Positions 1-64,000 of a DNA stretch of 64,000 nucleotides are shown piece after piece (within the stretch, counting starts at the first letter, position 1; each line of letters opens with the position of its first letter). The notes below the pieces were generated by a model. That model was not told the DNA's origin and did not search any database. It was given only the letters and a program-made list of their open reading frames with translations. The stretch covers positions 1 through 64,000 of the forward strand of contig JACNLQ010000052.1 of assembly GCA_014381415.1 (NCBI GenBank), read 5' to 3'. A program made the position numbers and the translations under genes. Source of the stretch: Fidelibacterota bacterium (GTDB lineage Bacteria; Fidelibacterota; Marinisomatia; SCGC-AAA003-L08; D37C17).

Positions 1-38
1 CCTTATCATTACAGTAACTTACAATGTTTTTCATGTGC

Positions 39-1211
39 TTAACTAGTCTTGACCCTTTTATTTATATTATATCGTGATTCATATTTTAGTGCACTATTTT
101 GAATGGAATAATTATTCTGTACCGTATTACTTGCATTTTTTCCTAGCACAAATAATTCATCTTTAGACATAGAAAGTAAATCGGTGATTCCTGAATATAA
201 AGAATTTAAGTTGTTTGATTCATATAAAACACCGTTATACCCATTTTGAATCATATCCTTCAAACCTCCAGCATCAGAACATAGCACTGGCAAACCTGAT
301 GCCATTGCTTCTAAAACAGATAGAGGAAATCCTTCTGTTACTGATGGTTGAATATAAAAATCAAGTGAAGCCAAAAATTCAGGAATATTTTTAATATTAC
401 CAATAAATGAAATTTGATTTACTAGTCCCAAATCTTTAATTTTTTGTATATATGAATTTCTCAAACTCCCATCGCCAGCAATTAGAAATCGAATTTGTTT
501 TTTAGAAAATGTGTGTTTTACCAATAATTTTATTAGCTGGTCAAAACCCTTTTGCCAAACAATTCTACCTGTTGAGCCTATTAATACCTCATCTCCTGTA
601 ATATTATATTTTCTTCTGATCAAGGATTTATCATATTGCTGATTGAATAACTCTAAGTTTATTCCTGTTGGGATAATATCGTCAGTATTCAATTTTTTAA
701 TAAAATATGGTAAAGTCGATAAAATAGCTGGTTTAGAATCAGCAATAATATGAAATTTTATTCTTGAAAGAATTGCATCTAAAATTCTTACCAGCCATAT
801 AGTTATTTTACTTAAGGAATACTCACCATGGATAGTCCAAATTATTCTTTTTCCCGATAAAACAGATGCTAAGATTTGACTTACAATATGACAATGGATA
901 TGAGTGTGTACAATATTTATATCAGACTTAACGAGTACAAACCAAAGGCGAAAAATATAAAGCTTCTTAAATAAATTTCTAAATAGCTTATCTAGTCTAA
1001 ACGGTAGCCAATGAGTAGGTAAATAGGTAAAGGGAAGGTATTTGATGGTAAAATTATTTTTTAAATACTCATCTTTGTAATTATCTTGGCTCTTAAAAGA
1101 GCACAGAACTTGAAAATCATATTTAATTAGTTCGGGCGTACGACTGAGTTCTAAAATATATTTTTGGATCCCGGCTTTATTGAGGGTTCCAATTATATGA
1201 ATTATTTTCAT
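39..1211 (-). CDS. Glycosyltransferase family 4 (GT1-like)
   Basis: N-terminal GTLNKAGIQKYILEL, C-terminal EGFPLSVLEAMASGLPVLCSDAGG motif. Confidence 0.9.
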   Translation of the reverse strand: MKIIHIIGTLNKAGIQKYILELSRTPELIKYDFQVLCSFKSQDNYKDEYLKNNFTIKYLPFTYLPTHWLPFRLDKLFRNLFKKLYIFRLWFVLVKSDINIVHTHIHCHIVSQILASVLSGKRIIWTIHGEYSLSKITIWLVRILDAILSRIKFHIIADSKPAILSTLPYFIKKLNTDDIIPTGINLELFNQQYDKSLIRRKYNITGDEVLIGSTGRIVWQKGFDQLIKLLVKHTFSKKQIRFLIAGDGSLRNSYIQKIKDLGLVNQISFIGNIKNIPEFLASLDFYIQPSVTEGFPLSVLEAMASGLPVLCSDAGGLKDMIQNGYNGVLYESNNLNSLYSGITDLLSMSKDELFVLGKNASNTVQNNYSIQNSALKYESRYNINKRVKTS

Positions 1212-1243
1212 TGAAGTTTTGAAGGGTTAAAAAATGTCAAATA

Positions 1244-2149
1244 CTATAACAATCTTCCTAATCGACGTAATTTATACCGCCAAAAAGACATTTTCCCTTC
1301 CTGGATTATATTTTCTATATTTTGTTTTTTATTCCCAAACTCTTTTGCCTTTAACGCCAATTTATATGCTTCCTTTCTGCTACCAATACGTTTAAACTCT
1401 CTCGCAGCAAGTTCATAAGCTTTGCTTAAGCAAAGCTTCGTCCTTTTTTGATCTTTAAAAAATTGAGGGTGCATCTTTATCATTTTCAATGCATTTTCAG
1501 GACGTCTATTTAACCATGAGGAACCAACATTATTTTGCCGGTATCTACGTTCGTAAATAATTTGATGTAGCCTTTTTCCTTTATTCTTTGACTCTACTAC
1601 TTTTAACCAAAATTCCCAGTCAGCACCACCCCTGAAAAAATCTTTATTAAAACCACCTAATCTATTAAATAACTCTTTTTTTATTGGTGATTGACCATTA
1701 AACGGTAGAGTATAAGCTAATCGGTTATCAAGAATCCCCTGGTGGTTTTTTACTTGAAAATTGATATTGTCAAAATATAATGAGCTCCCTATAATAAAAT
1801 CAATGTCAGGGAAATCATTTATAGCCTTGTTAATATGCCTTACCATATTAATTGGTATTCTGTCATCAGCATCAAGGTGACAATACCAATCTGTTTTTGC
1901 ATTTTCTATAGCAAGTGATCGAGTGAAATAGGGTCCTTTATTCTTTACTAAATTGATTTTGATTAAGGAATCATGAGAAATACTTTCGAATATTTTCTGT
2001 GTTTCTCTATCAGCACCACCATCCAATATCATAATCGCTTCCCAATTGTTATCCGATTGATTGACTACAGAATTCCATGCTTCTAATAAAAATTCTTTTT
2101 CATTAAAAGCAGTAATACCGATAGTTATCAATTTTCTATGTTTATTCAT
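1244..2149 (-). CDS. Glycosyltransferase family 2
   Basis: ITIGITAFNEKEFLLEAWNSVVNQ and DADD motif. Confidence 0.9.
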   Translation of the reverse strand: MNKHRKLITIGITAFNEKEFLLEAWNSVVNQSDNNWEAIMILDGGADRETQKIFESISHDSLIKINLVKNKGPYFTRSLAIENAKTDWYCHLDADDRIPINMVRHINKAINDFPDIDFIIGSSLYFDNINFQVKNHQGILDNRLAYTLPFNGQSPIKKELFNRLGGFNKDFFRGGADWEFWLKVVESKNKGKRLHQIIYERRYRQNNVGSSWLNRRPENALKMIKMHPQFFKDQKRTKLCLSKAYELAAREFKRIGSRKEAYKLALKAKEFGNKKQNIENIIQEGKMSFWRYKLRRLGRLL

Positions 2150-2151
2150 TA

Positions 2152-3021
2152 TTAATTAAATATCGCATAAATTCGACGATATATTTTAATTGGGATGGCT
2201 AATTCAGGGAATATCATTGGTAAACGATGCAATGATCTTATTCGAGATGCTTTATCTGATTTTCTTATAATTTCACTCCCATAAAACTTATGGGTACAAT
2301 CTAAAATGTTCAAGGTATTTCCTTTTGTCATTTCTTGATTATTTTTTCCTTCTCTACCAAACAAAATATCAGATTTTCCTTTAAATTTATTAAATGTGTA
2401 GCTATGGTTTTGGTGTATCGCAAATATTTCGTCTGAAACATCAATTAATGGTATTCTCATACGTCGCGCTTTCCAAAGCAACCAATTATCCCAGCCAAAT
2501 CTTCCAATAGCAAGGCTTGGGAGGTTTTGAAATGTGCCTTTATTAAAAATGAAATAGTCTATGCCAGTACAGGGATGTTTTTGAGCATTTTTTTTTGCTT
2601 CATACCAAAATTTAGATTGTAAATTATTATTCATAAAAGGAATCGAATCTTTTACATCCAAATCCCATCTATGTCCCACCGCCATAAATTCACCTTTTAC
2701 ATTTTGAAGAGCATGAACGACATTTATAACGCTTTCAGGTAAGATTATATCTGCATTCACATAGCATAAAATATTATTTTGTGCAATTTTTTGAGCGGTT
2801 TGGAACAAACCTGAAATAGTTGGAGTGCCATAGGGAGATTTTTCCACATCCTTAATATGTAACGCATGAATGGATTTTGCAACCTCAGCAATTCCTAATG
2901 ATTCTCCTAAAATTATAATTTCAATTTCATCAGATAATGCCCTCCAACTATTTAAGGCATTTTTCTGGATAATATTGAATTCACCTGAAAAATCTTTTGG
3001 AGTGGTAAAAATTGACAGCAA
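2152..3021 (-). CDS. Glycosyltransferase-like protein, GT-A-like
   Basis: CYVNADIILPES motif; located among glycosyltransferases. Confidence 0.5.
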   Translation of the reverse strand: MLSIFTTPKDFSGEFNIIQKNALNSWRALSDEIEIIILGESLGIAEVAKSIHALHIKDVEKSPYGTPTISGLFQTAQKIAQNNILCYVNADIILPESVINVVHALQNVKGEFMAVGHRWDLDVKDSIPFMNNNLQSKFWYEAKKNAQKHPCTGIDYFIFNKGTFQNLPSLAIGRFGWDNWLLWKARRMRIPLIDVSDEIFAIHQNHSYTFNKFKGKSDILFGREGKNNQEMTKGNTLNILDCTHKFYGSEIIRKSDKASRIRSLHRLPMIFPELAIPIKIYRRIYAIFN

Positions 3022-3031
3022 TGTTAAATAG

Positions 3032-3943
3032 TCATGATAGTTCTGAGATTATAAACCTCAGTGTTTTTTTCATTTTAAATATAAAAAGAAATTGAATAGA
3101 ATCAATTAAAAAACTAATATATTTTTTTTCCTTTAAGCTTACATGGGAAATCTTTATAAATAGATTTTTCAATTGAGAATATAATCTATTATGAATTAGT
3201 TCTCTAACTTCTTTGTTTAAATTCAATATTAAGTGCTTATTCTTTTTATAAATTTTAATTTGTTCACGGTAGTGTAACTCTGGGGATGAATTATGTAATC
3301 CATTGTTCAACTTACGGTAGGCAGAATTCACATTTTGACAATAGCCATAATGGTATTTCGTTGACATACGGATTCTAAAATCCCAATCTTCCCATAAAAG
3401 GATATCTTCATCATAATTACCAATCTCTAAAGCACAGTTTTTATAATACATTTCGTAGATGTAGTTATTTCCTGAAGAGATATGATAATGTCTTAAAAGT
3501 GTTTCAATTAGAATATCCCCTGTAGCAGGTTCATCATTATTTTCGGAAAATATTCCTACCTTTTCATCGGAAGGATTGATATAAGCAAAATTTGAGTATA
3601 CAACCGATAAGTGCTTTTGAGAAGATAAAACTTCGTACTCTGATAAAAGCTTATTTGGATAGAACATATCATCACCATCTAAAAAAGTAACAATATCTCC
3701 CTTACACTGCTCCAAAGCTATATTCCTTGTTTTACTAATACCTAAATTTTGCTCATTAAATATAGTATTTATTCTATGAGGATATCGACTTTTATAAGCG
3801 CCAATAATATCCCTTGAGCTATCTGAAGATGCATCATCAACAATGACAATGTCTTGCGACTGTAATGATTGGGCAAGAACACTTTCTATAGCTTGTCCTA
3901 AATAATTTTCTTTATTATAAGATGTAATATAAACGCTTATCAT
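3032..3943 (-). CDS. Glycosyltransferase family 2
   Basis: ISVYITSYNKENYLGQAIESVLAQS, VTFLDGDDMFYP. Confidence 0.92.
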   Translation of the reverse strand: MISVYITSYNKENYLGQAIESVLAQSLQSQDIVIVDDASSDSSRDIIGAYKSRYPHRINTIFNEQNLGISKTRNIALEQCKGDIVTFLDGDDMFYPNKLLSEYEVLSSQKHLSVVYSNFAYINPSDEKVGIFSENNDEPATGDILIETLLRHYHISSGNNYIYEMYYKNCALEIGNYDEDILLWEDWDFRIRMSTKYHYGYCQNVNSAYRKLNNGLHNSSPELHYREQIKIYKKNKHLILNLNKEVRELIHNRLYSQLKNLFIKISHVSLKEKKYISFLIDSIQFLFIFKMKKTLRFIISELS

Positions 3944-3945
3944 TT

Positions 3946-4827
3946 TTAGAAAAGATTATGATACACCTTGAATGAAGATCTATTAATTTTCTGCTTATTA
4001 CTGGAAATCATACATAGTGGCACTCTTCCGTAAAATGATGCCCAAAGAGAAAATGTACTTGACACTCCAATAATATAATTGCAAGCTGCCAATGTATATA
4101 TGTCTTGAATTAAATTTCCATTAGTGTAAGAAACTGGTAGGTCAGCAAAATAATTTTTATCTATCGGCAAGTTTGATATAAGTACAAATGAACAGTCATC
4201 GTATAATTCTATACATTTAAGCATTATTTCTCGGTACTCCCAATTATTCAGGTAAATGAAAGACTCATTATCATCATAAAGCTCTTGTTTTTGTCTCATA
4301 TGTACGCCAATCACAGTGATATTATTATTCATTTCTATTGGTTTACTGAAATAATTTTCATTTGGTGTAAATATTTTCCGAATGAGCTCTTCGTTATTTC
4401 TAAAAGATCTATTGCATCTTGTAAGCCAACCTTCTAAAGTTACAACCTTTGCATTTAGTAATTTTTGTTTTGAAAGTCTATCATCCATGTCAAAATAGAC
4501 TCCAGGTTTTATCCATATATGTGAATAAATTTTCTGATTTACCTTTAATTTTATAAAAAATCGTTTTAACCATGGAACAGACTTAAAAATGTTGGAACGC
4601 AGAAATTCCGGAATTAGGATAGGTAATTCAATAGAAGGAAACGAACAAAATAAATTATTTTGTGTACCTAAAAAGTATTTAGCATATTCTTTAAATCCAG
4701 GGTATGAAACATATACATTGTTTTCAATTCCAAATGCAATCAGATAGCTAAACTGCCAAAGCCTATTTGCTAATCGCCCATAACTTTCCTTTATGATAAC
4801 CATTAAATTAATAAAAATTACAACCAA
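3946..4827 (-). CDS. GT11-like (alpha-1,2-fucosyltransferase family) protein; start probably internal at MVIIKESYGRLANRLWQFS
   Basis: GRLANRLWQFSY near N-terminus, GVHMRQ motif, C-terminal GVSSTFSLWASFYG. Confidence 0.7.
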   Translation of the reverse strand: MVVIFINLMVIIKESYGRLANRLWQFSYLIAFGIENNVYVSYPGFKEYAKYFLGTQNNLFCSFPSIELPILIPEFLRSNIFKSVPWLKRFFIKLKVNQKIYSHIWIKPGVYFDMDDRLSKQKLLNAKVVTLEGWLTRCNRSFRNNEELIRKIFTPNENYFSKPIEMNNNITVIGVHMRQKQELYDDNESFIYLNNWEYREIMLKCIELYDDCSFVLISNLPIDKNYFADLPVSYTNGNLIQDIYTLAACNYIIGVSSTFSLWASFYGRVPLCMISSNKQKINRSSFKVYHNLF

Positions 4828-5389
4828 TTATTTACTCAGAGCTAAATATAAACTTGATAGATTAAAAATTAGAATAGGATACTGGAAATTTAGATTTTTA
4901 TTAAACTCTGCTATATCTTTTTTGAAAGAAAAATCGAGAAAGATGGAATTATTTTCCCAGTATAAAAACTTGATCGGTCATACACATATGGTATTTGATG
5001 TGGACTGTAATGTTGGCTTATATACTGATATATTTCTAAAACTTGCTAATAAAGTTGTAGCAATTGATGCAAATAGTGAACTTCTAGTTCCTTTAACAAA
5101 GAGACTTAAAAACCAATTGAATACTGGTAAACTAGTTGTTGTTAATTCGGCAGTTACAGAAAAAATCGGTACTACCAATTTCTTTAAAATGAGTTCCGTT
5201 AATTTGTCAAGTACATCATTGAAATGGAAAAATAATGTGGTTCCAAATATGTTTCAACATGTCAAAAATGTTGATTGTCAAATTGTTCCTTCAATAACGC
5301 TAGATGATTTAATTGATAAATACGGAATACCAAATTACATTAAAATTGATATTGAGGGCAGTAACCTCCTTTGCCCGTATTCCGTTTAA
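4793..5389 (+). pseudogene. FkbM-family methyltransferase, 3'-truncated by an IS30-family fragment
   Basis: VFDVDCNVGLYTDIFLKLANKVVAIDAN and NYIKIDIEG motif; the reading frame leaves the family right after KIDIEG (~5355-5360) where the IS30 fragment begins. Confidence 0.8.
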
Positions 5390-5515
5390 GCTCTCGACTA
5401 ATTGTCGATTTATGAACACCGATCACTTTGGCTATTTTGGATTGGGTAAGGCTTATTTTAAGCAACGAATATATTCCGTATCTTTCTGCCTGCGTGAGCT
5501 GGGTGTAGTATCTCA
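5355..5515 (-). mobile_element. IS30-family transposase N-terminal fragment (HTH region only)
   Basis: Minus-strand reading from ATG at ~5515: MRYYTQLTQAERYGIYSLLKISLTQSKIAKVIGVHKSTISRELKRNTGKGGY, the IS30 N-terminal HTH signature; the rest of the transposase is absent. The flanking gagttgcacttaagagttgaattc (~5589-5613) resembles an IS30 terminal repeat. Confidence 0.85.
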
Positions 5516-5648
5516 TTTGTGCTCCTCATTTTTGTCGGTGAGAAAAGTAGAGATGCTACAACAACTCCGCTTTCCTTACAAAAATTGTTTGAGTTGCACT
5601 TAAGAGTTGAATTCAAGCAACTTATTAAGATGATTAAAGAAGAAAATA

Positions 5649-6782
5649 TTAATGGCGTCTTCGAACTGTTTTGTCATCTAAATATTTCTTTTGATAATTA
5701 AATTTATTGCCATACAAATCTTCTATTTGAGATATTATTTCTTCCGTATCTTTTATAACAATTTGGTATCCTAATTCTGCAAGCTCTACTGCCAATGCAA
5801 GTTTCTGTGACTCTTCTATGATATTCGTTCCCAATTTATAAGCAACATCTGAAAAAACTATTTGTTCAGTTTTTTTATATTTCTTTTTTAATTCATTAAC
5901 TTGAAAATCTAAATGAAGTTTATTTGCATTATCCGAAGCTTTGCTTATAACCGCATCAATACCGACATCGTTGGAAAATAAATCAAATGCTCTATTATCT
6001 CGCGGGAAACATGGTCCTCCAAAACCATATCCGTATTTAAGGTTTTTATTTCCAACTCGTGAATCAGACCCCACCGCATTTAGAATAATTTCGGGGTTGC
6101 AACCTGCTGACTTCGCAATATCACCTACCATATTGGCATAGGCAATTTTTGTCGTCAGAAAACAATTTAGAGCAATTTTGGTAATCTCTGCTTCTTTGGT
6201 AGACATGCGATGTATAGTTGGCTTATTCTCAATTATGGATGAGTATACTTCTACAATTGCATCTCCAGCAGATACACTTCCTTCCCCAATGAGTAGGATA
6301 TCTGGACTTTCCAGATCGCTCATTATTGACCCCTGTGCAATAAACTCTGGATTATAGGAAACGGAAAATCTGTATGGTTGTAGTATATTCTGAATTCCCT
6401 CACAATATCCGGGCATAGTGGTACAACCAATAATGAGATGTTTTTCCTTTTTATTTGAGTTGTAATTGGTTAATTGGTTTACAACCTTGTCAATTTGTGA
6501 ATGATCATACCGTCCATTGTCTAATGAGGGAGTTGCCACAAAAAGAAACAAAATGTCAGAATGCTCCAATCCAGTTTCAATTTCAGTAGTTGCAACAAAG
6601 TTTTTGGAGTTGATTAAATGTTTTTGTACCTGTGGTTCCGGCGAAGAAAGTGTTTTATTGTTTATTTTTTTAATATACTCTTCGATTACATCCACTCCCA
6701 TTACATTATACCCCTGTTTTTCAAGCGTAAGTGCAAAACACAATCCAAGTTTTCCTACCCCAATAACTGTAATATTTTTCAT
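5649..6782 (-). CDS. UDP-glucose/GDP-mannose dehydrogenase family protein
   Basis: ITVIGVGKLGLCFALTLEKQGYNVMGVDV, SYNPEFIAQGSI, GYGFGGPCFPRDNRAF. Confidence 0.92.
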   Translation of the reverse strand: MKNITVIGVGKLGLCFALTLEKQGYNVMGVDVIEEYIKKINNKTLSSPEPQVQKHLINSKNFVATTEIETGLEHSDILFLFVATPSLDNGRYDHSQIDKVVNQLTNYNSNKKEKHLIIGCTTMPGYCEGIQNILQPYRFSVSYNPEFIAQGSIMSDLESPDILLIGEGSVSAGDAIVEVYSSIIENKPTIHRMSTKEAEITKIALNCFLTTKIAYANMVGDIAKSAGCNPEIILNAVGSDSRVGNKNLKYGYGFGGPCFPRDNRAFDLFSNDVGIDAVISKASDNANKLHLDFQVNELKKKYKKTEQIVFSDVAYKLGTNIIEESQKLALAVELAELGYQIVIKDTEEIISQIEDLYGNKFNYQKKYLDDKTVRRRH

Positions 6783-6784
6783 AT

Positions 6785-7813
6785 TTATAAATTCCTCGAT
6801 TTGTGTTTAAATAAACATTTCACGGTAAATTTTAAATGATCTATTAATTTAAGGTTAGAAGATCTCAAGATGGGTGATTTGAAATAAGGTTGTAATAATT
6901 TTATATTATATTGGTCGGGGTTATTTATCAGGTTGAACCAATAACCCGCCACATATCTTGAAAATTCATCATTGGGGAATACCATTTGCTTTTTATTTGC
7001 ATAATAAAGTTTGTCTAACCATAGAATATGAGCTAAAAACTTATTGTTGACATGATGGGATAAACTCTTTTTTAATCTATAATGAATATCTAATTCTTGT
7101 TTTGTCGGATTAATCCCTAATTCTTCAATCTGCATTTTTAATATGGCTTTTACATTACTTTCTATATCATTTTTATATTTAACAAGCATATTATTACCAT
7201 GCTCTCGATATTGAACCAATGCTTCATCTATATTACATATTTTACTAATTCTGGAAATTTTAACCGCTGTTTCATAATCTACCGCTATTGGTTTATTTTT
7301 ATTTATTCCAACCTTTAATAAATCCTTTTTACGATACATAAACGATGAATGGGTAAAACAGTTACGAAAAAGTAAAATGACCTTTGTCATTTTATAGGAA
7401 AATGCCAAGCTTTGAATATTTCCATTTGTAATTCCATCTTTATCTATAACTTCTGCAAGGCTGCCGACTAAACCATAATCTAAATTTTCTTCTAAAAATT
7501 TAACTTGTTTCACTAATCTTAATGGAAATGAATTATCGTCCGAATCATTAACAGCAATATATTTACCTTTTGATTTTTTTAAAGCAGTATTTCTGGATAT
7601 GCATTCACCTGAATTATTACTGTGTTCATAATAAAATATTCTTGTATCTGAAAAAGATTTTATTATTTTTTCTGTAGAATCAGTAGAAGCATCATTAACA
7701 ATAATCAGCTCAAAATTAGAATATGTCTGATTCAGGATACTTTGAATTGCCTCTGCAATAAATTTTTCTCCATTATATACAACCATATTAACTGAAACGA
7801 GAGGAAAACTCAT
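6785..7813 (-). CDS. Glycosyltransferase family 2
   Basis: VSVNMVVYNGEKFIAEAIQSILNQTYSNFELIIVNDASTDST. Confidence 0.93.
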   Translation of the reverse strand: MSFPLVSVNMVVYNGEKFIAEAIQSILNQTYSNFELIIVNDASTDSTEKIIKSFSDTRIFYYEHSNNSGECISRNTALKKSKGKYIAVNDSDDNSFPLRLVKQVKFLEENLDYGLVGSLAEVIDKDGITNGNIQSLAFSYKMTKVILLFRNCFTHSSFMYRKKDLLKVGINKNKPIAVDYETAVKISRISKICNIDEALVQYREHGNNMLVKYKNDIESNVKAILKMQIEELGINPTKQELDIHYRLKKSLSHHVNNKFLAHILWLDKLYYANKKQMVFPNDEFSRYVAGYWFNLINNPDQYNIKLLQPYFKSPILRSSNLKLIDHLKFTVKCLFKHKSRNL

Positions 7814-7821
7814 TATTCTGA

Positions 7822-8571
7822 TTAAATAATAGTCCAGGTGCCTGGAAATAGATCTTTGAGATCCAAATTTTTATAATAGTCTCCAAACCATTTTTGGGGG
7901 GCAATAACTACTTGATCAGGATTTTCATTCATCCATGCTGCCCACCAGCTGAATGAACTATTGGAAATAATATTATGGTCACAATACCGCATCAGTGTAA
8001 AATCAGTTAAATCATCATGCCTCTCTGAATAATAATGATGTGGTCCATTAAGGTTCTCTTTACACCATTGGATATCTTTTTTATTATCAGAAAATACTAA
8101 AAATGCAGAATCACTGAAAAAAGATTTAGCTTTGTGAAAATAATCTACGGATAATAAGGGGTGATATGCTTCTTTGTCCGGTCGGAATACACCTAATTCT
8201 CTATCACTCAATTTCTCTGTGGAGGGTACATTATCTCCTCTGCGATTGTGCAGTGCAACGATGGATTTTCCTGGATTTTCTGATCTAATATTTTCTATAT
8301 ATCTTAAACAATAATCTATTTTATTAGTATCTCTCAGTGAAAATTCCTCTATAAGAGTATCTCTGATATCCACAAAATATTTCTCTGTTTGAAAATAACC
8401 TGTAAAATCCTTTCGTTTATGGTACTGAAAAAAATCCGGATCAAAATGAAATTGCTTTTCTTCAAATTGAACTCTATTTACAACTTGTAGTGTAGGACGA
8501 TTGACATATTGACATGAAATTTGAAAATTGCCAAGCCTATGTTCCGTTGGTTTCGGTAGCAATAGTGGCAC
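7822..8571 (-). CDS. GT11 alpha-1,2-fucosyltransferase-like; the reading frame continues upstream to ~8737 without an ATG
   Basis: VALHNRRGDNVPS, ISNSSFSWWAAWMN; upstream in-frame sequence encodes FSTLSNLGNYGRLGNQFFQYAAVRSYSLKHD, the GT11 N-terminal motif. Confidence 0.85.
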   Translation of the reverse strand: MPLLLPKPTEHRLGNFQISCQYVNRPTLQVVNRVQFEEKQFHFDPDFFQYHKRKDFTGYFQTEKYFVDIRDTLIEEFSLRDTNKIDYCLRYIENIRSENPGKSIVALHNRRGDNVPSTEKLSDRELGVFRPDKEAYHPLLSVDYFHKAKSFFSDSAFLVFSDNKKDIQWCKENLNGPHHYYSERHDDLTDFTLMRYCDHNIISNSSFSWWAAWMNENPDQVVIAPQKWFGDYYKNLDLKDLFPGTWTII

Positions 8572-8695
8572 ATCATGCTTAAGTGAATAGGATCTTACCG
8601 CTGCATACTGAAAGAACTGATTCCCTAATCTTCCATAGTTACCTAAGTTAGATAAAGTTGAAAATTTTCGATATAGGGGTAAAAGATGACGGAAA

Positions 8696-9391
8696 TTATA
8701 TAAAATTGTATTTAAGATTATTTTTATAGAATTTTATTAATAAGTATCTTTTTAAATGATACAAAGCTTTTTTGATATGCGATAAATCATTATATGCTAA
8801 TTTAGTTTTCCAAATCAAAGTATTCTCTTTTTGACAAAAATTAATAATCATATCCTTATATTGTAATGGAACTGCAATTATTATATCATAAATAATTACA
8901 ATAAATCTCTTATTATTATCCAATTCATAAATCAATTCAGAGATTGATGGCCATTGTAATGGATTGTGGGGCAGACATGGTGTTGATAAAAATAAACGTG
9001 CATCATCAATCAAAATAATTCCATTCCCTGCCCAATTATTAATTGCCTTTATTTCTTCAATTACAGGACATTCATAATCATAACCTGAAGTATCTTCACC
9101 AGACCAATGTGCATCAAGCCAAAAAATAGCTGATCCATCAATTTCCAATAGAATATTTTTTAACTTTGTAGAACTATCACCATGGATACAAACAATATTA
9201 CTTGCCTCAAATAATGGCTTTACTTTTTTGAAATATTTATCTGATTTTTCAATAGTAAAAATAATATTAAATATATTTTTTGCCCACAGAGAAGTCTTAC
9301 CTAAATAAGTACCTGTTTCTACAAAATATTTAATGTTTTCTTTTTTTGAAAAATTTACTATTAAGTTTTTAATTTGATAATTTAAAGGCAT
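8696..9391 (-). CDS. Class I SAM-dependent methyltransferase-like protein
   Basis: KYFVETGTYLGKTSLWAKNIF, FTIEKSDKYFKKV, IFWLDAHWSG. Confidence 0.55.
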   Translation of the reverse strand: MPLNYQIKNLIVNFSKKENIKYFVETGTYLGKTSLWAKNIFNIIFTIEKSDKYFKKVKPLFEASNIVCIHGDSSTKLKNILLEIDGSAIFWLDAHWSGEDTSGYDYECPVIEEIKAINNWAGNGIILIDDARLFLSTPCLPHNPLQWPSISELIYELDNNKRFIVIIYDIIIAVPLQYKDMIINFCQKENTLIWKTKLAYNDLSHIKKALYHLKRYLLIKFYKNNLKYNFI

Positions 9392-9483
9392 AACAAGCTA
9401 ATTAATTGTATCTTAAAAAATCTCATTCCCTAATTTTTTATTTCCGTTTTTATATCAATATTTATTTAGTTGGGAATATCTCA

Positions 9484-10143
9484 TTACAAAAAATTATTCT
9501 TTATAAATGAATTTATATACTGAGGATTGCCTATATGCACATTACCATCACTTAACTCAAAATTTAAGAAACCCGCATCATTACAATAATTATTGTACAC
9601 ATTAAAAAACAAATATCCATTCTCCAGGCATTTTTCATCTAATTTCTTATTCATATAATTAACATAGCTTTTTCTCTCTTGGTTCATGCCTAAAAATGGG
9701 AAATCATGTGTTTCGTTATGTTTATGTTTCTCCCTTTCTACTGGCGGTATAACATTGTAAAAACATATTTTCATATTCTTGAGTTTTTCAACATTATTTC
9801 TAATTGAAGAAAAATATCTATCTACTAAATTATTAATAACCGTTTTATATCCAAATTTATTGAATTTCCAAACGTGACATCTACAATCTATTTCTCCAAA
9901 ACAGAAAATAATTATATCATTTTCTCGCAAATTATATCCATTTAACTTTAATAATTTTTCATTCTCACCAACAGAATGCATTAATCTGGGTCCTAAATAA
10001 TGAATCTGAATACTGACTTTGGGTATTACAATTATTTCCCACGGTATTTTTGCATGACTATCCCCAATAGTATGAATATATAAATTATTTCTATTTTTTA
10101 ATCCTATTACTTTTGTTTTAATATATTTTGTAACAGAAAGCAA
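9484..10143 (-). CDS. SGNH/GDSL-hydrolase-like protein
   Basis: IHTIGDSHAKIPW, FCFGEIDCRCH, DGNVHIG blocks. Confidence 0.5.
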   Translation of the reverse strand: MLSVTKYIKTKVIGLKNRNNLYIHTIGDSHAKIPWEIIVIPKVSIQIHYLGPRLMHSVGENEKLLKLNGYNLRENDIIIFCFGEIDCRCHVWKFNKFGYKTVINNLVDRYFSSIRNNVEKLKNMKICFYNVIPPVEREKHKHNETHDFPFLGMNQERKSYVNYMNKKLDEKCLENGYLFFNVYNNYCNDAGFLNFELSDGNVHIGNPQYINSFIKNNFL

Positions 10144-10153
10144 TTACTGAAAT

Positions 10154-11419
10154 TCAATTAGATAATTTTATTTCTACATCTTGTTGGTTGATTATTAAAC
10201 CACAATTTGTATCAAAGGCCATGTTTTTATCAACATAATTTTCAAACTTTATAGTTTTTGCATTTTGTAAATATTGAATTGTCTCTTTCCCATTTAACAT
10301 TGAAAGTCCCAAGTTTATTTGATACTTACCTGTATAGTATATATTATCTTCAGTAATAATAAATAGATATTCACCTTTATCAAGGGAAGTCGGTTTTAAC
10401 CATATTGTTCGCAAAGAAACATTTTCAAATGTAGAAAAACCAACACCTAAAATAAAATCTGTAATGAATGATGTTATAGTTACTGATACAATTATTTTGT
10501 AAGGTTTATAGATTGGAATTGTATTTAGACTTTTTTCATTTATATCAGTTATTTTGATTTTTGTGACATACGCTATTTTGTCTTCCTCAATATTAAAAGA
10601 ATCCTCATCAGCTTTATCAATTCCTTCCAAATACTTATCAATGGTTTCAACAGCTGTTCCTTTATACTTTAGTTTGCCATTTTCTAAAAGAATTGCCTTA
10701 TCACATAAAACCCTGATAGACCCAATATTATGGCTGACAAATAAAACCGTTCGCCCCTGTTTAGCAATAGAATCCATTTTTCTAAGACATTTCGCTTGAA
10801 ATGAGATATCACCCACAGCTAATACTTCATCAATAAGTAATATTTCTGGTTCAAGATGTGCTGCAACTGCAAATGCCAACCTGACATACATTCCACTTGA
10901 ATAGCGTTTCACCGGTGTATCAATATACCGTTCAATACCGGAATAATCAATAATTTCATCTAACCTTTGATCAATTTCATTCCTTAACATTCCTAATATT
11001 GCACCGTTTAGATATATATTTTCTCGGCCTGTGAGATCAGGATGAAATCCTGTGCCAATTTCCAACAAGCTTGCAATCCTTCCCTTTATTCTGGCAATAC
11101 CTGTTGTGGGTGATGTTATCCTGGATAAAATCTTTAATAAGGTAGATTTTCCCGCACCATTTTTTCCGATGATTCCTAATACATCTCCTTGATTAACTTC
11201 CAGATTAATATCCTTTAGTGCCCAAATTTGGTTACTTATTCCAGATTTGTTTTGAATATTTCTTTCGCCTATTTTTTGAAAAGGATCCTCCTTTTTATTT
11301 ATTTTTGCCCACCAGCGTTTCAAATCATTCTGCAAAGTACCACTCCCTATAGTTCCAAGTCTATAGAGCTTTGATATATTTTCTATTTTTATAACAGTAG
11401 ACATATCAGGCGTTATCAA
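10154..11419 (-). CDS. wzt: Polysaccharide ABC transporter ATP-binding protein (Wzt/KpsT-like) with C-terminal extension
   Basis: Walker A GIIGKNGAGKSTLLKILSRI, signature RYSSGMYVRLAFAVAAHLEPEILLIDEVLAVGD; ~150 aa C-terminal extension. Confidence 0.92.
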   Translation of the reverse strand: MITPDMSTVIKIENISKLYRLGTIGSGTLQNDLKRWWAKINKKEDPFQKIGERNIQNKSGISNQIWALKDINLEVNQGDVLGIIGKNGAGKSTLLKILSRITSPTTGIARIKGRIASLLEIGTGFHPDLTGRENIYLNGAILGMLRNEIDQRLDEIIDYSGIERYIDTPVKRYSSGMYVRLAFAVAAHLEPEILLIDEVLAVGDISFQAKCLRKMDSIAKQGRTVLFVSHNIGSIRVLCDKAILLENGKLKYKGTAVETIDKYLEGIDKADEDSFNIEEDKIAYVTKIKITDINEKSLNTIPIYKPYKIIVSVTITSFITDFILGVGFSTFENVSLRTIWLKPTSLDKGEYLFIITEDNIYYTGKYQINLGLSMLNGKETIQYLQNAKTIKFENYVDKNMAFDTNCGLIINQQDVEIKLSN

Positions 11420-12266
11420 TAAAATCTTTTTCTGTATGATTGAAAAATAAAAAGCCTAGAAAAAATATTCCTCCTGTGAAAATCAATGTATATAGAATGG
11501 AATTAAAACAAACTTGTCCAACTTCGAAAACCATATACCTGAATGATTCAACGATAGCTGACATCGGATTTGCAAGAATGATCCATTTATATTTTTCCGG
11601 TACTATGGAAAGTGGGAAAATGACTGGAGAAGCATACATGAGTAGTTGGACTCCAAAACCTATTAGAAAACGAACATCTCTGTACTTAGAAGTAATGGCA
11701 GAGAATAAAAGTCCGAAACCAAGACCCTGGATACCCATCAAAATAACTAAAACAGGTAACAACCAAATTAATTGTAATTGTACTTGAATGCTATCAGCAT
11801 TATTAATAATAAAATATCCTAATAGACTAAAAAATAGCATTAATTGGATAAAATAACGAACCAAACTGCTAATAAGTGTCGCCAAAGGAATTATAATTCT
11901 TGGAAAATAAACCTTCCCATAAATACCAGCATTACCTGCAAGGGAATTACTAGTAGACGTAAGAGCAGTAGAAAAGTAATTCCAAGTTATAATCCCTGCC
12001 ATATAAAAAAGTGGTTTAGGCAATCCTTCGGTTGATATGTTGGCAATGTTTCCGAATATTACCGTAAAAACAAGTGTGGTTAAAATAGGGGGAATAATTA
12101 TCCAAATTGGTCCTAGAATAGTCTGCTTATACTGGGCAATAATATTCCTACGAATATAAATCTTAAGAAGATCCCGGTATTGCCATATTTCACTCAGATG
12201 AAAATCAAACCAACCCCTATGGGGTGTAATGGTTAAATCCCAATTATTTGAATTAGATTTAATCAA
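11406..12266 (-). CDS. wzm: Polysaccharide ABC transporter permease (Wzm/KpsM-like)
   Basis: YRDLLKIYIRRNIIAQYKQTILGPIWIIIPP, hydrophobic, paired with the ATPase. Confidence 0.92.
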   Translation of the reverse strand: MIKSNSNNWDLTITPHRGWFDFHLSEIWQYRDLLKIYIRRNIIAQYKQTILGPIWIIIPPILTTLVFTVIFGNIANISTEGLPKPLFYMAGIITWNYFSTALTSTSNSLAGNAGIYGKVYFPRIIIPLATLISSLVRYFIQLMLFFSLLGYFIINNADSIQVQLQLIWLLPVLVILMGIQGLGFGLLFSAITSKYRDVRFLIGFGVQLLMYASPVIFPLSIVPEKYKWIILANPMSAIVESFRYMVFEVGQVCFNSILYTLIFTGGIFFLGFLFFNHTEKDFIDNA

Positions 12267-12275
12267 TTTAATTAT

Positions 12276-14630
12276 TTAACTCTGTTGACCTATACTATAA
12301 TTATAGTTGTTATAACTATAGTAATTTTTTGAATAATAAGAATTTTTTTTATTCAAATCGTTCAGGACGACACCTGTAAGGTATGTATTAACATGAGATA
12401 ATGAATTAAGCGAATGGTCAATACTATCTTTATCCGTATTCCCAAACCTTACAACAAGAATAAACTGATTAATTAATCTGGAAAGAACAACTGCATCTGT
12501 AACAGCCATAATTGGTGGAGCATCAAATAAAATGACTTCATAATTTTCTTTTAAAATTTCTACCAATTTTTTCATTGTTTCTGAACCAAGTAGCTCGGAA
12601 GGATTGGGTGGTATTACACCACTATAAATTATATTCAAATTCTCAATATCTGTTGGTTGTATAACTGATTCCCACTTTTCTTCTATTCCACTTAATAAAT
12701 GTGTTATTCCTTTCTCATTATTCCCATTAAAAACCTTATGAAGTACTGGTTTCCGTAGGTCTCCATCAACCAATAAAGTTTTCTTTCCAAGATTGGCATA
12801 GGTAATTGCCAAATTTATGATTGTTGTTGTTTTTCCTTCTCCTGGTCCTGGGCTAGATACCATTATAGTTCCTTTCTCACCCTTTTTTGTATACATAAGA
12901 CTGGTTCTTAAACTTCGATAAGCTTCTGAAATAGGTGATTTCGGGTCCTCATGAGTTATTAATCTCCTTTGGAGATTTCCAATTCCCTTCCTTCCATTTG
13001 TTATTTGATTAATCTGCTTTCTACCTTTTTTAACAAACCGATAGTTAGAATAAGATTCTTGTCCCTGCTCAATAGAAGGGATAATGCCGAGTACCGGTAA
13101 TTTTTTTCTCTCAATAAATTCAACAGATTTAATGGTGTTATCAAAATATTCAATAGCAAGGTTTATAACAAATCCTATAATAAACCCTATGAATAACGCC
13201 ATGGATAAATTTCTTGGAATATCTGGACTTATCGGCTCTTTTGGTGGCTCTGCCTGATTCACTATACGAACTTTCCCTGGCTCAGAGGCCATGCTAACTC
13301 TGGCTTCTTCCATCTTTTGCCGCATATATGAATATGTATTGGATAACACTGCTTTTTCCCTGTTAAGCTTACCTAAAAAAGACTGTTTCTCAGGTAAAAT
13401 TTTAATATCATTTTTATACTTAAAAATTAATGCTTGATATTCTCGAGATTTTGTTTCCAGTAAGTTTAGGTTTGTTTCAAATTTCAAAATTTCACCCAGT
13501 AGCTTCTGCCGATATTCTAAGGGATCTACAATTGATAATCCTGCTGAAATTAGTTCATTAGTCTTATTCTCTAACTGATTTTTTAAATTACTTAAGTTAT
13601 CTTTTGTTTTTAAAACAGCTTCATGATTTGACCCATAAACAGTAGAATTTCTAACTAATTCAGCTTCTTTTTCATTCACCTGAGTCCTTAGGGCAAATAA
13701 TTGTGCATTGATTGAATTCAATATTTGCACAGCTAAATCTTTTTCAATACTTGATAATTGCTTGGCAAGATACTTTTTCTGACTGAGTAAAATATTGATC
13801 TCCAAATTGTTATTATTAAATTTAGATTCGATATTTGTTAAATTATTTAACATATTAGATACATTTCCATCTAGATCATATATTTCATTTTCCCGTTTAT
13901 AATTTTCTATATTTTGCTCAATTTCTTCCATTTCACGATCTTTTTCATCTAACCTGTCCTGCAAAAAAGATTTCAGATTCATGGATTCATTACTACTCCA
14001 TTCTTTATCTCTCTTCTGGTATGCGGAAGCAACTGTATTAGCAAGTAGAGCAGCTTCATATGGGTGGGGACTCATAGTTGTTATTTGTATTATATTAGTC
14101 CCTCTTCGGTAGGTTACATTAATTGTATTTATTACATTTCGATAAAATTGTGTACCTATTTTATTACTATATGGTTCATCATATTTAGGTGGTTTATTTT
14201 CTTCAGGATTATATTGACCAAATGTTAATAGCTTCTTTATTGGCCTTCGGAGTCTTTGCCCACGAGGGATGAATACTTTTGTTCCAAAAACATATAATCG
14301 ATTTCTTTTATTTGATTTCCATAATGATTCAACTACATCTTCTGCAATGATTCGGGATTTAATGACTGCAACTTCATCTGATATTTTGAAATTTTCATTT
14401 ACTCCAAAATTAAATATCGCCTGTGCCTTACTGCTTTTTTCTATCATTAATGATACAGTTGCCTGATAAATTGGGGGAGTAGAGTAGGTTACATAAATCG
14501 TTCCAGTTAGAATAATAATGACAGAAGCAATTATCCAAAAACGGGCACGAATAATTTTGCGTATTAGATCTTTTAGAGTTACAGGTGGACTTTCATTTAC
14601 CAACGGAGTATGAGTTAATTGGTCTCCCAT
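12276..14630 (-). CDS. Wzc-like polysaccharide co-polymerase / tyrosine autokinase
   Basis: Wzz N-terminal region, coiled coil, Walker A SSPGPGEGKTTTIINLAITYANLGKKTLLVDGDLRKP, Tyr-rich tail NSYYSKNYYSYNNYNYS. Confidence 0.93.
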   Translation of the reverse strand: MGDQLTHTPLVNESPPVTLKDLIRKIIRARFWIIASVIIILTGTIYVTYSTPPIYQATVSLMIEKSSKAQAIFNFGVNENFKISDEVAVIKSRIIAEDVVESLWKSNKRNRLYVFGTKVFIPRGQRLRRPIKKLLTFGQYNPEENKPPKYDEPYSNKIGTQFYRNVINTINVTYRRGTNIIQITTMSPHPYEAALLANTVASAYQKRDKEWSSNESMNLKSFLQDRLDEKDREMEEIEQNIENYKRENEIYDLDGNVSNMLNNLTNIESKFNNNNLEINILLSQKKYLAKQLSSIEKDLAVQILNSINAQLFALRTQVNEKEAELVRNSTVYGSNHEAVLKTKDNLSNLKNQLENKTNELISAGLSIVDPLEYRQKLLGEILKFETNLNLLETKSREYQALIFKYKNDIKILPEKQSFLGKLNREKAVLSNTYSYMRQKMEEARVSMASEPGKVRIVNQAEPPKEPISPDIPRNLSMALFIGFIIGFVINLAIEYFDNTIKSVEFIERKKLPVLGIIPSIEQGQESYSNYRFVKKGRKQINQITNGRKGIGNLQRRLITHEDPKSPISEAYRSLRTSLMYTKKGEKGTIMVSSPGPGEGKTTTIINLAITYANLGKKTLLVDGDLRKPVLHKVFNGNNEKGITHLLSGIEEKWESVIQPTDIENLNIIYSGVIPPNPSELLGSETMKKLVEILKENYEVILFDAPPIMAVTDAVVLSRLINQFILVVRFGNTDKDSIDHSLNSLSHVNTYLTGVVLNDLNKKNSYYSKNYYSYNNYNYSIGQQS

Positions 14631-15175
14631 TATGATCCCGAAATCGAAAGGAGATTACTGAGATTTAAATAAATATTTATCAAATTCATTACGGTATTTA
14701 TGGTTCCAACTTCTTCAACAAAATAGGACCAATTAGTCTGCTTAATAATAAATGTATCATTTGGCTGTATTGATATAAAGTTTGACCGATCACCTGTATT
14801 AAGAAAATCTGTAAAATCAATAACTTGAACGATATTTCCATATTTATTGGGATATTCATGATATACTCGAATTTTCTTCAGATTTGCACCTTTTTGGGGT
14901 CCGCCGGTTAAAGAAAATAAAGTGGCCAAATCTATTCCTTCATCTACTAGGATCCTGCCGGGATTACCAACATGTCCCCAAACATTAACATACATACGAA
15001 TAATACCATCAGCTCCAGAAACATAACGTGCCCCAGTATTGGATCGATTGTCCACCTGTTCAACTTCAGACTGAGAAAAACTAAAACTGAAGACAAACGG
15101 AAGTAATATTATTCTTAATAATTGCTTTTTCATCGGAAAGAACACTCCTATAATGTAGATAAAATTACATCTCAT
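14630..15175 (-). CDS. Short SLBB-domain polysaccharide export-like protein; start probably internal MKKQLLR
   Basis: Signal peptide, VNVWGHVGNPGRILVDEGIDLATLFSLTGGP (SLBB-like); adjacent to the Wzc-like gene. Confidence 0.7.
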   Translation of the reverse strand: MRCNFIYIIGVFFPMKKQLLRIILLPFVFSFSFSQSEVEQVDNRSNTGARYVSGADGIIRMYVNVWGHVGNPGRILVDEGIDLATLFSLTGGPQKGANLKKIRVYHEYPNKYGNIVQVIDFTDFLNTGDRSNFISIQPNDTFIIKQTNWSYFVEEVGTINTVMNLINIYLNLSNLLSISGS

Positions 15176-15237
15176 AATTCTGTTCTATCAAGAAACAAAA
15201 ATTTAGTTTAATTAAATTGTTCCAATCAAAGTATTGC

Positions 15238-16236
15238 TTATTTTTCTTGTAATTCATTCGAATCTGCTTTTAATACATTCTTTATTGCTTGTTCATGAAA
15301 CTGACTTTTCAGAAAATAATAAGCCCCCAATATAGTAAATAGAATATATCCGTAGGCATGCATTAAAATTGCAAATGAATTACCATCGTTTGGTGTGAAA
15401 GCAAATATATCTACCATAGTATATTTCACTGCAGCATGAAAAGTACCAATCATACCTGGTGCAGAAGGAATAGATAGCACCAGGGAAGAAATTACTAATA
15501 CTGTTAATGACTGAGTCCAACTAAGATTAAATTGAAATGCTCTCTGAATAAAATAAACATCTAACAAGTAGATACTCCAAATTAAAATACTCGCAATCAC
15601 AACAGGGACAATCCTATGTTTTTTGATTGATTGAAGACCCTCCATCATTTGATTTAATATCCTCAATAATTTATTTTCTGTAGATTTAATTTTAATTCTG
15701 CTTATAATGATGAGTGAAAAAATTAATACTGATAACACAACGCCGCCTTTAAGTATAAAATTACTCACCCATCCTTCTTCAAATGGATATATTAATAGTA
15801 GAATGATGGCAAAGAAAGTTAGAGCCAACATATCCATCAATCTTTCTAATACAACGGTACCGAATACAAAACTTTTAGAAAGATTATTTTCTTTCCCAAT
15901 AATATAAGCTCTTAATATTTCCCCTAAGCGTAATGGCAGTACATTATTCCCAAAATATCCAATAAGTTCTGCTTTGTATAATGATGAAACAGAAGGTGAA
16001 GCTGATTCTTTGAATAACCACTTCCAACGCAATCCTCTCACCCAAACGGAACCCCATAAAAATATTGCTGCTAATATTAAATACACTAAATCGATTTGCT
16101 GAATAGATCGTTTAAAATCGAAGAAATTAAAATCTTTAAACGCCCAATAAATACCAGCTAAACTGATAATAATTCCTGAAATCACTTTCGGATTACCCGC
16201 CAGCCCTGCCATATTTATTTTGCGATTATTGCTCAT
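15238..16236 (-). CDS. Lysylphosphatidylglycerol synthase TM region / UPF0104 family membrane protein
   Basis: Multiple TM segments, LPLRLGEILRAYIIGKENNLSKSFVFGTVVLERLMD. Confidence 0.85.
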   Translation of the reverse strand: MSNNRKINMAGLAGNPKVISGIIISLAGIYWAFKDFNFFDFKRSIQQIDLVYLILAAIFLWGSVWVRGLRWKWLFKESASPSVSSLYKAELIGYFGNNVLPLRLGEILRAYIIGKENNLSKSFVFGTVVLERLMDMLALTFFAIILLLIYPFEEGWVSNFILKGGVVLSVLIFSLIIISRIKIKSTENKLLRILNQMMEGLQSIKKHRIVPVVIASILIWSIYLLDVYFIQRAFQFNLSWTQSLTVLVISSLVLSIPSAPGMIGTFHAAVKYTMVDIFAFTPNDGNSFAILMHAYGYILFTILGAYYFLKSQFHEQAIKNVLKADSNELQEK

Positions 16237-16832
16237 CTCAAATCAAAACTGCTGGTACTTTCATTTCCAATTTCCAAAATAAGATTTTTTTCTGATGCAA
16301 AGGTAATTTGTGAAAGTTTCGATTTCATATCATGTTGAATAATAACAATCGAGTTAAGGGTTTTGGAGTCTGGACTAAAATACGCTCTAATATCATTTCC
16401 TTTACCCAATAATTTAATTTGATATCCACCATCTTTTTTCTGCTTAATGGGTAATGCTTTTAATTTTTTTAACTTTACCCACGAAAACAATGACTTTTCC
16501 AATTGTTTGTCTGGATCTTGAATAAATATCTGATTGGTTCTTGAATCATAACTTTTCCAAACCTTTCCATCAGACACAACTGTACGTGGACCTATTTCAA
16601 ACCGAAATTTATTTTTCTTCCCAACAGTAATTTTGCCAGAAATTAAAGTATCATTTTGACCAGAAAAATATTGAGTTTCAATTTTTAGTTTAAATGATAC
16701 AGATTTAATATCCTCCTTGAGTATAATTTTATGCTCATCTATCCAATCATCAATTGGATTTGAACCGAAACACAAAGTAAGAAAAAAAATATACTTACCC
16801 ACTAAAAATTGTATCCAAGTAAGATTCGTCAA
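16233..16832 (-). CDS. lolA: Outer-membrane lipoprotein carrier LolA-like
   Basis: GKITVGKKNKFRFEIGPRTVVSDGKVWKSYDSRTNQI pattern. Confidence 0.75.
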   Translation of the reverse strand: MTNLTWIQFLVGKYIFFLTLCFGSNPIDDWIDEHKIILKEDIKSVSFKLKIETQYFSGQNDTLISGKITVGKKNKFRFEIGPRTVVSDGKVWKSYDSRTNQIFIQDPDKQLEKSLFSWVKLKKLKALPIKQKKDGGYQIKLLGKGNDIRAYFSPDSKTLNSIVIIQHDMKSKLSQITFASEKNLILEIGNESTSSFDLR

Positions 16833-19098
16833 CTAAAACTTCACGAGCTTTACTTCCACTGTAACCGCTGATTATTCCTAAAGACTCTAATTCGTCCACC
16901 AGTCTGCCTGCACGACTATATCCAATTCTGAATTTCCGCTGTAATAGTGAAACAGATGCTTGTTGATTTTGGATAACAAGTACAGCAGCATCTCGAAGAA
17001 GTTCATCCTGATCTTCTTCTAAAACAAAATCTCCATCCAATTTTTCTTTTCTTGTTTCCGGGAGTAAAATTTCCTCCGGTTTCGGCTGATTTGAAACATG
17101 TGTCATTATTGCTTCAATTTCATCTAAAGTAACATAGGCGTTATGTAATCGAATAGGGGATGCAGTACCAGGTAGAAGAAATAAGAGGTCTCCATTCCCA
17201 AGCAATTTTTCTGCACCCATTTGATCTATAATTGTTCGTGAATCAATTTTTGAAGAAACCTGAAAGGCGATTCTCGCAGGAAAATTAGATTTAATCACCC
17301 CAGTAATTACATCTACTGAAGGTCTTTGCGTAGCAACAATCAAATGAATACCAACAGCTCTGGCTTTCTGAGCCAACCGAGTGATCGGCTCCTCAATTGC
17401 ACGACCGGAAGTGAGCATTAAATCTGCCAACTCATCTATCACAACCACTAAAAAAGGAATTGTTTCCAAATCTGGATTCTCTTTTTTTCTTTCTTGGTAT
17501 TCACCTATATTGCGAACACGCGCATCAGCAAATACCTGAAACCTTCTTTCCATTTCGACGATTGCTGAGTCTAATATACCAACAGCATTTTCTGGAGTTG
17601 TCATCACATATTCATCCAAATTGGGTGCTGTAATGAGATGATATCCCTCCAATGATTTATAGGTTGCCAATTCTAGCTTTTTAGGATCTATCAATATAAA
17701 CTTCACTTCATCTGGTTTTGCCTTATACAATATTGAAACAATCATTGTATTAATACAAACCGATTTACCCGCACCTGTAGCACCAGCAACCAAAATATGA
17801 GGCATTTTCCCTAAATCAAAAACATAGGCATCTCCCGTTGTGGTTTTGCCCAAACTAATACTTAATTTAGATTCGGATTTAATAAATTGTTCAGAGTTAA
17901 TAATATTTTTTAAGAAAACGGTTGAAGGATTATTATTAGGAAGTTCAATACCCACTGATTTTGAGCCCGGGATAGGTGCAATTATACGAACCCTTTGTGC
18001 TTTCATCACCCGTGCCAGATCATCGGATAGGTTTGTAAATTTATTAACTCTAACCCCCTCGGCAGGCTCTATTTCAAAAAGTGTAATTACCGGTCCAGGA
18101 GATATCCGTACTACTCTACCGGTGACTCCAAAGGTATCTAAAGCATGAGAAAGTGAATTTGCTTTTTCCTTTAGCTCTTCTTCTGAATGAGGATTCCGAA
18201 TTTCAACAGGATCATGGAGGTATTCTAAGGTAGGCATTTTATACTGCCGGTATTTTGCTTTGCGCTCCTTCTCAGCATCTAAATCCCCCTCTTCAATTTC
18301 TGCCTCATCCTCGATTGCAATATTTTCTTGGGGAGGTCCCTCCAAAACTTCTTCACCTACAGTATTTTCATTATCAATAGGTTCTGGATTTATTTCACTG
18401 GCAGCAGCATCTTCAATTGGTTCTTCAACTTCTTCAGTGGGAACCTTAATTTCATCCGATTCTTGATTTACTTCAGATTTATTTTTATCCTTATTGGAAA
18501 AAAATTTCATTTCATTTTTCTGAATAATCACCTTTCCCAACGCTCTTCTTTCCTGCCATTCTGTCCATTTTTCGGTTAAATTCTCAAAGATATTTTTTGC
18601 TTCAGAATAAATTGAAAAATGAAACAATCCACTAATTAATAAAATGAATACCACAACATGAATTATTCCTGCTGCGTACACACCAAAAATATCTACTAGA
18701 AAGTTCCACAAATTATAGCCTATAAAACCTGGATATTCGGCTTCCCACATTCCCCCGCGAGATTGACCAACCCAGGCAATTAGCAAGGATACCCAAATTC
18801 CAATTCCGGTTAAAAATCCTGAATAGTGTAAAGTTTGTTCCCAATCTCTTCTTGTGAAAAGGGTGAACCCAGCAAGTCCCATAATAATGGGAAAGAAAAA
18901 AGTCCCCCAGCCAAAGGAAAATTTCATTAAATAATAAGAAGTGTAAATGCCAAAGAGTCCCATTATATTCGTCTGGGCGACTTCAGGTGTTAACCCAGAC
19001 GGTGTTTCAAAAGGATTATAGGTTGCAAAGCTTAAGAGAACACAAAGTGCTAAAACACATAGGAGTATTCCAATAACTTCTTGCCGGCGATAATTCAT
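16795..19098 (-). CDS. ftsK: DNA translocase FtsK/SpoIIIE
   Basis: 4-TM N-terminus, PHILVAGATGAGKSVCINTMI, C-terminal winged helix QRKFRIGYSRAGRLVDELE. Confidence 0.97.
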   Translation of the reverse strand: MNYRRQEVIGILLCVLALCVLLSFATYNPFETPSGLTPEVAQTNIMGLFGIYTSYYLMKFSFGWGTFFFPIIMGLAGFTLFTRRDWEQTLHYSGFLTGIGIWVSLLIAWVGQSRGGMWEAEYPGFIGYNLWNFLVDIFGVYAAGIIHVVVFILLISGLFHFSIYSEAKNIFENLTEKWTEWQERRALGKVIIQKNEMKFFSNKDKNKSEVNQESDEIKVPTEEVEEPIEDAAASEINPEPIDNENTVGEEVLEGPPQENIAIEDEAEIEEGDLDAEKERKAKYRQYKMPTLEYLHDPVEIRNPHSEEELKEKANSLSHALDTFGVTGRVVRISPGPVITLFEIEPAEGVRVNKFTNLSDDLARVMKAQRVRIIAPIPGSKSVGIELPNNNPSTVFLKNIINSEQFIKSESKLSISLGKTTTGDAYVFDLGKMPHILVAGATGAGKSVCINTMIVSILYKAKPDEVKFILIDPKKLELATYKSLEGYHLITAPNLDEYVMTTPENAVGILDSAIVEMERRFQVFADARVRNIGEYQERKKENPDLETIPFLVVVIDELADLMLTSGRAIEEPITRLAQKARAVGIHLIVATQRPSVDVITGVIKSNFPARIAFQVSSKIDSRTIIDQMGAEKLLGNGDLLFLLPGTASPIRLHNAYVTLDEIEAIMTHVSNQPKPEEILLPETRKEKLDGDFVLEEDQDELLRDAAVLVIQNQQASVSLLQRKFRIGYSRAGRLVDELESLGIISGYSGSKAREVLVDESYLDTIFSG

Positions 19099-19116
19099 TT
19101 TTTAGGATGGAATAGC

Positions 19117-20223
19117 TTAATAATGAAGGGAAGTTCCCTTAATAAACGGGGGTTTGATAATTTTTGCAGAAATAAACTTATTACGAATCTGGATGGATAT
19201 ATTTTGACCAATTTTATTAAATGGTCTATCAACATATGCCAAACCAAATCCAATTTTCAATTTTGGCGATTGGGTTCCACTGGTAACAATTCCCACCTTT
19301 TGTGAATCAACAAAAACTTCATAACCTTGGCGGGGAATCCCCCGTTCTTCCATAACAAATGAAATTAACATTCTGGCGGTACCATTCCTTTTTATTTCTA
19401 ACAAAGCATCTTTTCCTATAAAATCACCATTGGATAATGCCGTAATCCAACTTAAACCAGCTTCAATTGGATTTGTAGATTTATCAATGTCATTTCCATA
19501 CAGACAATATTTCATTTCCATTCGTAAAATATCTCGCGCTGCTAATCCTGCTGGGCTAACACCAACATTTATTAATTCGTCCCAAATATGAATTAGTACA
19601 TTTGATTCTCCATAAATTTCAAATCCCAGCTCTCCTGTATAACCGGTTCGGCTGACCATTACAGGGTTTCCAAATACGAAAGCATCTTCAAAAGAATAAA
19701 AGGGCATCTTCAAATTTGCATCTGTACATGTAGATAAAATTTCTCCGGACTTTGGACCTTGAAGGGCAATCAATGAATATTCTTCGGAAAGATTTTTTAG
19801 ATCCACATTTTCTGTTCTGTGTTCACTCAGCCAATCGAAATCTTTCTCGATATTTGACGCATTCACAACCATAAAATATCCATCTGATTTTCGATATAAA
19901 ATCAAATCATCAATTATTCCACCGTTAGGGTAACACATGGCAGAATATTGTGCTTCACCAACTTGAAGTTTATCCACATTGTTGATAGTCATTTTCTGTA
20001 AAAACGCTGTTGCACCGCTGCCACTAATAGTAAACTCACCCATATGGGAAACATCAAAAATGCCAGCTTTATCACGAACAGTGAAATATTCCGATTGAAT
20101 TCCTTCTGGGTAAGAAACTGGCATTTTATACCCTGCGAAAGGAACCAGTTTTGCACCTAATTGAACATGAGAATTGTAAAGAGCCGTTTCCTTAATTGGT
20201 ATATCTAATAATTCTTCTGTCAT
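19117..20223 (-). CDS. gcvT: Aminomethyltransferase (glycine cleavage T protein)
   Basis: GIFDVSHMGEFTISG, SRTGYTGELGFEIY, GLAARDILRMEMKYCLYGNDI. Confidence 0.97.
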   Translation of the reverse strand: MTEELLDIPIKETALYNSHVQLGAKLVPFAGYKMPVSYPEGIQSEYFTVRDKAGIFDVSHMGEFTISGSGATAFLQKMTINNVDKLQVGEAQYSAMCYPNGGIIDDLILYRKSDGYFMVVNASNIEKDFDWLSEHRTENVDLKNLSEEYSLIALQGPKSGEILSTCTDANLKMPFYSFEDAFVFGNPVMVSRTGYTGELGFEIYGESNVLIHIWDELINVGVSPAGLAARDILRMEMKYCLYGNDIDKSTNPIEAGLSWITALSNGDFIGKDALLEIKRNGTARMLISFVMEERGIPRQGYEVFVDSQKVGIVTSGTQSPKLKIGFGLAYVDRPFNKIGQNISIQIRNKFISAKIIKPPFIKGTSLHY

Positions 20224-20810
20224 CGCAATTCTGCTAAGGCCTCTTTTATTAATTCTTCCGTACTTAATTGTTCACCTTGGTTTTGAACTGTTGTAATTGA
20301 ATTCCGAATATCCTGCATTTGGAATCCCAATGCCAAGAGTGCATCATAGGCATCACTGACTTCAGGAGGAACATCTGATTCTTCCATGGGTAGTTCATCC
20401 TTGGATAGTTTGACAAATTTATCTTTTAATTCCACGATAATCCTTCTCGCAGTTTTGGGTCCGATGCCAGGTAAGGCTGTTAGCATGGAAACTTCACTGG
20501 CAATCAATCGTCTTTTAAATTCATCCGGAGACACTGCTGATAGTAGAACAATTGCTGTTTTGGGTCCAATACCGGAAACACCAATAAGCATTAAAAATAG
20601 TTCCTTCTCCGTAATCTCACTAAAAGCAAATAGTTGCTGACTATTTTCTGTCACATGAAAATGGGTGAGTAGCGAAACCTCTTCCCCTGGCTTAGGGAGA
20701 TTATCATAGGTATTATTTGAGATATAACAGATATAACCCAATCCACCAGTTTCAATGACAATTTCATCTGGCATTTTTTTTACAAGTTTTCCTCTAATGC
20801 TGACAATCAT
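20220..20810 (-). CDS. ruvA: Holliday junction DNA helicase RuvA
   Basis: MIVSIRGKLVKK, LIGVSGIGPKTAIVLLS, ALPGIGPKTARRIIVELKDK. Confidence 0.97.
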   Translation of the reverse strand: MIVSIRGKLVKKMPDEIVIETGGLGYICYISNNTYDNLPKPGEEVSLLTHFHVTENSQQLFAFSEITEKELFLMLIGVSGIGPKTAIVLLSAVSPDEFKRRLIASEVSMLTALPGIGPKTARRIIVELKDKFVKLSKDELPMEESDVPPEVSDAYDALLALGFQMQDIRNSITTVQNQGEQLSTEELIKEALAELR

Positions 20811-21289
20811 AAATCTGCCATCCGAAATTGATGATCATGACAGAGTGCGATCGCCAAAGCATCCGCAGCATCAATAGGTTCTGGATTATGATCCATTTGT
20901 AATTTTGCTTTTACCATAAATTGTACCTGAGTTTTATGTGCGTTTCCATTGCCGGTTATGGATTGTTTTACCTTTCGTGCAGAATATTCATAAATGGGAA
21001 TCTTTTTTGATGCAGCGGCAACCATCGATGCCCCTCTCGCCTGTCCCAATCGCATTGCAGATTTTACATTTTTACCATAAAATACTTCTTCAATTGCAAA
21101 TATTTGGGGATTATAATTCGAAATTATTTCACACACATCATTAAAAATTGTGAGAAGCCGATTAGCAAGAGTGTCTTTGATTTGCGGTTTAATAATCCCA
21201 TAATCTATCAATGTGGTTTGATTATTGCTTATATTTATAATTCCAAAGCCTGTTTGCACAAGTCCCGGATCTATTCCAATTATTTTCAA
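20807..21289 (-). CDS. ruvC: Crossover junction endodeoxyribonuclease RuvC
   Basis: MKIIGIDPGLVQTGFGII, IEEVFYGKNVKSAMRLGQARGA, DAADALAIALCH. Confidence 0.97.
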   Translation of the reverse strand: MKIIGIDPGLVQTGFGIINISNNQTTLIDYGIIKPQIKDTLANRLLTIFNDVCEIISNYNPQIFAIEEVFYGKNVKSAMRLGQARGASMVAAASKKIPIYEYSARKVKQSITGNGNAHKTQVQFMVKAKLQMDHNPEPIDAADALAIALCHDHQFRMADL

Positions 21290-22033
21290 TTACAGCAATG
21301 AACCCAGCTCAGATTCATCCAAATCAAAATTTGAATAAACCTTTTGAATGTCTTCGTTTTCTTCAAGTTTTTCCAGAAGCTGCAGCAATTGCTTGGCTTC
21401 TGTTCCACTTACATTCACAGAATTAACGGGAGTTAAGCCTACTTCACCTTCAATTTCATACCCCTCTTTTTCCAAACCATTACTAACAATTCCAAAGGCT
21501 TCAGGTGATGTTGTAATTTCGATAATTTCATTATCAGATTCAAAATCATCGGCTCCAAGTTCAAGCGATTTCTCTAAAACGGCGTCTTCATCTACACCTT
21601 TTCTTTCAAGAGTAATTGTGCCTTTCTTTTCAAACATCCAATTCACACAACCAGATTCTCCCAAATTCCCACCATTTTTAGACATGATATGACGAATATC
21701 CGGGATCGTTCTATTTTTATTATCGGTCATCACTTCCATCATGATAGCAACACCTCCGGGACCATATCCCTCATAGACATAATTCTCATATCTCACCCCC
21801 GGTAAATTGCCTGTCCCTTTGTTAATGGCACGTTCAATATTCGCTGAGGGCATGTTGGCAGCCTTCGCTTTTTTTATTGCAAGCCTTAATGCTGGATTCA
21901 TTTCAGGATCGCCTCCACCCTCTCTTGCTGATAAGGCAATATCTTTGGAAACTTGAGTAAATACAGCTCCACGCTTGGCATCAGCTGCACCCTTTTTTCG
22001 TTTAATGGTTGACCATTTACTATGTCCCGACAT
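21290..22033 (-). CDS. yebC: YebC/PmpR family transcriptional regulator
   Basis: MSGHSKWSTIKRKKGAADAKRGAVFTQ. Confidence 0.97.
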   Translation of the reverse strand: MSGHSKWSTIKRKKGAADAKRGAVFTQVSKDIALSAREGGGDPEMNPALRLAIKKAKAANMPSANIERAINKGTGNLPGVRYENYVYEGYGPGGVAIMMEVMTDNKNRTIPDIRHIMSKNGGNLGESGCVNWMFEKKGTITLERKGVDEDAVLEKSLELGADDFESDNEIIEITTSPEAFGIVSNGLEKEGYEIEGEVGLTPVNSVNVSGTEAKQLLQLLEKLEENEDIQKVYSNFDLDESELGSLL

Positions 22034-22115
22034 ATTTCTCTTCTATTTATTTAGTCTGAGTTTGCACCCTAAATTTAGCAATTTAATTCAGGGATTTCTA
22101 TATGAGAATTTAATA

Positions 22116-22874
22116 TTACTGAATCAGCCTAATTTGATCATTAGATATCCACCCAGTTTTACCATCCAATAATTCAATTTCAACCCAGTTATTCTCTAAT
22201 TGGTTAATTGATACTTTTAATCCTTCATGAACTTCAAAAAGGCGAGTAGAAAATGTGTTAGGCTCTGAACGAACTTCAGCTTTCGGAGAATAAATAACTC
22301 CCAGGTTAAGTGAATTATCAGTCCAAATTGAATGGGAGGCCAAAAATAGGGAAATAAAAAATAGTGTCAATATAATCCCTTTTAAATTTTTTACTATTGA
22401 AAAGAAAACAAATCGATTTATTAATGCTAAAAGAGAGAATAATAAAAAAATGAAAAGTGTAATATTAATCCATGCAGAAGGTGTAAACCGTTCTTTCATT
22501 CCTAAATACCATTTCAGGTACAATGGGGGATCAGGCAAATCCATTCTATCTATTACCTTTAAATTTGCTAACTTTAAATTATATTGAGCATCCGAATGAG
22601 TTGGAGATAGCTTCAGGCAGCTCTCAAATGCCCAAATTGCTCCAGCTGTATTTCCGGAACGAAAAAAAGCATTACCCAAATTATAATACAATTCTGGTGA
22701 ATCGAAGTTATTGGATAAAATGGATTCAAATTCCTGAATGGCTAAATCATATTGGCCATTTTTATATGCATCCATTCCATTTTTGTAAAATTGTGAAATT
22801 TCTTCCTCTACAGCAAATAAAGGTATGCAAATAAAAAATATAAGTGATTTATTTCTAAGACCAGACATGATCAA
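22116..22874 (-). CDS. batE: BatE-like TPR + SH3b membrane protein
   Basis: TPR YYNLGNAFFRSGNTAGAIWAFE, TM segments, C-terminal SH3b-like VRSEPNTFSTRLFEVHEGLKVSI; adjacent to batD. Confidence 0.8.
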   Translation of the reverse strand: MIMSGLRNKSLIFFICIPLFAVEEEISQFYKNGMDAYKNGQYDLAIQEFESILSNNFDSPELYYNLGNAFFRSGNTAGAIWAFESCLKLSPTHSDAQYNLKLANLKVIDRMDLPDPPLYLKWYLGMKERFTPSAWINITLFIFLLFSLLALINRFVFFSIVKNLKGIILTLFFISLFLASHSIWTDNSLNLGVIYSPKAEVRSEPNTFSTRLFEVHEGLKVSINQLENNWVEIELLDGKTGWISNDQIRLIQ

Positions 22875-24570
22875 CCTTTTTCAATAAATGCTTAATTTTT
22901 TGTACATCATTTTTGGCGTCTTGTGAAGAAATAGGGGCGAATCTTACAGCTTCTCCCCGAGTTAAAACTTGTTCCATTTCCTTGCTTAACTCACCACTAT
23001 CATAAATTTGAATAATTTCAATTATTTCTCCTGTTGAATATTCTATCCTCTTAGTCCCGTTCTTTTTATTAATATAACTTATAACTGCCCTATAAATTTG
23101 TGTATAAATTTCTTCAGGCGAATTAGGAGCTGAATCCAATATACCAAACGCATAATTTAATGCTCGTTTAGCCTGCCAACCTCCTGCTGATTTTTCCATT
23201 CGTTGTCTGGTAATACTTTGAGCATATGGAAATGCAAATACCATCCAGGATAATAGCAGTAATGTGAGCGCTGTGCCAGTAACCAGTGCCCTATTTTGAT
23301 CACGCCATTTAGGTTGAGATTCATCTATGAATCGAATATCCTCACCCACCAATACCACTTCTTCTTTTGATAATCCAATTGAGGTTATTGCAGCTTTTTC
23401 GTTCGGCGATACTTTTAATTTATGCCTGGGTGTAGATTTTGTCACCCATTGACCCCCTTTGGGATCAAAATAATTTAGATCTATTTTGGGAATATAAATG
23501 TCACCTGCAAATCTGGGAATTAATACCCACTCGAATTTCTTCTCTCCTCCAATTTTATCTCTTAAGGGATTCTCATGCGTCTGTACTTCTGGATCGAATA
23601 CCTCTAACTCATTTGGAAAATAAATATCAGACATACCCACAGTTTGAAGGTTTCCTGTTCCATTTATGATAATCTTAAATGTAATCGCTTCATCCTGCTT
23701 TACATTTGTTGTACTAACCTCTGATCGAATATTCCAATTCCCCACAATTGCTGAAATCTTTCCATTCCTTCTAGTGGGAAGTGGTTTTACATCTATAGTT
23801 AAATTGTTGGTTGAAATAGTATATTTTTTTGATGGAGGTCCAAATAAGCTGAAATCATTCCACCGTTGTTGCTTTTCCCGGATACCAATTACTGCAGACA
23901 TAGGTTTAATAATTATTTTCCCCGATTGAGTAGGAAACAAAGCTATTTTTTTTATGGTTGCTGCAAAATATTTAACACCATTCTTCCTCTCCTCTCTTAA
24001 CTTTAAATTTTTTGGCGCAAACAATTCTTCTGTCCAAAAGCCTTTAAAACTTGGTACTTCATCATCAAAGCTGGTAACATCTACTTTAGTATAAAGGGTA
24101 TAGGTGAGAGTAGTTTGTTCCCCTCTGTAAGGTGCCTGATTATCAATGGAAGCCTCAATAAAAAAATGTGCTACTTTACCCGATTGGCTACTTCCCCGTT
24201 TTGAAACTGAGACCATAATGGAAGTTGATAAATAAGATTTCTTCCCTATCTGAATTTTCAATGCCGGAATTGTAAGTTCTCCTGTCCTTTTGGGAATTAA
24301 GCTCCAGCTCAGTGTAGTGGTTGAACTTTTGGTCATTTTCCCATTTAGAAATTGAACATTTGTGGAGCTGGATTGATTGGGACCACTTAAAACTTTAAAA
24401 TCAGGCATTTCGGGTAGTCGTACCTCAGGATCACTTTTCACATTACTAGTGGTAACAGTGAGATTAATAGAATCACCTTCAATTATATCACTGCGATCCA
24501 CGGTGACACTCACCGATTCTTCCGCCCAAATTATTGCGGATATTAAACATAAAACTAATAGTCTTTTCAC
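22855..24570 (-). CDS. batD: BatD-like oxygen tolerance protein
   Basis: Signal peptide, VTVDRSDIIEGDSINLTVT, GPNQSSSTNVQFLNGKMTKSSTTTLSWSLIPKRTGELTIPALKI. Confidence 0.9.
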   Translation of the reverse strand: MKRLLVLCLISAIIWAEESVSVTVDRSDIIEGDSINLTVTTSNVKSDPEVRLPEMPDFKVLSGPNQSSSTNVQFLNGKMTKSSTTTLSWSLIPKRTGELTIPALKIQIGKKSYLSTSIMVSVSKRGSSQSGKVAHFFIEASIDNQAPYRGEQTTLTYTLYTKVDVTSFDDEVPSFKGFWTEELFAPKNLKLREERKNGVKYFAATIKKIALFPTQSGKIIIKPMSAVIGIREKQQRWNDFSLFGPPSKKYTISTNNLTIDVKPLPTRRNGKISAIVGNWNIRSEVSTTNVKQDEAITFKIIINGTGNLQTVGMSDIYFPNELEVFDPEVQTHENPLRDKIGGEKKFEWVLIPRFAGDIYIPKIDLNYFDPKGGQWVTKSTPRHKLKVSPNEKAAITSIGLSKEEVVLVGEDIRFIDESQPKWRDQNRALVTGTALTLLLLSWMVFAFPYAQSITRQRMEKSAGGWQAKRALNYAFGILDSAPNSPEEIYTQIYRAVISYINKKNGTKRIEYSTGEIIEIIQIYDSGELSKEMEQVLTRGEAVRFAPISSQDAKNDVQKIKHLLKKVDHVWS

Positions 24571-25520
24571 CAGTCTTTCTCCAGTTTAATTAAACCTTTA
24601 GCTTTATATTTTCTTGGCTTTAAATTATTTTCATCTGCTTTCATTGCATTAAGAATTGCTTCTGCTTCTTCTTTCCCCAATTGTTTTTCTTTTTCCGCCT
24701 GGATTTGAGATTCTGTTTTCTGTTTTTGATCTTCCTCGTTTATTTCTTCTCCTTCCTTAGATTGCGACTCTTCCTGTTCCTCCCCTAAATCTTCCTTCCC
24801 ATCTTCTGACTGCTGTTGGTCTTTCTCACCTTCTTCTTCACCTTTTTCACTCCCTTTAGAATCCTGCTCTTTTTCATTACCTTTTTGAGATTGCTGACTT
24901 TCCTGATTTTGTTCTTCCTGTTCATCACCTTCTTCACCATCCTGATTTTTACCTTGCTTTTCCTGAGGTGGTTGCTGCTCAAGCATTCGCTTGCTCAATT
25001 CATAATTATAGCGGATATCCTCATCATCTGGGTCTAATTTTAGTGCCTCCTGAAAAAAATCCACACTATTTTGCAAATCTCCCATTTGGTAAAATGTATT
25101 ACCCATATTATACAGAGCATCTGCTTTAATATCGGGTTCGGAATCTATGAGTGAATTTTTATAGTTCTGTAAAGCAGATTCTGAATCTCCACTCAGGTAA
25201 TTAAGATTTCCTAAATTATATAACAGTTCTTTTTTATGAGGATATTTTTTGATAAGTGCTTCATATTTCTGTAACACCTTTTCATATTCAGGATTTGATT
25301 CTGGTTCTTTCCCATTCACTGACATTGCTTGATTTTGAGTAGGCAAAGGACGAATTTCCTTCTTCTGCTGGGAATATAAGGAATCATGAAGTACACTAAT
25401 TATGCAAATAACAAGAAAATATCTCCAAATCTTAAATCTTAATTCTTCTATTTTCCATCTTAAATCTGATTGGTGAGCCTGTCGAACCACTACCTTAATT
25501 CTTCTATCTTCTACCTTCAA
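24567..25520 (-). CDS. batC: BatC-like TPR protein with acidic/Gln-rich tail; N-terminus derived from a repeat
   Basis: TPRs (ELLYNLGNLNYLSGDSESALQNYK, ADALYNMGNTFYQMGDLQNSVDFFQEAL), low-complexity E/Q/K tail. Confidence 0.88.
   Translation of the reverse strand: MKVEDRRIKVVVRQAHQSDLRWKIEELRFKIWRYFLVICIISVLHDSLYSQQKKEIRPLPTQNQAMSVNGKEPESNPEYEKVLQKYEALIKKYPHKKELLYNLGNLNYLSGDSESALQNYKNSLIDSEPDIKADALYNMGNTFYQMGDLQNSVDFFQEALKLDPDDEDIRYNYELSKRMLEQQPPQEKQGKNQDGEEGDEQEEQNQESQQSQKGNEKEQDSKGSEKGEEEGEKDQQQSEDGKEDLGEEQEESQSKEGEEINEEDQKQKTESQIQAEKEKQLGKEEAEAILNAMKADENNLKPRKYKAKGLIKLEKDW
25438..25507. repeat. Short interspersed repeat core (ggtgagcctgtcgaaccac) flanked by 14-bp direct repeats cttaattcttctat
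   Basis: cttaattcttctat at 25438-25451 and 25494-25507 flanking gattggtgagcctgtcgaaccac; translates as the VVVRQAHQ-type peptide in the batC N-terminus. Confidence 0.7.
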
Positions 25521-25530
25521 TCTTTATCCT

Positions 25531-26568
25531 TCATTCCCTTGTAAACCTTCCTTCCCAACCCATTTCTTTTTGTGTACGGGTAGGTATTAAAAATTCAGTT
25601 AAAAACAATATTAATCCTATAACTAAAAACACCTGATACCGATCTTCATATTGAGAAAATACATGGGATTTAAATTCTCTCTTTTCCATCTGATCGATTT
25701 CATTCAATAGGGGGGTAATTGCATTCACTTGGTTTTCTATGCGGATATAAAGCCCACCGGTAATGCGGGCAATTTCATCTAGCATAGATTCATTCAGGGT
25801 ACTGGTAACCACTTGTCCGCTATGGTTTTTCTTAAACTCCATCCTATTACCATTTTCATCATAAATGGGTATGGGTCCACCGGCAGAGGTTCCCACCCCC
25901 AAAGTGTGGATAATAATGCCCAATTCCCGGGCTTGTTCTGCCAGTGTGACAGCTGCCCCTTGATGGTCTTCTCCATCAGAAACCAGTACAAATACCTTGA
26001 ATTTTTCATCGTCATTTTCAACATGATCCAATGCTAATTGGATGGCAGCGGCTAAGTCTGTACCCTGAGTGGTGATAATATCCGTATCCATCATATTCAA
26101 AAATAACCGGGATGCTGAATAATCTTCGGTTAGTGGACAGTGAAGATGAGCGGAACCAGCGAATGCAATTAATCCAGCCCGATCTCCCTCAAGTTTATTT
26201 AATAACCTACCAAGCTCGTATTTAGCTTTTTCAATTCGGGATGGTTTTACGTCCACTGCATTCATACTGGTAGAGGTATCCAAAAGGATAAAAATATCTA
26301 CTCCTTCCCGTTTAAGCTCAGTTAATTTCATACCAATTTGTGGACCCACAGAAGCCAATAAAATGAAAATAATTCCCAATACGATTAATCGGGAGCGCAG
26401 ACGAATTCGGGAATATTTTACACGGTTAAGGAGAAACTTTTTAACTGAAGCAATACCTAAAGCTTCTAAGCCAAATCTTAACTTTTTCCCTTGAATGGCA
26501 TACCATATTAACACAAACGTCAGTGGTATAAAAAGATAGAACATTTCAGGATGTGTATAGCGAACCAT
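25531..26568 (-). CDS. batB: BatB-like VWA-domain membrane protein
   Basis: FILLDTSTSMNAVDVKPSRIEKAK MIDAS, AGSAHLHCPLTEDYSA, terminal TMs. Confidence 0.92.
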   Translation of the reverse strand: MVRYTHPEMFYLFIPLTFVLIWYAIQGKKLRFGLEALGIASVKKFLLNRVKYSRIRLRSRLIVLGIIFILLASVGPQIGMKLTELKREGVDIFILLDTSTSMNAVDVKPSRIEKAKYELGRLLNKLEGDRAGLIAFAGSAHLHCPLTEDYSASRLFLNMMDTDIITTQGTDLAAAIQLALDHVENDDEKFKVFVLVSDGEDHQGAAVTLAEQARELGIIIHTLGVGTSAGGPIPIYDENGNRMEFKKNHSGQVVTSTLNESMLDEIARITGGLYIRIENQVNAITPLLNEIDQMEKREFKSHVFSQYEDRYQVFLVIGLILFLTEFLIPTRTQKEMGWEGRFTRE

Positions 26569-27557
26569 TAAAAAAGTTTATGAAATATTCCCCGTGAGAG
26601 AAAAATAAAAAATATGGATGCAAATGCCGCAGGGATAGTAAACCAGCTGTAAAGTTCTGTGTAATTCTGATACTCCGTCACTTCAATCTCGGTGCGTTCT
26701 AATGCATCAATTTCTTCATACACTTTTAGTAATGATTTGTTATCCGTAGCTCTGAAAAATTGCCCACCTGTTATATCCGAAATTTCCTTCAAACTCTCCT
26801 CATCCACATCAACCTGAACATTTTGAGTCACCTGTCTTCCCCATGCATCGGTAACGGGGTAAGGCGCTAATCCATGCGTACCAGCTGCTACCGTATAAAT
26901 TTTGATGTCAAATTTTGCTGCAAGACCAGCAGCTGTTATGGGGTCTAATTCACCTTGGTTGTTACTACCATCAGAAAGGAGGATGATGGTTTTAGATTTC
27001 GCCTCACTTTCCCTGAGACGGTTGATGGAATTTGCAATAGCCATTCCGATAGCTGTGCCATCATGCTCACGGTCAATTATTTCTATTTCATCCGTAAATT
27101 CCAATAACACATCAATATCTCGGGTTAGGGGACATTGAATATATGATTCTCCAGCAAATACTATCAACCCCAAACGGTCACCTTCCCGATCTTTGATAAA
27201 TTTTTTAGCAACTGATTTCGCAGCCTCCAAGCGATTGGGCTTAAAATCCTGTGCCAACATGGAGGATGATTGATCAATTACTAAGAGGATGTCAACAATT
27301 TCAGTTTTACTTTCTCTAATTGTATCTGATAGACGGGGGCGGGCCAATGCCAAAATGATGAGTAACATAATTGCCAGCCGACCGAACAAAAAAATCAAAT
27401 TTTTTACCCTGCCATTACGAATTACACTTTCTGGAATTAAATCAAGATTGGAAAATCGAATTGTGGCTTCCTGGTTTTGCCCCTTTTTTAAATACCAGAA
27501 TGCCAGGATTGGTAGCAGAAGTAGTAATAGTAAATAATATGGTTGTCCAAATTCCAT
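26568..27557 (-). CDS. batA: BatA-like VWA-domain membrane protein
   Basis: LLVIDQSSSMLAQDFKPNRLEAAK MIDAS, IVFAGESYIQCPLTRD. Confidence 0.93.
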   Translation of the reverse strand: MEFGQPYYLLLLLLLPILAFWYLKKGQNQEATIRFSNLDLIPESVIRNGRVKNLIFLFGRLAIMLLIILALARPRLSDTIRESKTEIVDILLVIDQSSSMLAQDFKPNRLEAAKSVAKKFIKDREGDRLGLIVFAGESYIQCPLTRDIDVLLEFTDEIEIIDREHDGTAIGMAIANSINRLRESEAKSKTIILLSDGSNNQGELDPITAAGLAAKFDIKIYTVAAGTHGLAPYPVTDAWGRQVTQNVQVDVDEESLKEISDITGGQFFRATDNKSLLKVYEEIDALERTEIEVTEYQNYTELYSWFTIPAAFASIFFIFLSRGIFHKLF

Positions 27558-27567
27558 TTATTTATAA

Positions 27568-27600
27568 GAAGATGTTCTCTGAGCTTGTCGAAGAGCAACA
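27568..27600. repeat. Second interspersed repeat-like core (tctgagcttgtcgaagagc) between batA and tatA
   Basis: ctctgagcttgtcgaagagc, related in form to the 25470 core (gagc-tgtcgaa). Confidence 0.5.
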
Positions 27601-27731
27601 GCTGAATATTGACTATTTTTATTGAATTTATTTATCATCTTGATTTGTGATAAACACTTAAATATTGAAAATGTTTCAGAGGATAAATCAGAAAATAATT
27701 GGAGAGCTTATTATAAAAGAAATGGCGAAAA

Positions 27732-27929
27732 TTATTCCTTGTTTACTTTTTCTATATCTTCCACTTCATCAGTAGCAGATTGTACTTCATCCTTTATATC
27801 TTTGGTGGCTTTTTTAAACTCCCGCAATCCTAAACCCAAACCACGTGCCAGTTCAGGTAGTTTTTTTCCTCCAAATAAAATAATAACAACCAGAATAATT
27901 AATCCAATTTCCCAAGGTCCTAATCCCAT
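27732..27929 (-). CDS. tatA: Sec-independent translocase TatA/TatE family
   Basis: [39 protein letters not shown]. Confidence 0.95.
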
Positions 27930-27937
27930 ATTACCTC

Positions 27938-28219
27938 CTATTTAAAATACCGTAAAAAATACCAGGATATTCCCATGCCCAAAATACTTACCACACTAAC
28001 ATCTACAAAAAATCCTGTTTTAAAGCGTATAACCCATAAATCAATCCAGTTTTCGGGATGACCACCCCAACCGATTGAAGTGCTGGTGAGAAAAAATTGT
28101 TTCACAACTCCTGGAGGGAAAATGGCACCTACAAATTGACTCAAAATAGACCCTGCCACCACGCCAATAAACAGTACCAGAAAAATAAATGATATGTTTC
28201 GCTTTTGGTTGGATTTCAT
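27938..28219 (-). CDS. DUF4321-like small membrane protein
   Basis: [23 protein letters not shown], two TM segments. Confidence 0.7.
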
Positions 28220-28890
28220 TAAGCAACCCCTATCATTGATTTAAAAATATCTATCCCATCATCTGAACCTAATACGGACTCAACTGCCCGTTCGGGATGT
28301 GGCATCATTCCCAAAACGTTCCGCTTTTTATTGAGGATTCCTGCAATCCGGTTAGCACTTCCATTAGGATTTCCTTTTTTACCATTACTATATCGGAAGG
28401 CAATGCGGTCTTCATCTTCCAACAAATTCAAGGTATTTTCATCTGCTATGAAATTTCCCTGCTTGTGGGCAATGGGCATAGTAAGTTTGCACCCCCTTTT
28501 TAAAGATCGGGTATATATTGAGTCTGTGCTGTCAACTTCTAAAGTAACATCCTGGCTGAGAAAGCGCACATCCTTATTTATAATGAGCGCTCCTGGTAAT
28601 AACCCTGACTCGATAAGAATCTGGAAACCATTACAAATACCAAAAACGGGCTTCCCGGCAATGGCTTCTTTTACTACCGATTCCATCACGGGTGAAAATC
28701 GAGCAATAGCACCCGTTCGGAGATAATCGCCATAACTGAATCCACCGGGAATAATTATGGCTTCATATTTTTTTAAGTCAGTTTCTCTATGCCAGACAAA
28801 ATCTACAGGTATATCCAGAATATGACGGAAAACATGGTAGGCATCATGGTCACAATTAGACCCGGGAAATACAATTACAGCAAAATGCAT
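28219..28890 (-). CDS. purQ: Phosphoribosylformylglycinamidine synthase subunit PurQ
   Basis: FAVIVFPGSNCDHDAYHVF, IPGGFSYGDYLRTGAIAR, GICNGFQILIESGLLPGAL. Confidence 0.97.
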   Translation of the reverse strand: MHFAVIVFPGSNCDHDAYHVFRHILDIPVDFVWHRETDLKKYEAIIIPGGFSYGDYLRTGAIARFSPVMESVVKEAIAGKPVFGICNGFQILIESGLLPGALIINKDVRFLSQDVTLEVDSTDSIYTRSLKRGCKLTMPIAHKQGNFIADENTLNLLEDEDRIAFRYSNGKKGNPNGSANRIAGILNKKRNVLGMMPHPERAVESVLGSDDGIDIFKSMIGVA

Positions 28891-29135
28891 TATTCCTCCA
28901 CAATTTCAAATGAATAGGTTTCGGTATTGGGATTTGCCAATAATTTTCGGCAGGATTCATCCGTAATTTCCGATGCCTTATCTTTAGAGATTCCGTTAAA
29001 CTCTATTTCAATATATTTACCCATTCGTACAGAGTTGATTTTCTTTATTCCGATAGCATCCAGGGCATGACTCACCGTTTTTCCCTGGGGGTCTAATATG
29101 CCATCTTTATAACTGATATATATTTTTGCTTTCAT
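28890..29135 (-). CDS. purS: PurS
   Basis: KAKIYISYKDGILDPQGKTVSHALDAIGIKKINSVRMGKYIEIEF. Confidence 0.96.
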   Translation of the reverse strand: MKAKIYISYKDGILDPQGKTVSHALDAIGIKKINSVRMGKYIEIEFNGISKDKASEITDESCRKLLANPNTETYSFEIVEE

Positions 29136-29879
29136 TTATGTTTCCTGATTATTAGTTTCAACATTGCCTAAATTCTTAAGGTGATTCCAAATGCCTGTTA
29201 AAAGATAAAAACTTACAAAGCCTGCCAATATCCGATAGGGGAAACCAATAAAAATTGCACTTATAAAGGTAACTCCAAAAAGTGCTACACCTAATAAGCG
29301 TAAGGTATTTTGCTTACCAGATTTAAAATTTAAAAGAGGAAATTTGGCGTAATGCACTTGGCTCACCATGAGATAGGATAGTGACAGAATAAGCGGCAAC
29401 AATAAGCGGGGTTGTGAATACTCGGGATTATCTATTTTAAAATGCTCAATAAAAAGCACCAGAGAAGCAATAGAAAGGGCATTCATTGGGGTAGGCAGAC
29501 CAGTGAAATACGCTGGATTTTCATCTCCAACATCTGTATTGAATCGTGCAAGGCGGATAGCACCCATTATGAGGGGGGCACAGGCAATAAGCTCCCCTGA
29601 AATACCCGGCATATTCTGGGTGTAGAGTGAATAGACCAAAATGGAAGGTGCTAAACAGAATGATACCATATCAGCCAGTGAATCTATTTCTTTACCAAAA
29701 TTTGTAGATATGCCAATTAATCGGGCAATTTTTCCATCAACAGAATCGAATGCACCTGCTGCCAGAATTATATAACAGGCAATAACATAATTTCCTGCCA
29801 TGGTGTTAATGATTGCCAGAAAACCCAGAAATAAATTAATGAGGGTAAAAATGCTGGGTAGGTGCTGCTTTATTTTCAT
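29136..29879 (-). CDS. pssA: CDP-diacylglycerol-serine O-phosphatidyltransferase
   Basis: PSIFTLINLFLGFLAI, AAGAFDSVDGKIARLIGISTNFGKEIDSLADMVSF. Confidence 0.95.
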   Translation of the reverse strand: MKIKQHLPSIFTLINLFLGFLAIINTMAGNYVIACYIILAAGAFDSVDGKIARLIGISTNFGKEIDSLADMVSFCLAPSILVYSLYTQNMPGISGELIACAPLIMGAIRLARFNTDVGDENPAYFTGLPTPMNALSIASLVLFIEHFKIDNPEYSQPRLLLPLILSLSYLMVSQVHYAKFPLLNFKSGKQNTLRLLGVALFGVTFISAIFIGFPYRILAGFVSFYLLTGIWNHLKNLGNVETNNQET

Positions 29880-30514
29880 TGGAACCTGCCGATAATTGTT
29901 TGATTACCTCTTACCATATCCCCCAAACTTACATCAATTTGAAATTCTGGGGGAATGATAATATCCACCCGTGAACCAAAACGGATAAAACCCAATCTCT
30001 GCCCTCTCTCCACCCTATTTTCAGGTTCCATATAATTCAATATTCGCCGGGCTATGAGCCCTGCAATTTGTTTGATTTTGTACCTTTTGCCAGTTTCAGT
30101 TTCAAATAGTACAACTGTCTGTTCATTATCCAAAGAAGCTTTATGATTGAAGGCTGCCAAAAACTTGCCGGGATTATAGGCTTTGGAAATTACCTTTCCA
30201 GATAATGGCACTCGCTGACTATGTACGTTAAATACTGAAAGAAAAATAGAAATCTGTTTTGCCTGCCCAATATCAGCATCTTCAACATCAATAATTTGAA
30301 CAACCTTCCCATCCCCAGGAGATAAAAAACCATCATTATTGGGTGGAATTCGCTGAGGATCTCTGAAAAAATACAATGAAAACAGAGTCAGTATTGCCAC
30401 CGTTAAGTTCATCCATTTTAATCCATCAGAGGGATAGTATGCTTGAATTCCTGTACCAGCCAAGACCAACAGAAGGAGGGGGATGAGTATTATTTTTCCT
30501 TCAGGAGCAATCAT
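29876..30514 (-). CDS. psd: Phosphatidylserine decarboxylase
   Basis: FFRDPQRIPP, SPGDGKVVQI, VHSQRVPLSGKV, IRFGSRVDIIIP. Confidence 0.95.
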   Translation of the reverse strand: MIAPEGKIILIPLLLLVLAGTGIQAYYPSDGLKWMNLTVAILTLFSLYFFRDPQRIPPNNDGFLSPGDGKVVQIIDVEDADIGQAKQISIFLSVFNVHSQRVPLSGKVISKAYNPGKFLAAFNHKASLDNEQTVVLFETETGKRYKIKQIAGLIARRILNYMEPENRVERGQRLGFIRFGSRVDIIIPPEFQIDVSLGDMVRGNQTIIGRFQ

Positions 30515-31458
30515 GCATAAATGCCGGCTTTATCAAGATTATTTTCTATACGCGTTTTTACATCTCCTAATTTTGGATGAAAATCCTGTCCTGTTAGCTT
30601 CGCATAAAGCTCAATATAACTCTCAGCTAAAGATACTCTAATTTCATCTGTAAGCGCAGGGGGGGTACCCTCTCCTGAAAAGCCCCTCTCAATCAGCCAT
30701 TGACGAATATTTTCCTTATCCAGCATTTTCTGTCCTTCTCCAGCATTAAAACGAGTTTCGTACTCAGCGGAAATCCAATAACGACTGGAATCCGGTGTGT
30801 GAATTTCATCAATGACAATAAGCTCTCCATTAACCATACCAAATTCGTATTTGGTATCCACCAGAATTAGCCCCTGTTTGGCCGCCCATTCCTGTCCCGT
30901 AGAAAAAAGTTTAAGTGCATACTCTTCAGCTTGTGCATATACCGATTCTTCCACCAATCCACTTACAATGGCTTCCCGTGCAATGGGCTCATCATGCTCT
31001 CCATATTCCGCTTTGGTGGAGGGAGTTAATATTGGGGTATCAAACTTTTGATCTTTTTTAAGTCCTTCTGGAAGCATAAACCCATATTGACCATTAATTC
31101 CCTGTTCATATTCCCGCCAGAGACTGCCGGTTATATATCCTCTCACAATAACTTCAACTGGTAAGGTTTCCGCTTTCTTTGCTACCAACACCTGTGGGTC
31201 TGGGGAGGAAATAATATGATTAGGTGCAATATCCTTGGTTTTCTCAAACCAGAAATTGGCAATCTCAGTTAAGATTTGCCCCTTAAACGGAATGGTACCC
31301 AATACATGGTCAAAAGCCGAGACCCTGTCTGTTGTTACCATTATTATTTCATCACCCATATAAAAATTTTCTCTCACCTTGCCTTTATAGCGTTCTCCTA
31401 ATTCTCCACCCTCAAAAGCATCTAAAGTGTAGGGTAATTGCTCTCTGATATAACTCAT
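30511..31458 (-). CDS. purC: SAICAR synthase
   Basis: GKVRENFYMGDEIIMVTTDRVSAFDHVL, VEVIVRGYITGSLWREY, DEIHTPDSSRYW. Confidence 0.97.
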   Translation of the reverse strand: MSYIREQLPYTLDAFEGGELGERYKGKVRENFYMGDEIIMVTTDRVSAFDHVLGTIPFKGQILTEIANFWFEKTKDIAPNHIISSPDPQVLVAKKAETLPVEVIVRGYITGSLWREYEQGINGQYGFMLPEGLKKDQKFDTPILTPSTKAEYGEHDEPIAREAIVSGLVEESVYAQAEEYALKLFSTGQEWAAKQGLILVDTKYEFGMVNGELIVIDEIHTPDSSRYWISAEYETRFNAGEGQKMLDKENIRQWLIERGFSGEGTPPALTDEIRVSLAESYIELYAKLTGQDFHPKLGDVKTRIENNLDKAGIYA

Positions 31459-32753
31459 ATTTTAAGCTCCAATCGTTTATATATTTTGTTAATGTTTGTC
31501 ATTACTTTATTTAAATTAAATAACCTGTCAATTTCAGTTTCCTTTAATAATTTCATTATTTCAGAATCGCCTTTAAGAAGTGTTTTGAAATCTTTTTGCT
31601 CTTCCCAGACCTGCATGGCATTACGCTGCACCATAGCATAGGCATCCTCCCGGGTAGCTCCTTTTTTCACCAATGCCAAAAGCACCTCTTGACTAAAAAT
31701 AAGACCTCCAGTTTTGTTTAAATTTTTCAGCATATTTTCAGGGTAAATGAGCAGATTCTCCAAAAGATAAATCATTTTATTAAGCATATAATCCATAAGG
31801 GTAGTTGAGTCCGGAATGATCACCCTTTCAACAGATGAATGAGAAATATCCCGTTCATGCCAGAGAGCCACATTTTCCATAGCCACCATGGCATTACCCC
31901 TAAGAAGCCGAGCCATCCCGGTTATGCGTTCGGTTACAATGGGATTGCGCTTATGGGGCATGGCTGATGACCCCTTTTGCCCTTTTTGGAAATACTCTTC
32001 TGCTTCTAAAACTTCGGTCCGCTGCAGGTGGCGGATTTCCACCGAAATTTTCTCTAATGATGCTGCAATATTGGCAAGGCTAGTAAGATATTCTGCATGA
32101 TGGTCCCGCTGTACCACCTGACTGGAAACGGTTGCAGCCTGAAGCCCTAAACGTTTACAGGATTCCTCTTCCACTTCCGGGTCTAAATGCTGATAGGTCC
32201 CCACTGCACCAGAAATTTTACCCGTTGCAATAGAATCAACAGCTCGTTCCCAGCGGACAATATGCCGCCCAATTTCTTCACTCCAAAGTGCCAGTTTCAG
32301 GCCAAAGGTAATTGGCTCGGCATGCACTCCATGTGATCGCCCAATCTGGTAAGACTCTCTATGTTCTACTGCTTGCTTCCGCAAAACTTCTTTAAACGTC
32401 TTCAACTTACTCAAAATAATTTCACCGGCTTCCTGACATAGTAAGGCCAGAGAGGTATCCAATAAATCTGATGAGGTCATTCCCATGTGGATAAATCGAG
32501 ATTCAGGTCCGATATTTTCAGCCATATTGGTGAGGAAGGCGATGACATCATGTCGGGTCACTTTTTCGATTTCTAAAATTCTCTCAACAGAAAATGTGGC
32601 TTTTTCATTTATCACTTTTACTGCTTCTTTGGGGACCTCACCTCTATCAGATAGAACCTCTGTAACAGTGATTTCTACATTTTTCCAAGTCTCGAATTTA
32701 TTCTGTTCCGACCAAATCTGTGCCATTTCCGGTGTTGTATATCTATCAATCAT
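31455..32753 (-). CDS. purB: Adenylosuccinate lyase
   Basis: IHMGMTSSDLLDTSLALL, GRSHGVHAEPITFGLKLA, KGSSAMPHKRNPIVTERI. Confidence 0.97.
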   Translation of the reverse strand: MIDRYTTPEMAQIWSEQNKFETWKNVEITVTEVLSDRGEVPKEAVKVINEKATFSVERILEIEKVTRHDVIAFLTNMAENIGPESRFIHMGMTSSDLLDTSLALLCQEAGEIILSKLKTFKEVLRKQAVEHRESYQIGRSHGVHAEPITFGLKLALWSEEIGRHIVRWERAVDSIATGKISGAVGTYQHLDPEVEEESCKRLGLQAATVSSQVVQRDHHAEYLTSLANIAASLEKISVEIRHLQRTEVLEAEEYFQKGQKGSSAMPHKRNPIVTERITGMARLLRGNAMVAMENVALWHERDISHSSVERVIIPDSTTLMDYMLNKMIYLLENLLIYPENMLKNLNKTGGLIFSQEVLLALVKKGATREDAYAMVQRNAMQVWEEQKDFKTLLKGDSEIMKLLKETEIDRLFNLNKVMTNINKIYKRLELKI

Positions 32754-32756
32754 TTA

Positions 32757-33881
32757 TTAAAATCCCCACCATTTTGATTTTGGTTCTTCCAATGTAAGTT
32801 CAATATCAATGGATTTATTTTCACGTAAAATTGTTAAAGTTACAATATCTCCTACTTTGTGCAATCCTTCATCAATCACTCTAATAATATCCTTGGGTGA
32901 ATTGATTTTTCTATTATCCACCGCTAAAATTACATCTCCAATTTGTAAGCCAGCCCGTTCACCCGAGGATCGTTTTTCCACATCCGTAATAATGACGCCC
33001 TCAGAAGTAGGCAGACGAAGATAGCGCTGCATCACAGGATCAATTGCCTGCACATGTACGCCTGTGGTGTAGCTTCTTTCAACTTTACCAAACTTCTTTA
33101 AATCTTCTGCAACTTCCTTCACCCGGTTGATTGGAATTGCAAAACCAATACCAATTGAACCTGATGAATAATTAGATCCGGTCATGATGAAAGTATTGAT
33201 TCCAATGACTTCCCCCAGTGCATTCACTAAAGGTCCACCACTATTGCCAGGATTAATAGCAGCATCGGTCTGGATCATATCCTGATAGACATGCCCTGCT
33301 TCTTTTAGTCCGAAATCCATTTTGACCCCACTTATAATTCCAGCTGTGGCTGTTGGCTGATGACTCACATCAAAAAGCCCCAATGGATTGCCCAGTGCCA
33401 CTGCCCATTCTCCTACAATTAGTTCATCGGAATTACCTAGTTCTGCAAATGGAAGATCTGAATCATCCACTTTTACCAAAGCGATATCTGTAAGATTATC
33501 CACACCCACCAACTGGGCTTCATAAGATTTTCCACCTCTCAGCGTCACAACAATTTCAGTTGCATTATCCACTACATGGGTATTGGTTATAATATACCCA
33601 TCAGGGCTCACCAAAACCCCCGAACCCATATTATCTACTTTGAAGGTACGAGTATAGGGAAAAAATCCACCCCAAAACGGATCAAAAAATGGATTGACTT
33701 GTTGTTGTTTTAGCTGAGTAACATTGATACCCACTACTGAATTTGAAATTTGTTCAATAGCGAAGGTTATGGCTGTTTGACGGGAAGAATTTATTCCATC
33801 CTGTTGTGCTGCTGGTTGGGTATTCAACTGACAGCTCAGTAAAAATATAAATAGAAATAGATTTGAATGCAGTTTATTCAT
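32757..33881 (-). CDS. htrA: HtrA/DegP-like trypsin-type serine protease with PDZ domain, putative lipoprotein
   Basis: ITNTHVVDNATE (His), TDIALVKVD (Asp), AAINPGNSGGPLVNALGEVIGINT (Ser), one PDZ; lipobox-like FLLSC. Confidence 0.93.
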   Translation of the reverse strand: MNKLHSNLFLFIFLLSCQLNTQPAAQQDGINSSRQTAITFAIEQISNSVVGINVTQLKQQQVNPFFDPFWGGFFPYTRTFKVDNMGSGVLVSPDGYIITNTHVVDNATEIVVTLRGGKSYEAQLVGVDNLTDIALVKVDDSDLPFAELGNSDELIVGEWAVALGNPLGLFDVSHQPTATAGIISGVKMDFGLKEAGHVYQDMIQTDAAINPGNSGGPLVNALGEVIGINTFIMTGSNYSSGSIGIGFAIPINRVKEVAEDLKKFGKVERSYTTGVHVQAIDPVMQRYLRLPTSEGVIITDVEKRSSGERAGLQIGDVILAVDNRKINSPKDIIRVIDEGLHKVGDIVTLTILRENKSIDIELTLEEPKSKWWGF

Positions 33882-34614
33882 AATATACTTTTTTTAACAA
33901 TAATCCCTGAGCCGGGGCACGAACAACCACAGGCTTTGATTTTTCATTAGTCAGCAAATTTTGAAAATCTTCAAGTGTGTACCGCCCCCTTGCCACTTCA
34001 AGCATTGTTCCAACCAGATATCGAACCATATGCTGTAAAAACCGATTCGCTTTAATTGTAAAAATGATCATTTCGTTTGCCTCATCCCATTTGGAGTCAA
34101 ACACGGTACAAATTTTATTTTCCACTTCGGCGGTGGCCTTACAAAAGGATGTGAAATCGTGTTCTCCCACTAAAATTTTTGCACAATCATTCAATAAATT
34201 CTTATTAATATTCCATTTCAAAAGCGTAGTATAATTTCTGGTGATTGGAGAAAATGCTTTTACCAAACGATACTCATATTCTCTGGCTGTTGCTGAAAAA
34301 CGAGCGTGAAAATCATCCTCCACTACCCCTGCTGAATCGATACGGACATCCTGATTCAAGTTACCATTTAACGCCTTCATTAGTTCATTTGCTGAAAGTT
34401 TCGATGGCAATTTTACGTTGGCTGTAAGCCCTAAAGCATGTACACCTGCATCTGTTCGTCCTGCTCCCAATACAGTAATTTTCTCCTCAGGATAAATTAT
34501 TGAAAGTACATTTTCAATATCACCTTGTACTGTGCGTCCTTTTGCCTGCACCTGCCAGCCATGAAAATCAGTACCATCATACTGAATGGTCAATTTGAAA
34601 TTTTCCTTCTTCAA
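33874..34614 (-). CDS. truA: tRNA pseudouridine synthase A
   Basis: IQYDGTDFHGWQVQAKGRTVQG, GAGRTDAGVHALG, NRFLQHMVRYLVGTMLEVARG. Confidence 0.97.
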   Translation of the reverse strand: MKKENFKLTIQYDGTDFHGWQVQAKGRTVQGDIENVLSIIYPEEKITVLGAGRTDAGVHALGLTANVKLPSKLSANELMKALNGNLNQDVRIDSAGVVEDDFHARFSATAREYEYRLVKAFSPITRNYTTLLKWNINKNLLNDCAKILVGEHDFTSFCKATAEVENKICTVFDSKWDEANEMIIFTIKANRFLQHMVRYLVGTMLEVARGRYTLEDFQNLLTNEKSKPVVVRAPAQGLLLKKVYYE

Positions 34615-34731
34615 TTAGTAAAATTTAGCCTCAATGAAAGACTGTAAATTTAGACTGAAAAGATAGGTAAATTAAATGAATAAATTTGATAATTTGTAGA
34701 GGAAAGGTATATTTAGAAAGTTAGCATTTAA

Positions 34732-34853
34732 ATTGGAAATGATATTCCCTCGTAAAGCAACTATTTGCACATCACTGGACATGGGAATGTAAAATTTACT
34801 GATGAAAAATTCAAAACCCTCGTGGAAGAAATCCATTCTGATAATCTTTTTTA
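34732..34853 (+). pseudogene. Decayed partial duplicate of the downstream DUF4159 gene
   Basis: ggaaatgatattc...agcaactatttgcacatcactggacatgggaatgtaaaatttactgatgaaaaattc closely matches 35192-35270 (ggagatgatatt...agcagctatttgtacctcacagggcatgggaatgtaaaatttactgatgaagaatcc), with stops. Confidence 0.85.
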
Positions 34854-34978
34854 ATAAAATTCCAATAGATGTTACTAAGATGACTTAAGTCGGCTACGAA
34901 GGGCAAGCTATGTTTTATCTAATGTTTCAATAACTTTCTCTTTATAACTCCCTCAATAATCCTTTAATTTTCGGTCTT

Positions 34979-35644
34979 ATGTCAAAGATGATTTTTTTAT
35001 TTTTCATTGGTTTAATTTTCAATCCGATTTTCACTCAATCGGTACCACCAGGAGCCTTCTCAATTACCCGAATACATTATGGCGGTGGCGGAGATTGGTA
35101 CAGCGACCCCGGTTCTCTTCCCAACCTGCTGGAGTACTTAGGTGACCATACAAATATTTCTGTAAATCCTTTGGAGAAGCGGGCAAAAATTGGAGATGAT
35201 ATTTTTTCACAAAGCAGCTATTTGTACCTCACAGGGCATGGGAATGTAAAATTTACTGATGAAGAATCCCAACTCCTCCGAGACCAACTGTTAGCAGGTG
35301 CGTTTCTCCATGCTGATGATAATTTCGGAATGGATAAATCATTTCGGCGGGAGATGAAAAAGGTTTTCCCTGAAAAGGACTGGGTAGAACTTCCGCTAGA
35401 TCATCCTATTTTCAATATCTATTATAAATTTCCAAATGGACTACCCAAGGTTCATGAACATGATAAAAAACGACCGCAGGCTTTAGGACTTTTTAATGAA
35501 GGAACTCTCATGGTACTCTACACTTTTGAATCAGATTTAGGGGATGGTTGGGAAGATAGCAGAGTTCATAATGATCCAGAGGAGATTAGGCAGAGTGCCC
35601 TTGAAATGGGAACCAATATCATCCTCTACGCATTAAGCAGATAA
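34979..35644 (+). CDS. DUF4159-family secreted protein
   Basis: Signal peptide, RIHYGGGGDWYSDPGSLPNLLEYL, YLYLTGHGNVKFTDEE, LHADDNFGMDKSFRREM. Confidence 0.88.
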   Translation: MSKMIFLFFIGLIFNPIFTQSVPPGAFSITRIHYGGGGDWYSDPGSLPNLLEYLGDHTNISVNPLEKRAKIGDDIFSQSSYLYLTGHGNVKFTDEESQLLRDQLLAGAFLHADDNFGMDKSFRREMKKVFPEKDWVELPLDHPIFNIYYKFPNGLPKVHEHDKKRPQALGLFNEGTLMVLYTFESDLGDGWEDSRVHNDPEEIRQSALEMGTNIILYALSR

Positions 35645-38600
35645 TGCGGAATACTTCAATCCAATCATTTATTCAGGTTTTTCGCTTCCAGCAGGTGAAA
35701 AGCAATCTGCATCGTGGATTGATGCAATTGGCAATTGGAATAGTCATTTTTCTATTGGCAATGGGTATATTGGAATCGGTTTTCTATTTTACCATTCCCA
35801 TACGATTAAAAACTGCTGAGTTTTTCTTACTTTCATTTTTCACAGCCATTGCATTTATTGGTATCCGTTGGTTCTTCCATTTTAAATCTTTTTTCAATAA
35901 TAGCAGTAATGAGTTTCTGGCTCAGAAATTTGAGAAGAGAGACCCAAAAATTGGTGACCGCCTCCTTAATTCCCTCCAATTAGAAAAGTCAATGGATGCC
36001 TTAGATGAGGGAAAAGATTTGGCTGAGCATGCTGTATCCAAATTAAATACAGAATTGAAAGAAATTCCCAGGGAATCTCTATATGACCCTGTTTCTCAGC
36101 CGCTAAAAAAGACCCTCAAGATTACTCTCGTTTCTGCAGTAATTATTCTTTTACTTTTAATAAATTCATTACCGCATGCATTTCTGCGCTTGGTACAACC
36201 TACCAAGGAATTTCCTGTTCCATTACCATTTGTCCTGAATTCCATGACTGGTAACCTGGAAGTATTGGGGGGAGATACCCTCACTGTTAGCGTGGCAGGT
36301 TTTGGAGAATTACCAGATTCTATCCATATTCATTGGGAGAATAAAGATAAATCTGGCTTGGCGGTTGTAGCTCAGAAAAATGAAATTTACCATTTTATAT
36401 TTGAGGGTGTTAAGCGGGATACTCGTTATTGGGCGGAATACAAATCGCCTTCCTGGTTTTCAGCTTGGGAAAGTATTTCAACAAACCCAGACACCATTTT
36501 TGTTGCAGACAGACCAGTAGTTCAAGAATTACAATTCACAATCCTTCCCCCTGCATATACCGGTGAAGATGAATTTCAACATCCCGGGAATATCACTGAT
36601 ATTTCAATTCCGAAAGGAAGTAGGGTTAGCCTTGCTGGAAAATCTTCCAAAACTCTTGATTCAGCCTGGATTTACCTGAATGACATACCCAACGTATTAT
36701 ATGTGCAGGGGAAAAAACTAAGTGGTTCCTTCCATATAAAAGAAAAAAACAATGCAGCAATTTATGTTCAGGACGAAAATGGTGTACGGAATTTACACCC
36801 ACCTAATTACCGATTTTCCATTATACCGGATTCACCTCCTGATCTTATTGTACAAAACCCAAATCGTAAATTTGAATTGGATGAGTCGGACATTATTGGG
36901 TTTGATATTCAAACCAGCGATGATTACGGTTTTTCAGATGCATGGCTTGAATATCGCGTAAAAGCACCAGATTATATTGTGCAGGATACCACCTTATATA
37001 CACGAAATATTGCAGAAATACAACGCGATGTTAAATCACAACAATTATACCATGAATGGAATATTTCCAAATTTTCACTGGCGCCGGAAGATGAGTTACA
37101 TATCCAGGTTGTCATAGCTGATAACAATACCCTATCTGGTCCATCACTCGCCCACTCTCCTATATTAATTGGGCGGTTCCCATCCCTTGAAGACCTCTTC
37201 AATCGCATGGAAGAGGAAGAGGCGGAGGTGGAAGAGTATGGGGAGGAAATTCAGATGAATTTGGAGGATGTCCGGGAATTGGTTGAAGAATTGGAATTGG
37301 AACTTCTTAAATCAGAAAATGTGAGCTGGGAACAGGAGCAAAAGGCCGGAGAAGCATTGGAAAAAATGGATGAAGTCTTTGATCAGATTGAACAAATTCA
37401 GGAAACCATGCAGAAAATCCAGGAACAGGCTGAACAAAACAATTTAGTTAGTGAAGACTTGGTTGAAAAATTCTCTCAATTTCAGGAATTATTGGATGAG
37501 ATAATGACACCTGAAATGTTGGCAGCAATGGAAAAACTACAGGAAGCCATGGAAGAAATGGATCCCCAAAAAATGTTAGATGCACTGGAAGAATTCGAAT
37601 TTGATTTGGCAGCCTTTGAAGAACAACTGGATCGATTTATTGAAATGTTTGAACTGGCACTGGCTGAACAAAAAATGGATGAAGTTGTGAAAAGGCTTGA
37701 AAAATTGGCTGAAGAGCAGGAAGCAATTATGGAAGAACTGTCAAAGGATGAGAATATGGAGACACTGGCATCCCGCGAGAGAAGACAGGAAGAAAGTTTT
37801 AAATCATTAGAACAAGCCATGAAAGATGCTGCTCAAGCCATGGAAGGATTATCTCCCGATGCAGCACAACAACTTTCAGAATTAGCCGAAAGCGAACTCA
37901 CCGAATCCACAGCATCAGATTTAAATGAAGCTCGTACAGAAATGCAAAATAATAACTCCTCTGGTGCCAGCCAATCTGGAGGTGAGGCAAGTAGCGGACT
38001 AAACGAAATGCTGGAAATTGCTAAAGAAATTCAGTCTGAATTTCAGGAAGATACGGTTGATGAAATGCTCAGGAAATTCCTAGCACTCATCCGCAATTTA
38101 CTTTATATCTCACAGGAACAGGAGAATTTGGTGAAAGATACTGAGGGATTGCGGTCACGAAGTCCGAAGTTAATTGAGACTGCAGTGATACAGGATAAAA
38201 TTCTCCGAGAGAACCAGCAGTTCATGATCCAATTAACAGAGTTATCTCGAGAAACCTTTCATATATCCCCGGAAATTGCAGGCGCAATCGGCAGAACCAA
38301 AACTGCTATGGACCGCACAATCTCACGATTGGAACAAAAACAAACCTCCTCGGCAAAAAAGGAAATGAAGAAAATATTGAATGGGTTAAATGAAATTGCT
38401 AAGTTACTTTTGGAATCTGCCAATCAAATGCAAATGAGCGGGTCTGGTTCGGGGATGGCTGAATTTATGGAGCGCATGGAAGAAATGAGTCAGCAACAAC
38501 AGGGTATTAATCAGGGGACTATGAACCTTCCACAATTGGGTATGATGGCACAGCAGCAAATGATGGAACAACTTCAGAAACAGCAGGAAGCATTGAAACA

Positions 38601-38994
38601 GCAACTTGAAGAATTACTGGGTGAAAATCCCGGAAAAGAAAATAGCGGAGCTGGAAAAGCAAAAGATGAAATGGAGGAGGTGATTGAAGATTTCCGTCGA
38701 AAGCAAGTAGACCGGAGAACACAGGAACGGCAGCAACGAATATTATCCCGCATGCTGGATAGTCAGAAATCACTTACTCAGAAAGATTATTCTGAAAAAC
38801 GCAAAAGTTCTGGTGGTGAGGAAATTATTTACTCAGGTCCTACCGGTCTGCCATCTGATATGGGTGAAAGGGAAATGCTACTCATTAATGCCATGGAATC
38901 TGCCCTGCAGGAAGGCCATTCTCGAGAGTATCAAAATATGATGAAGCAATATTTTAGAAGCCTTCAAAAAGCGGACGACTCAATCAATGAATAA
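35644..38994 (+). CDS. DUF4175-like membrane protein with long acidic/Gln/Met-rich coiled-coil region
   Basis: N-terminal TM pair, Ig-like middle, long coiled coil (EEEEAEVEEYGEEIQMNLEDVRELVEELELELL ... QQQMMEQLQKQQEALKQQLEELL). Confidence 0.7.
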   Translation: MRNTSIQSFIQVFRFQQVKSNLHRGLMQLAIGIVIFLLAMGILESVFYFTIPIRLKTAEFFLLSFFTAIAFIGIRWFFHFKSFFNNSSNEFLAQKFEKRDPKIGDRLLNSLQLEKSMDALDEGKDLAEHAVSKLNTELKEIPRESLYDPVSQPLKKTLKITLVSAVIILLLLINSLPHAFLRLVQPTKEFPVPLPFVLNSMTGNLEVLGGDTLTVSVAGFGELPDSIHIHWENKDKSGLAVVAQKNEIYHFIFEGVKRDTRYWAEYKSPSWFSAWESISTNPDTIFVADRPVVQELQFTILPPAYTGEDEFQHPGNITDISIPKGSRVSLAGKSSKTLDSAWIYLNDIPNVLYVQGKKLSGSFHIKEKNNAAIYVQDENGVRNLHPPNYRFSIIPDSPPDLIVQNPNRKFELDESDIIGFDIQTSDDYGFSDAWLEYRVKAPDYIVQDTTLYTRNIAEIQRDVKSQQLYHEWNISKFSLAPEDELHIQVVIADNNTLSGPSLAHSPILIGRFPSLEDLFNRMEEEEAEVEEYGEEIQMNLEDVRELVEELELELLKSENVSWEQEQKAGEALEKMDEVFDQIEQIQETMQKIQEQAEQNNLVSEDLVEKFSQFQELLDEIMTPEMLAAMEKLQEAMEEMDPQKMLDALEEFEFDLAAFEEQLDRFIEMFELALAEQKMDEVVKRLEKLAEEQEAIMEELSKDENMETLASRERRQEESFKSLEQAMKDAAQAMEGLSPDAAQQLSELAESELTESTASDLNEARTEMQNNNSSGASQSGGEASSGLNEMLEIAKEIQSEFQEDTVDEMLRKFLALIRNLLYISQEQENLVKDTEGLRSRSPKLIETAVIQDKILRENQQFMIQLTELSRETFHISPEIAGAIGRTKTAMDRTISRLEQKQTSSAKKEMKKILNGLNEIAKLLLESANQMQMSGSGSGMAEFMERMEEMSQQQQGINQGTMNLPQLGMMAQQQMMEQLQKQQEALKQQLEELLGENPGKENSGAGKAKDEMEEVIEDFRRKQVDRRTQERQQRILSRMLDSQKSLTQKDYSEKRKSSGGEEIIYSGPTGLPSDMGEREMLLINAMESALQEGHSREYQNMMKQYFRSLQKADDSINE

Positions 38995-40855
38995 ATTTAT
39001 CAATTTATTTCTATTAACTTCCTTGATTTTTTCTCAGAATCAAACTGCACAAGATGTCCTACAGCAAATTCAGAATAGAGCTCAATCCTTAAATAACAAT
39101 AAAAATCCTGAACTTGAAGAAAAATATTTACAAGCAAAAACATTGGAACGATCTGGTCTATATGATGAAGCTTTAATATTATATAAAGAAATTAATCAGT
39201 CAAACCCGGGGGTGTCCAAATATTTTCTTCCGCTGAAAAATTATCTCAAGCAAACCGAAAGTTGGGATTCACTGATGGTTTACACACAATCTTTCAGCAA
39301 TGCCCGAAACAATGATCTCCAATCAAAATTAGAATTTCTGGATGTTTATATTTTAATGGAAACAGAAGATAATTGGCAACCACTTGCAACAACTTTGGTG
39401 TTGGATTTATCCATTGGAGAAAATTCTACAAAAAATATCCTGCAGAGATTGATAAGTGCAGGAAAATTAGATTTTGCTTATGTCCTCTTGAAGGAGTATC
39501 GCAAAAATACTGGAAAGCAGGATTTCTACAGTATTGAACTTGGTTCCTATTTGGGCATGCGCATGGCTTATGAAAATTCTGTTCGGGAATATCTATTATT
39601 TTTAGAATTTCACCCCCAGCAAATTCAAACAATTTCTGATAGAATAATGGTATTCCCTGACGATCCAAAAATTAATGCAGCCATTAAAGCAGTTTTACAG
39701 GAGTCACCTTTTAAATCAGCTCAATTCATTCTTGCAGATTTACAATTTAAGTTGAAAGAATTTGATAAAGCCTATGAAACACTTATTTCAAATAATGCCA
39801 GTTACACCATGCTATTGGATTTTGGTAAAGATTTGTCAGGTGTAAAGGAATACATGCGTGCAAATAAGGTTTTCACCCACATAATTAATTCTTCAAAAAA
39901 TGAACAGATATTGACAAGAACTGTTTTTGAAATTGCAAAGGTATTTGAGTCAAAATTAGTACTTTCAGTGTCAGAATTACCCTTATCAGGATTTTATCCC
40001 AATAATCCATTTTTTTCATCTCCGTATGTACCAATAAAAGATGAATCTGGATATTCGTTACAACAAGCAATGGAAATATATGATTCGTTGCGGGTTACCA
40101 AAAAAAATGCCCAGGCTGCATATCGATTGGCAGAAGTACAGTTCCGAGTATTGGGTGACTTGGATGGTGCCATGTACCTTTACCAAGAAGCGTTCACCCA
40201 TGGCAATTCAAAAAGCCTTCGAATCGATGCAGGATTGGGATTGGTAAATATTCATATTGCTAAAGGAGATTTAGAATCTGCAGAAAATAAATGTACAGAG
40301 TTAATAGAGAAAACTCCAGATATTTTAGAGTATCAAATTAAATCAGCTCAGATTTTATTTTATCAGGGGGAGTTTGACCAAACCGATGCTAAACTTCACG
40401 AAATCGTTGAGCAGCTACCAATGGATAATTTTGCAGTAAATGATATTTTAGATGTGATGGCCATTCTCATAGGATTTCGGCATAATCAGGAAGAATTTGT
40501 GGATTTTGCGAAAGTCCAACTGAATATACAGCAGAATAAACGCACAGAAGCCCTAGAAAAATTGGAGACACTTTTTGACAGCAATGAAATCTATATTGCA
40601 GATATGTGCCGGTACCAACATGCATGGCTGACCTTCTTGCAGGGTGACACTGAACTCACAAAATTGCAACTCAGAAAAATAGAAAATGAGACTATTTTTA
40701 AAGAATTAGCTCATATCTTTCAAGCAGAAATTATTGATTTTATTGATAAGGATATTTCAAATGCCATTGACAGCTATCTCGAATTTCTAGAACTATATCC
40801 TCAAAGCATTTATTATGATGATGTGAGGTTAAGACTTAGGGAATTGGCCAGCTAA
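38987..40855 (+). CDS. Secreted TPR-repeat protein
   Basis: Signal peptide; repeated helix pairs such as EKYLQAKTLERSGLYDEALILYKEI and AAYRLAEVQFRVLGDLDGAMYLYQEA. Confidence 0.75.
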   Translation: MNKFINLFLLTSLIFSQNQTAQDVLQQIQNRAQSLNNNKNPELEEKYLQAKTLERSGLYDEALILYKEINQSNPGVSKYFLPLKNYLKQTESWDSLMVYTQSFSNARNNDLQSKLEFLDVYILMETEDNWQPLATTLVLDLSIGENSTKNILQRLISAGKLDFAYVLLKEYRKNTGKQDFYSIELGSYLGMRMAYENSVREYLLFLEFHPQQIQTISDRIMVFPDDPKINAAIKAVLQESPFKSAQFILADLQFKLKEFDKAYETLISNNASYTMLLDFGKDLSGVKEYMRANKVFTHIINSSKNEQILTRTVFEIAKVFESKLVLSVSELPLSGFYPNNPFFSSPYVPIKDESGYSLQQAMEIYDSLRVTKKNAQAAYRLAEVQFRVLGDLDGAMYLYQEAFTHGNSKSLRIDAGLGLVNIHIAKGDLESAENKCTELIEKTPDILEYQIKSAQILFYQGEFDQTDAKLHEIVEQLPMDNFAVNDILDVMAILIGFRHNQEEFVDFAKVQLNIQQNKRTEALEKLETLFDSNEIYIADMCRYQHAWLTFLQGDTELTKLQLRKIENETIFKELAHIFQAEIIDFIDKDISNAIDSYLEFLELYPQSIYYDDVRLRLRELAS

Positions 40856-41009
40856 ATTATGAGGAAGTAGGAGGCAGGCATTTCTACATGCTCAATGTCC
40901 AGATGCAGGCATATGGAATTTTGGATTAATAGAGTTAAGGAAAAATGAATATTAAAGACTGAATTCCCAAAGCTAAAAACTTAGCACTAAGTACGCAATT
41001 ATTCGCATT

Positions 41010-41822
41010 TTATATTTTCTGGTATCTCCATTTTTTTGTTATTCTAATTTTGGATATTCGTGCATTTGAATTACAATCGCCTCCATCATAATTCCACTCC
41101 TCACAATTAAAATTCAATTCCAAATCATTATCACCTTCATCACAACCACCATCTCCAATCCAGGATGCCTCACCGGTAGTGCAACCTGCCCCAAAAAGTT
41201 CAATACATAATTCCTCAGAAAAGTGGGTACCCAGACAATCTACCAAATCACAATCACCCCCGTCATATTCAAATTCTTCACAATTCGTATCTATGAAATC
41301 ACAAGTACCATCTCCTAAATAGTCCCCAAAGTTGAGACAGGTAGCACTGGCTTCATCACATAATGGCAACTCACCCGTACAGTTAATAACCGTGTTCAAA
41401 TACATGGTATCTATGCTGCAGTCCATAAATAGGCAACTATCAAAATTTGGATCGCAATTCCCAGGAATACTTTCATCTATGCAATTTAAACTTCTACTTT
41501 CAATATTTAAGAAACCATCACTGTCAATGTCCTCACAAATATAATTATAAATTGCTGTCCCACCACAATCTCCATTACAATCATTTTTTGCAGAGCCTCC
41601 ACAGATACTCTCACAATCTATTTGAGTCCCTTGGCAGGAACTATCACAGCCCAAATACTCATTGAATGCAACTGATGTTGTACCGCCTGTGCAATATCCA
41701 CAATCATCCACAATGGCTTCACCTCCAATGGTGCCATTACAATCTTTGCCCGGTGCCAAAGTAATATCTATACACGACAATAACAAAATGAGAAAATAAT
41801 ATGGTAAATGTCTTAATTTCAA
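41010..41822 (-). CDS. Cys-rich lipoprotein with DCNG-type repeats and two Notch/LNR-like repeats
   Basis: Lipobox LLLLSC; DCNGDCGGTA; CLNFGDYLGDGTCDFIDTNCEEFEYDGGDC and CTTGEASWIGDGGCDEGDNDLELNFNCEEWNYDGGDC. Confidence 0.8.
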   Translation of the reverse strand: MKLRHLPYYFLILLLSCIDITLAPGKDCNGTIGGEAIVDDCGYCTGGTTSVAFNEYLGCDSSCQGTQIDCESICGGSAKNDCNGDCGGTAIYNYICEDIDSDGFLNIESRSLNCIDESIPGNCDPNFDSCLFMDCSIDTMYLNTVINCTGELPLCDEASATCLNFGDYLGDGTCDFIDTNCEEFEYDGGDCDLVDCLGTHFSEELCIELFGAGCTTGEASWIGDGGCDEGDNDLELNFNCEEWNYDGGDCNSNARISKIRITKKWRYQKI

Positions 41823-41907
41823 ATTACACCCTTATAATAAGTAAAAATATTTTTATCTTCTTAACAATAGCTAATTTACCCTTTAAATTACCCTATATAA
41901 AAACAAA

Positions 41908-43182
41908 TTGAAATTAGTGATGCGGATATTTATTATGAAAATCTTGTTGTGTTTTATCATTATTGGGACAGTGTTTTCCCAAAAATTACTTATACCCATG
42001 GACCAACTTCAAACAGATCACCTCAAAGCTTATGGAGTTGCATTTTGGACATTGAAAAAGGGAGAGGAAGTTGACTGGCTCCTGAATTATAGAGGGGGTT
42101 CATTTATGATTAATTATGATGGTATTCTCGAGCGAGAATTAAAAATAAGAGGTGTATATTACGAACCAATAAATACAGTTGTTTTAACCGAAATATTTGC
42201 TCAGATCGAAGAAAATAATATGGATATGGTACTCTTGGAAAAACTGCCCAATATTGCAGTCTATTCTCCTCCAGGTAAACAACCATGGGACGACGCCGTC
42301 ACCTTGGCATTGACTTATGCAGAAATTGATTATGAAGTGATTTTTGATGATGAAGTCCTAACTGATAAATTAAAGGATTATGATTGGCTGCATCTGCACC
42401 ATGAAGATTTCACCGGTCAATATGGAAAATTTTATAAAAATTATCATAATGCAGTCTGGTATAAAAATATGGAAATGCAATTTAATGCAACTGCTCAGAA
42501 ATTTGGATTTCCCTCCGTTCATGAATTAAAAAAACAGGTCGCTAGCAAAATTAAAACCTATATTCAAAATGGGGGATTTCTGTTTGCCATGTGTTCTGCT
42601 ACGGATTCATTTGACATTGCTCTCGCTGCCCAGAATGTGGATATTGCCAGTACCGTTTATGATGGCTCTCAGGTTGATCCCAATTACAGAAATAAAATGG
42701 ATTACTCCAACTCAGTGGCATTTGAAAATTATAATTTATACACCAATCCAATGACCTATGAATATTCTACCATCGATGTACCCCCCAGTCACCGCACTGT
42801 AACCAAAGGTGCTGAAGCGGATTATTTTTCCCTTTTCGAATTCTCAGCCAAATGGGATCCAGTACCCACTATGCTCACCCAAAACCATGTTGCGGTTATT
42901 AATGGGTTTATGGGACAAACCACCGGATTTGCACGATCAACTTTAAAAAATCATGTTCTCATTATGGGAGAAGTGGAAAATGATGAATTGGTAAAATATA
43001 TCCATGGAAATGTAGGCAAGGGAACCTATACCTTCTTAGGTGGACATGACCCTGAAGATTACCGCCATTTTGTGGGAGACCCACCAACCGATTTATCCCT
43101 TCACAGAAATTCCCCGGGGTATCGGCTTATTTTAAATAACGTGCTATTTCCAGCAGCACGAAAAAAAGAGAAGAAAACCTGA
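41908..43182 (+). CDS. Secreted protein of the family annotated 'asparagine synthetase B' (not a true AsnB); start likely MKILLC
   Basis: Signal peptide then KLLIPMDQLQTDHLKAYGVAFWTLKKGEEVDWLLNYRGGSF; no AsnB N-terminal Cys nucleophile or PP-loop seen. Confidence 0.65.
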   Translation: MKLVMRIFIMKILLCFIIIGTVFSQKLLIPMDQLQTDHLKAYGVAFWTLKKGEEVDWLLNYRGGSFMINYDGILERELKIRGVYYEPINTVVLTEIFAQIEENNMDMVLLEKLPNIAVYSPPGKQPWDDAVTLALTYAEIDYEVIFDDEVLTDKLKDYDWLHLHHEDFTGQYGKFYKNYHNAVWYKNMEMQFNATAQKFGFPSVHELKKQVASKIKTYIQNGGFLFAMCSATDSFDIALAAQNVDIASTVYDGSQVDPNYRNKMDYSNSVAFENYNLYTNPMTYEYSTIDVPPSHRTVTKGAEADYFSLFEFSAKWDPVPTMLTQNHVAVINGFMGQTTGFARSTLKNHVLIMGEVENDELVKYIHGNVGKGTYTFLGGHDPEDYRHFVGDPPTDLSLHRNSPGYRLILNNVLFPAARKKEKKT

Positions 43183-43215
43183 ATAATTGGGAATGTGGAA
43201 TCCGGATTGTTAAGT

Positions 43216-46200
43216 TCAAAATCCGAATTTAATTGCCAATTTTGCTTTAAAAACCGGATCGTCCTGCTCAGATTTAAGATAATCAACTGCTTTGGAATAG
43301 TCTAAATTTAGTCCAATCGTTATATTTGGTTCGGGAATTTTATACTGCATTCCACATTTTAGGGTTAATTTTGTATTATCAAGCTCAACCTTATCAATAA
43401 ATGTATCCGCATCGTAAGTATCATATTCATTATTTTCATTATAATCTACTTTTAGAGTATCCCCATCTGACCATATATTATTATTATCAAGATCATCGTA
43501 TTCATCGTATGACCTTAAATCAAAAGATTCATTTTGATTCCAATCTTGAGTAAACTCTTCGCCTGAATCCCAAAATTCATTTCCACTTTTATGCCCAATC
43601 ACATAATTCCCGCCGATGGTCACATTTAGTTTTTTATCCAAAAACTTGTAACCAATTTTTGTACTAAATACACTTATAACCGTATTAGATTGTCTTAAAT
43701 CGTTTGGTGCATTGGCTGACATTCCCCACCCTAAATTCAAGGATAGAGGAATGGGAAATGAAAATGATAATGCACCAGTATATGTTGAAGTTAGTGCCCC
43801 TAAATTGTTAAATGGATAATTATTTGTTCCTTTAAAAATATATAAGTTCTCATTTGTTCCACAGATTGAGGTATCACTAACACCGCCCCATTCTTCACCT
43901 TTAGTACTGTTAAGAATTTCATAACAACCTGTTGTATCTGATAATTGATCTAAATCATTTACAAAGGTTATATTCCCATTCAGACTTATTCCTATATCTC
44001 CCAGGTTTATCTTATATGTAGGGGAAATAGTGTGGGTAGTTAATTTCTTTTGTCCCACAATTGGTTTTTGTAACAGAAGCGTAGAATCAATTGTAAAAGT
44101 GCTATCACTTGTAAAAGTACTGTCAAATAATTCAACCATTTGGACTGACAAATCCTTTCTTTCCTGTAAGCGTATGGAATAATTTAATCCTGGCCAATTT
44201 CTAAAACCCAACCCAATGGAACCTGATTTTGTATCAGTTATTGACCGTTTTATTTCACCATCAAAAACTGATTCTGGATCCCAGGGACTTTTTATTTGAT
44301 TATCAAAACCAAATGAAAATGAAACTTGATTTTTCAAAACTTTAAAAGCTACCTTATTTTTCCAATTCCTTACATCGGTTTGTATGGATGAACTACCATG
44401 TGATAAGTAATTTAACGGTGCCTGATTAAATTCAGTTTGAAAGCTTAAATCGGTGAATTTTAGGGGTATTGGTGTTTTGAACGCCACTTTAAAAGCAGGT
44501 CTCTTTAATAATAAATATAATGAATCAAATCCCCCCTCTATAAATCGTCCCAATTCTGGCCCCGTTAATCCAGATACACCTCTCCCTTCGGCATAGCCAT
44601 TAATATCATCATTCAATGCAAATCCAAGTGTCTTTGCAAAATCATTCATTCTATTATTAGCTGAAGTATATTCTGCCCATATTGAATCGTTTTGGATAGC
44701 ACCCTCTACAAATTCTGGCGCTGAGATTATAACACCATCACCATTAATATCTATACATTCATTTTGATAGCAATAATCTACCCCACTCCAATCGGCATAG
44801 CTATATAAACTCAGGTTTTCGGGAATATTGCTGAGAGTCCTCAATAGTAGTGTATCTGAATAGGTTTGATCGATGGTCATTGATAGGCCATACTCACCAC
44901 TGAGCACAGTTTTATCATGATTGAAGTGAAATGAGAAGTCCCCTGCTGCAGCTATATTTCCTTCATAGGTATAACCTTCGTGAAAAATGGAATATGGTAT
45001 AAGGTCCTCATTTCGAACATCCCAGGATCTTATAGCAGAGATTCCGAATTTTGCGTGGTTAAAAAAATCTTTGGAAGTGCGAAATCCCTGAAGCTGCCTA
45101 ATTGGAAATCCTTTTTCATAAATTATGGGAGTTTTACATTGTTGGAGACAATCCTTAACACTCAAATAAATTAGCCCTTTTTCAACTCCATCCTCACCTG
45201 TCATCATATTGATCCGAGAATGGAGAACAACTTCCTCACATTCCATACCTGTCCAAATTGCTAAGGTATTATCCCCATCATAAGGATCTAACCCATACAA
45301 AACAGGGTTTACAGCTTCACAAATATCATTTGAAATGGAAGAATATTCTGACTCAGTTATAACCCTCCAATCACCACTTAATGTATCTGGGAGACTATCC
45401 ATATTTAATGTATTCGCTTCCCATATAGATCCATTAGAATAAACCTGATCACCGGGTAGATATTGCGGAATACTGTCCCAAGATGAGATTTGATTAAATC
45501 CATGACTAACCCAGTGTTTTGTTTCTCCACCTACAAAGGATGTTTCCCATGTACCCCATTTTAATTTTGTACTGAATCCCCTGACTCGAGTACCTTTCAG
45601 ACTAAATTCAGAGAATTCCGGGGTATTATCACCATAATGAAAATCAATATATGGGGAGTTCATTTTAAATTTTACCCGACTGGATGGTTGGCGATGGGTA
45701 GCTGCTTCCCTGGCATCTGCATCGATTAAATGCGTATTCATTAAACCAGACATATTAAATTTAAATTCACCTAATTGAAATTTAACCGACGAATTAATTT
45801 TATGGGTATCAATTGGACGATTTGGAGATGGGTCATAATCTGTATTCCATCCTAAATTACCTTTAAATTTAATCTCATCCTTCCAGGATGTTTTCTTTAT
45901 TTCTGATTCATCTATAATTTTTTCATGCATAAAAAAGGAAAACTCTTTAAATAGATTCTCTCCTGCATTATTTTTCGCTTCATAGCGTATAATGTGATAC
46001 CCGGGATCAAATGGATCTTGGGGAATATAAGTAATCATATCGGGGGAATTAAATGAAGAAACCCCATTACCATCAATAAGTAATTTTACGTTTTCTATAT
46101 CTACTATTTCTTCTGAGTCAAAAACCGATATTACAACAATTGGAACACCCTCTTCCTGATTTACCTCAAAAAATGGTGCTAACATTCCAATTTCTAAATA

Positions 46201-46671
46201 ATATGGTAGGTTGTCCTCTAATTCTTCAGGGGGTTGAAACCCCTCAACTAATTTAGGTACTTCTATTTTTGGTTTACCTTTTTCTTTCTTGAGGGGATAA
46301 ACAGGAAGTACCATGGGCATATCTTCACCACCACTTGGCCATGTAGCCCCATTATCATATTCATCCTTCGCCCAAAAATAATATTGAATGAATCCTGATT
46401 CAACTACATCCAATGGGATTTCAACATTAAAAATAACTGGTTGATATGAAACGTTCATTTTCTGTTTACTAAATTCAGTGGCATCATTAAATCTATAATA
46501 AAGTGCTACTTCTTCAATATCATTTCTATCAGTGACAATAATTTCTATTTCTATGGGGGAGCGAGCAAAAAAATCTTCAATTGGTTCAAGGTAAACAAAA
46601 TTGGGGGGAAGACCGTCATCTTGACCAATCAAGATTCCGAAAGAAAGAAGACATGTAAGCCATCTAACCAT
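43216..46671 (-). CDS. Large putative outer-membrane beta-barrel protein with N-terminal Ig-like domains
   Basis: Signal peptide, Ig-like LEPIEDFFARSPIEIEIIVTD, alternating beta-strand C-terminal half ending AKLAIKFGF (terminal Phe). Confidence 0.6.
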   Translation of the reverse strand: MVRWLTCLLSFGILIGQDDGLPPNFVYLEPIEDFFARSPIEIEIIVTDRNDIEEVALYYRFNDATEFSKQKMNVSYQPVIFNVEIPLDVVESGFIQYYFWAKDEYDNGATWPSGGEDMPMVLPVYPLKKEKGKPKIEVPKLVEGFQPPEELEDNLPYYLEIGMLAPFFEVNQEEGVPIVVISVFDSEEIVDIENVKLLIDGNGVSSFNSPDMITYIPQDPFDPGYHIIRYEAKNNAGENLFKEFSFFMHEKIIDESEIKKTSWKDEIKFKGNLGWNTDYDPSPNRPIDTHKINSSVKFQLGEFKFNMSGLMNTHLIDADAREAATHRQPSSRVKFKMNSPYIDFHYGDNTPEFSEFSLKGTRVRGFSTKLKWGTWETSFVGGETKHWVSHGFNQISSWDSIPQYLPGDQVYSNGSIWEANTLNMDSLPDTLSGDWRVITESEYSSISNDICEAVNPVLYGLDPYDGDNTLAIWTGMECEEVVLHSRINMMTGEDGVEKGLIYLSVKDCLQQCKTPIIYEKGFPIRQLQGFRTSKDFFNHAKFGISAIRSWDVRNEDLIPYSIFHEGYTYEGNIAAAGDFSFHFNHDKTVLSGEYGLSMTIDQTYSDTLLLRTLSNIPENLSLYSYADWSGVDYCYQNECIDINGDGVIISAPEFVEGAIQNDSIWAEYTSANNRMNDFAKTLGFALNDDINGYAEGRGVSGLTGPELGRFIEGGFDSLYLLLKRPAFKVAFKTPIPLKFTDLSFQTEFNQAPLNYLSHGSSSIQTDVRNWKNKVAFKVLKNQVSFSFGFDNQIKSPWDPESVFDGEIKRSITDTKSGSIGLGFRNWPGLNYSIRLQERKDLSVQMVELFDSTFTSDSTFTIDSTLLLQKPIVGQKKLTTHTISPTYKINLGDIGISLNGNITFVNDLDQLSDTTGCYEILNSTKGEEWGGVSDTSICGTNENLYIFKGTNNYPFNNLGALTSTYTGALSFSFPIPLSLNLGWGMSANAPNDLRQSNTVISVFSTKIGYKFLDKKLNVTIGGNYVIGHKSGNEFWDSGEEFTQDWNQNESFDLRSYDEYDDLDNNNIWSDGDTLKVDYNENNEYDTYDADTFIDKVELDNTKLTLKCGMQYKIPEPNITIGLNLDYSKAVDYLKSEQDDPVFKAKLAIKFGF

Positions 46672-46696
46672 GAGTAATAATATCCTATTAATAGGC

Positions 46697-47860
46697 TTAT
46701 CTTGGTTTAACTACTAATTTAACTGTGACGGTACCATCTCCGTTATCAATAAGAATTGGATCGCCGTCTAATTCAAGTTCACCGGTTTCCAACATTTGTA
46801 AAACATCACTTACATTTCCGGATCCCATAGTGACAGAGGACTTTAATAAAACTTTATCCTGGATCATTTGGGTTAATTTAGCATTTCCCTTTTTACCTGC
46901 TATACTTGCCAATTTCCCTTGGGATGCACGTTTTTGGGCTTTTGTTTGATAATATTCAAATCCAATTATTTTTGATTCGGCATTTTCTGAGTTTACTATA
47001 ATTTCAGATTTTCCCTGACGGGATGATTTAACCTGAACGACGCCCCGACCCCCATTTATACTCACATCAACAGAACTTGACCAACTTGACCCATCCGCAG
47101 AAACCATCAATTCACTGGATTGTGAATTTACTGTTGCAGTTCCTGAGAATGAGTTTTTAAATGCTTTACTTCTTGCATTTAAAACTTGAATGCCTACTTT
47201 AATTATTTTTCCAGTTTGTTGTTTTCCTAGCTTATCTGGTTTTAATTTGAACGCAATTCCAGGGTCTGTTTTATTTTGCCAACTTGGTAAATCATCAGGA
47301 GTTAATTTTGAAACTGCACCACCATCCTTTGAGGACTCCATTGCCCCAGCCAAAATCGTACCTAATTCACCTGCAAATTCAACCTCTCCAGAAAGCACAA
47401 TTAGTGTTGTCTCACCCTTATCAATGTCATATTCCAAATCAAATTCGGTACCTTTTACTGATGCAACAGCTGTGGGAGTAGTAATGGTGAATTCCCCTCC
47501 GGCTCCTTGATCGGCAACATTACTCCATGCTTGCCCCTTGGCCATGTCCAAATTTGTTTTGAGGTCTTTGGCTGTCATCCTATAACTTGTTATTTTAACT
47601 TCAGTTTTTTGCTGAATTTTTATATTTGATCCATCCAGAAAAACAATAGCAACAAATACCCCTTCTTTTGTTTTTACCCACTCTCCATTTTTAATCATTT
47701 GACCTTTATAAGCAGGAATATATTTTCTGGAACCCACCGGCTTAACCATCACAAGACCCTTTAAAGTAGAAATAGCAGCAACTACTTTTGCATTTGCAGA
47801 AAATACAAAAGAACAGCAGATGAATACAAAAAATAACCTATTTATTAACTGTCTAGTCAT
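46697..47860 (-). CDS. FecR-domain exported protein
   Basis: Signal peptide; GQMIKNGEWVKTKEGVFVAIVFLDGSNIKIQQKTEVKI ... FTITTPTAVASVKGTEFDLEYD. Confidence 0.85.
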   Translation of the reverse strand: MTRQLINRLFFVFICCSFVFSANAKVVAAISTLKGLVMVKPVGSRKYIPAYKGQMIKNGEWVKTKEGVFVAIVFLDGSNIKIQQKTEVKITSYRMTAKDLKTNLDMAKGQAWSNVADQGAGGEFTITTPTAVASVKGTEFDLEYDIDKGETTLIVLSGEVEFAGELGTILAGAMESSKDGGAVSKLTPDDLPSWQNKTDPGIAFKLKPDKLGKQQTGKIIKVGIQVLNARSKAFKNSFSGTATVNSQSSELMVSADGSSWSSSVDVSINGGRGVVQVKSSRQGKSEIIVNSENAESKIIGFEYYQTKAQKRASQGKLASIAGKKGNAKLTQMIQDKVLLKSSVTMGSGNVSDVLQMLETGELELDGDPILIDNGDGTVTVKLVVKPR

Positions 47861-50800
47861 TATTCATCACCAAACATAAATTCAACTTCTATGGTTCCAG
47901 AAGGTGAACTAAATGAACCCACATTACTGGCATCACCAACTGGCGATCCATTTTCATCTTTTGCTATTACTTTCCAGTAAAGAGTAATTCCATTCCCAAG
48001 TGGAGGAGCTGCCTGAGGATATTGGTGAAATACCTCGGTTGCATCAGCTGAATAAATAATAGTGGAAATACTTTCATCAGATGCCAGTGTTAATGTATAT
48101 GCAGAGGCACCACCTACTGCCAACCAGGAGAAATAGGGCAACAAGCTTTCAGACTCCTCATTTAATGGACCTTCTAATTCAACTTTATTTTCACCCGACA
48201 AATCAAAACTGAATGGAGCACTAAAATCTCCTAATGCTGCTTCTTCACCCATGGCACGGACTCGCCAAAAATATGTCTCCCCATAATTTAATGGTTCAGA
48301 ACCAGATCCGGGATAGATCGTACTATTTTCAATAATTTCAGCTGAGGACCACAGAATTTCAGAAAAATCTTCAAGATTACTAACTTGAATTTCGTATTTC
48401 GCAGCACCCTCGATTACACCCCATTGAAATGTAGGTTTACTGGTTGTAGCAACTTCGCCATTGCCAGGAAGTTCTAATTCCACAATAAATGCCACACTGA
48501 TACTGAAACTACGTAGTGCCGACCATCCACCAATAGGGTTTCCCTCATTATTTAATGGACTAACCTGCCAATAATAGGGAGTATTAAAATTCAAGGGAGG
48601 TTCACTTGGATATTGAAAACTTGTCGAACCAATTTGAAATTTCCAACTTTCTGAAAAATCTGATTTATCTGAAAATCTGATTGAGAATGCTGATATTCCT
48701 TCTCCTGCCTCCCAAGAAAATGTGGGATTTGTTACTGATATTACTTCACCATCCTCCAAACCCAGAATTGTCAAACCTGCTGAAGCGGGTGTTCCAAAAC
48801 TACCTGTAATACTTATTATAACAGCTGTCTCGGTTGCTCCCTCAACTTGCCAAAAATAAGTTGTGGAATTATTTAGTCTGTTTTCTTCCGAAATTGTAGT
48901 CTCACTACCAGAAACAATATTATTAATCACTAAATTTTCAATTTCTGGGTCAGTACCTACACGAAGAGTGTAGGAAGTAGTTCCTAATAAAGAACCCCAT
49001 TTTAATACAGGATTTAAATTACTCACTTGCTCATCTCCAATGGGAGAGATAAGCGGAATATTATCTGTTGAAGGCATTAGAATCAATGCAGGCTTTGAGG
49101 GTCCGGCTAAACTTTCTCCGTTTTCATCTAAACCATCAACAATCCAGTAATAGCTATTCCCTGAGGTTAAAACACCCTCATCAACTTGAATAGAATTACC
49201 ATCTACCTGCTCGTCTATAATTAAACTGCTCATTTCTACATCCGATCCTACTTTTACCAAATATGCAGAAATTTTGTCATTAGCTTCCCATTGCAATGTT
49301 GGCGAAAGTGTTTCTGTACCCCCATCAGGATTTAATCCCAAAACAGGGTAAACTGATTTTGTTGAAAATGATTCTGTTGAAGAAATACTAAGCACAATTT
49401 CATTTTCACCGAGAGAGGCTACTTGCCAATAATAGGTACTTGCAAACTCTAATAAAATGGCTGATTCCGGATAGGCTATAGATGTGCTATTTGCATTTTC
49501 CTGCCACAATATATTTTCCATACCTCCATCTCTGGCAACCGATATTTGGTATCCTGTTGCCATCTCAATTCCACTCCAAGAAAATTCAGGAGTAAGGGGA
49601 GTCTCTGTGGAAAAAACATTTAATGTGGGAGCTGGGACGGATGGTGTTTGAAGGAATGAAATCTGACTTGAATTACCAAATAGATTTCCATCTTCATCTA
49701 ATCCTTGTACTCTCCAATAATACCCTTTATTAAATTCCAGTTCGTCCATATTCATTGGAGAAGAATTACCCTGAATAATATTATTTAATACCAATGCATT
49801 AAAATCTTCTACTAGACTTACTTCTAATCTATACTGGTTTGCAGCGGGAATTGATGCCTCCCAGCTGAAGGCATTACCCAATATTGGAGGTGTAATATTG
49901 GGAATAAAAAATCCAACAACAGAAGAAACGATACCATGTGTATCATCACCATCTAATCCTTGGGCAGTAACATAGTAAGATTTACCATATTGAAGAAGAG
50001 GACCATCACTGGGATATTCTGCAGTCAAAGAATTAGAAATAGACAACTGAACCCACTCAGCTGACATATCAGGTTCGGTAGAAATAGTGATCTGATAACC
50101 AGTTGCTCCTGTTATTTCATTAATAATCTCAAAAATTGGTTTTATACTGCCTTCTGGTAAATTTACTCCAATTGCTGTCTGGTCATTCGTTCCCGGCTTA
50201 CTTTCAACATTAATTACTTGTATTTCAGAAGCAATACCAATTATTTCACCATCTGCTGAATATGCAACAATCTGAGTATAATATGTATTGCCCCAATCCA
50301 CATATTCAGAAGAAAGCAAATATTGAGATTCACTGGAAGAAATGGGAAATTCCATAGCATTGGACATATCTTCATTCTGGGAAACCAGAATTAAATATTC
50401 TGTAGCTTCTTCTAATCCAGTTAAAATGGATATCAATATTTCTGATTCCGCACTATCTGTAATTTCACAACTGATTTCACATTGTTCTGTATTTTCTGGT
50501 TCTTCAGGAATGCTAAAGGGCATCATATTACTGGGATTCCCAAAATTTTCTCCATTTTTCATAGGCTGAATCTGTATATAATATGTTGTACCATATTGGA
50601 GGGTTTCTTTACCATCAGAATATTCATAAGGGAAATTGGTAATACCAGATATTTCTTCAATTATCGAACTGCCATCAGCATCACCATAAATAAAAATTGT
50701 ATATTCAATTCCTTCAGAGGTTTCTATGTTAATGATGGGAATTCTTACATCACTATTTGAAACGGATAATTCTTCCCCCAATTCTGGAAAATTTAATGTT

Positions 50801-52749
50801 GTGAATTGAGAAACTATTGAATATGATGACGGTAAACCATAATTATCATTAACATCTTTTGGAACTATTTTCCAGTAATATGATTTTTCATATTCAAGGG
50901 GATAATCATCGTCTACTGGGTAGTCTAAAGATTTACTACCGGTAATATTTACAATATACTTAGGATTTTCAACTTCAGAGTCTTCATCGTCTGAAATCCA
51001 AAATTCATACGATGGTACTGATAGAGGACCATCCCAAGTAAATTTTTGATTCAAAGGAATATTTGTTCCTCCATTGGAAGGTTCGGTTAAAATTATTGGC
51101 ATAATTCTAAAATTACCCAATACATTATAGTCTTCAATTTCCCCAAGTATATTACCACTTCCGTCAAACATTAATAATTTCCAATAATATACCATATTGG
51201 GGTAAAGTCCATTTTCCATATTTTGAGATGGATATTGCCATGGCAAGGATGTAATCTCTTCTTCTCTGTTATATATTTCTACCTGTTCCACATATTCATC
51301 ATTTTCATCACCAATTAACATTTCATAATATGAAATATTTGCTGGTGCTTCCACATTGAAATAAGGCCTGACGGATTCAACAATTTTTCCAATTTGGGGT
51401 TCAATTAATTCAATATTTTTAATAGTAAAGGTTTCGAATTCGCTCCATTTAGTGTTTCCGCCTAAAGAATGTATCCGAACCCGCCATTTATAACTTTTAC
51501 CAGGGATCAGTCCAGGGGCTTCAGCTGGGTATTGAAAAGGAGTAGAAATAAATTCAGCACCCCAACTTTCCCCAAAGTCTTCATCTTCTATAGGTGATAA
51601 TTGAAAATCAAAACCATCCTCGGCACACCCTATATTGTCCCACATAAATAAAGGAAGCACATCATCTCCAACTGGAGATATTAGTCCTTTGGGAATTTCA
51701 CCCCAGGTAAATTTCCAAACTACGGATTGAGCGGGTTCGGGCCAACCCCATAACCCTAAATTACCTGACCCAGTTTCAAAACCATCAATAACCTCCCGTG
51801 CATCCATACGCCATGCATAATCAAAGCCACATTGTAATGGATCCATACCCATTTCGGTCTTAAGAAAAGAATACCAAAAATTAATTTGATCAGAAAAACC
51901 CTTCTCGGTATACGGCCAACTTTCCATTTGAGGTAATTGATCCCAGTTAGAGTCAAAGTAAAAAACTGAATTGGGACCTATTTCGATAGCATCTTCAGGA
52001 GAATCAACTTCATCAGGAATAATTGCTGAAAGTAATAGTCTAAATTCAATTTGAACACCTTGCCTAAATCCAGGCGTATCCCATTGGAAATAAAAACTTT
52101 CCCCATCAGCATAGATCCAACCATCAGGAGGATTTAGAATTGAGAATTGATCTCCTACAGAAAATTCAACGTCCTCTTCGTCAGAAGCAATTTCATTATT
52201 TGGACTTTCAGGCTCGGTTGCACTAAGTTTTAATTTATATGTACCAGAGGGGAAGTATCCAGTTACATTTTCGATATTAGAAATAAATTCAGGATTTTCT
52301 TCTATATATTCTTCTAATGAACTTTCATTTAATTCTGGATCTAAATTGGAAAATATCTTCGGAACACCATTATTTTGGATTAATAAACTCTTTGTTCGAC
52401 CCTCCACTATGAGTTCATAATTCCCACTTATTTTTTGATACAATTGAAACTTGAGTTTATAGTAAACTGGTTCTGAACTCGTATTTAAAACTTCAACATG
52501 CCAAAGTTCTGCTACATTATTCCAACTATTCAGGGTAAACTGACTTGTATTAAGAAGAGTCAAATCAACGCTCAATTCCTGACTGAAATTGATGCTAAAC
52601 AAAATCCAAATTGGTAGTAAATAATTTAATATTTTCATATTATAATTCATATTTTTTTCCATTATAGGTCTCCCATCAATCATGAAAGCAGACATTTTCT
52701 TTAAGAAAGTACATAGATTTCGTCGGAAAGTTATTGATTTATAGCACAT
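47860..52749 (-). CDS. Giant exported protein with Fn3-like repeats; true start probably MKILNYLLPIWILFSINFSQ (~52638)
   Basis: About 13 copies of an xYYWxV-like block (e.g. STYYWQVASLGENE, NSYYWIVDGLDENGES, ETYFWRVRAMGEE) spaced ~100 aa. Confidence 0.8.
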   Translation of the reverse strand: MCYKSITFRRNLCTFLKKMSAFMIDGRPIMEKNMNYNMKILNYLLPIWILFSINFSQELSVDLTLLNTSQFTLNSWNNVAELWHVEVLNTSSEPVYYKLKFQLYQKISGNYELIVEGRTKSLLIQNNGVPKIFSNLDPELNESSLEEYIEENPEFISNIENVTGYFPSGTYKLKLSATEPESPNNEIASDEEDVEFSVGDQFSILNPPDGWIYADGESFYFQWDTPGFRQGVQIEFRLLLSAIIPDEVDSPEDAIEIGPNSVFYFDSNWDQLPQMESWPYTEKGFSDQINFWYSFLKTEMGMDPLQCGFDYAWRMDAREVIDGFETGSGNLGLWGWPEPAQSVVWKFTWGEIPKGLISPVGDDVLPLFMWDNIGCAEDGFDFQLSPIEDEDFGESWGAEFISTPFQYPAEAPGLIPGKSYKWRVRIHSLGGNTKWSEFETFTIKNIELIEPQIGKIVESVRPYFNVEAPANISYYEMLIGDENDEYVEQVEIYNREEEITSLPWQYPSQNMENGLYPNMVYYWKLLMFDGSGNILGEIEDYNVLGNFRIMPIILTEPSNGGTNIPLNQKFTWDGPLSVPSYEFWISDDEDSEVENPKYIVNITGSKSLDYPVDDDYPLEYEKSYYWKIVPKDVNDNYGLPSSYSIVSQFTTLNFPELGEELSVSNSDVRIPIINIETSEGIEYTIFIYGDADGSSIIEEISGITNFPYEYSDGKETLQYGTTYYIQIQPMKNGENFGNPSNMMPFSIPEEPENTEQCEISCEITDSAESEILISILTGLEEATEYLILVSQNEDMSNAMEFPISSSESQYLLSSEYVDWGNTYYTQIVAYSADGEIIGIASEIQVINVESKPGTNDQTAIGVNLPEGSIKPIFEIINEITGATGYQITISTEPDMSAEWVQLSISNSLTAEYPSDGPLLQYGKSYYVTAQGLDGDDTHGIVSSVVGFFIPNITPPILGNAFSWEASIPAANQYRLEVSLVEDFNALVLNNIIQGNSSPMNMDELEFNKGYYWRVQGLDEDGNLFGNSSQISFLQTPSVPAPTLNVFSTETPLTPEFSWSGIEMATGYQISVARDGGMENILWQENANSTSIAYPESAILLEFASTYYWQVASLGENEIVLSISSTESFSTKSVYPVLGLNPDGGTETLSPTLQWEANDKISAYLVKVGSDVEMSSLIIDEQVDGNSIQVDEGVLTSGNSYYWIVDGLDENGESLAGPSKPALILMPSTDNIPLISPIGDEQVSNLNPVLKWGSLLGTTSYTLRVGTDPEIENLVINNIVSGSETTISEENRLNNSTTYFWQVEGATETAVIISITGSFGTPASAGLTILGLEDGEVISVTNPTFSWEAGEGISAFSIRFSDKSDFSESWKFQIGSTSFQYPSEPPLNFNTPYYWQVSPLNNEGNPIGGWSALRSFSISVAFIVELELPGNGEVATTSKPTFQWGVIEGAAKYEIQVSNLEDFSEILWSSAEIIENSTIYPGSGSEPLNYGETYFWRVRAMGEEAALGDFSAPFSFDLSGENKVELEGPLNEESESLLPYFSWLAVGGASAYTLTLASDESISTIIYSADATEVFHQYPQAAPPLGNGITLYWKVIAKDENGSPVGDASNVGSFSSPSGTIEVEFMFGDE

Positions 52750-52781
52750 TTATCCAAAAAAAGATAACAGGATTAATTAAA

Positions 52782-53588
52782 TTAACTTGAAGCACTTTCA
52801 TACCGTATTAACCCTTTTTTCCAAATTATTCGAGTAAGTAGGAAAAAAAATATTGCTATAAAAAACTGCCATAATAAATACCGAACATCGGGACCATATA
52901 ACAAAGTTCGTGTGGGAATTGATGCAATTAGAATCATAGGTATCATTGAAAGAAGCATTTTTCTTAATAGCCCTGTATAAATTGAATCTGGACGAGTGGA
53001 GAATTTTAATATCTCATGACTTAGCCATCCTGACACAGAAAAATTCTTAAACCAAAAACAAGAGCTGGAAATAATAAAATCTACACCATACCATAGGATG
53101 GTTCCCATTAGAAAGGAGAAAACAAAGGCAATCACATTAATAAATCCAATAGGTGCAGAGTATGCTGATACTAACGTCGTTAACATTATTAGCAAAATTA
53201 CAACACTGACAAGTGCATACGATTTTACATAACGAAATGAAACCATAAACTGGGAGTTCATTGGTTTCAACAGAAAATAATCAAGGTCACCCCGAACCAT
53301 CCACCGGTTTAAATTGAATAAGTTCCCCGAAAAGAAAAACATATAAAATGTATCTGCCAAAAATGTTATTACTAAAAATATCATCACATCTTCCCGGGTG
53401 AAAACTCCAATGGCGTCCACATAGGAATATATAATAGAAAAAAAGAAAAATTGAATTCCATAATAAATTATATCAACCAATAACCCTCCAATAAAATTTG
53501 CTTTAAATTCCAAATCTCTGGTAAGACTATTATTGAAAAATGATATCCATAATGAAAAATATCTATGCACCATATCCTCCATATACAC
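52782..53588 (-). CDS. ABC-2 family transporter permease (COG3694-like)
   Basis: Multi-TM; NRWMVRGDLDYFLLKPMNSQFMVS; overlaps second permease. Confidence 0.8.
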   Translation of the reverse strand: MYMEDMVHRYFSLWISFFNNSLTRDLEFKANFIGGLLVDIIYYGIQFFFFSIIYSYVDAIGVFTREDVMIFLVITFLADTFYMFFFSGNLFNLNRWMVRGDLDYFLLKPMNSQFMVSFRYVKSYALVSVVILLIMLTTLVSAYSAPIGFINVIAFVFSFLMGTILWYGVDFIISSSCFWFKNFSVSGWLSHEILKFSTRPDSIYTGLLRKMLLSMIPMILIASIPTRTLLYGPDVRYLLWQFFIAIFFFLLTRIIWKKGLIRYESASS

Positions 53589-54372
53589 GTATTCCTGACT
53601 TATAAATAACTCTCCCTGCGAGAGTCATAACTATGCACCAAGACAATGCAATACCCATTTTGGGGAGCCAAAATTTAATGGGTAAATTAGCAGTTGCAAT
53701 ACTTACAGGGAAATCTACTAAAAATTGTAGGGGAGTCAAATTAATAATATTCCGGACTGAATCTGGAAATAATCGTAAAGGAATTATCTGACCAGATAAA
53801 ACAATATTAGAGATATTATAGGCTATTACCAATGCCCTCACTTCTCCAAACCAAAATGCAAAACAGACCATACAGAAATAAATAGCATAAGATAGATATA
53901 TTGAAATTAACAGTGCCATAATGAAACCTAAAACATGTAATAAAGTCGGAAAAGCCCACCCCGGAAGTAAAATTGGGAATAAAATTAAAACGGTGGAGTA
54001 TACAATATAGAAAAGAGAGTTATGCCCTATAAACATCATAAAATGGTAGGTGAAAAATGAAATAGGTCGAATAAGGTATTTATTCATTTCTCCCGTACGG
54101 ATTGAATCGATCATTTCCATAGATGTAGCCCAGGATGATTTTAATTGACCTACAATCATGCAGAGAAAAATATAAGCCATGAGACCGTTAAAAGTAAATC
54201 CACGAATTTCGGTTAATCCCTGAGCTTGGAATACCTGTTTCCATATTAAAAATTCAATAGCCAAACCGGAAAAGATTGCAAAGGTGCCTACTATGGCATT
54301 GGCTTTATATTCCAGAGCTTGTATCCATGTCATGCGAATGACGGAAAAATATTTATCAATCCATGCTTTCAC
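53563..54372 (-). CDS. ABC-2 family transporter permease (COG4587-like)
   Basis: Multi-TM; SIRTGEMNKYLIRPISFFTYHFMMFIG. Confidence 0.8.
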   Translation of the reverse strand: MKAWIDKYFSVIRMTWIQALEYKANAIVGTFAIFSGLAIEFLIWKQVFQAQGLTEIRGFTFNGLMAYIFLCMIVGQLKSSWATSMEMIDSIRTGEMNKYLIRPISFFTYHFMMFIGHNSLFYIVYSTVLILFPILLPGWAFPTLLHVLGFIMALLISIYLSYAIYFCMVCFAFWFGEVRALVIAYNISNIVLSGQIIPLRLFPDSVRNIINLTPLQFLVDFPVSIATANLPIKFWLPKMGIALSWCIVMTLAGRVIYKSGIRVYGGYGA

Positions 54373-55361
54373 TTTAGAAATTTTTCAGGATCGGTAAAAA
54401 ATGATCGCATGGTATCTTCAACTGGCAGGTCTTCCATCGTGATGGATGCAGGTACCCCTAACTTAAATAACTCTGATACTAATTTTGTCAACTCTTTATC
54501 AGGAAGTTCTGATTGAAGAATTGTATTATTTATATGAAAATTATACTTTTCTGATAATTTTTCAATTTTATTATAATCTGGTTTGTCATTAAACTCAAAC
54601 AGGAGTTTTCTTTTTGGGTTAACACGATTTACCAATTCTTCAAAATCACCATCATATAAGGATGCCCCTTTATGAATTACAAAAACACGCTTACATAAAG
54701 CCTGAATATCATGCATGTAATGACTTGTAAGCAGGAAGGTAGTTTTATATTTTTCATTATAATATTTAACAAATTCTCTGATTTTTAATTGTGAAATTAC
54801 ATCCAACCCAATTGTAGGCTCATCCAATAATACAATTTTGGGATTATGCAGCAGGGAAGCAATAATTTCCATTTTCATTCTTTCTCCCAAAGAGAGACGT
54901 CGAACCTGAACGTTCAATTTATCTCGCACTGATAACAAATCTACTAGTTCATCAAGGGTATTTTTATATTGACTTTGGGGGATTTCATATATTTTCTGAT
55001 TTAATAAAAATGATTCGGAAGCAGGGATATCCCACCAGAGTTGATTTTTTTGTCCCATCACCACTGATATTTGTTTGAGAAAATTTGATTTACGATTCCA
55101 AGGGGTAAATCCATTTATGTTTACTTCACCTGAAGTTGGATGGAGTAGGCCCACCAATAATTTTATGAGTGTGGTTTTCCCTGCACCATTTTCTCCCAAA
55201 ATGCCCAATATTTCTCCATCCTCAATTTGGACAGATATTTCTTTCAGGGCATGGAAAGTTTCATATTTTCGTTTGAAGAAAGATCGAAATGCACCTGAGA
55301 GTCCAGCTTCTCGTTTAAACATTTTAAATTGTTTAGAGAGTTCATTTACCTGTATTGGCAT
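54369..55361 (-). CDS. ABC transporter ATP-binding protein (COG4586-like)
   Basis: Walker A GILGENGAGKTTLIKLLVGLLHPTSGEV, signature RLSLGERMKMEIIASLLHNPKIVLLDEPTIGLD. Confidence 0.95.
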   Translation of the reverse strand: MPIQVNELSKQFKMFKREAGLSGAFRSFFKRKYETFHALKEISVQIEDGEILGILGENGAGKTTLIKLLVGLLHPTSGEVNINGFTPWNRKSNFLKQISVVMGQKNQLWWDIPASESFLLNQKIYEIPQSQYKNTLDELVDLLSVRDKLNVQVRRLSLGERMKMEIIASLLHNPKIVLLDEPTIGLDVISQLKIREFVKYYNEKYKTTFLLTSHYMHDIQALCKRVFVIHKGASLYDGDFEELVNRVNPKRKLLFEFNDKPDYNKIEKLSEKYNFHINNTILQSELPDKELTKLVSELFKLGVPASITMEDLPVEDTMRSFFTDPEKFLK

Positions 55362-55421
55362 GGTGGAAAATTAATGCCATATTTTGAAACGATTTAAATA
55401 AAAAGGATGGGATAATTATTC

Positions 55422-55940
55422 TTAATACTTGATTGTATTACAATTTTCAATGGTTGCAGGAATTGACCCTCCATCACTATCTGATAAAACTAAATCCGTA
55501 AAACAGGCATCTGATAAATCCCCATCATACTTGATTTGTGTCAAAACACCACTTCCCGCAGGGATAAAATCACCTGAAAGACTAAACCCAATTACAGTAA
55601 TTGAACTGGAAGAAACCATAAATCCTGTTTCTTCAGCCGAACCACCAGAAGCACTGATTACCGTTATACCATTTACATCAAATTGAAATGCTGCAAAAGG
55701 AACTGAAACTTCATAATATATATTCCACAATCCTTCACAAGTTGCTCCGTCTCCTCCACATACACCACAGACATCATTTTCAAGAGGGATTGAGGAGCAA
55801 ATATCATCACATCCCATGCTTTCACCATTCAAACAATTTCCCGAGGAAGGTGTATAAATTTTACTTTCACTAATGGAATCACACCCAATAAATAATAACA
55901 ATGATACTGGTATGAAAATTAATTTTAGATTCAAAACCAT
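55422..55940 (-). CDS. Small Cys-containing lipoprotein with a possible cohesin-like beta domain
   Basis: Lipobox LLLFIGC; DVCGVCGGDGATC; LWNIYYEVSVPFAAFQFDVNGITVISASGGSAEETGFMVS. Confidence 0.6.
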   Translation of the reverse strand: MVLNLKLIFIPVSLLLFIGCDSISESKIYTPSSGNCLNGESMGCDDICSSIPLENDVCGVCGGDGATCEGLWNIYYEVSVPFAAFQFDVNGITVISASGGSAEETGFMVSSSSITVIGFSLSGDFIPAGSGVLTQIKYDGDLSDACFTDLVLSDSDGGSIPATIENCNTIKY

Positions 55941-55942
55941 AA

Positions 55943-58900
55943 TTATTTAATCAACATCATTTTTTGTTTTACGATAGAATTTGAGCTTTGTAAAATTACA
56001 AAATATATGCCAGAAGGATGATTTGTTCCATTCCAATTAACTGAATAATACCCTGGCAAAGTAAATGCATTTTTTAAGACATCAACTTTCTGTCCATTCA
56101 AATTATAAATATTTAATTGAACCATCGTAGGTTCAGAAACTTCAAAATCTATGGTAGCTTGAGGATTAAAGGGATTGGGATATATTCGGCTAATATCAAT
56201 TTTTTTAGGTAAAAGCAAATCATCATTAGCTAAAAAGCATTCATTTAAGCTACAAGCAATAGACCCATTTTCACATGAAAAATTAGGTGGGTGATTCCCT
56301 CCATAAATACCATCGCAATCCGGTTCACATTCATAACTTAAATCTGAAGAATCTTCTACACAATTACCACAATTATCCAGATAAGCTAAACCATCAACCG
56401 TTCCATTACAGTCTACACATTGGTTATCATTTTCACTATCTGCATCACATATACCACATAAATCCTCTATATAATTACCGCCCCAAACACCAATACAATC
56501 TAAGCTGCATGGTTCTAGTCCGGTTGCTCCTCCAATACATGTACCACAGTTATCATCAATAACTGCTTCACCCCCCCAATTACCATTACAATCTAAAATA
56601 CAATCATTTGAGGGGTCACTATCACAAATACCGCAATTATCTTCAATCGCATTTCCATTTGCTACATCTAAACAATCAGTTGGACATAGATTTACCCCTG
56701 AATTTCCACCAGAACAATCACCACATGCATCAATTTGTGCTTCTCCATTAACATCACCATAACAATCTGTGCAGGTAGAATTATTACCCCCACATACTCC
56801 GCATTCATCATATTTTATTTCTAAACCATAATTGTTCCAATTTCCATCACATCCCTGAATACAAGTTGAGGTTTCTCCCTCTAAAATACAATCCAAACAA
56901 TTATCAATAATGGCTCCGCCATTTGGCTCTTCATTACAATCAAAACATTGATTATTATTATTATTATCCGAATCACAAATACCACATTCATCTATAAAAG
57001 CATAGCCACCCCAATCGCCGTTGCAGTCCTGCTCGCAAGGTACTAATCCCGTTGAGCCTCCTGAACAGATTTGGCAATTGTCAATACTTGCTCCGCCTCC
57101 CCACTCATTATTACAATCAAATTCACAATCATTTGATAAATCATTATCACAGATACCACAATTATCTAAAACTGCTGTGCCTCCCCATTCATTGTTACAA
57201 TCCTTCTGACAATCATTTGATAAATCATTATCGCAGATACCACAATTATCTAAAACTGCTGTGCCTCCCCAATCTCCATTACAATCCTGGATACAATCAT
57301 TTGAAGAATTATTATCACAATGTCCGCAATTATCTAAATAGGCTGCCCCTCCCCATACATTATTACAATCCTGGACACAATCATTTGAGCTATCATTATC
57401 ACAAACACCGCATTCGTCCTCCACTGACCCTCCATTGCAAATACCATTACAGTCAAAACTTTGGCCTTCAGAGCATATTATATCACAAAGTTCTCCGTCT
57501 CCATTTGTGTCACCATCATTTTCATTTCCTCCACAAATTCCACATTCATCATTGCTTAAGCTCCCCCCCCATACCCCTGAGCAATCCTGTACACATTCAT
57601 CACTTACAGTATGAATACAATTAAGGCAATTATCCAAGTAAGCCATGCCTCCCCAATCTCCATTACAATCCTGGATACAATCATTTGAAGAATTATTATC
57701 ACAATGTCCGCAATTATCTAAATAGGCTGCCCCTCCCCATACATTATTACAATCCTGGACACAATCATTTGATTGATCATAATCGCAATTACCACAATTA
57801 TCTTCAATACCTGTACCCCCACAAATTCCAAAACAGTCATCAATTAATGTTCCGTCACATATGCCTCCACAATCTAAATCATTTGAAAAACAATCTATTA
57901 ATTGATCATCGTTATTATCTACCCAACCATTTGGCTGCATACCCAGACAAAATGTACCCTCGACAGAGCTTCCTAAACCATCACCATCAATATCACGATA
58001 ATAAGTTAAAGTTTCACCTGTATCAGCACATTCACCCATCTTTATCCAGATATTTGTTTCATTATTATCCCCTATCAGATCAGATTGAGATAAAGAAATA
58101 GCACTCATTTCTTGCATGTTATAATTGACTTCACCTACATAAATGAACATATTAAAATTATCTGAATTGCTCATTAATTTTCCAAGATCCCAACTGAGAT
58201 TAATGTCAATATCAGAGGATAATCCCCCGCCAGTACTGCCTTTAATACCCCAACTGGTCAATTCACGGAAACTATGCTGGTTGCGAAAATCAGATGAAAA
58301 TTCGTATTCCAATTCATTTGAATTGCCATTTATATCCGTTTGCCCAAACCAATCCAAATGGTAGAAATTTATATTGGTGTATTCACCTGAAACAGGGTTG
58401 GGATAATCATATTCATCCTCTCCAAATTTCCAACCATCATTGCATCCATCACACATTCCCAATGTAATTACATGATCGGCTCCAATTTCTGAATTATCCT
58501 GACCAGTAATCGTTAAATTATCTAATATAATTTCAATAGAGCCGTCAATAGCAGGAATTTGCCAGTCGCTATTTATTTGTGCATCTAAAAATGTAAGCGA
58601 CGAATATTCTCCGAGATTTCCAATAGACTTAAATTTTATTTGTGCAACCATTCCGTTGCCACTAAATACAGTTGCTAAATTGCTAACGATTGCTAAATTT
58701 ATTATTCCAGGTTCAATTAAATTGTATGTAAAAGTATAACCATCATCCAAAATTCCTAATGGATTTTCAAATATTTCCTCAGCATTTACTATATTCTCAT
58801 CATATTCAATTTTTAATTGGATGGATTCTAAATTTGACACATCATAAATAAAAATGGGGATATTAAGCGTTGTATCCTGATTCATCATTTTATGAGGAAT

Positions 58901-58972
58901 TTCAATAGATTGGCTTAAAATAATTGTGGGGAAAATTATTCCCAATAATATTAGATTTTGGAAATACTTCAT
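55943..58972 (-). CDS. Secreted Cys-rich repeat protein: N-terminal cohesin-like domain, many DCNNxWGG repeats, T9SS-type C-terminal domain
   Basis: IYDVSNLESIQLKIEYDENIV; repeated CGICDNDLSNDCQKDCNNEWGGTAVLDN; C-terminal YPNPFNPQATIDFEVSE...GYYSVNWNGTNHPSGIYFVIL. Confidence 0.8.
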   Translation of the reverse strand: MKYFQNLILLGIIFPTIILSQSIEIPHKMMNQDTTLNIPIFIYDVSNLESIQLKIEYDENIVNAEEIFENPLGILDDGYTFTYNLIEPGIINLAIVSNLATVFSGNGMVAQIKFKSIGNLGEYSSLTFLDAQINSDWQIPAIDGSIEIILDNLTITGQDNSEIGADHVITLGMCDGCNDGWKFGEDEYDYPNPVSGEYTNINFYHLDWFGQTDINGNSNELEYEFSSDFRNQHSFRELTSWGIKGSTGGGLSSDIDINLSWDLGKLMSNSDNFNMFIYVGEVNYNMQEMSAISLSQSDLIGDNNETNIWIKMGECADTGETLTYYRDIDGDGLGSSVEGTFCLGMQPNGWVDNNDDQLIDCFSNDLDCGGICDGTLIDDCFGICGGTGIEDNCGNCDYDQSNDCVQDCNNVWGGAAYLDNCGHCDNNSSNDCIQDCNGDWGGMAYLDNCLNCIHTVSDECVQDCSGVWGGSLSNDECGICGGNENDGDTNGDGELCDIICSEGQSFDCNGICNGGSVEDECGVCDNDSSNDCVQDCNNVWGGAAYLDNCGHCDNNSSNDCIQDCNGDWGGTAVLDNCGICDNDLSNDCQKDCNNEWGGTAVLDNCGICDNDLSNDCEFDCNNEWGGGASIDNCQICSGGSTGLVPCEQDCNGDWGGYAFIDECGICDSDNNNNNQCFDCNEEPNGGAIIDNCLDCILEGETSTCIQGCDGNWNNYGLEIKYDECGVCGGNNSTCTDCYGDVNGEAQIDACGDCSGGNSGVNLCPTDCLDVANGNAIEDNCGICDSDPSNDCILDCNGNWGGEAVIDDNCGTCIGGATGLEPCSLDCIGVWGGNYIEDLCGICDADSENDNQCVDCNGTVDGLAYLDNCGNCVEDSSDLSYECEPDCDGIYGGNHPPNFSCENGSIACSLNECFLANDDLLLPKKIDISRIYPNPFNPQATIDFEVSEPTMVQLNIYNLNGQKVDVLKNAFTLPGYYSVNWNGTNHPSGIYFVILQSSNSIVKQKMMLIK
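57117..57772 (-). repeat. In-gene direct repeats: a 127-bp perfect repeat (57262-57388 = 57646-57772) and tandem 84-bp (28-aa) units at ~57131 and 57215
   Basis: Read directly: tgcctccccaatctccattacaatcctggatacaatcatttgaagaattattatcacaatgtccgcaattatctaaataggctgcccctccccatacattattacaatcctggacacaatcatttga present twice, 384 bp apart. Confidence 0.9.
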
Positions 58973-58985
58973 TTTATATTTTCTA

Positions 58986-61094
58986 CTATTTTAGTAAAAC
59001 TAACTTTCTTACAGATACAAATTCATCTGCATCCATTTTGTAGAAATAAATTCCTGAGGGAACAGAAATACCATTTTGATTTGTACCATTCCACATAATT
59101 TCATAATTGCCTGGTTGGTGGGAACTTTGAACAATTGTCTTAATAATCTGACCGCTGATATTTACAATATTAATTGTAACAAAATCATACTGTGGAACAC
59201 TATAATGGATATAAGTTGTTGGGTTAAAAGGATTTGGATAATTTTGGTTTAGGTGATAATCCTTTGGGATTAACTGATATTTATTATTAGATAAATCACA
59301 ATCTACAATTCCTGTATTACCACCAACACATTCCCCACACTCATCAATAAATGCATCACCATTAAATACTCCATAGCAATCACCAAAATAAATGACTTGT
59401 GAAGTATAGTTTTGCTCTTGCATAACATGTTCATTTATCTGAACTTTTTTATAATTTACATAAGTGCTGGCACCATTATCCCCTACATTAATAAATTGTA
59501 GAAATAACATTTTACCACCATTACCTTCATATAATTCATTGGTTGTGTACATAACTGCTGTAAAGATTGTGCTGTCAATAATTGTACTATCAATATCAAT
59601 GTATAATTCATTGGTATTATTTAATTCACCATTTAGTTCTCCCTCTAAGTTAAATTCTTCTGAAGTTAAACTCCAATTATTTAAGAATAGGTCAGATGAG
59701 TTATAATCAATATCTAAAATTATACCCTCAAGTGGATTTGGTAAATTCTGCATGTGTAATGCAATGTAAATAGTATCTAATTCTTTTATTATAAAATCAT
59801 CATCTTCCAATCCGTTGGAATTATAAATATTAAAACTTGAATTAAAACAATCTATATCATTGGAATCTGCTATACATTGCTCACAGTTATCTTCATATGC
59901 AGTGCCACCCCATTCTCCAGTGCAATCCTGCTGACAAGGATATCTTTCAGTTGCTCCACCTACGCAAACATTACTACAATTTGGGTCTTTAAATGCACAT
60001 CCTTCAATAAATGAAAGCTCGGTTGGGCAATCTTCAATTGGAGGACAGTCACCATTGCAATCAAATTCACTATCCGCCTCCGTGCAAGTGCAATTATCAC
60101 TATCAGTATCGTTTCCACCGCATACATCACAATCATCATAAACAGCATCACCTCCACATTCACCAGTGCAATCTATCTCATATTCACAACTGCCATCATC
60201 TTCTCGAGCATTTGGATCATAATTACAGGCTAACTCATCAGTACATCCTGAAGGTACAACAACTAAAATTTCACCACCTTCCCAATTTGAATCACCCATG
60301 AGTTTTTCATTAATAGTAAACTCATTGATAGTTAATTGGGTAGTTATATCAGCATTAATATCCATCGCTTCAATTACAATATTGAAAATATTTTCTTGCC
60401 CATCAGGTGAAAAAAGTTCATGGTCAGTTTCAGGGTTAGGATGAGGTTCAAAATATAATGTGAAATTAACATTAGTAAAATTGCTCGCCTCAATAAATGA
60501 ATAATAAGAGATTACATATCCGATATTATATAAACCAATGCCAACAAGAGAAAATTCCTTAATATTTATAATACTATTATCAAATTGAAATTCGATATCT
60601 ATTGATTGTAATGTATCTAAATTTGTAATGAATACCTTAATCGTATCTGTAGAATTAGATTCCATATAACCTCCAAAAGATAAATCAATTTTTAGACAAT
60701 CAGAAATTCCCGTATCCCCTCCAACGCATCCATTATTATTATCACTATCTATACATAAAGAATTAATATAAGCAGCTCCGTTAGGAATCCCATGGCAATC
60801 AGAACAAGATGAGTTATCTCCTCCACATTCACCACAATCATCAAATTGTTTATCAGTAAAATCTGGGTTAGTCAGCCACTCATTCTCAAATATTACTGGA
60901 CATTCACCATTACAATCATTATATAAGCATTCTCCTTCAATTATGGCAAACTGGTCATAATTACAGGCTGGTGATCCCCAGTTAGGACTCCATTGCTGAT
61001 AGCCATCATCCATACATCCCGTCGTCTGCCCAAATCCAATAGAAATGATTAGTACAACCCAAATATTGTTTATTAATTGATGAAATATTTTCAT
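58986..61094 (-). CDS. Secreted Cys-rich protein with two cohesin-like segments and T9SS-type C-terminal domain
   Basis: GCTDELACNYDPNAREDDGSCEYEIDCTGECGG; cohesin-like IEFQFDNSIINIKEFSL and ILDIDYNSSDLFLNNWSL; C-terminal NYPNPFNPTTYIHYSVPQ...GNYEIMWNGTNQNGISVPSGIYFYKM. Confidence 0.8.
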   Translation of the reverse strand: MKIFHQLINNIWVVLIISIGFGQTTGCMDDGYQQWSPNWGSPACNYDQFAIIEGECLYNDCNGECPVIFENEWLTNPDFTDKQFDDCGECGGDNSSCSDCHGIPNGAAYINSLCIDSDNNNGCVGGDTGISDCLKIDLSFGGYMESNSTDTIKVFITNLDTLQSIDIEFQFDNSIINIKEFSLVGIGLYNIGYVISYYSFIEASNFTNVNFTLYFEPHPNPETDHELFSPDGQENIFNIVIEAMDINADITTQLTINEFTINEKLMGDSNWEGGEILVVVPSGCTDELACNYDPNAREDDGSCEYEIDCTGECGGDAVYDDCDVCGGNDTDSDNCTCTEADSEFDCNGDCPPIEDCPTELSFIEGCAFKDPNCSNVCVGGATERYPCQQDCTGEWGGTAYEDNCEQCIADSNDIDCFNSSFNIYNSNGLEDDDFIIKELDTIYIALHMQNLPNPLEGIILDIDYNSSDLFLNNWSLTSEEFNLEGELNGELNNTNELYIDIDSTIIDSTIFTAVMYTTNELYEGNGGKMLFLQFINVGDNGASTYVNYKKVQINEHVMQEQNYTSQVIYFGDCYGVFNGDAFIDECGECVGGNTGIVDCDLSNNKYQLIPKDYHLNQNYPNPFNPTTYIHYSVPQYDFVTINIVNISGQIIKTIVQSSHQPGNYEIMWNGTNQNGISVPSGIYFYKMDADEFVSVRKLVLLK

Positions 61095-61104
61095 TGTATT
61101 TCCA

Positions 61105-64000
61105 TCATTTTATTAATAACATTGTTTTCTGCAAGGTTGTTCCATTGGATATTAAACGGTAAAAAAAGATTCCACTTGGATATGCAGTGGCATCCCATAC
61201 TATTTCATGTATCCCCGCTTCTTTATATCCAGAAAATAGATGATCTATCAGTTGGCCCTGTAAATTATATACTTCCATAGATACATTACCTCCTAGTGGA
61301 ATAGACCATTTAATGGTGGTTTCGGGATTAAATGGATTTGGATAATTTTGATGTAAACTTAATTCTTCGGGAATCAAACGATTAATTATACTTACTCCAT
61401 CTGTAAATTCTGTGTTACCCGATCCAATGATACTAATTCCGCCAATAGCGGGTTCATCATTAACCTGAAATTTCTTCAACCATATTTTGCCATTTTTATT
61501 TTTATTATACCAGTTAAAACTAACTTCTCCAATGATTCCCTCAACCATTTGAGGTTTTTCTATTGCCCAAGTTACAGTTTTTATGGTTCCATCTCTACTT
61601 AACAAATTAGAAACAGATTTATATTTTTCAATTCTTATATTTGATGAATTAAATGCAATTGAAAGAGGACTAAATACATCCTCATTATATTCAATTTCTA
61701 AATCCATGCCTTCTATAAAAGTTGGCTCAGCAATAATTATTGGAAAGGTAATAACTGGCACATAATCAATAGTAATATCAGTAAATTGAATTTGTTTATT
61801 ATTGTATCGAGACAATTGATCGTGACAATAATTTCCATTTACATCTCCAAGCCTATAAGCAGATATAAACCGTAAAGTATCATCGAACACTAAAGGCTGA
61901 TATTCAATGCTATATTGCCCATTTTGGTTCAAGAGTTCTGCATGAACATTTGGTAAAGTTTGTTGGTTTAAAGGTTTAAAAATCCAATGAGTTTTTATCT
62001 CATTAAAATTATCAATTAAACCTACTGAATATTGAGCAACCAAACTGGCATCATAACCACTTACAGTGCCATCTAAAGAAACATCTGCTGCAATAAATTG
62101 ATCTGGATTAAAAGGCACCTCCCCTGTCACATGTCGTGCAATTCCGGATATGTCGGTTCCAGATATATAATCACCATTGCAATCATTAACAGTATCTTTT
62201 GAAAATGATAAATTATAATTCCCTTCTGTTAATGATTCGAATATAAAATGTCCAGATATTTTTGAAGTGTCAATATAGGATGTATCTGCAGATACCCCAT
62301 CATAATTTTTATCTAATTTTAAAATAACATTTGGTACTTCAAAGGGATCATCTCCTGAATAATAGGTGATATTTCCAAAAATTTCATAATCTGTTTGTAA
62401 AATGACCAACTCTGCACTCACCGTGTCTTCCGGGATAACACTGATATAGTTTTCCGGGGCCCCCCCTTTAACTTTTGCTATTGAAATAGTTAAAGTTGTA
62501 TCTGAAACACCCTGCATCCCTAATAAGTTAAAATCTAAATAAGTAATAACTCCTGCTATTCTTGCAGATAAAAGGGACATATTAACTTTTATATTCCCAT
62601 TTTGATCAGCAACTATATTTTCATCGCTCAAACCAGGCACTACTGTTCCCAAAAAGGTCCCATAATCATATGATACAATGCCTGAACTATTATCATAATT
62701 CAATGTAAACTCAATCTCATTTATTTCTGCTAATGAATCATTTTTAAAATAAACAGGCACACTTACTGTTTCATTGGAATCTCCAACTACAAATGCTGGC
62801 ATTGACAATGAAACATAATGGCAGGTATTTGAATTTATATTTGCATTTTCATGGTAATTTATAGCGCTGAAACAATTTTCTCCAGGGATACATTCCGATG
62901 GGTGGTTACTTATAAATGCATCATCAAAAAAAGCACCCGTGGGACAGTCACTATTTTCATTTCCACTGCAATGCCCCTTATCCACACAACCGTATATCCC
63001 ATAGTCACTTGCATCTATTGTAAATGTAAATTTGTCAGAATAAATTATATCAATAGTATCAGAAAATGTTTTGGTTAATTCAACTGTCCAACTAAAATCA
63101 GCAATCTCTCTATCTTTGCCCATTGCCTCAATGAGTAAATCGATTGGTAAAATGGAAATTTCCGGGGCAGTATTGGATTCCCAAGATAAATTTGGAATAT
63201 TTTCCCAAATTGGATCAATAATAGGTGAACCATTTTTTTCTATACTTCTTTTATCTATTATTATTTCATAATTAAGATCAGGGGTATCGATAAATGTACC
63301 AAACCAGGAGAATTCCAATGGAACACCATAATTGTTGTTTTGATAATCCCAAATACCATTTTGATTTCTATCATGATATAGCTCGTCTTCTTCACCATCT
63401 CCACACTCATCACAAATACCATTTTCATTTTCATCATCAAATGGTTCTGCTCTATAAACATCATTATAATCACCATAAATATTATGTGTACTACCAGTAT
63501 CAATTTCAATATCAGGAAACCATTCATCTGAATATCGGATATTGTTCAGTCTAAATGAATTTTCTTCTCTTGGAGATCCAAAGTTTTGTATTTCGGTGTA
63601 TTCCTCATAAAGCCAAAGACTGTTTTCAGTTTTGGGGCTGAGAGACCAGTTTTCAGATAATGAATTATCTAGTTCCGGTGAATGAAGCCGTAATGAATGT
63701 CCCCTGCTATTTTCACCTACTGGCCATCCTTCTGCAATATCGTAGTCAATTCTATCTTCTTCAATATTATTATTATTTTTTAAAATAATAGATCCTTTAT
63801 CTATAAAATCCCATAATTCTGCAGTATCATCGAATGGTAAAATAAGCCACTCGGCAATTATATCACTAAGATAGCCATTATAAAAATTGCAGCCGGTGTT
63901 TGAAAATACACACCACTTTGACGAAATTAAAAAATAACCAAAGGGGTCAATTTCCAAATTATTAATATCAACATAATTATTTGTATTAAAAAAAGTTTCA
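61105..64000 (-). CDS. Secreted protein with cohesin-like, carboxypeptidase-regulatory-like, dockerin-like and T9SS-type C-terminal domains; 5' end beyond window
   Basis: Frame stays open past the called TTG start at 63957 to the window edge (ETFFNTNNYVDINNLEIDPFG); dockerin-like DCNGDYISGTDISGIARHVTG...ADVSLDGTVSGYDASLVAQYSVG; C-terminal NYPNPFNPETTIKWSIPLGG. Confidence 0.8.
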   Translation of the reverse strand, partial: ETFFNTNNYVDINNLEIDPFGYFLISSKWCVFSNTGCNFYNGYLSDIIAEWLILPFDDTAELWDFIDKGSIILKNNNNIEEDRIDYDIAEGWPVGENSRGHSLRLHSPELDNSLSENWSLSPKTENSLWLYEEYTEIQNFGSPREENSFRLNNIRYSDEWFPDIEIDTGSTHNIYGDYNDVYRAEPFDDENENGICDECGDGEEDELYHDRNQNGIWDYQNNNYGVPLEFSWFGTFIDTPDLNYEIIIDKRSIEKNGSPIIDPIWENIPNLSWESNTAPEISILPIDLLIEAMGKDREIADFSWTVELTKTFSDTIDIIYSDKFTFTIDASDYGIYGCVDKGHCSGNENSDCPTGAFFDDAFISNHPSECIPGENCFSAINYHENANINSNTCHYVSLSMPAFVVGDSNETVSVPVYFKNDSLAEINEIEFTLNYDNSSGIVSYDYGTFLGTVVPGLSDENIVADQNGNIKVNMSLLSARIAGVITYLDFNLLGMQGVSDTTLTISIAKVKGGAPENYISVIPEDTVSAELVILQTDYEIFGNITYYSGDDPFEVPNVILKLDKNYDGVSADTSYIDTSKISGHFIFESLTEGNYNLSFSKDTVNDCNGDYISGTDISGIARHVTGEVPFNPDQFIAADVSLDGTVSGYDASLVAQYSVGLIDNFNEIKTHWIFKPLNQQTLPNVHAELLNQNGQYSIEYQPLVFDDTLRFISAYRLGDVNGNYCHDQLSRYNNKQIQFTDITIDYVPVITFPIIIAEPTFIEGMDLEIEYNEDVFSPLSIAFNSSNIRIEKYKSVSNLLSRDGTIKTVTWAIEKPQMVEGIIGEVSFNWYNKNKNGKIWLKKFQVNDEPAIGGISIIGSGNTEFTDGVSIINRLIPEELSLHQNYPNPFNPETTIKWSIPLGGNVSMEVYNLQGQLIDHLFSGYKEAGIHEIVWDATAYPSGIFFYRLISNGTTLQKTMLLIK

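Follow-up and report, generated by a model that had tools for sequence, protein, structure and literature searches.

What do four Cys-rich surface proteins at the end of a Fidelibacterota contig do, and do the cohesin-like and dockerin-like modules they carry bind one another or partners elsewhere? The window, by which we mean the whole 64,000-nucleotide stretch analysed, lies on contig C48 of a 1.9-Mb genome that is 88% complete. The initial annotation described a run of four minus-strand genes here, and the run is present as four consecutive open reading frames (ORFs) with intergenic gaps of 2-13 bases. Each protein is referred to by the first coordinate of its ORF, and A1 is a cohesin profile described below.

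61105..63999 (-), T9SS surface protein: cohesin 1, CnaB-like domain, dockerin, cohesin-like 2, T9SS tail
62395..62814 (-), cohesin domain 1 of 61105 (PF00963, A1)
62029..62184 (-), dockerin of 61105 (PF00404)
61450..61797 (-), cohesin-like domain 2 of 61105
61120..61344 (-), T9SS tail of 61105 (TIGR04183)
58986..61094 (-), Cys/Asp/Asn-rich T9SS protein with two candidate cohesin-like domains (weak scores)
about 60249-60698 and 59379-59843 (-), the candidate cohesin-like domains of 58986 (weak scores only)
58998..59240 (-), T9SS tail of 58986 (TIGR04183)
55943..58972 (-), T9SS surface protein: N-terminal cohesin, long Cys-rich repeat region, T9SS tail
58529..58909 (-), cohesin domain of 55943 (PF00963, A1, AlphaFold)
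55955..56185 (-), T9SS tail of 55943 (TIGR04183)
55422..55940 (-), putative lipoprotein (Cys20) with one C-terminal cohesin-like domain
55455..55724 (-), cohesin-like domain of 55422 (GFSL type)

Checking the sequence past 64000 placed the contig end at 64019, so the 61105 ORF is open at its 5′ end. Its orthologues in two genomes of the same genus, located after tig-clpP-clpX (gene names read from sequence), start with a hydrophobic leader and are also cut by contig ends. Since the G001 orthologue has an LTD domain (PF00932) near its N-terminus, the missing part of 61105 would probably be of LTD type as well. The T9SS C-terminal domains reported for three of the four genes all score above the TIGR04183 cut-off (55943, 58986 and 61105); Pfam detects the tails of 55943 and 61105, and NCBIfam that of 58986 as well. 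SprA is above cut-off in the genome, indicating that the T9SS translocon is present, and a PorU-like protein scores below its equivalog cut-off. The proposal that 55422 is a lipoprotein is plausible, because its signal peptide, as read from the sequence, ends in LFIGC (Cys20). Further genes lie downstream of the cluster in the same direction, at positions 43216-55361. Three of these ORFs look from their sequence like an ABC exporter; the others encode an Ig/FN3-type protein of 1629 aa, a protein with a FecR domain and a product of 1151 aa that Pfam does not match.

To evaluate the cohesins we used A1, a profile of 27 cohesin-like domains from relatives and the window that includes the 55943 domain and domain 1 of 61105 and leaves out the 55422 domain. 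Searched against the PDB, A1 recovered some 40 solved cohesins (best E=2e-14), and shuffled or reversed ORFs of the genome reached a maximum of 10.8 bits. The profile proved too diverse as a scanning query. Viral-contig scans matched mainly T9SS tails. Cohesin-like domains had been proposed in all four genes, and by PF00963 and/or A1 this holds for three of the domains. The 55943 cohesin (27.4 bits; A1 E=4.6e-24) and domain 1 of 61105 (26.6 bits; A1 E=8e-14) exceed the curated PF00963 cut-off of 24.1 bits. The 55422 domain matches A1 with E=1.3e-9 even though it is outside the model, with an hhalign probability of 98%; a Pfam search of 55422 gave no match, and a PDB search with a 55422-type profile found no cohesin. 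The domain is of a GFSL type, of which a protein on contig C64 with similar Cys-rich linkers has six or more copies. Domain 2 of 61105 stands only through its homologues, reaching 9 bits alone while the same-position domain scores 28, 39 and 85 bits in homologues, with the G003 copy above the PF00963 cut-off. The pair proposed in 58986 reached only weak scores (domain E-values 0.02 and 2.5; hhalign probability 19%) and stays a candidate. That protein does contain a Cys module, GCTDELACNYDPNAREDDGSC, which is common to the scaffolds and follows the pattern GCTDxxACNYDPxAxxDDGSC.

The initial annotation had left the fold to structure prediction, and the AlphaFold model of the 55943 domain (pLDDT 81) has cohesin topology. 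All 50 of the 50 matches listed among solved structures were cohesins, the best with Z 11.6 and an rmsd of 3.1 over 122 residues, and C. acetobutylicum CohA2 was at the top. Besides the 55943 domain, the alignment contained 15 rows taken from other loci and the window, and the model is not independent of it, because those rows had been picked as cohesin candidates. A model of the cohesin-CnaB-dockerin-cohesin stretch of 61105, made with 7 distant homologues, reached a pLDDT of 41; it has dockerin-like helices and beta domains at the expected places, and Foldseek ranks cohesins first, but at this low confidence no domain contacts could be read from it.

One idea is that the cluster is self-contained, with the 61105 dockerin binding the cohesins of 55422, 55943 and 58986. 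The dockerin itself is supported by PF00404 (23.8 bits against a curated cut-off of 22.9), but the proposed duplicated calcium-binding segment amounts to one canonical loop rather than two 12-residue loops: only loop 2 (DVSLDGTVSGYD) is canonical, while loop 1 (DCNGDYISGTD) is one residue short and lacks acidic ligands in homologues. It is also the outlier of the genome, with 30% identity to the dockerin consensus where the next lowest has 48%. The same dockerin-cohesin-T9SS tandem is found in records from Zixibacteria, KSB1, Gemmatimonadota, Ignavibacteriae, Bacteroidetes and Balneola, and from Lentimicrobiaceae. Judged by its sequence, the 61105 dockerin is a different subtype that is widespread in FCB phyla. 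Homologues of 61105 in genomes G003, G006 and G007 keep the tandem, and beside them no orthologue of 55422, 55943 or 58986 was recognised, only shared repeats, Cys modules and tails. The genes of the window are tightly packed and both partners occur in the one 61105 chain, as in the related tandems of the first six groups named, and both points speak for a self-contained cluster. However, the single canonical calcium loop and the tandems that stand apart from the other three genes make this reading very unlikely. Because the 61105 dockerin is an outlier belonging to a different, widespread tandem, there is no obvious reason to pair it with the cohesins next to it, and the pairing put forward in the initial annotation is not supported.

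Looking beyond the window, we found 67 PF00404 matches in the genome. In 47 of 66 dockerin ORFs the dockerin is no more than 8 residues from the C-terminal end, and none of these 47 has a T9SS tail; in 11 others, 61105 included, a T9SS tail follows the dockerin. A signal-like N-terminus was present by a crude rule in 32 of the 42 C-terminal-dockerin proteins whose 5′ end is present, and several of the remaining ten start with a hydrophobic leader, judged by eye. The dockerin loop residues are nearly uniform across unrelated enzymes (D1, N3, D5, N9, I/V10, L11, D12, N18 and L21). Between the dockerin and the T9SS tail, ten proteins (e.g., L070:6252-9605 on C58, L068 and L053) have a conserved domain of ~105-130 aa (GYIGGIQMTLxH...FTYSGDFEI...IVANS), from which the eleventh dockerin-T9SS protein, 61105, differs. 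We suspected a mini-cohesin here, but profile comparison gave only 22%, and we do not claim it as one.

The cargo was assigned with Pfam on 50 dockerin ORFs. Peptidases comprise M14 (two), M6, C10 (two), S8 (two) and C25 (three), along with three trypsin-like ORFs, one of them under cut-off. Other enzymes are two lipases/esterases, endonuclease I, Exo_endo_phos and arylsulfotransferases, and further cargo includes peptidyl-arginine deiminase, GSDH, a Cu monooxygenase, and CotH/LTD, sortilin-like and FG-GAP proteins. Internal dockerins occur in a MauG peroxidase and a PNGase-F-like enzyme. The initial annotation saw no glycoside hydrolase in the cluster, and the same is true among the 50 dockerin ORFs scanned with Pfam across this 88%-complete genome. 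By its cargo, then, the system is not a cellulosome. One dockerin protein on C9 (L047:523-4488) shows a Hint-like match (intein/Hedgehog-type) after the dockerin, close to the C-terminal end.

On the cohesin side, A1 identified 42 cohesin-like domains in this genome (E up to 0.1), so that the ratio of cohesins to dockerins is below 1 even by A1. The candidate receptors are as follows.

C1, 1753 aa: multi-cohesin, T9SS-tailed
C62, 3493 aa: multi-cohesin, T9SS-tailed
C64, 1372 aa: at least six cohesins, no tail found
C38 (271 aa), C14 (235 aa), C23 (248 aa), C4 (887 aa) and window 55943: single-cohesin T9SS proteins
55422 and C2 (269 aa): lipoprotein-like cohesin proteins
C58, C19 and others: cohesin and dockerin within one chain

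Multi-cohesin scaffolds are thus present in the genome and, as giants, in relatives, and none is within the window itself. No carbohydrate-binding module was found in four multi-cohesin proteins or in the window proteins. The trypsin-like protein on C19 (L059:4114-6195) has a cohesin immediately ahead of the dockerin at its C-terminus and is possibly a chain-forming enzyme.

We then compared 41 genomes of the order, in families f1-f5. Dockerins number 7-109 per genome in f1, f2, f3 and f5 and 0-2 in f4, and A1 cohesin counts track them (median 14.5 against 6 in f4). The two counts correlate across the 41 genomes (Spearman 0.74) and without f4 (0.60), but not significantly inside f1 (0.33, p 0.13). 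This co-variation is a correlation in few lineages and not proof of pairing. Among the matches listed, giant multi-cohesin ORFs (about 1760-3970 aa) occur only outside f4, and the Cys module found in 58986 is absent from the ten f4 genomes searched. Comparing f4 with the other four families is a natural way to ask how the system was gained or lost.

From these domains, architectures and co-variation we infer how the cohesin-dockerin system would bind, where it would sit and what it would do. We propose, with a probability of roughly 65% and on the basis of sequence comparison, that the cluster encodes cohesin-bearing surface proteins and that these are sockets in a non-cellulosomal cohesin-dockerin system, spread over the genome, for docking exoenzymes. 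T9SS would fix the cohesin proteins to the outer face of the cell, with lipoprotein sorting serving 55422, and the Cys/Asp/Asn-rich repeats would act as spacers. The signal-peptide exoenzymes seem to carry a C-terminal dockerin where related enzymes elsewhere have a T9SS tail, and the cohesins would catch them by calcium-dependent binding. Peptidases, nucleases, esterases and sulfotransferases would thereby be kept at the surface for digestion of protein-rich matter. The 61105 dockerin more likely pairs with a cohesin of matching subtype, either in cis or on another copy of the protein, and may link surface proteins into chains. Regarding the two assemblies first suggested for this locus, a cellulosome-like, non-cellulolytic one is well supported at the scale of the genome, by its dockerins, cohesin-like domains, multi-cohesin T9SS proteins and lack of glycoside hydrolases among the 50 dockerin ORFs scanned, but not inside the cluster; as for a purely adhesive or structural scaffold, the enzymatic cargo points instead to a surface for enzyme docking.

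A competing explanation, which we consider unlikely, is that the cohesin-like domains are generic adhesive beta-sandwiches and the Cys-rich T9SS proteins a structural or adhesive coat, with dockerins serving otherwise, for example in calcium-dependent stabilisation of enzyme C-termini. Family f4 retains cohesin-like domains with almost no dockerins, and therefore the fold alone is no proof of pairing. The window cohesins are moreover divergent, with Pfam scores barely above cut-off, and repeats rather than a binding domain make up most of the window protein length. Generic sandwiches would not, however, account well for structure matches that are cohesins throughout the list, for dockerin and cohesin counts that vary together, for giants confined, among the matches listed, to dockerin-rich families, or for dockerin loops that stay uniform over unrelated enzymes. 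Exoenzyme docking thus remains our preferred reading, and it may extend further. Elsewhere, T9SS is the usual export route of C25, C10 and peptidyl-arginine deiminase. We tentatively suggest, as a possibility we hold below even odds, that the C-terminal dockerin is a general surface-retention tag replacing the T9SS tail on these enzymes, with T9SS-exported or lipoprotein cohesins, those of the window included, as receptors. Such two-step sorting would separate export from display.

If exoenzyme docking is correct, uncultivated bacteria with small genomes apply the cellulosome principle to digestion of protein and nucleic acid at large scale (67 dockerins in 1.9 Mb) and couple it to type IX secretion. 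Small recombinant domains would allow a cheap test of dockerin-enzyme retention on a Gram-negative-type surface, and the system may yield new orthogonal cohesin-dockerin pairs.

We found no literature on dockerins with Marinimicrobia or SAR406. The nearest precedents are Candidatus Stygibacter (Cloacimonadota), which has a cellulosome-like complex (PMC8542988), and the 'planctosome' of Nemodlikiaceae, freshwater Planctomycetes (PMC6461901). Stygibacter likewise has enzymes with a signal peptide and a C-terminal dockerin, C25 and S8 peptidases among them, and its large multi-cohesin scaffold ends in a domain of T9SS type; unlike the present genome, where none were seen, it has enzymes of families GH18 and GH57 and a scaffold bearing CBM2/CBM3 (PMC8542988). 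Here there are far more dockerins, and cohesins also occur on a lipoprotein and, singly, on small T9SS anchors. The planctosome resembles our system in that its cohesin-dockerin complex, which includes LTD domains and M14 peptidases, is proposed to be non-cellulolytic and to degrade peptides, but it is simple, with few components and no T9SS described (PMC6461901). In ANME archaea, too, dockerin and multi-cohesin proteins are numerous and do not serve cellulose degradation, although theirs are archaeal and S-layer linked, and the cargo is mainly substrate-binding proteins (PMC9012536). A profile of the small signal peptide-cohesin-T9SS anchors best matched the non-cellulosomal cohesin of Clostridium perfringens NagJ (2jh2, E=4.5e-4), which differs in that it belongs to a glycoside hydrolase of a Gram-positive bacterium, with no T9SS. 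The clostridial cellulosome shares the cohesin fold, C-terminal dockerins on secreted enzymes and multi-cohesin scaffolds; in contrast, we found no cellulases and no CBM here, and anchoring is by T9SS or lipoprotein, not SLH or sortase. What is new is the scale, the absence of glycoside hydrolases, the use of three kinds of anchor for cohesins, and a C-terminal tag that is uniform and stands where T9SS tails would be.
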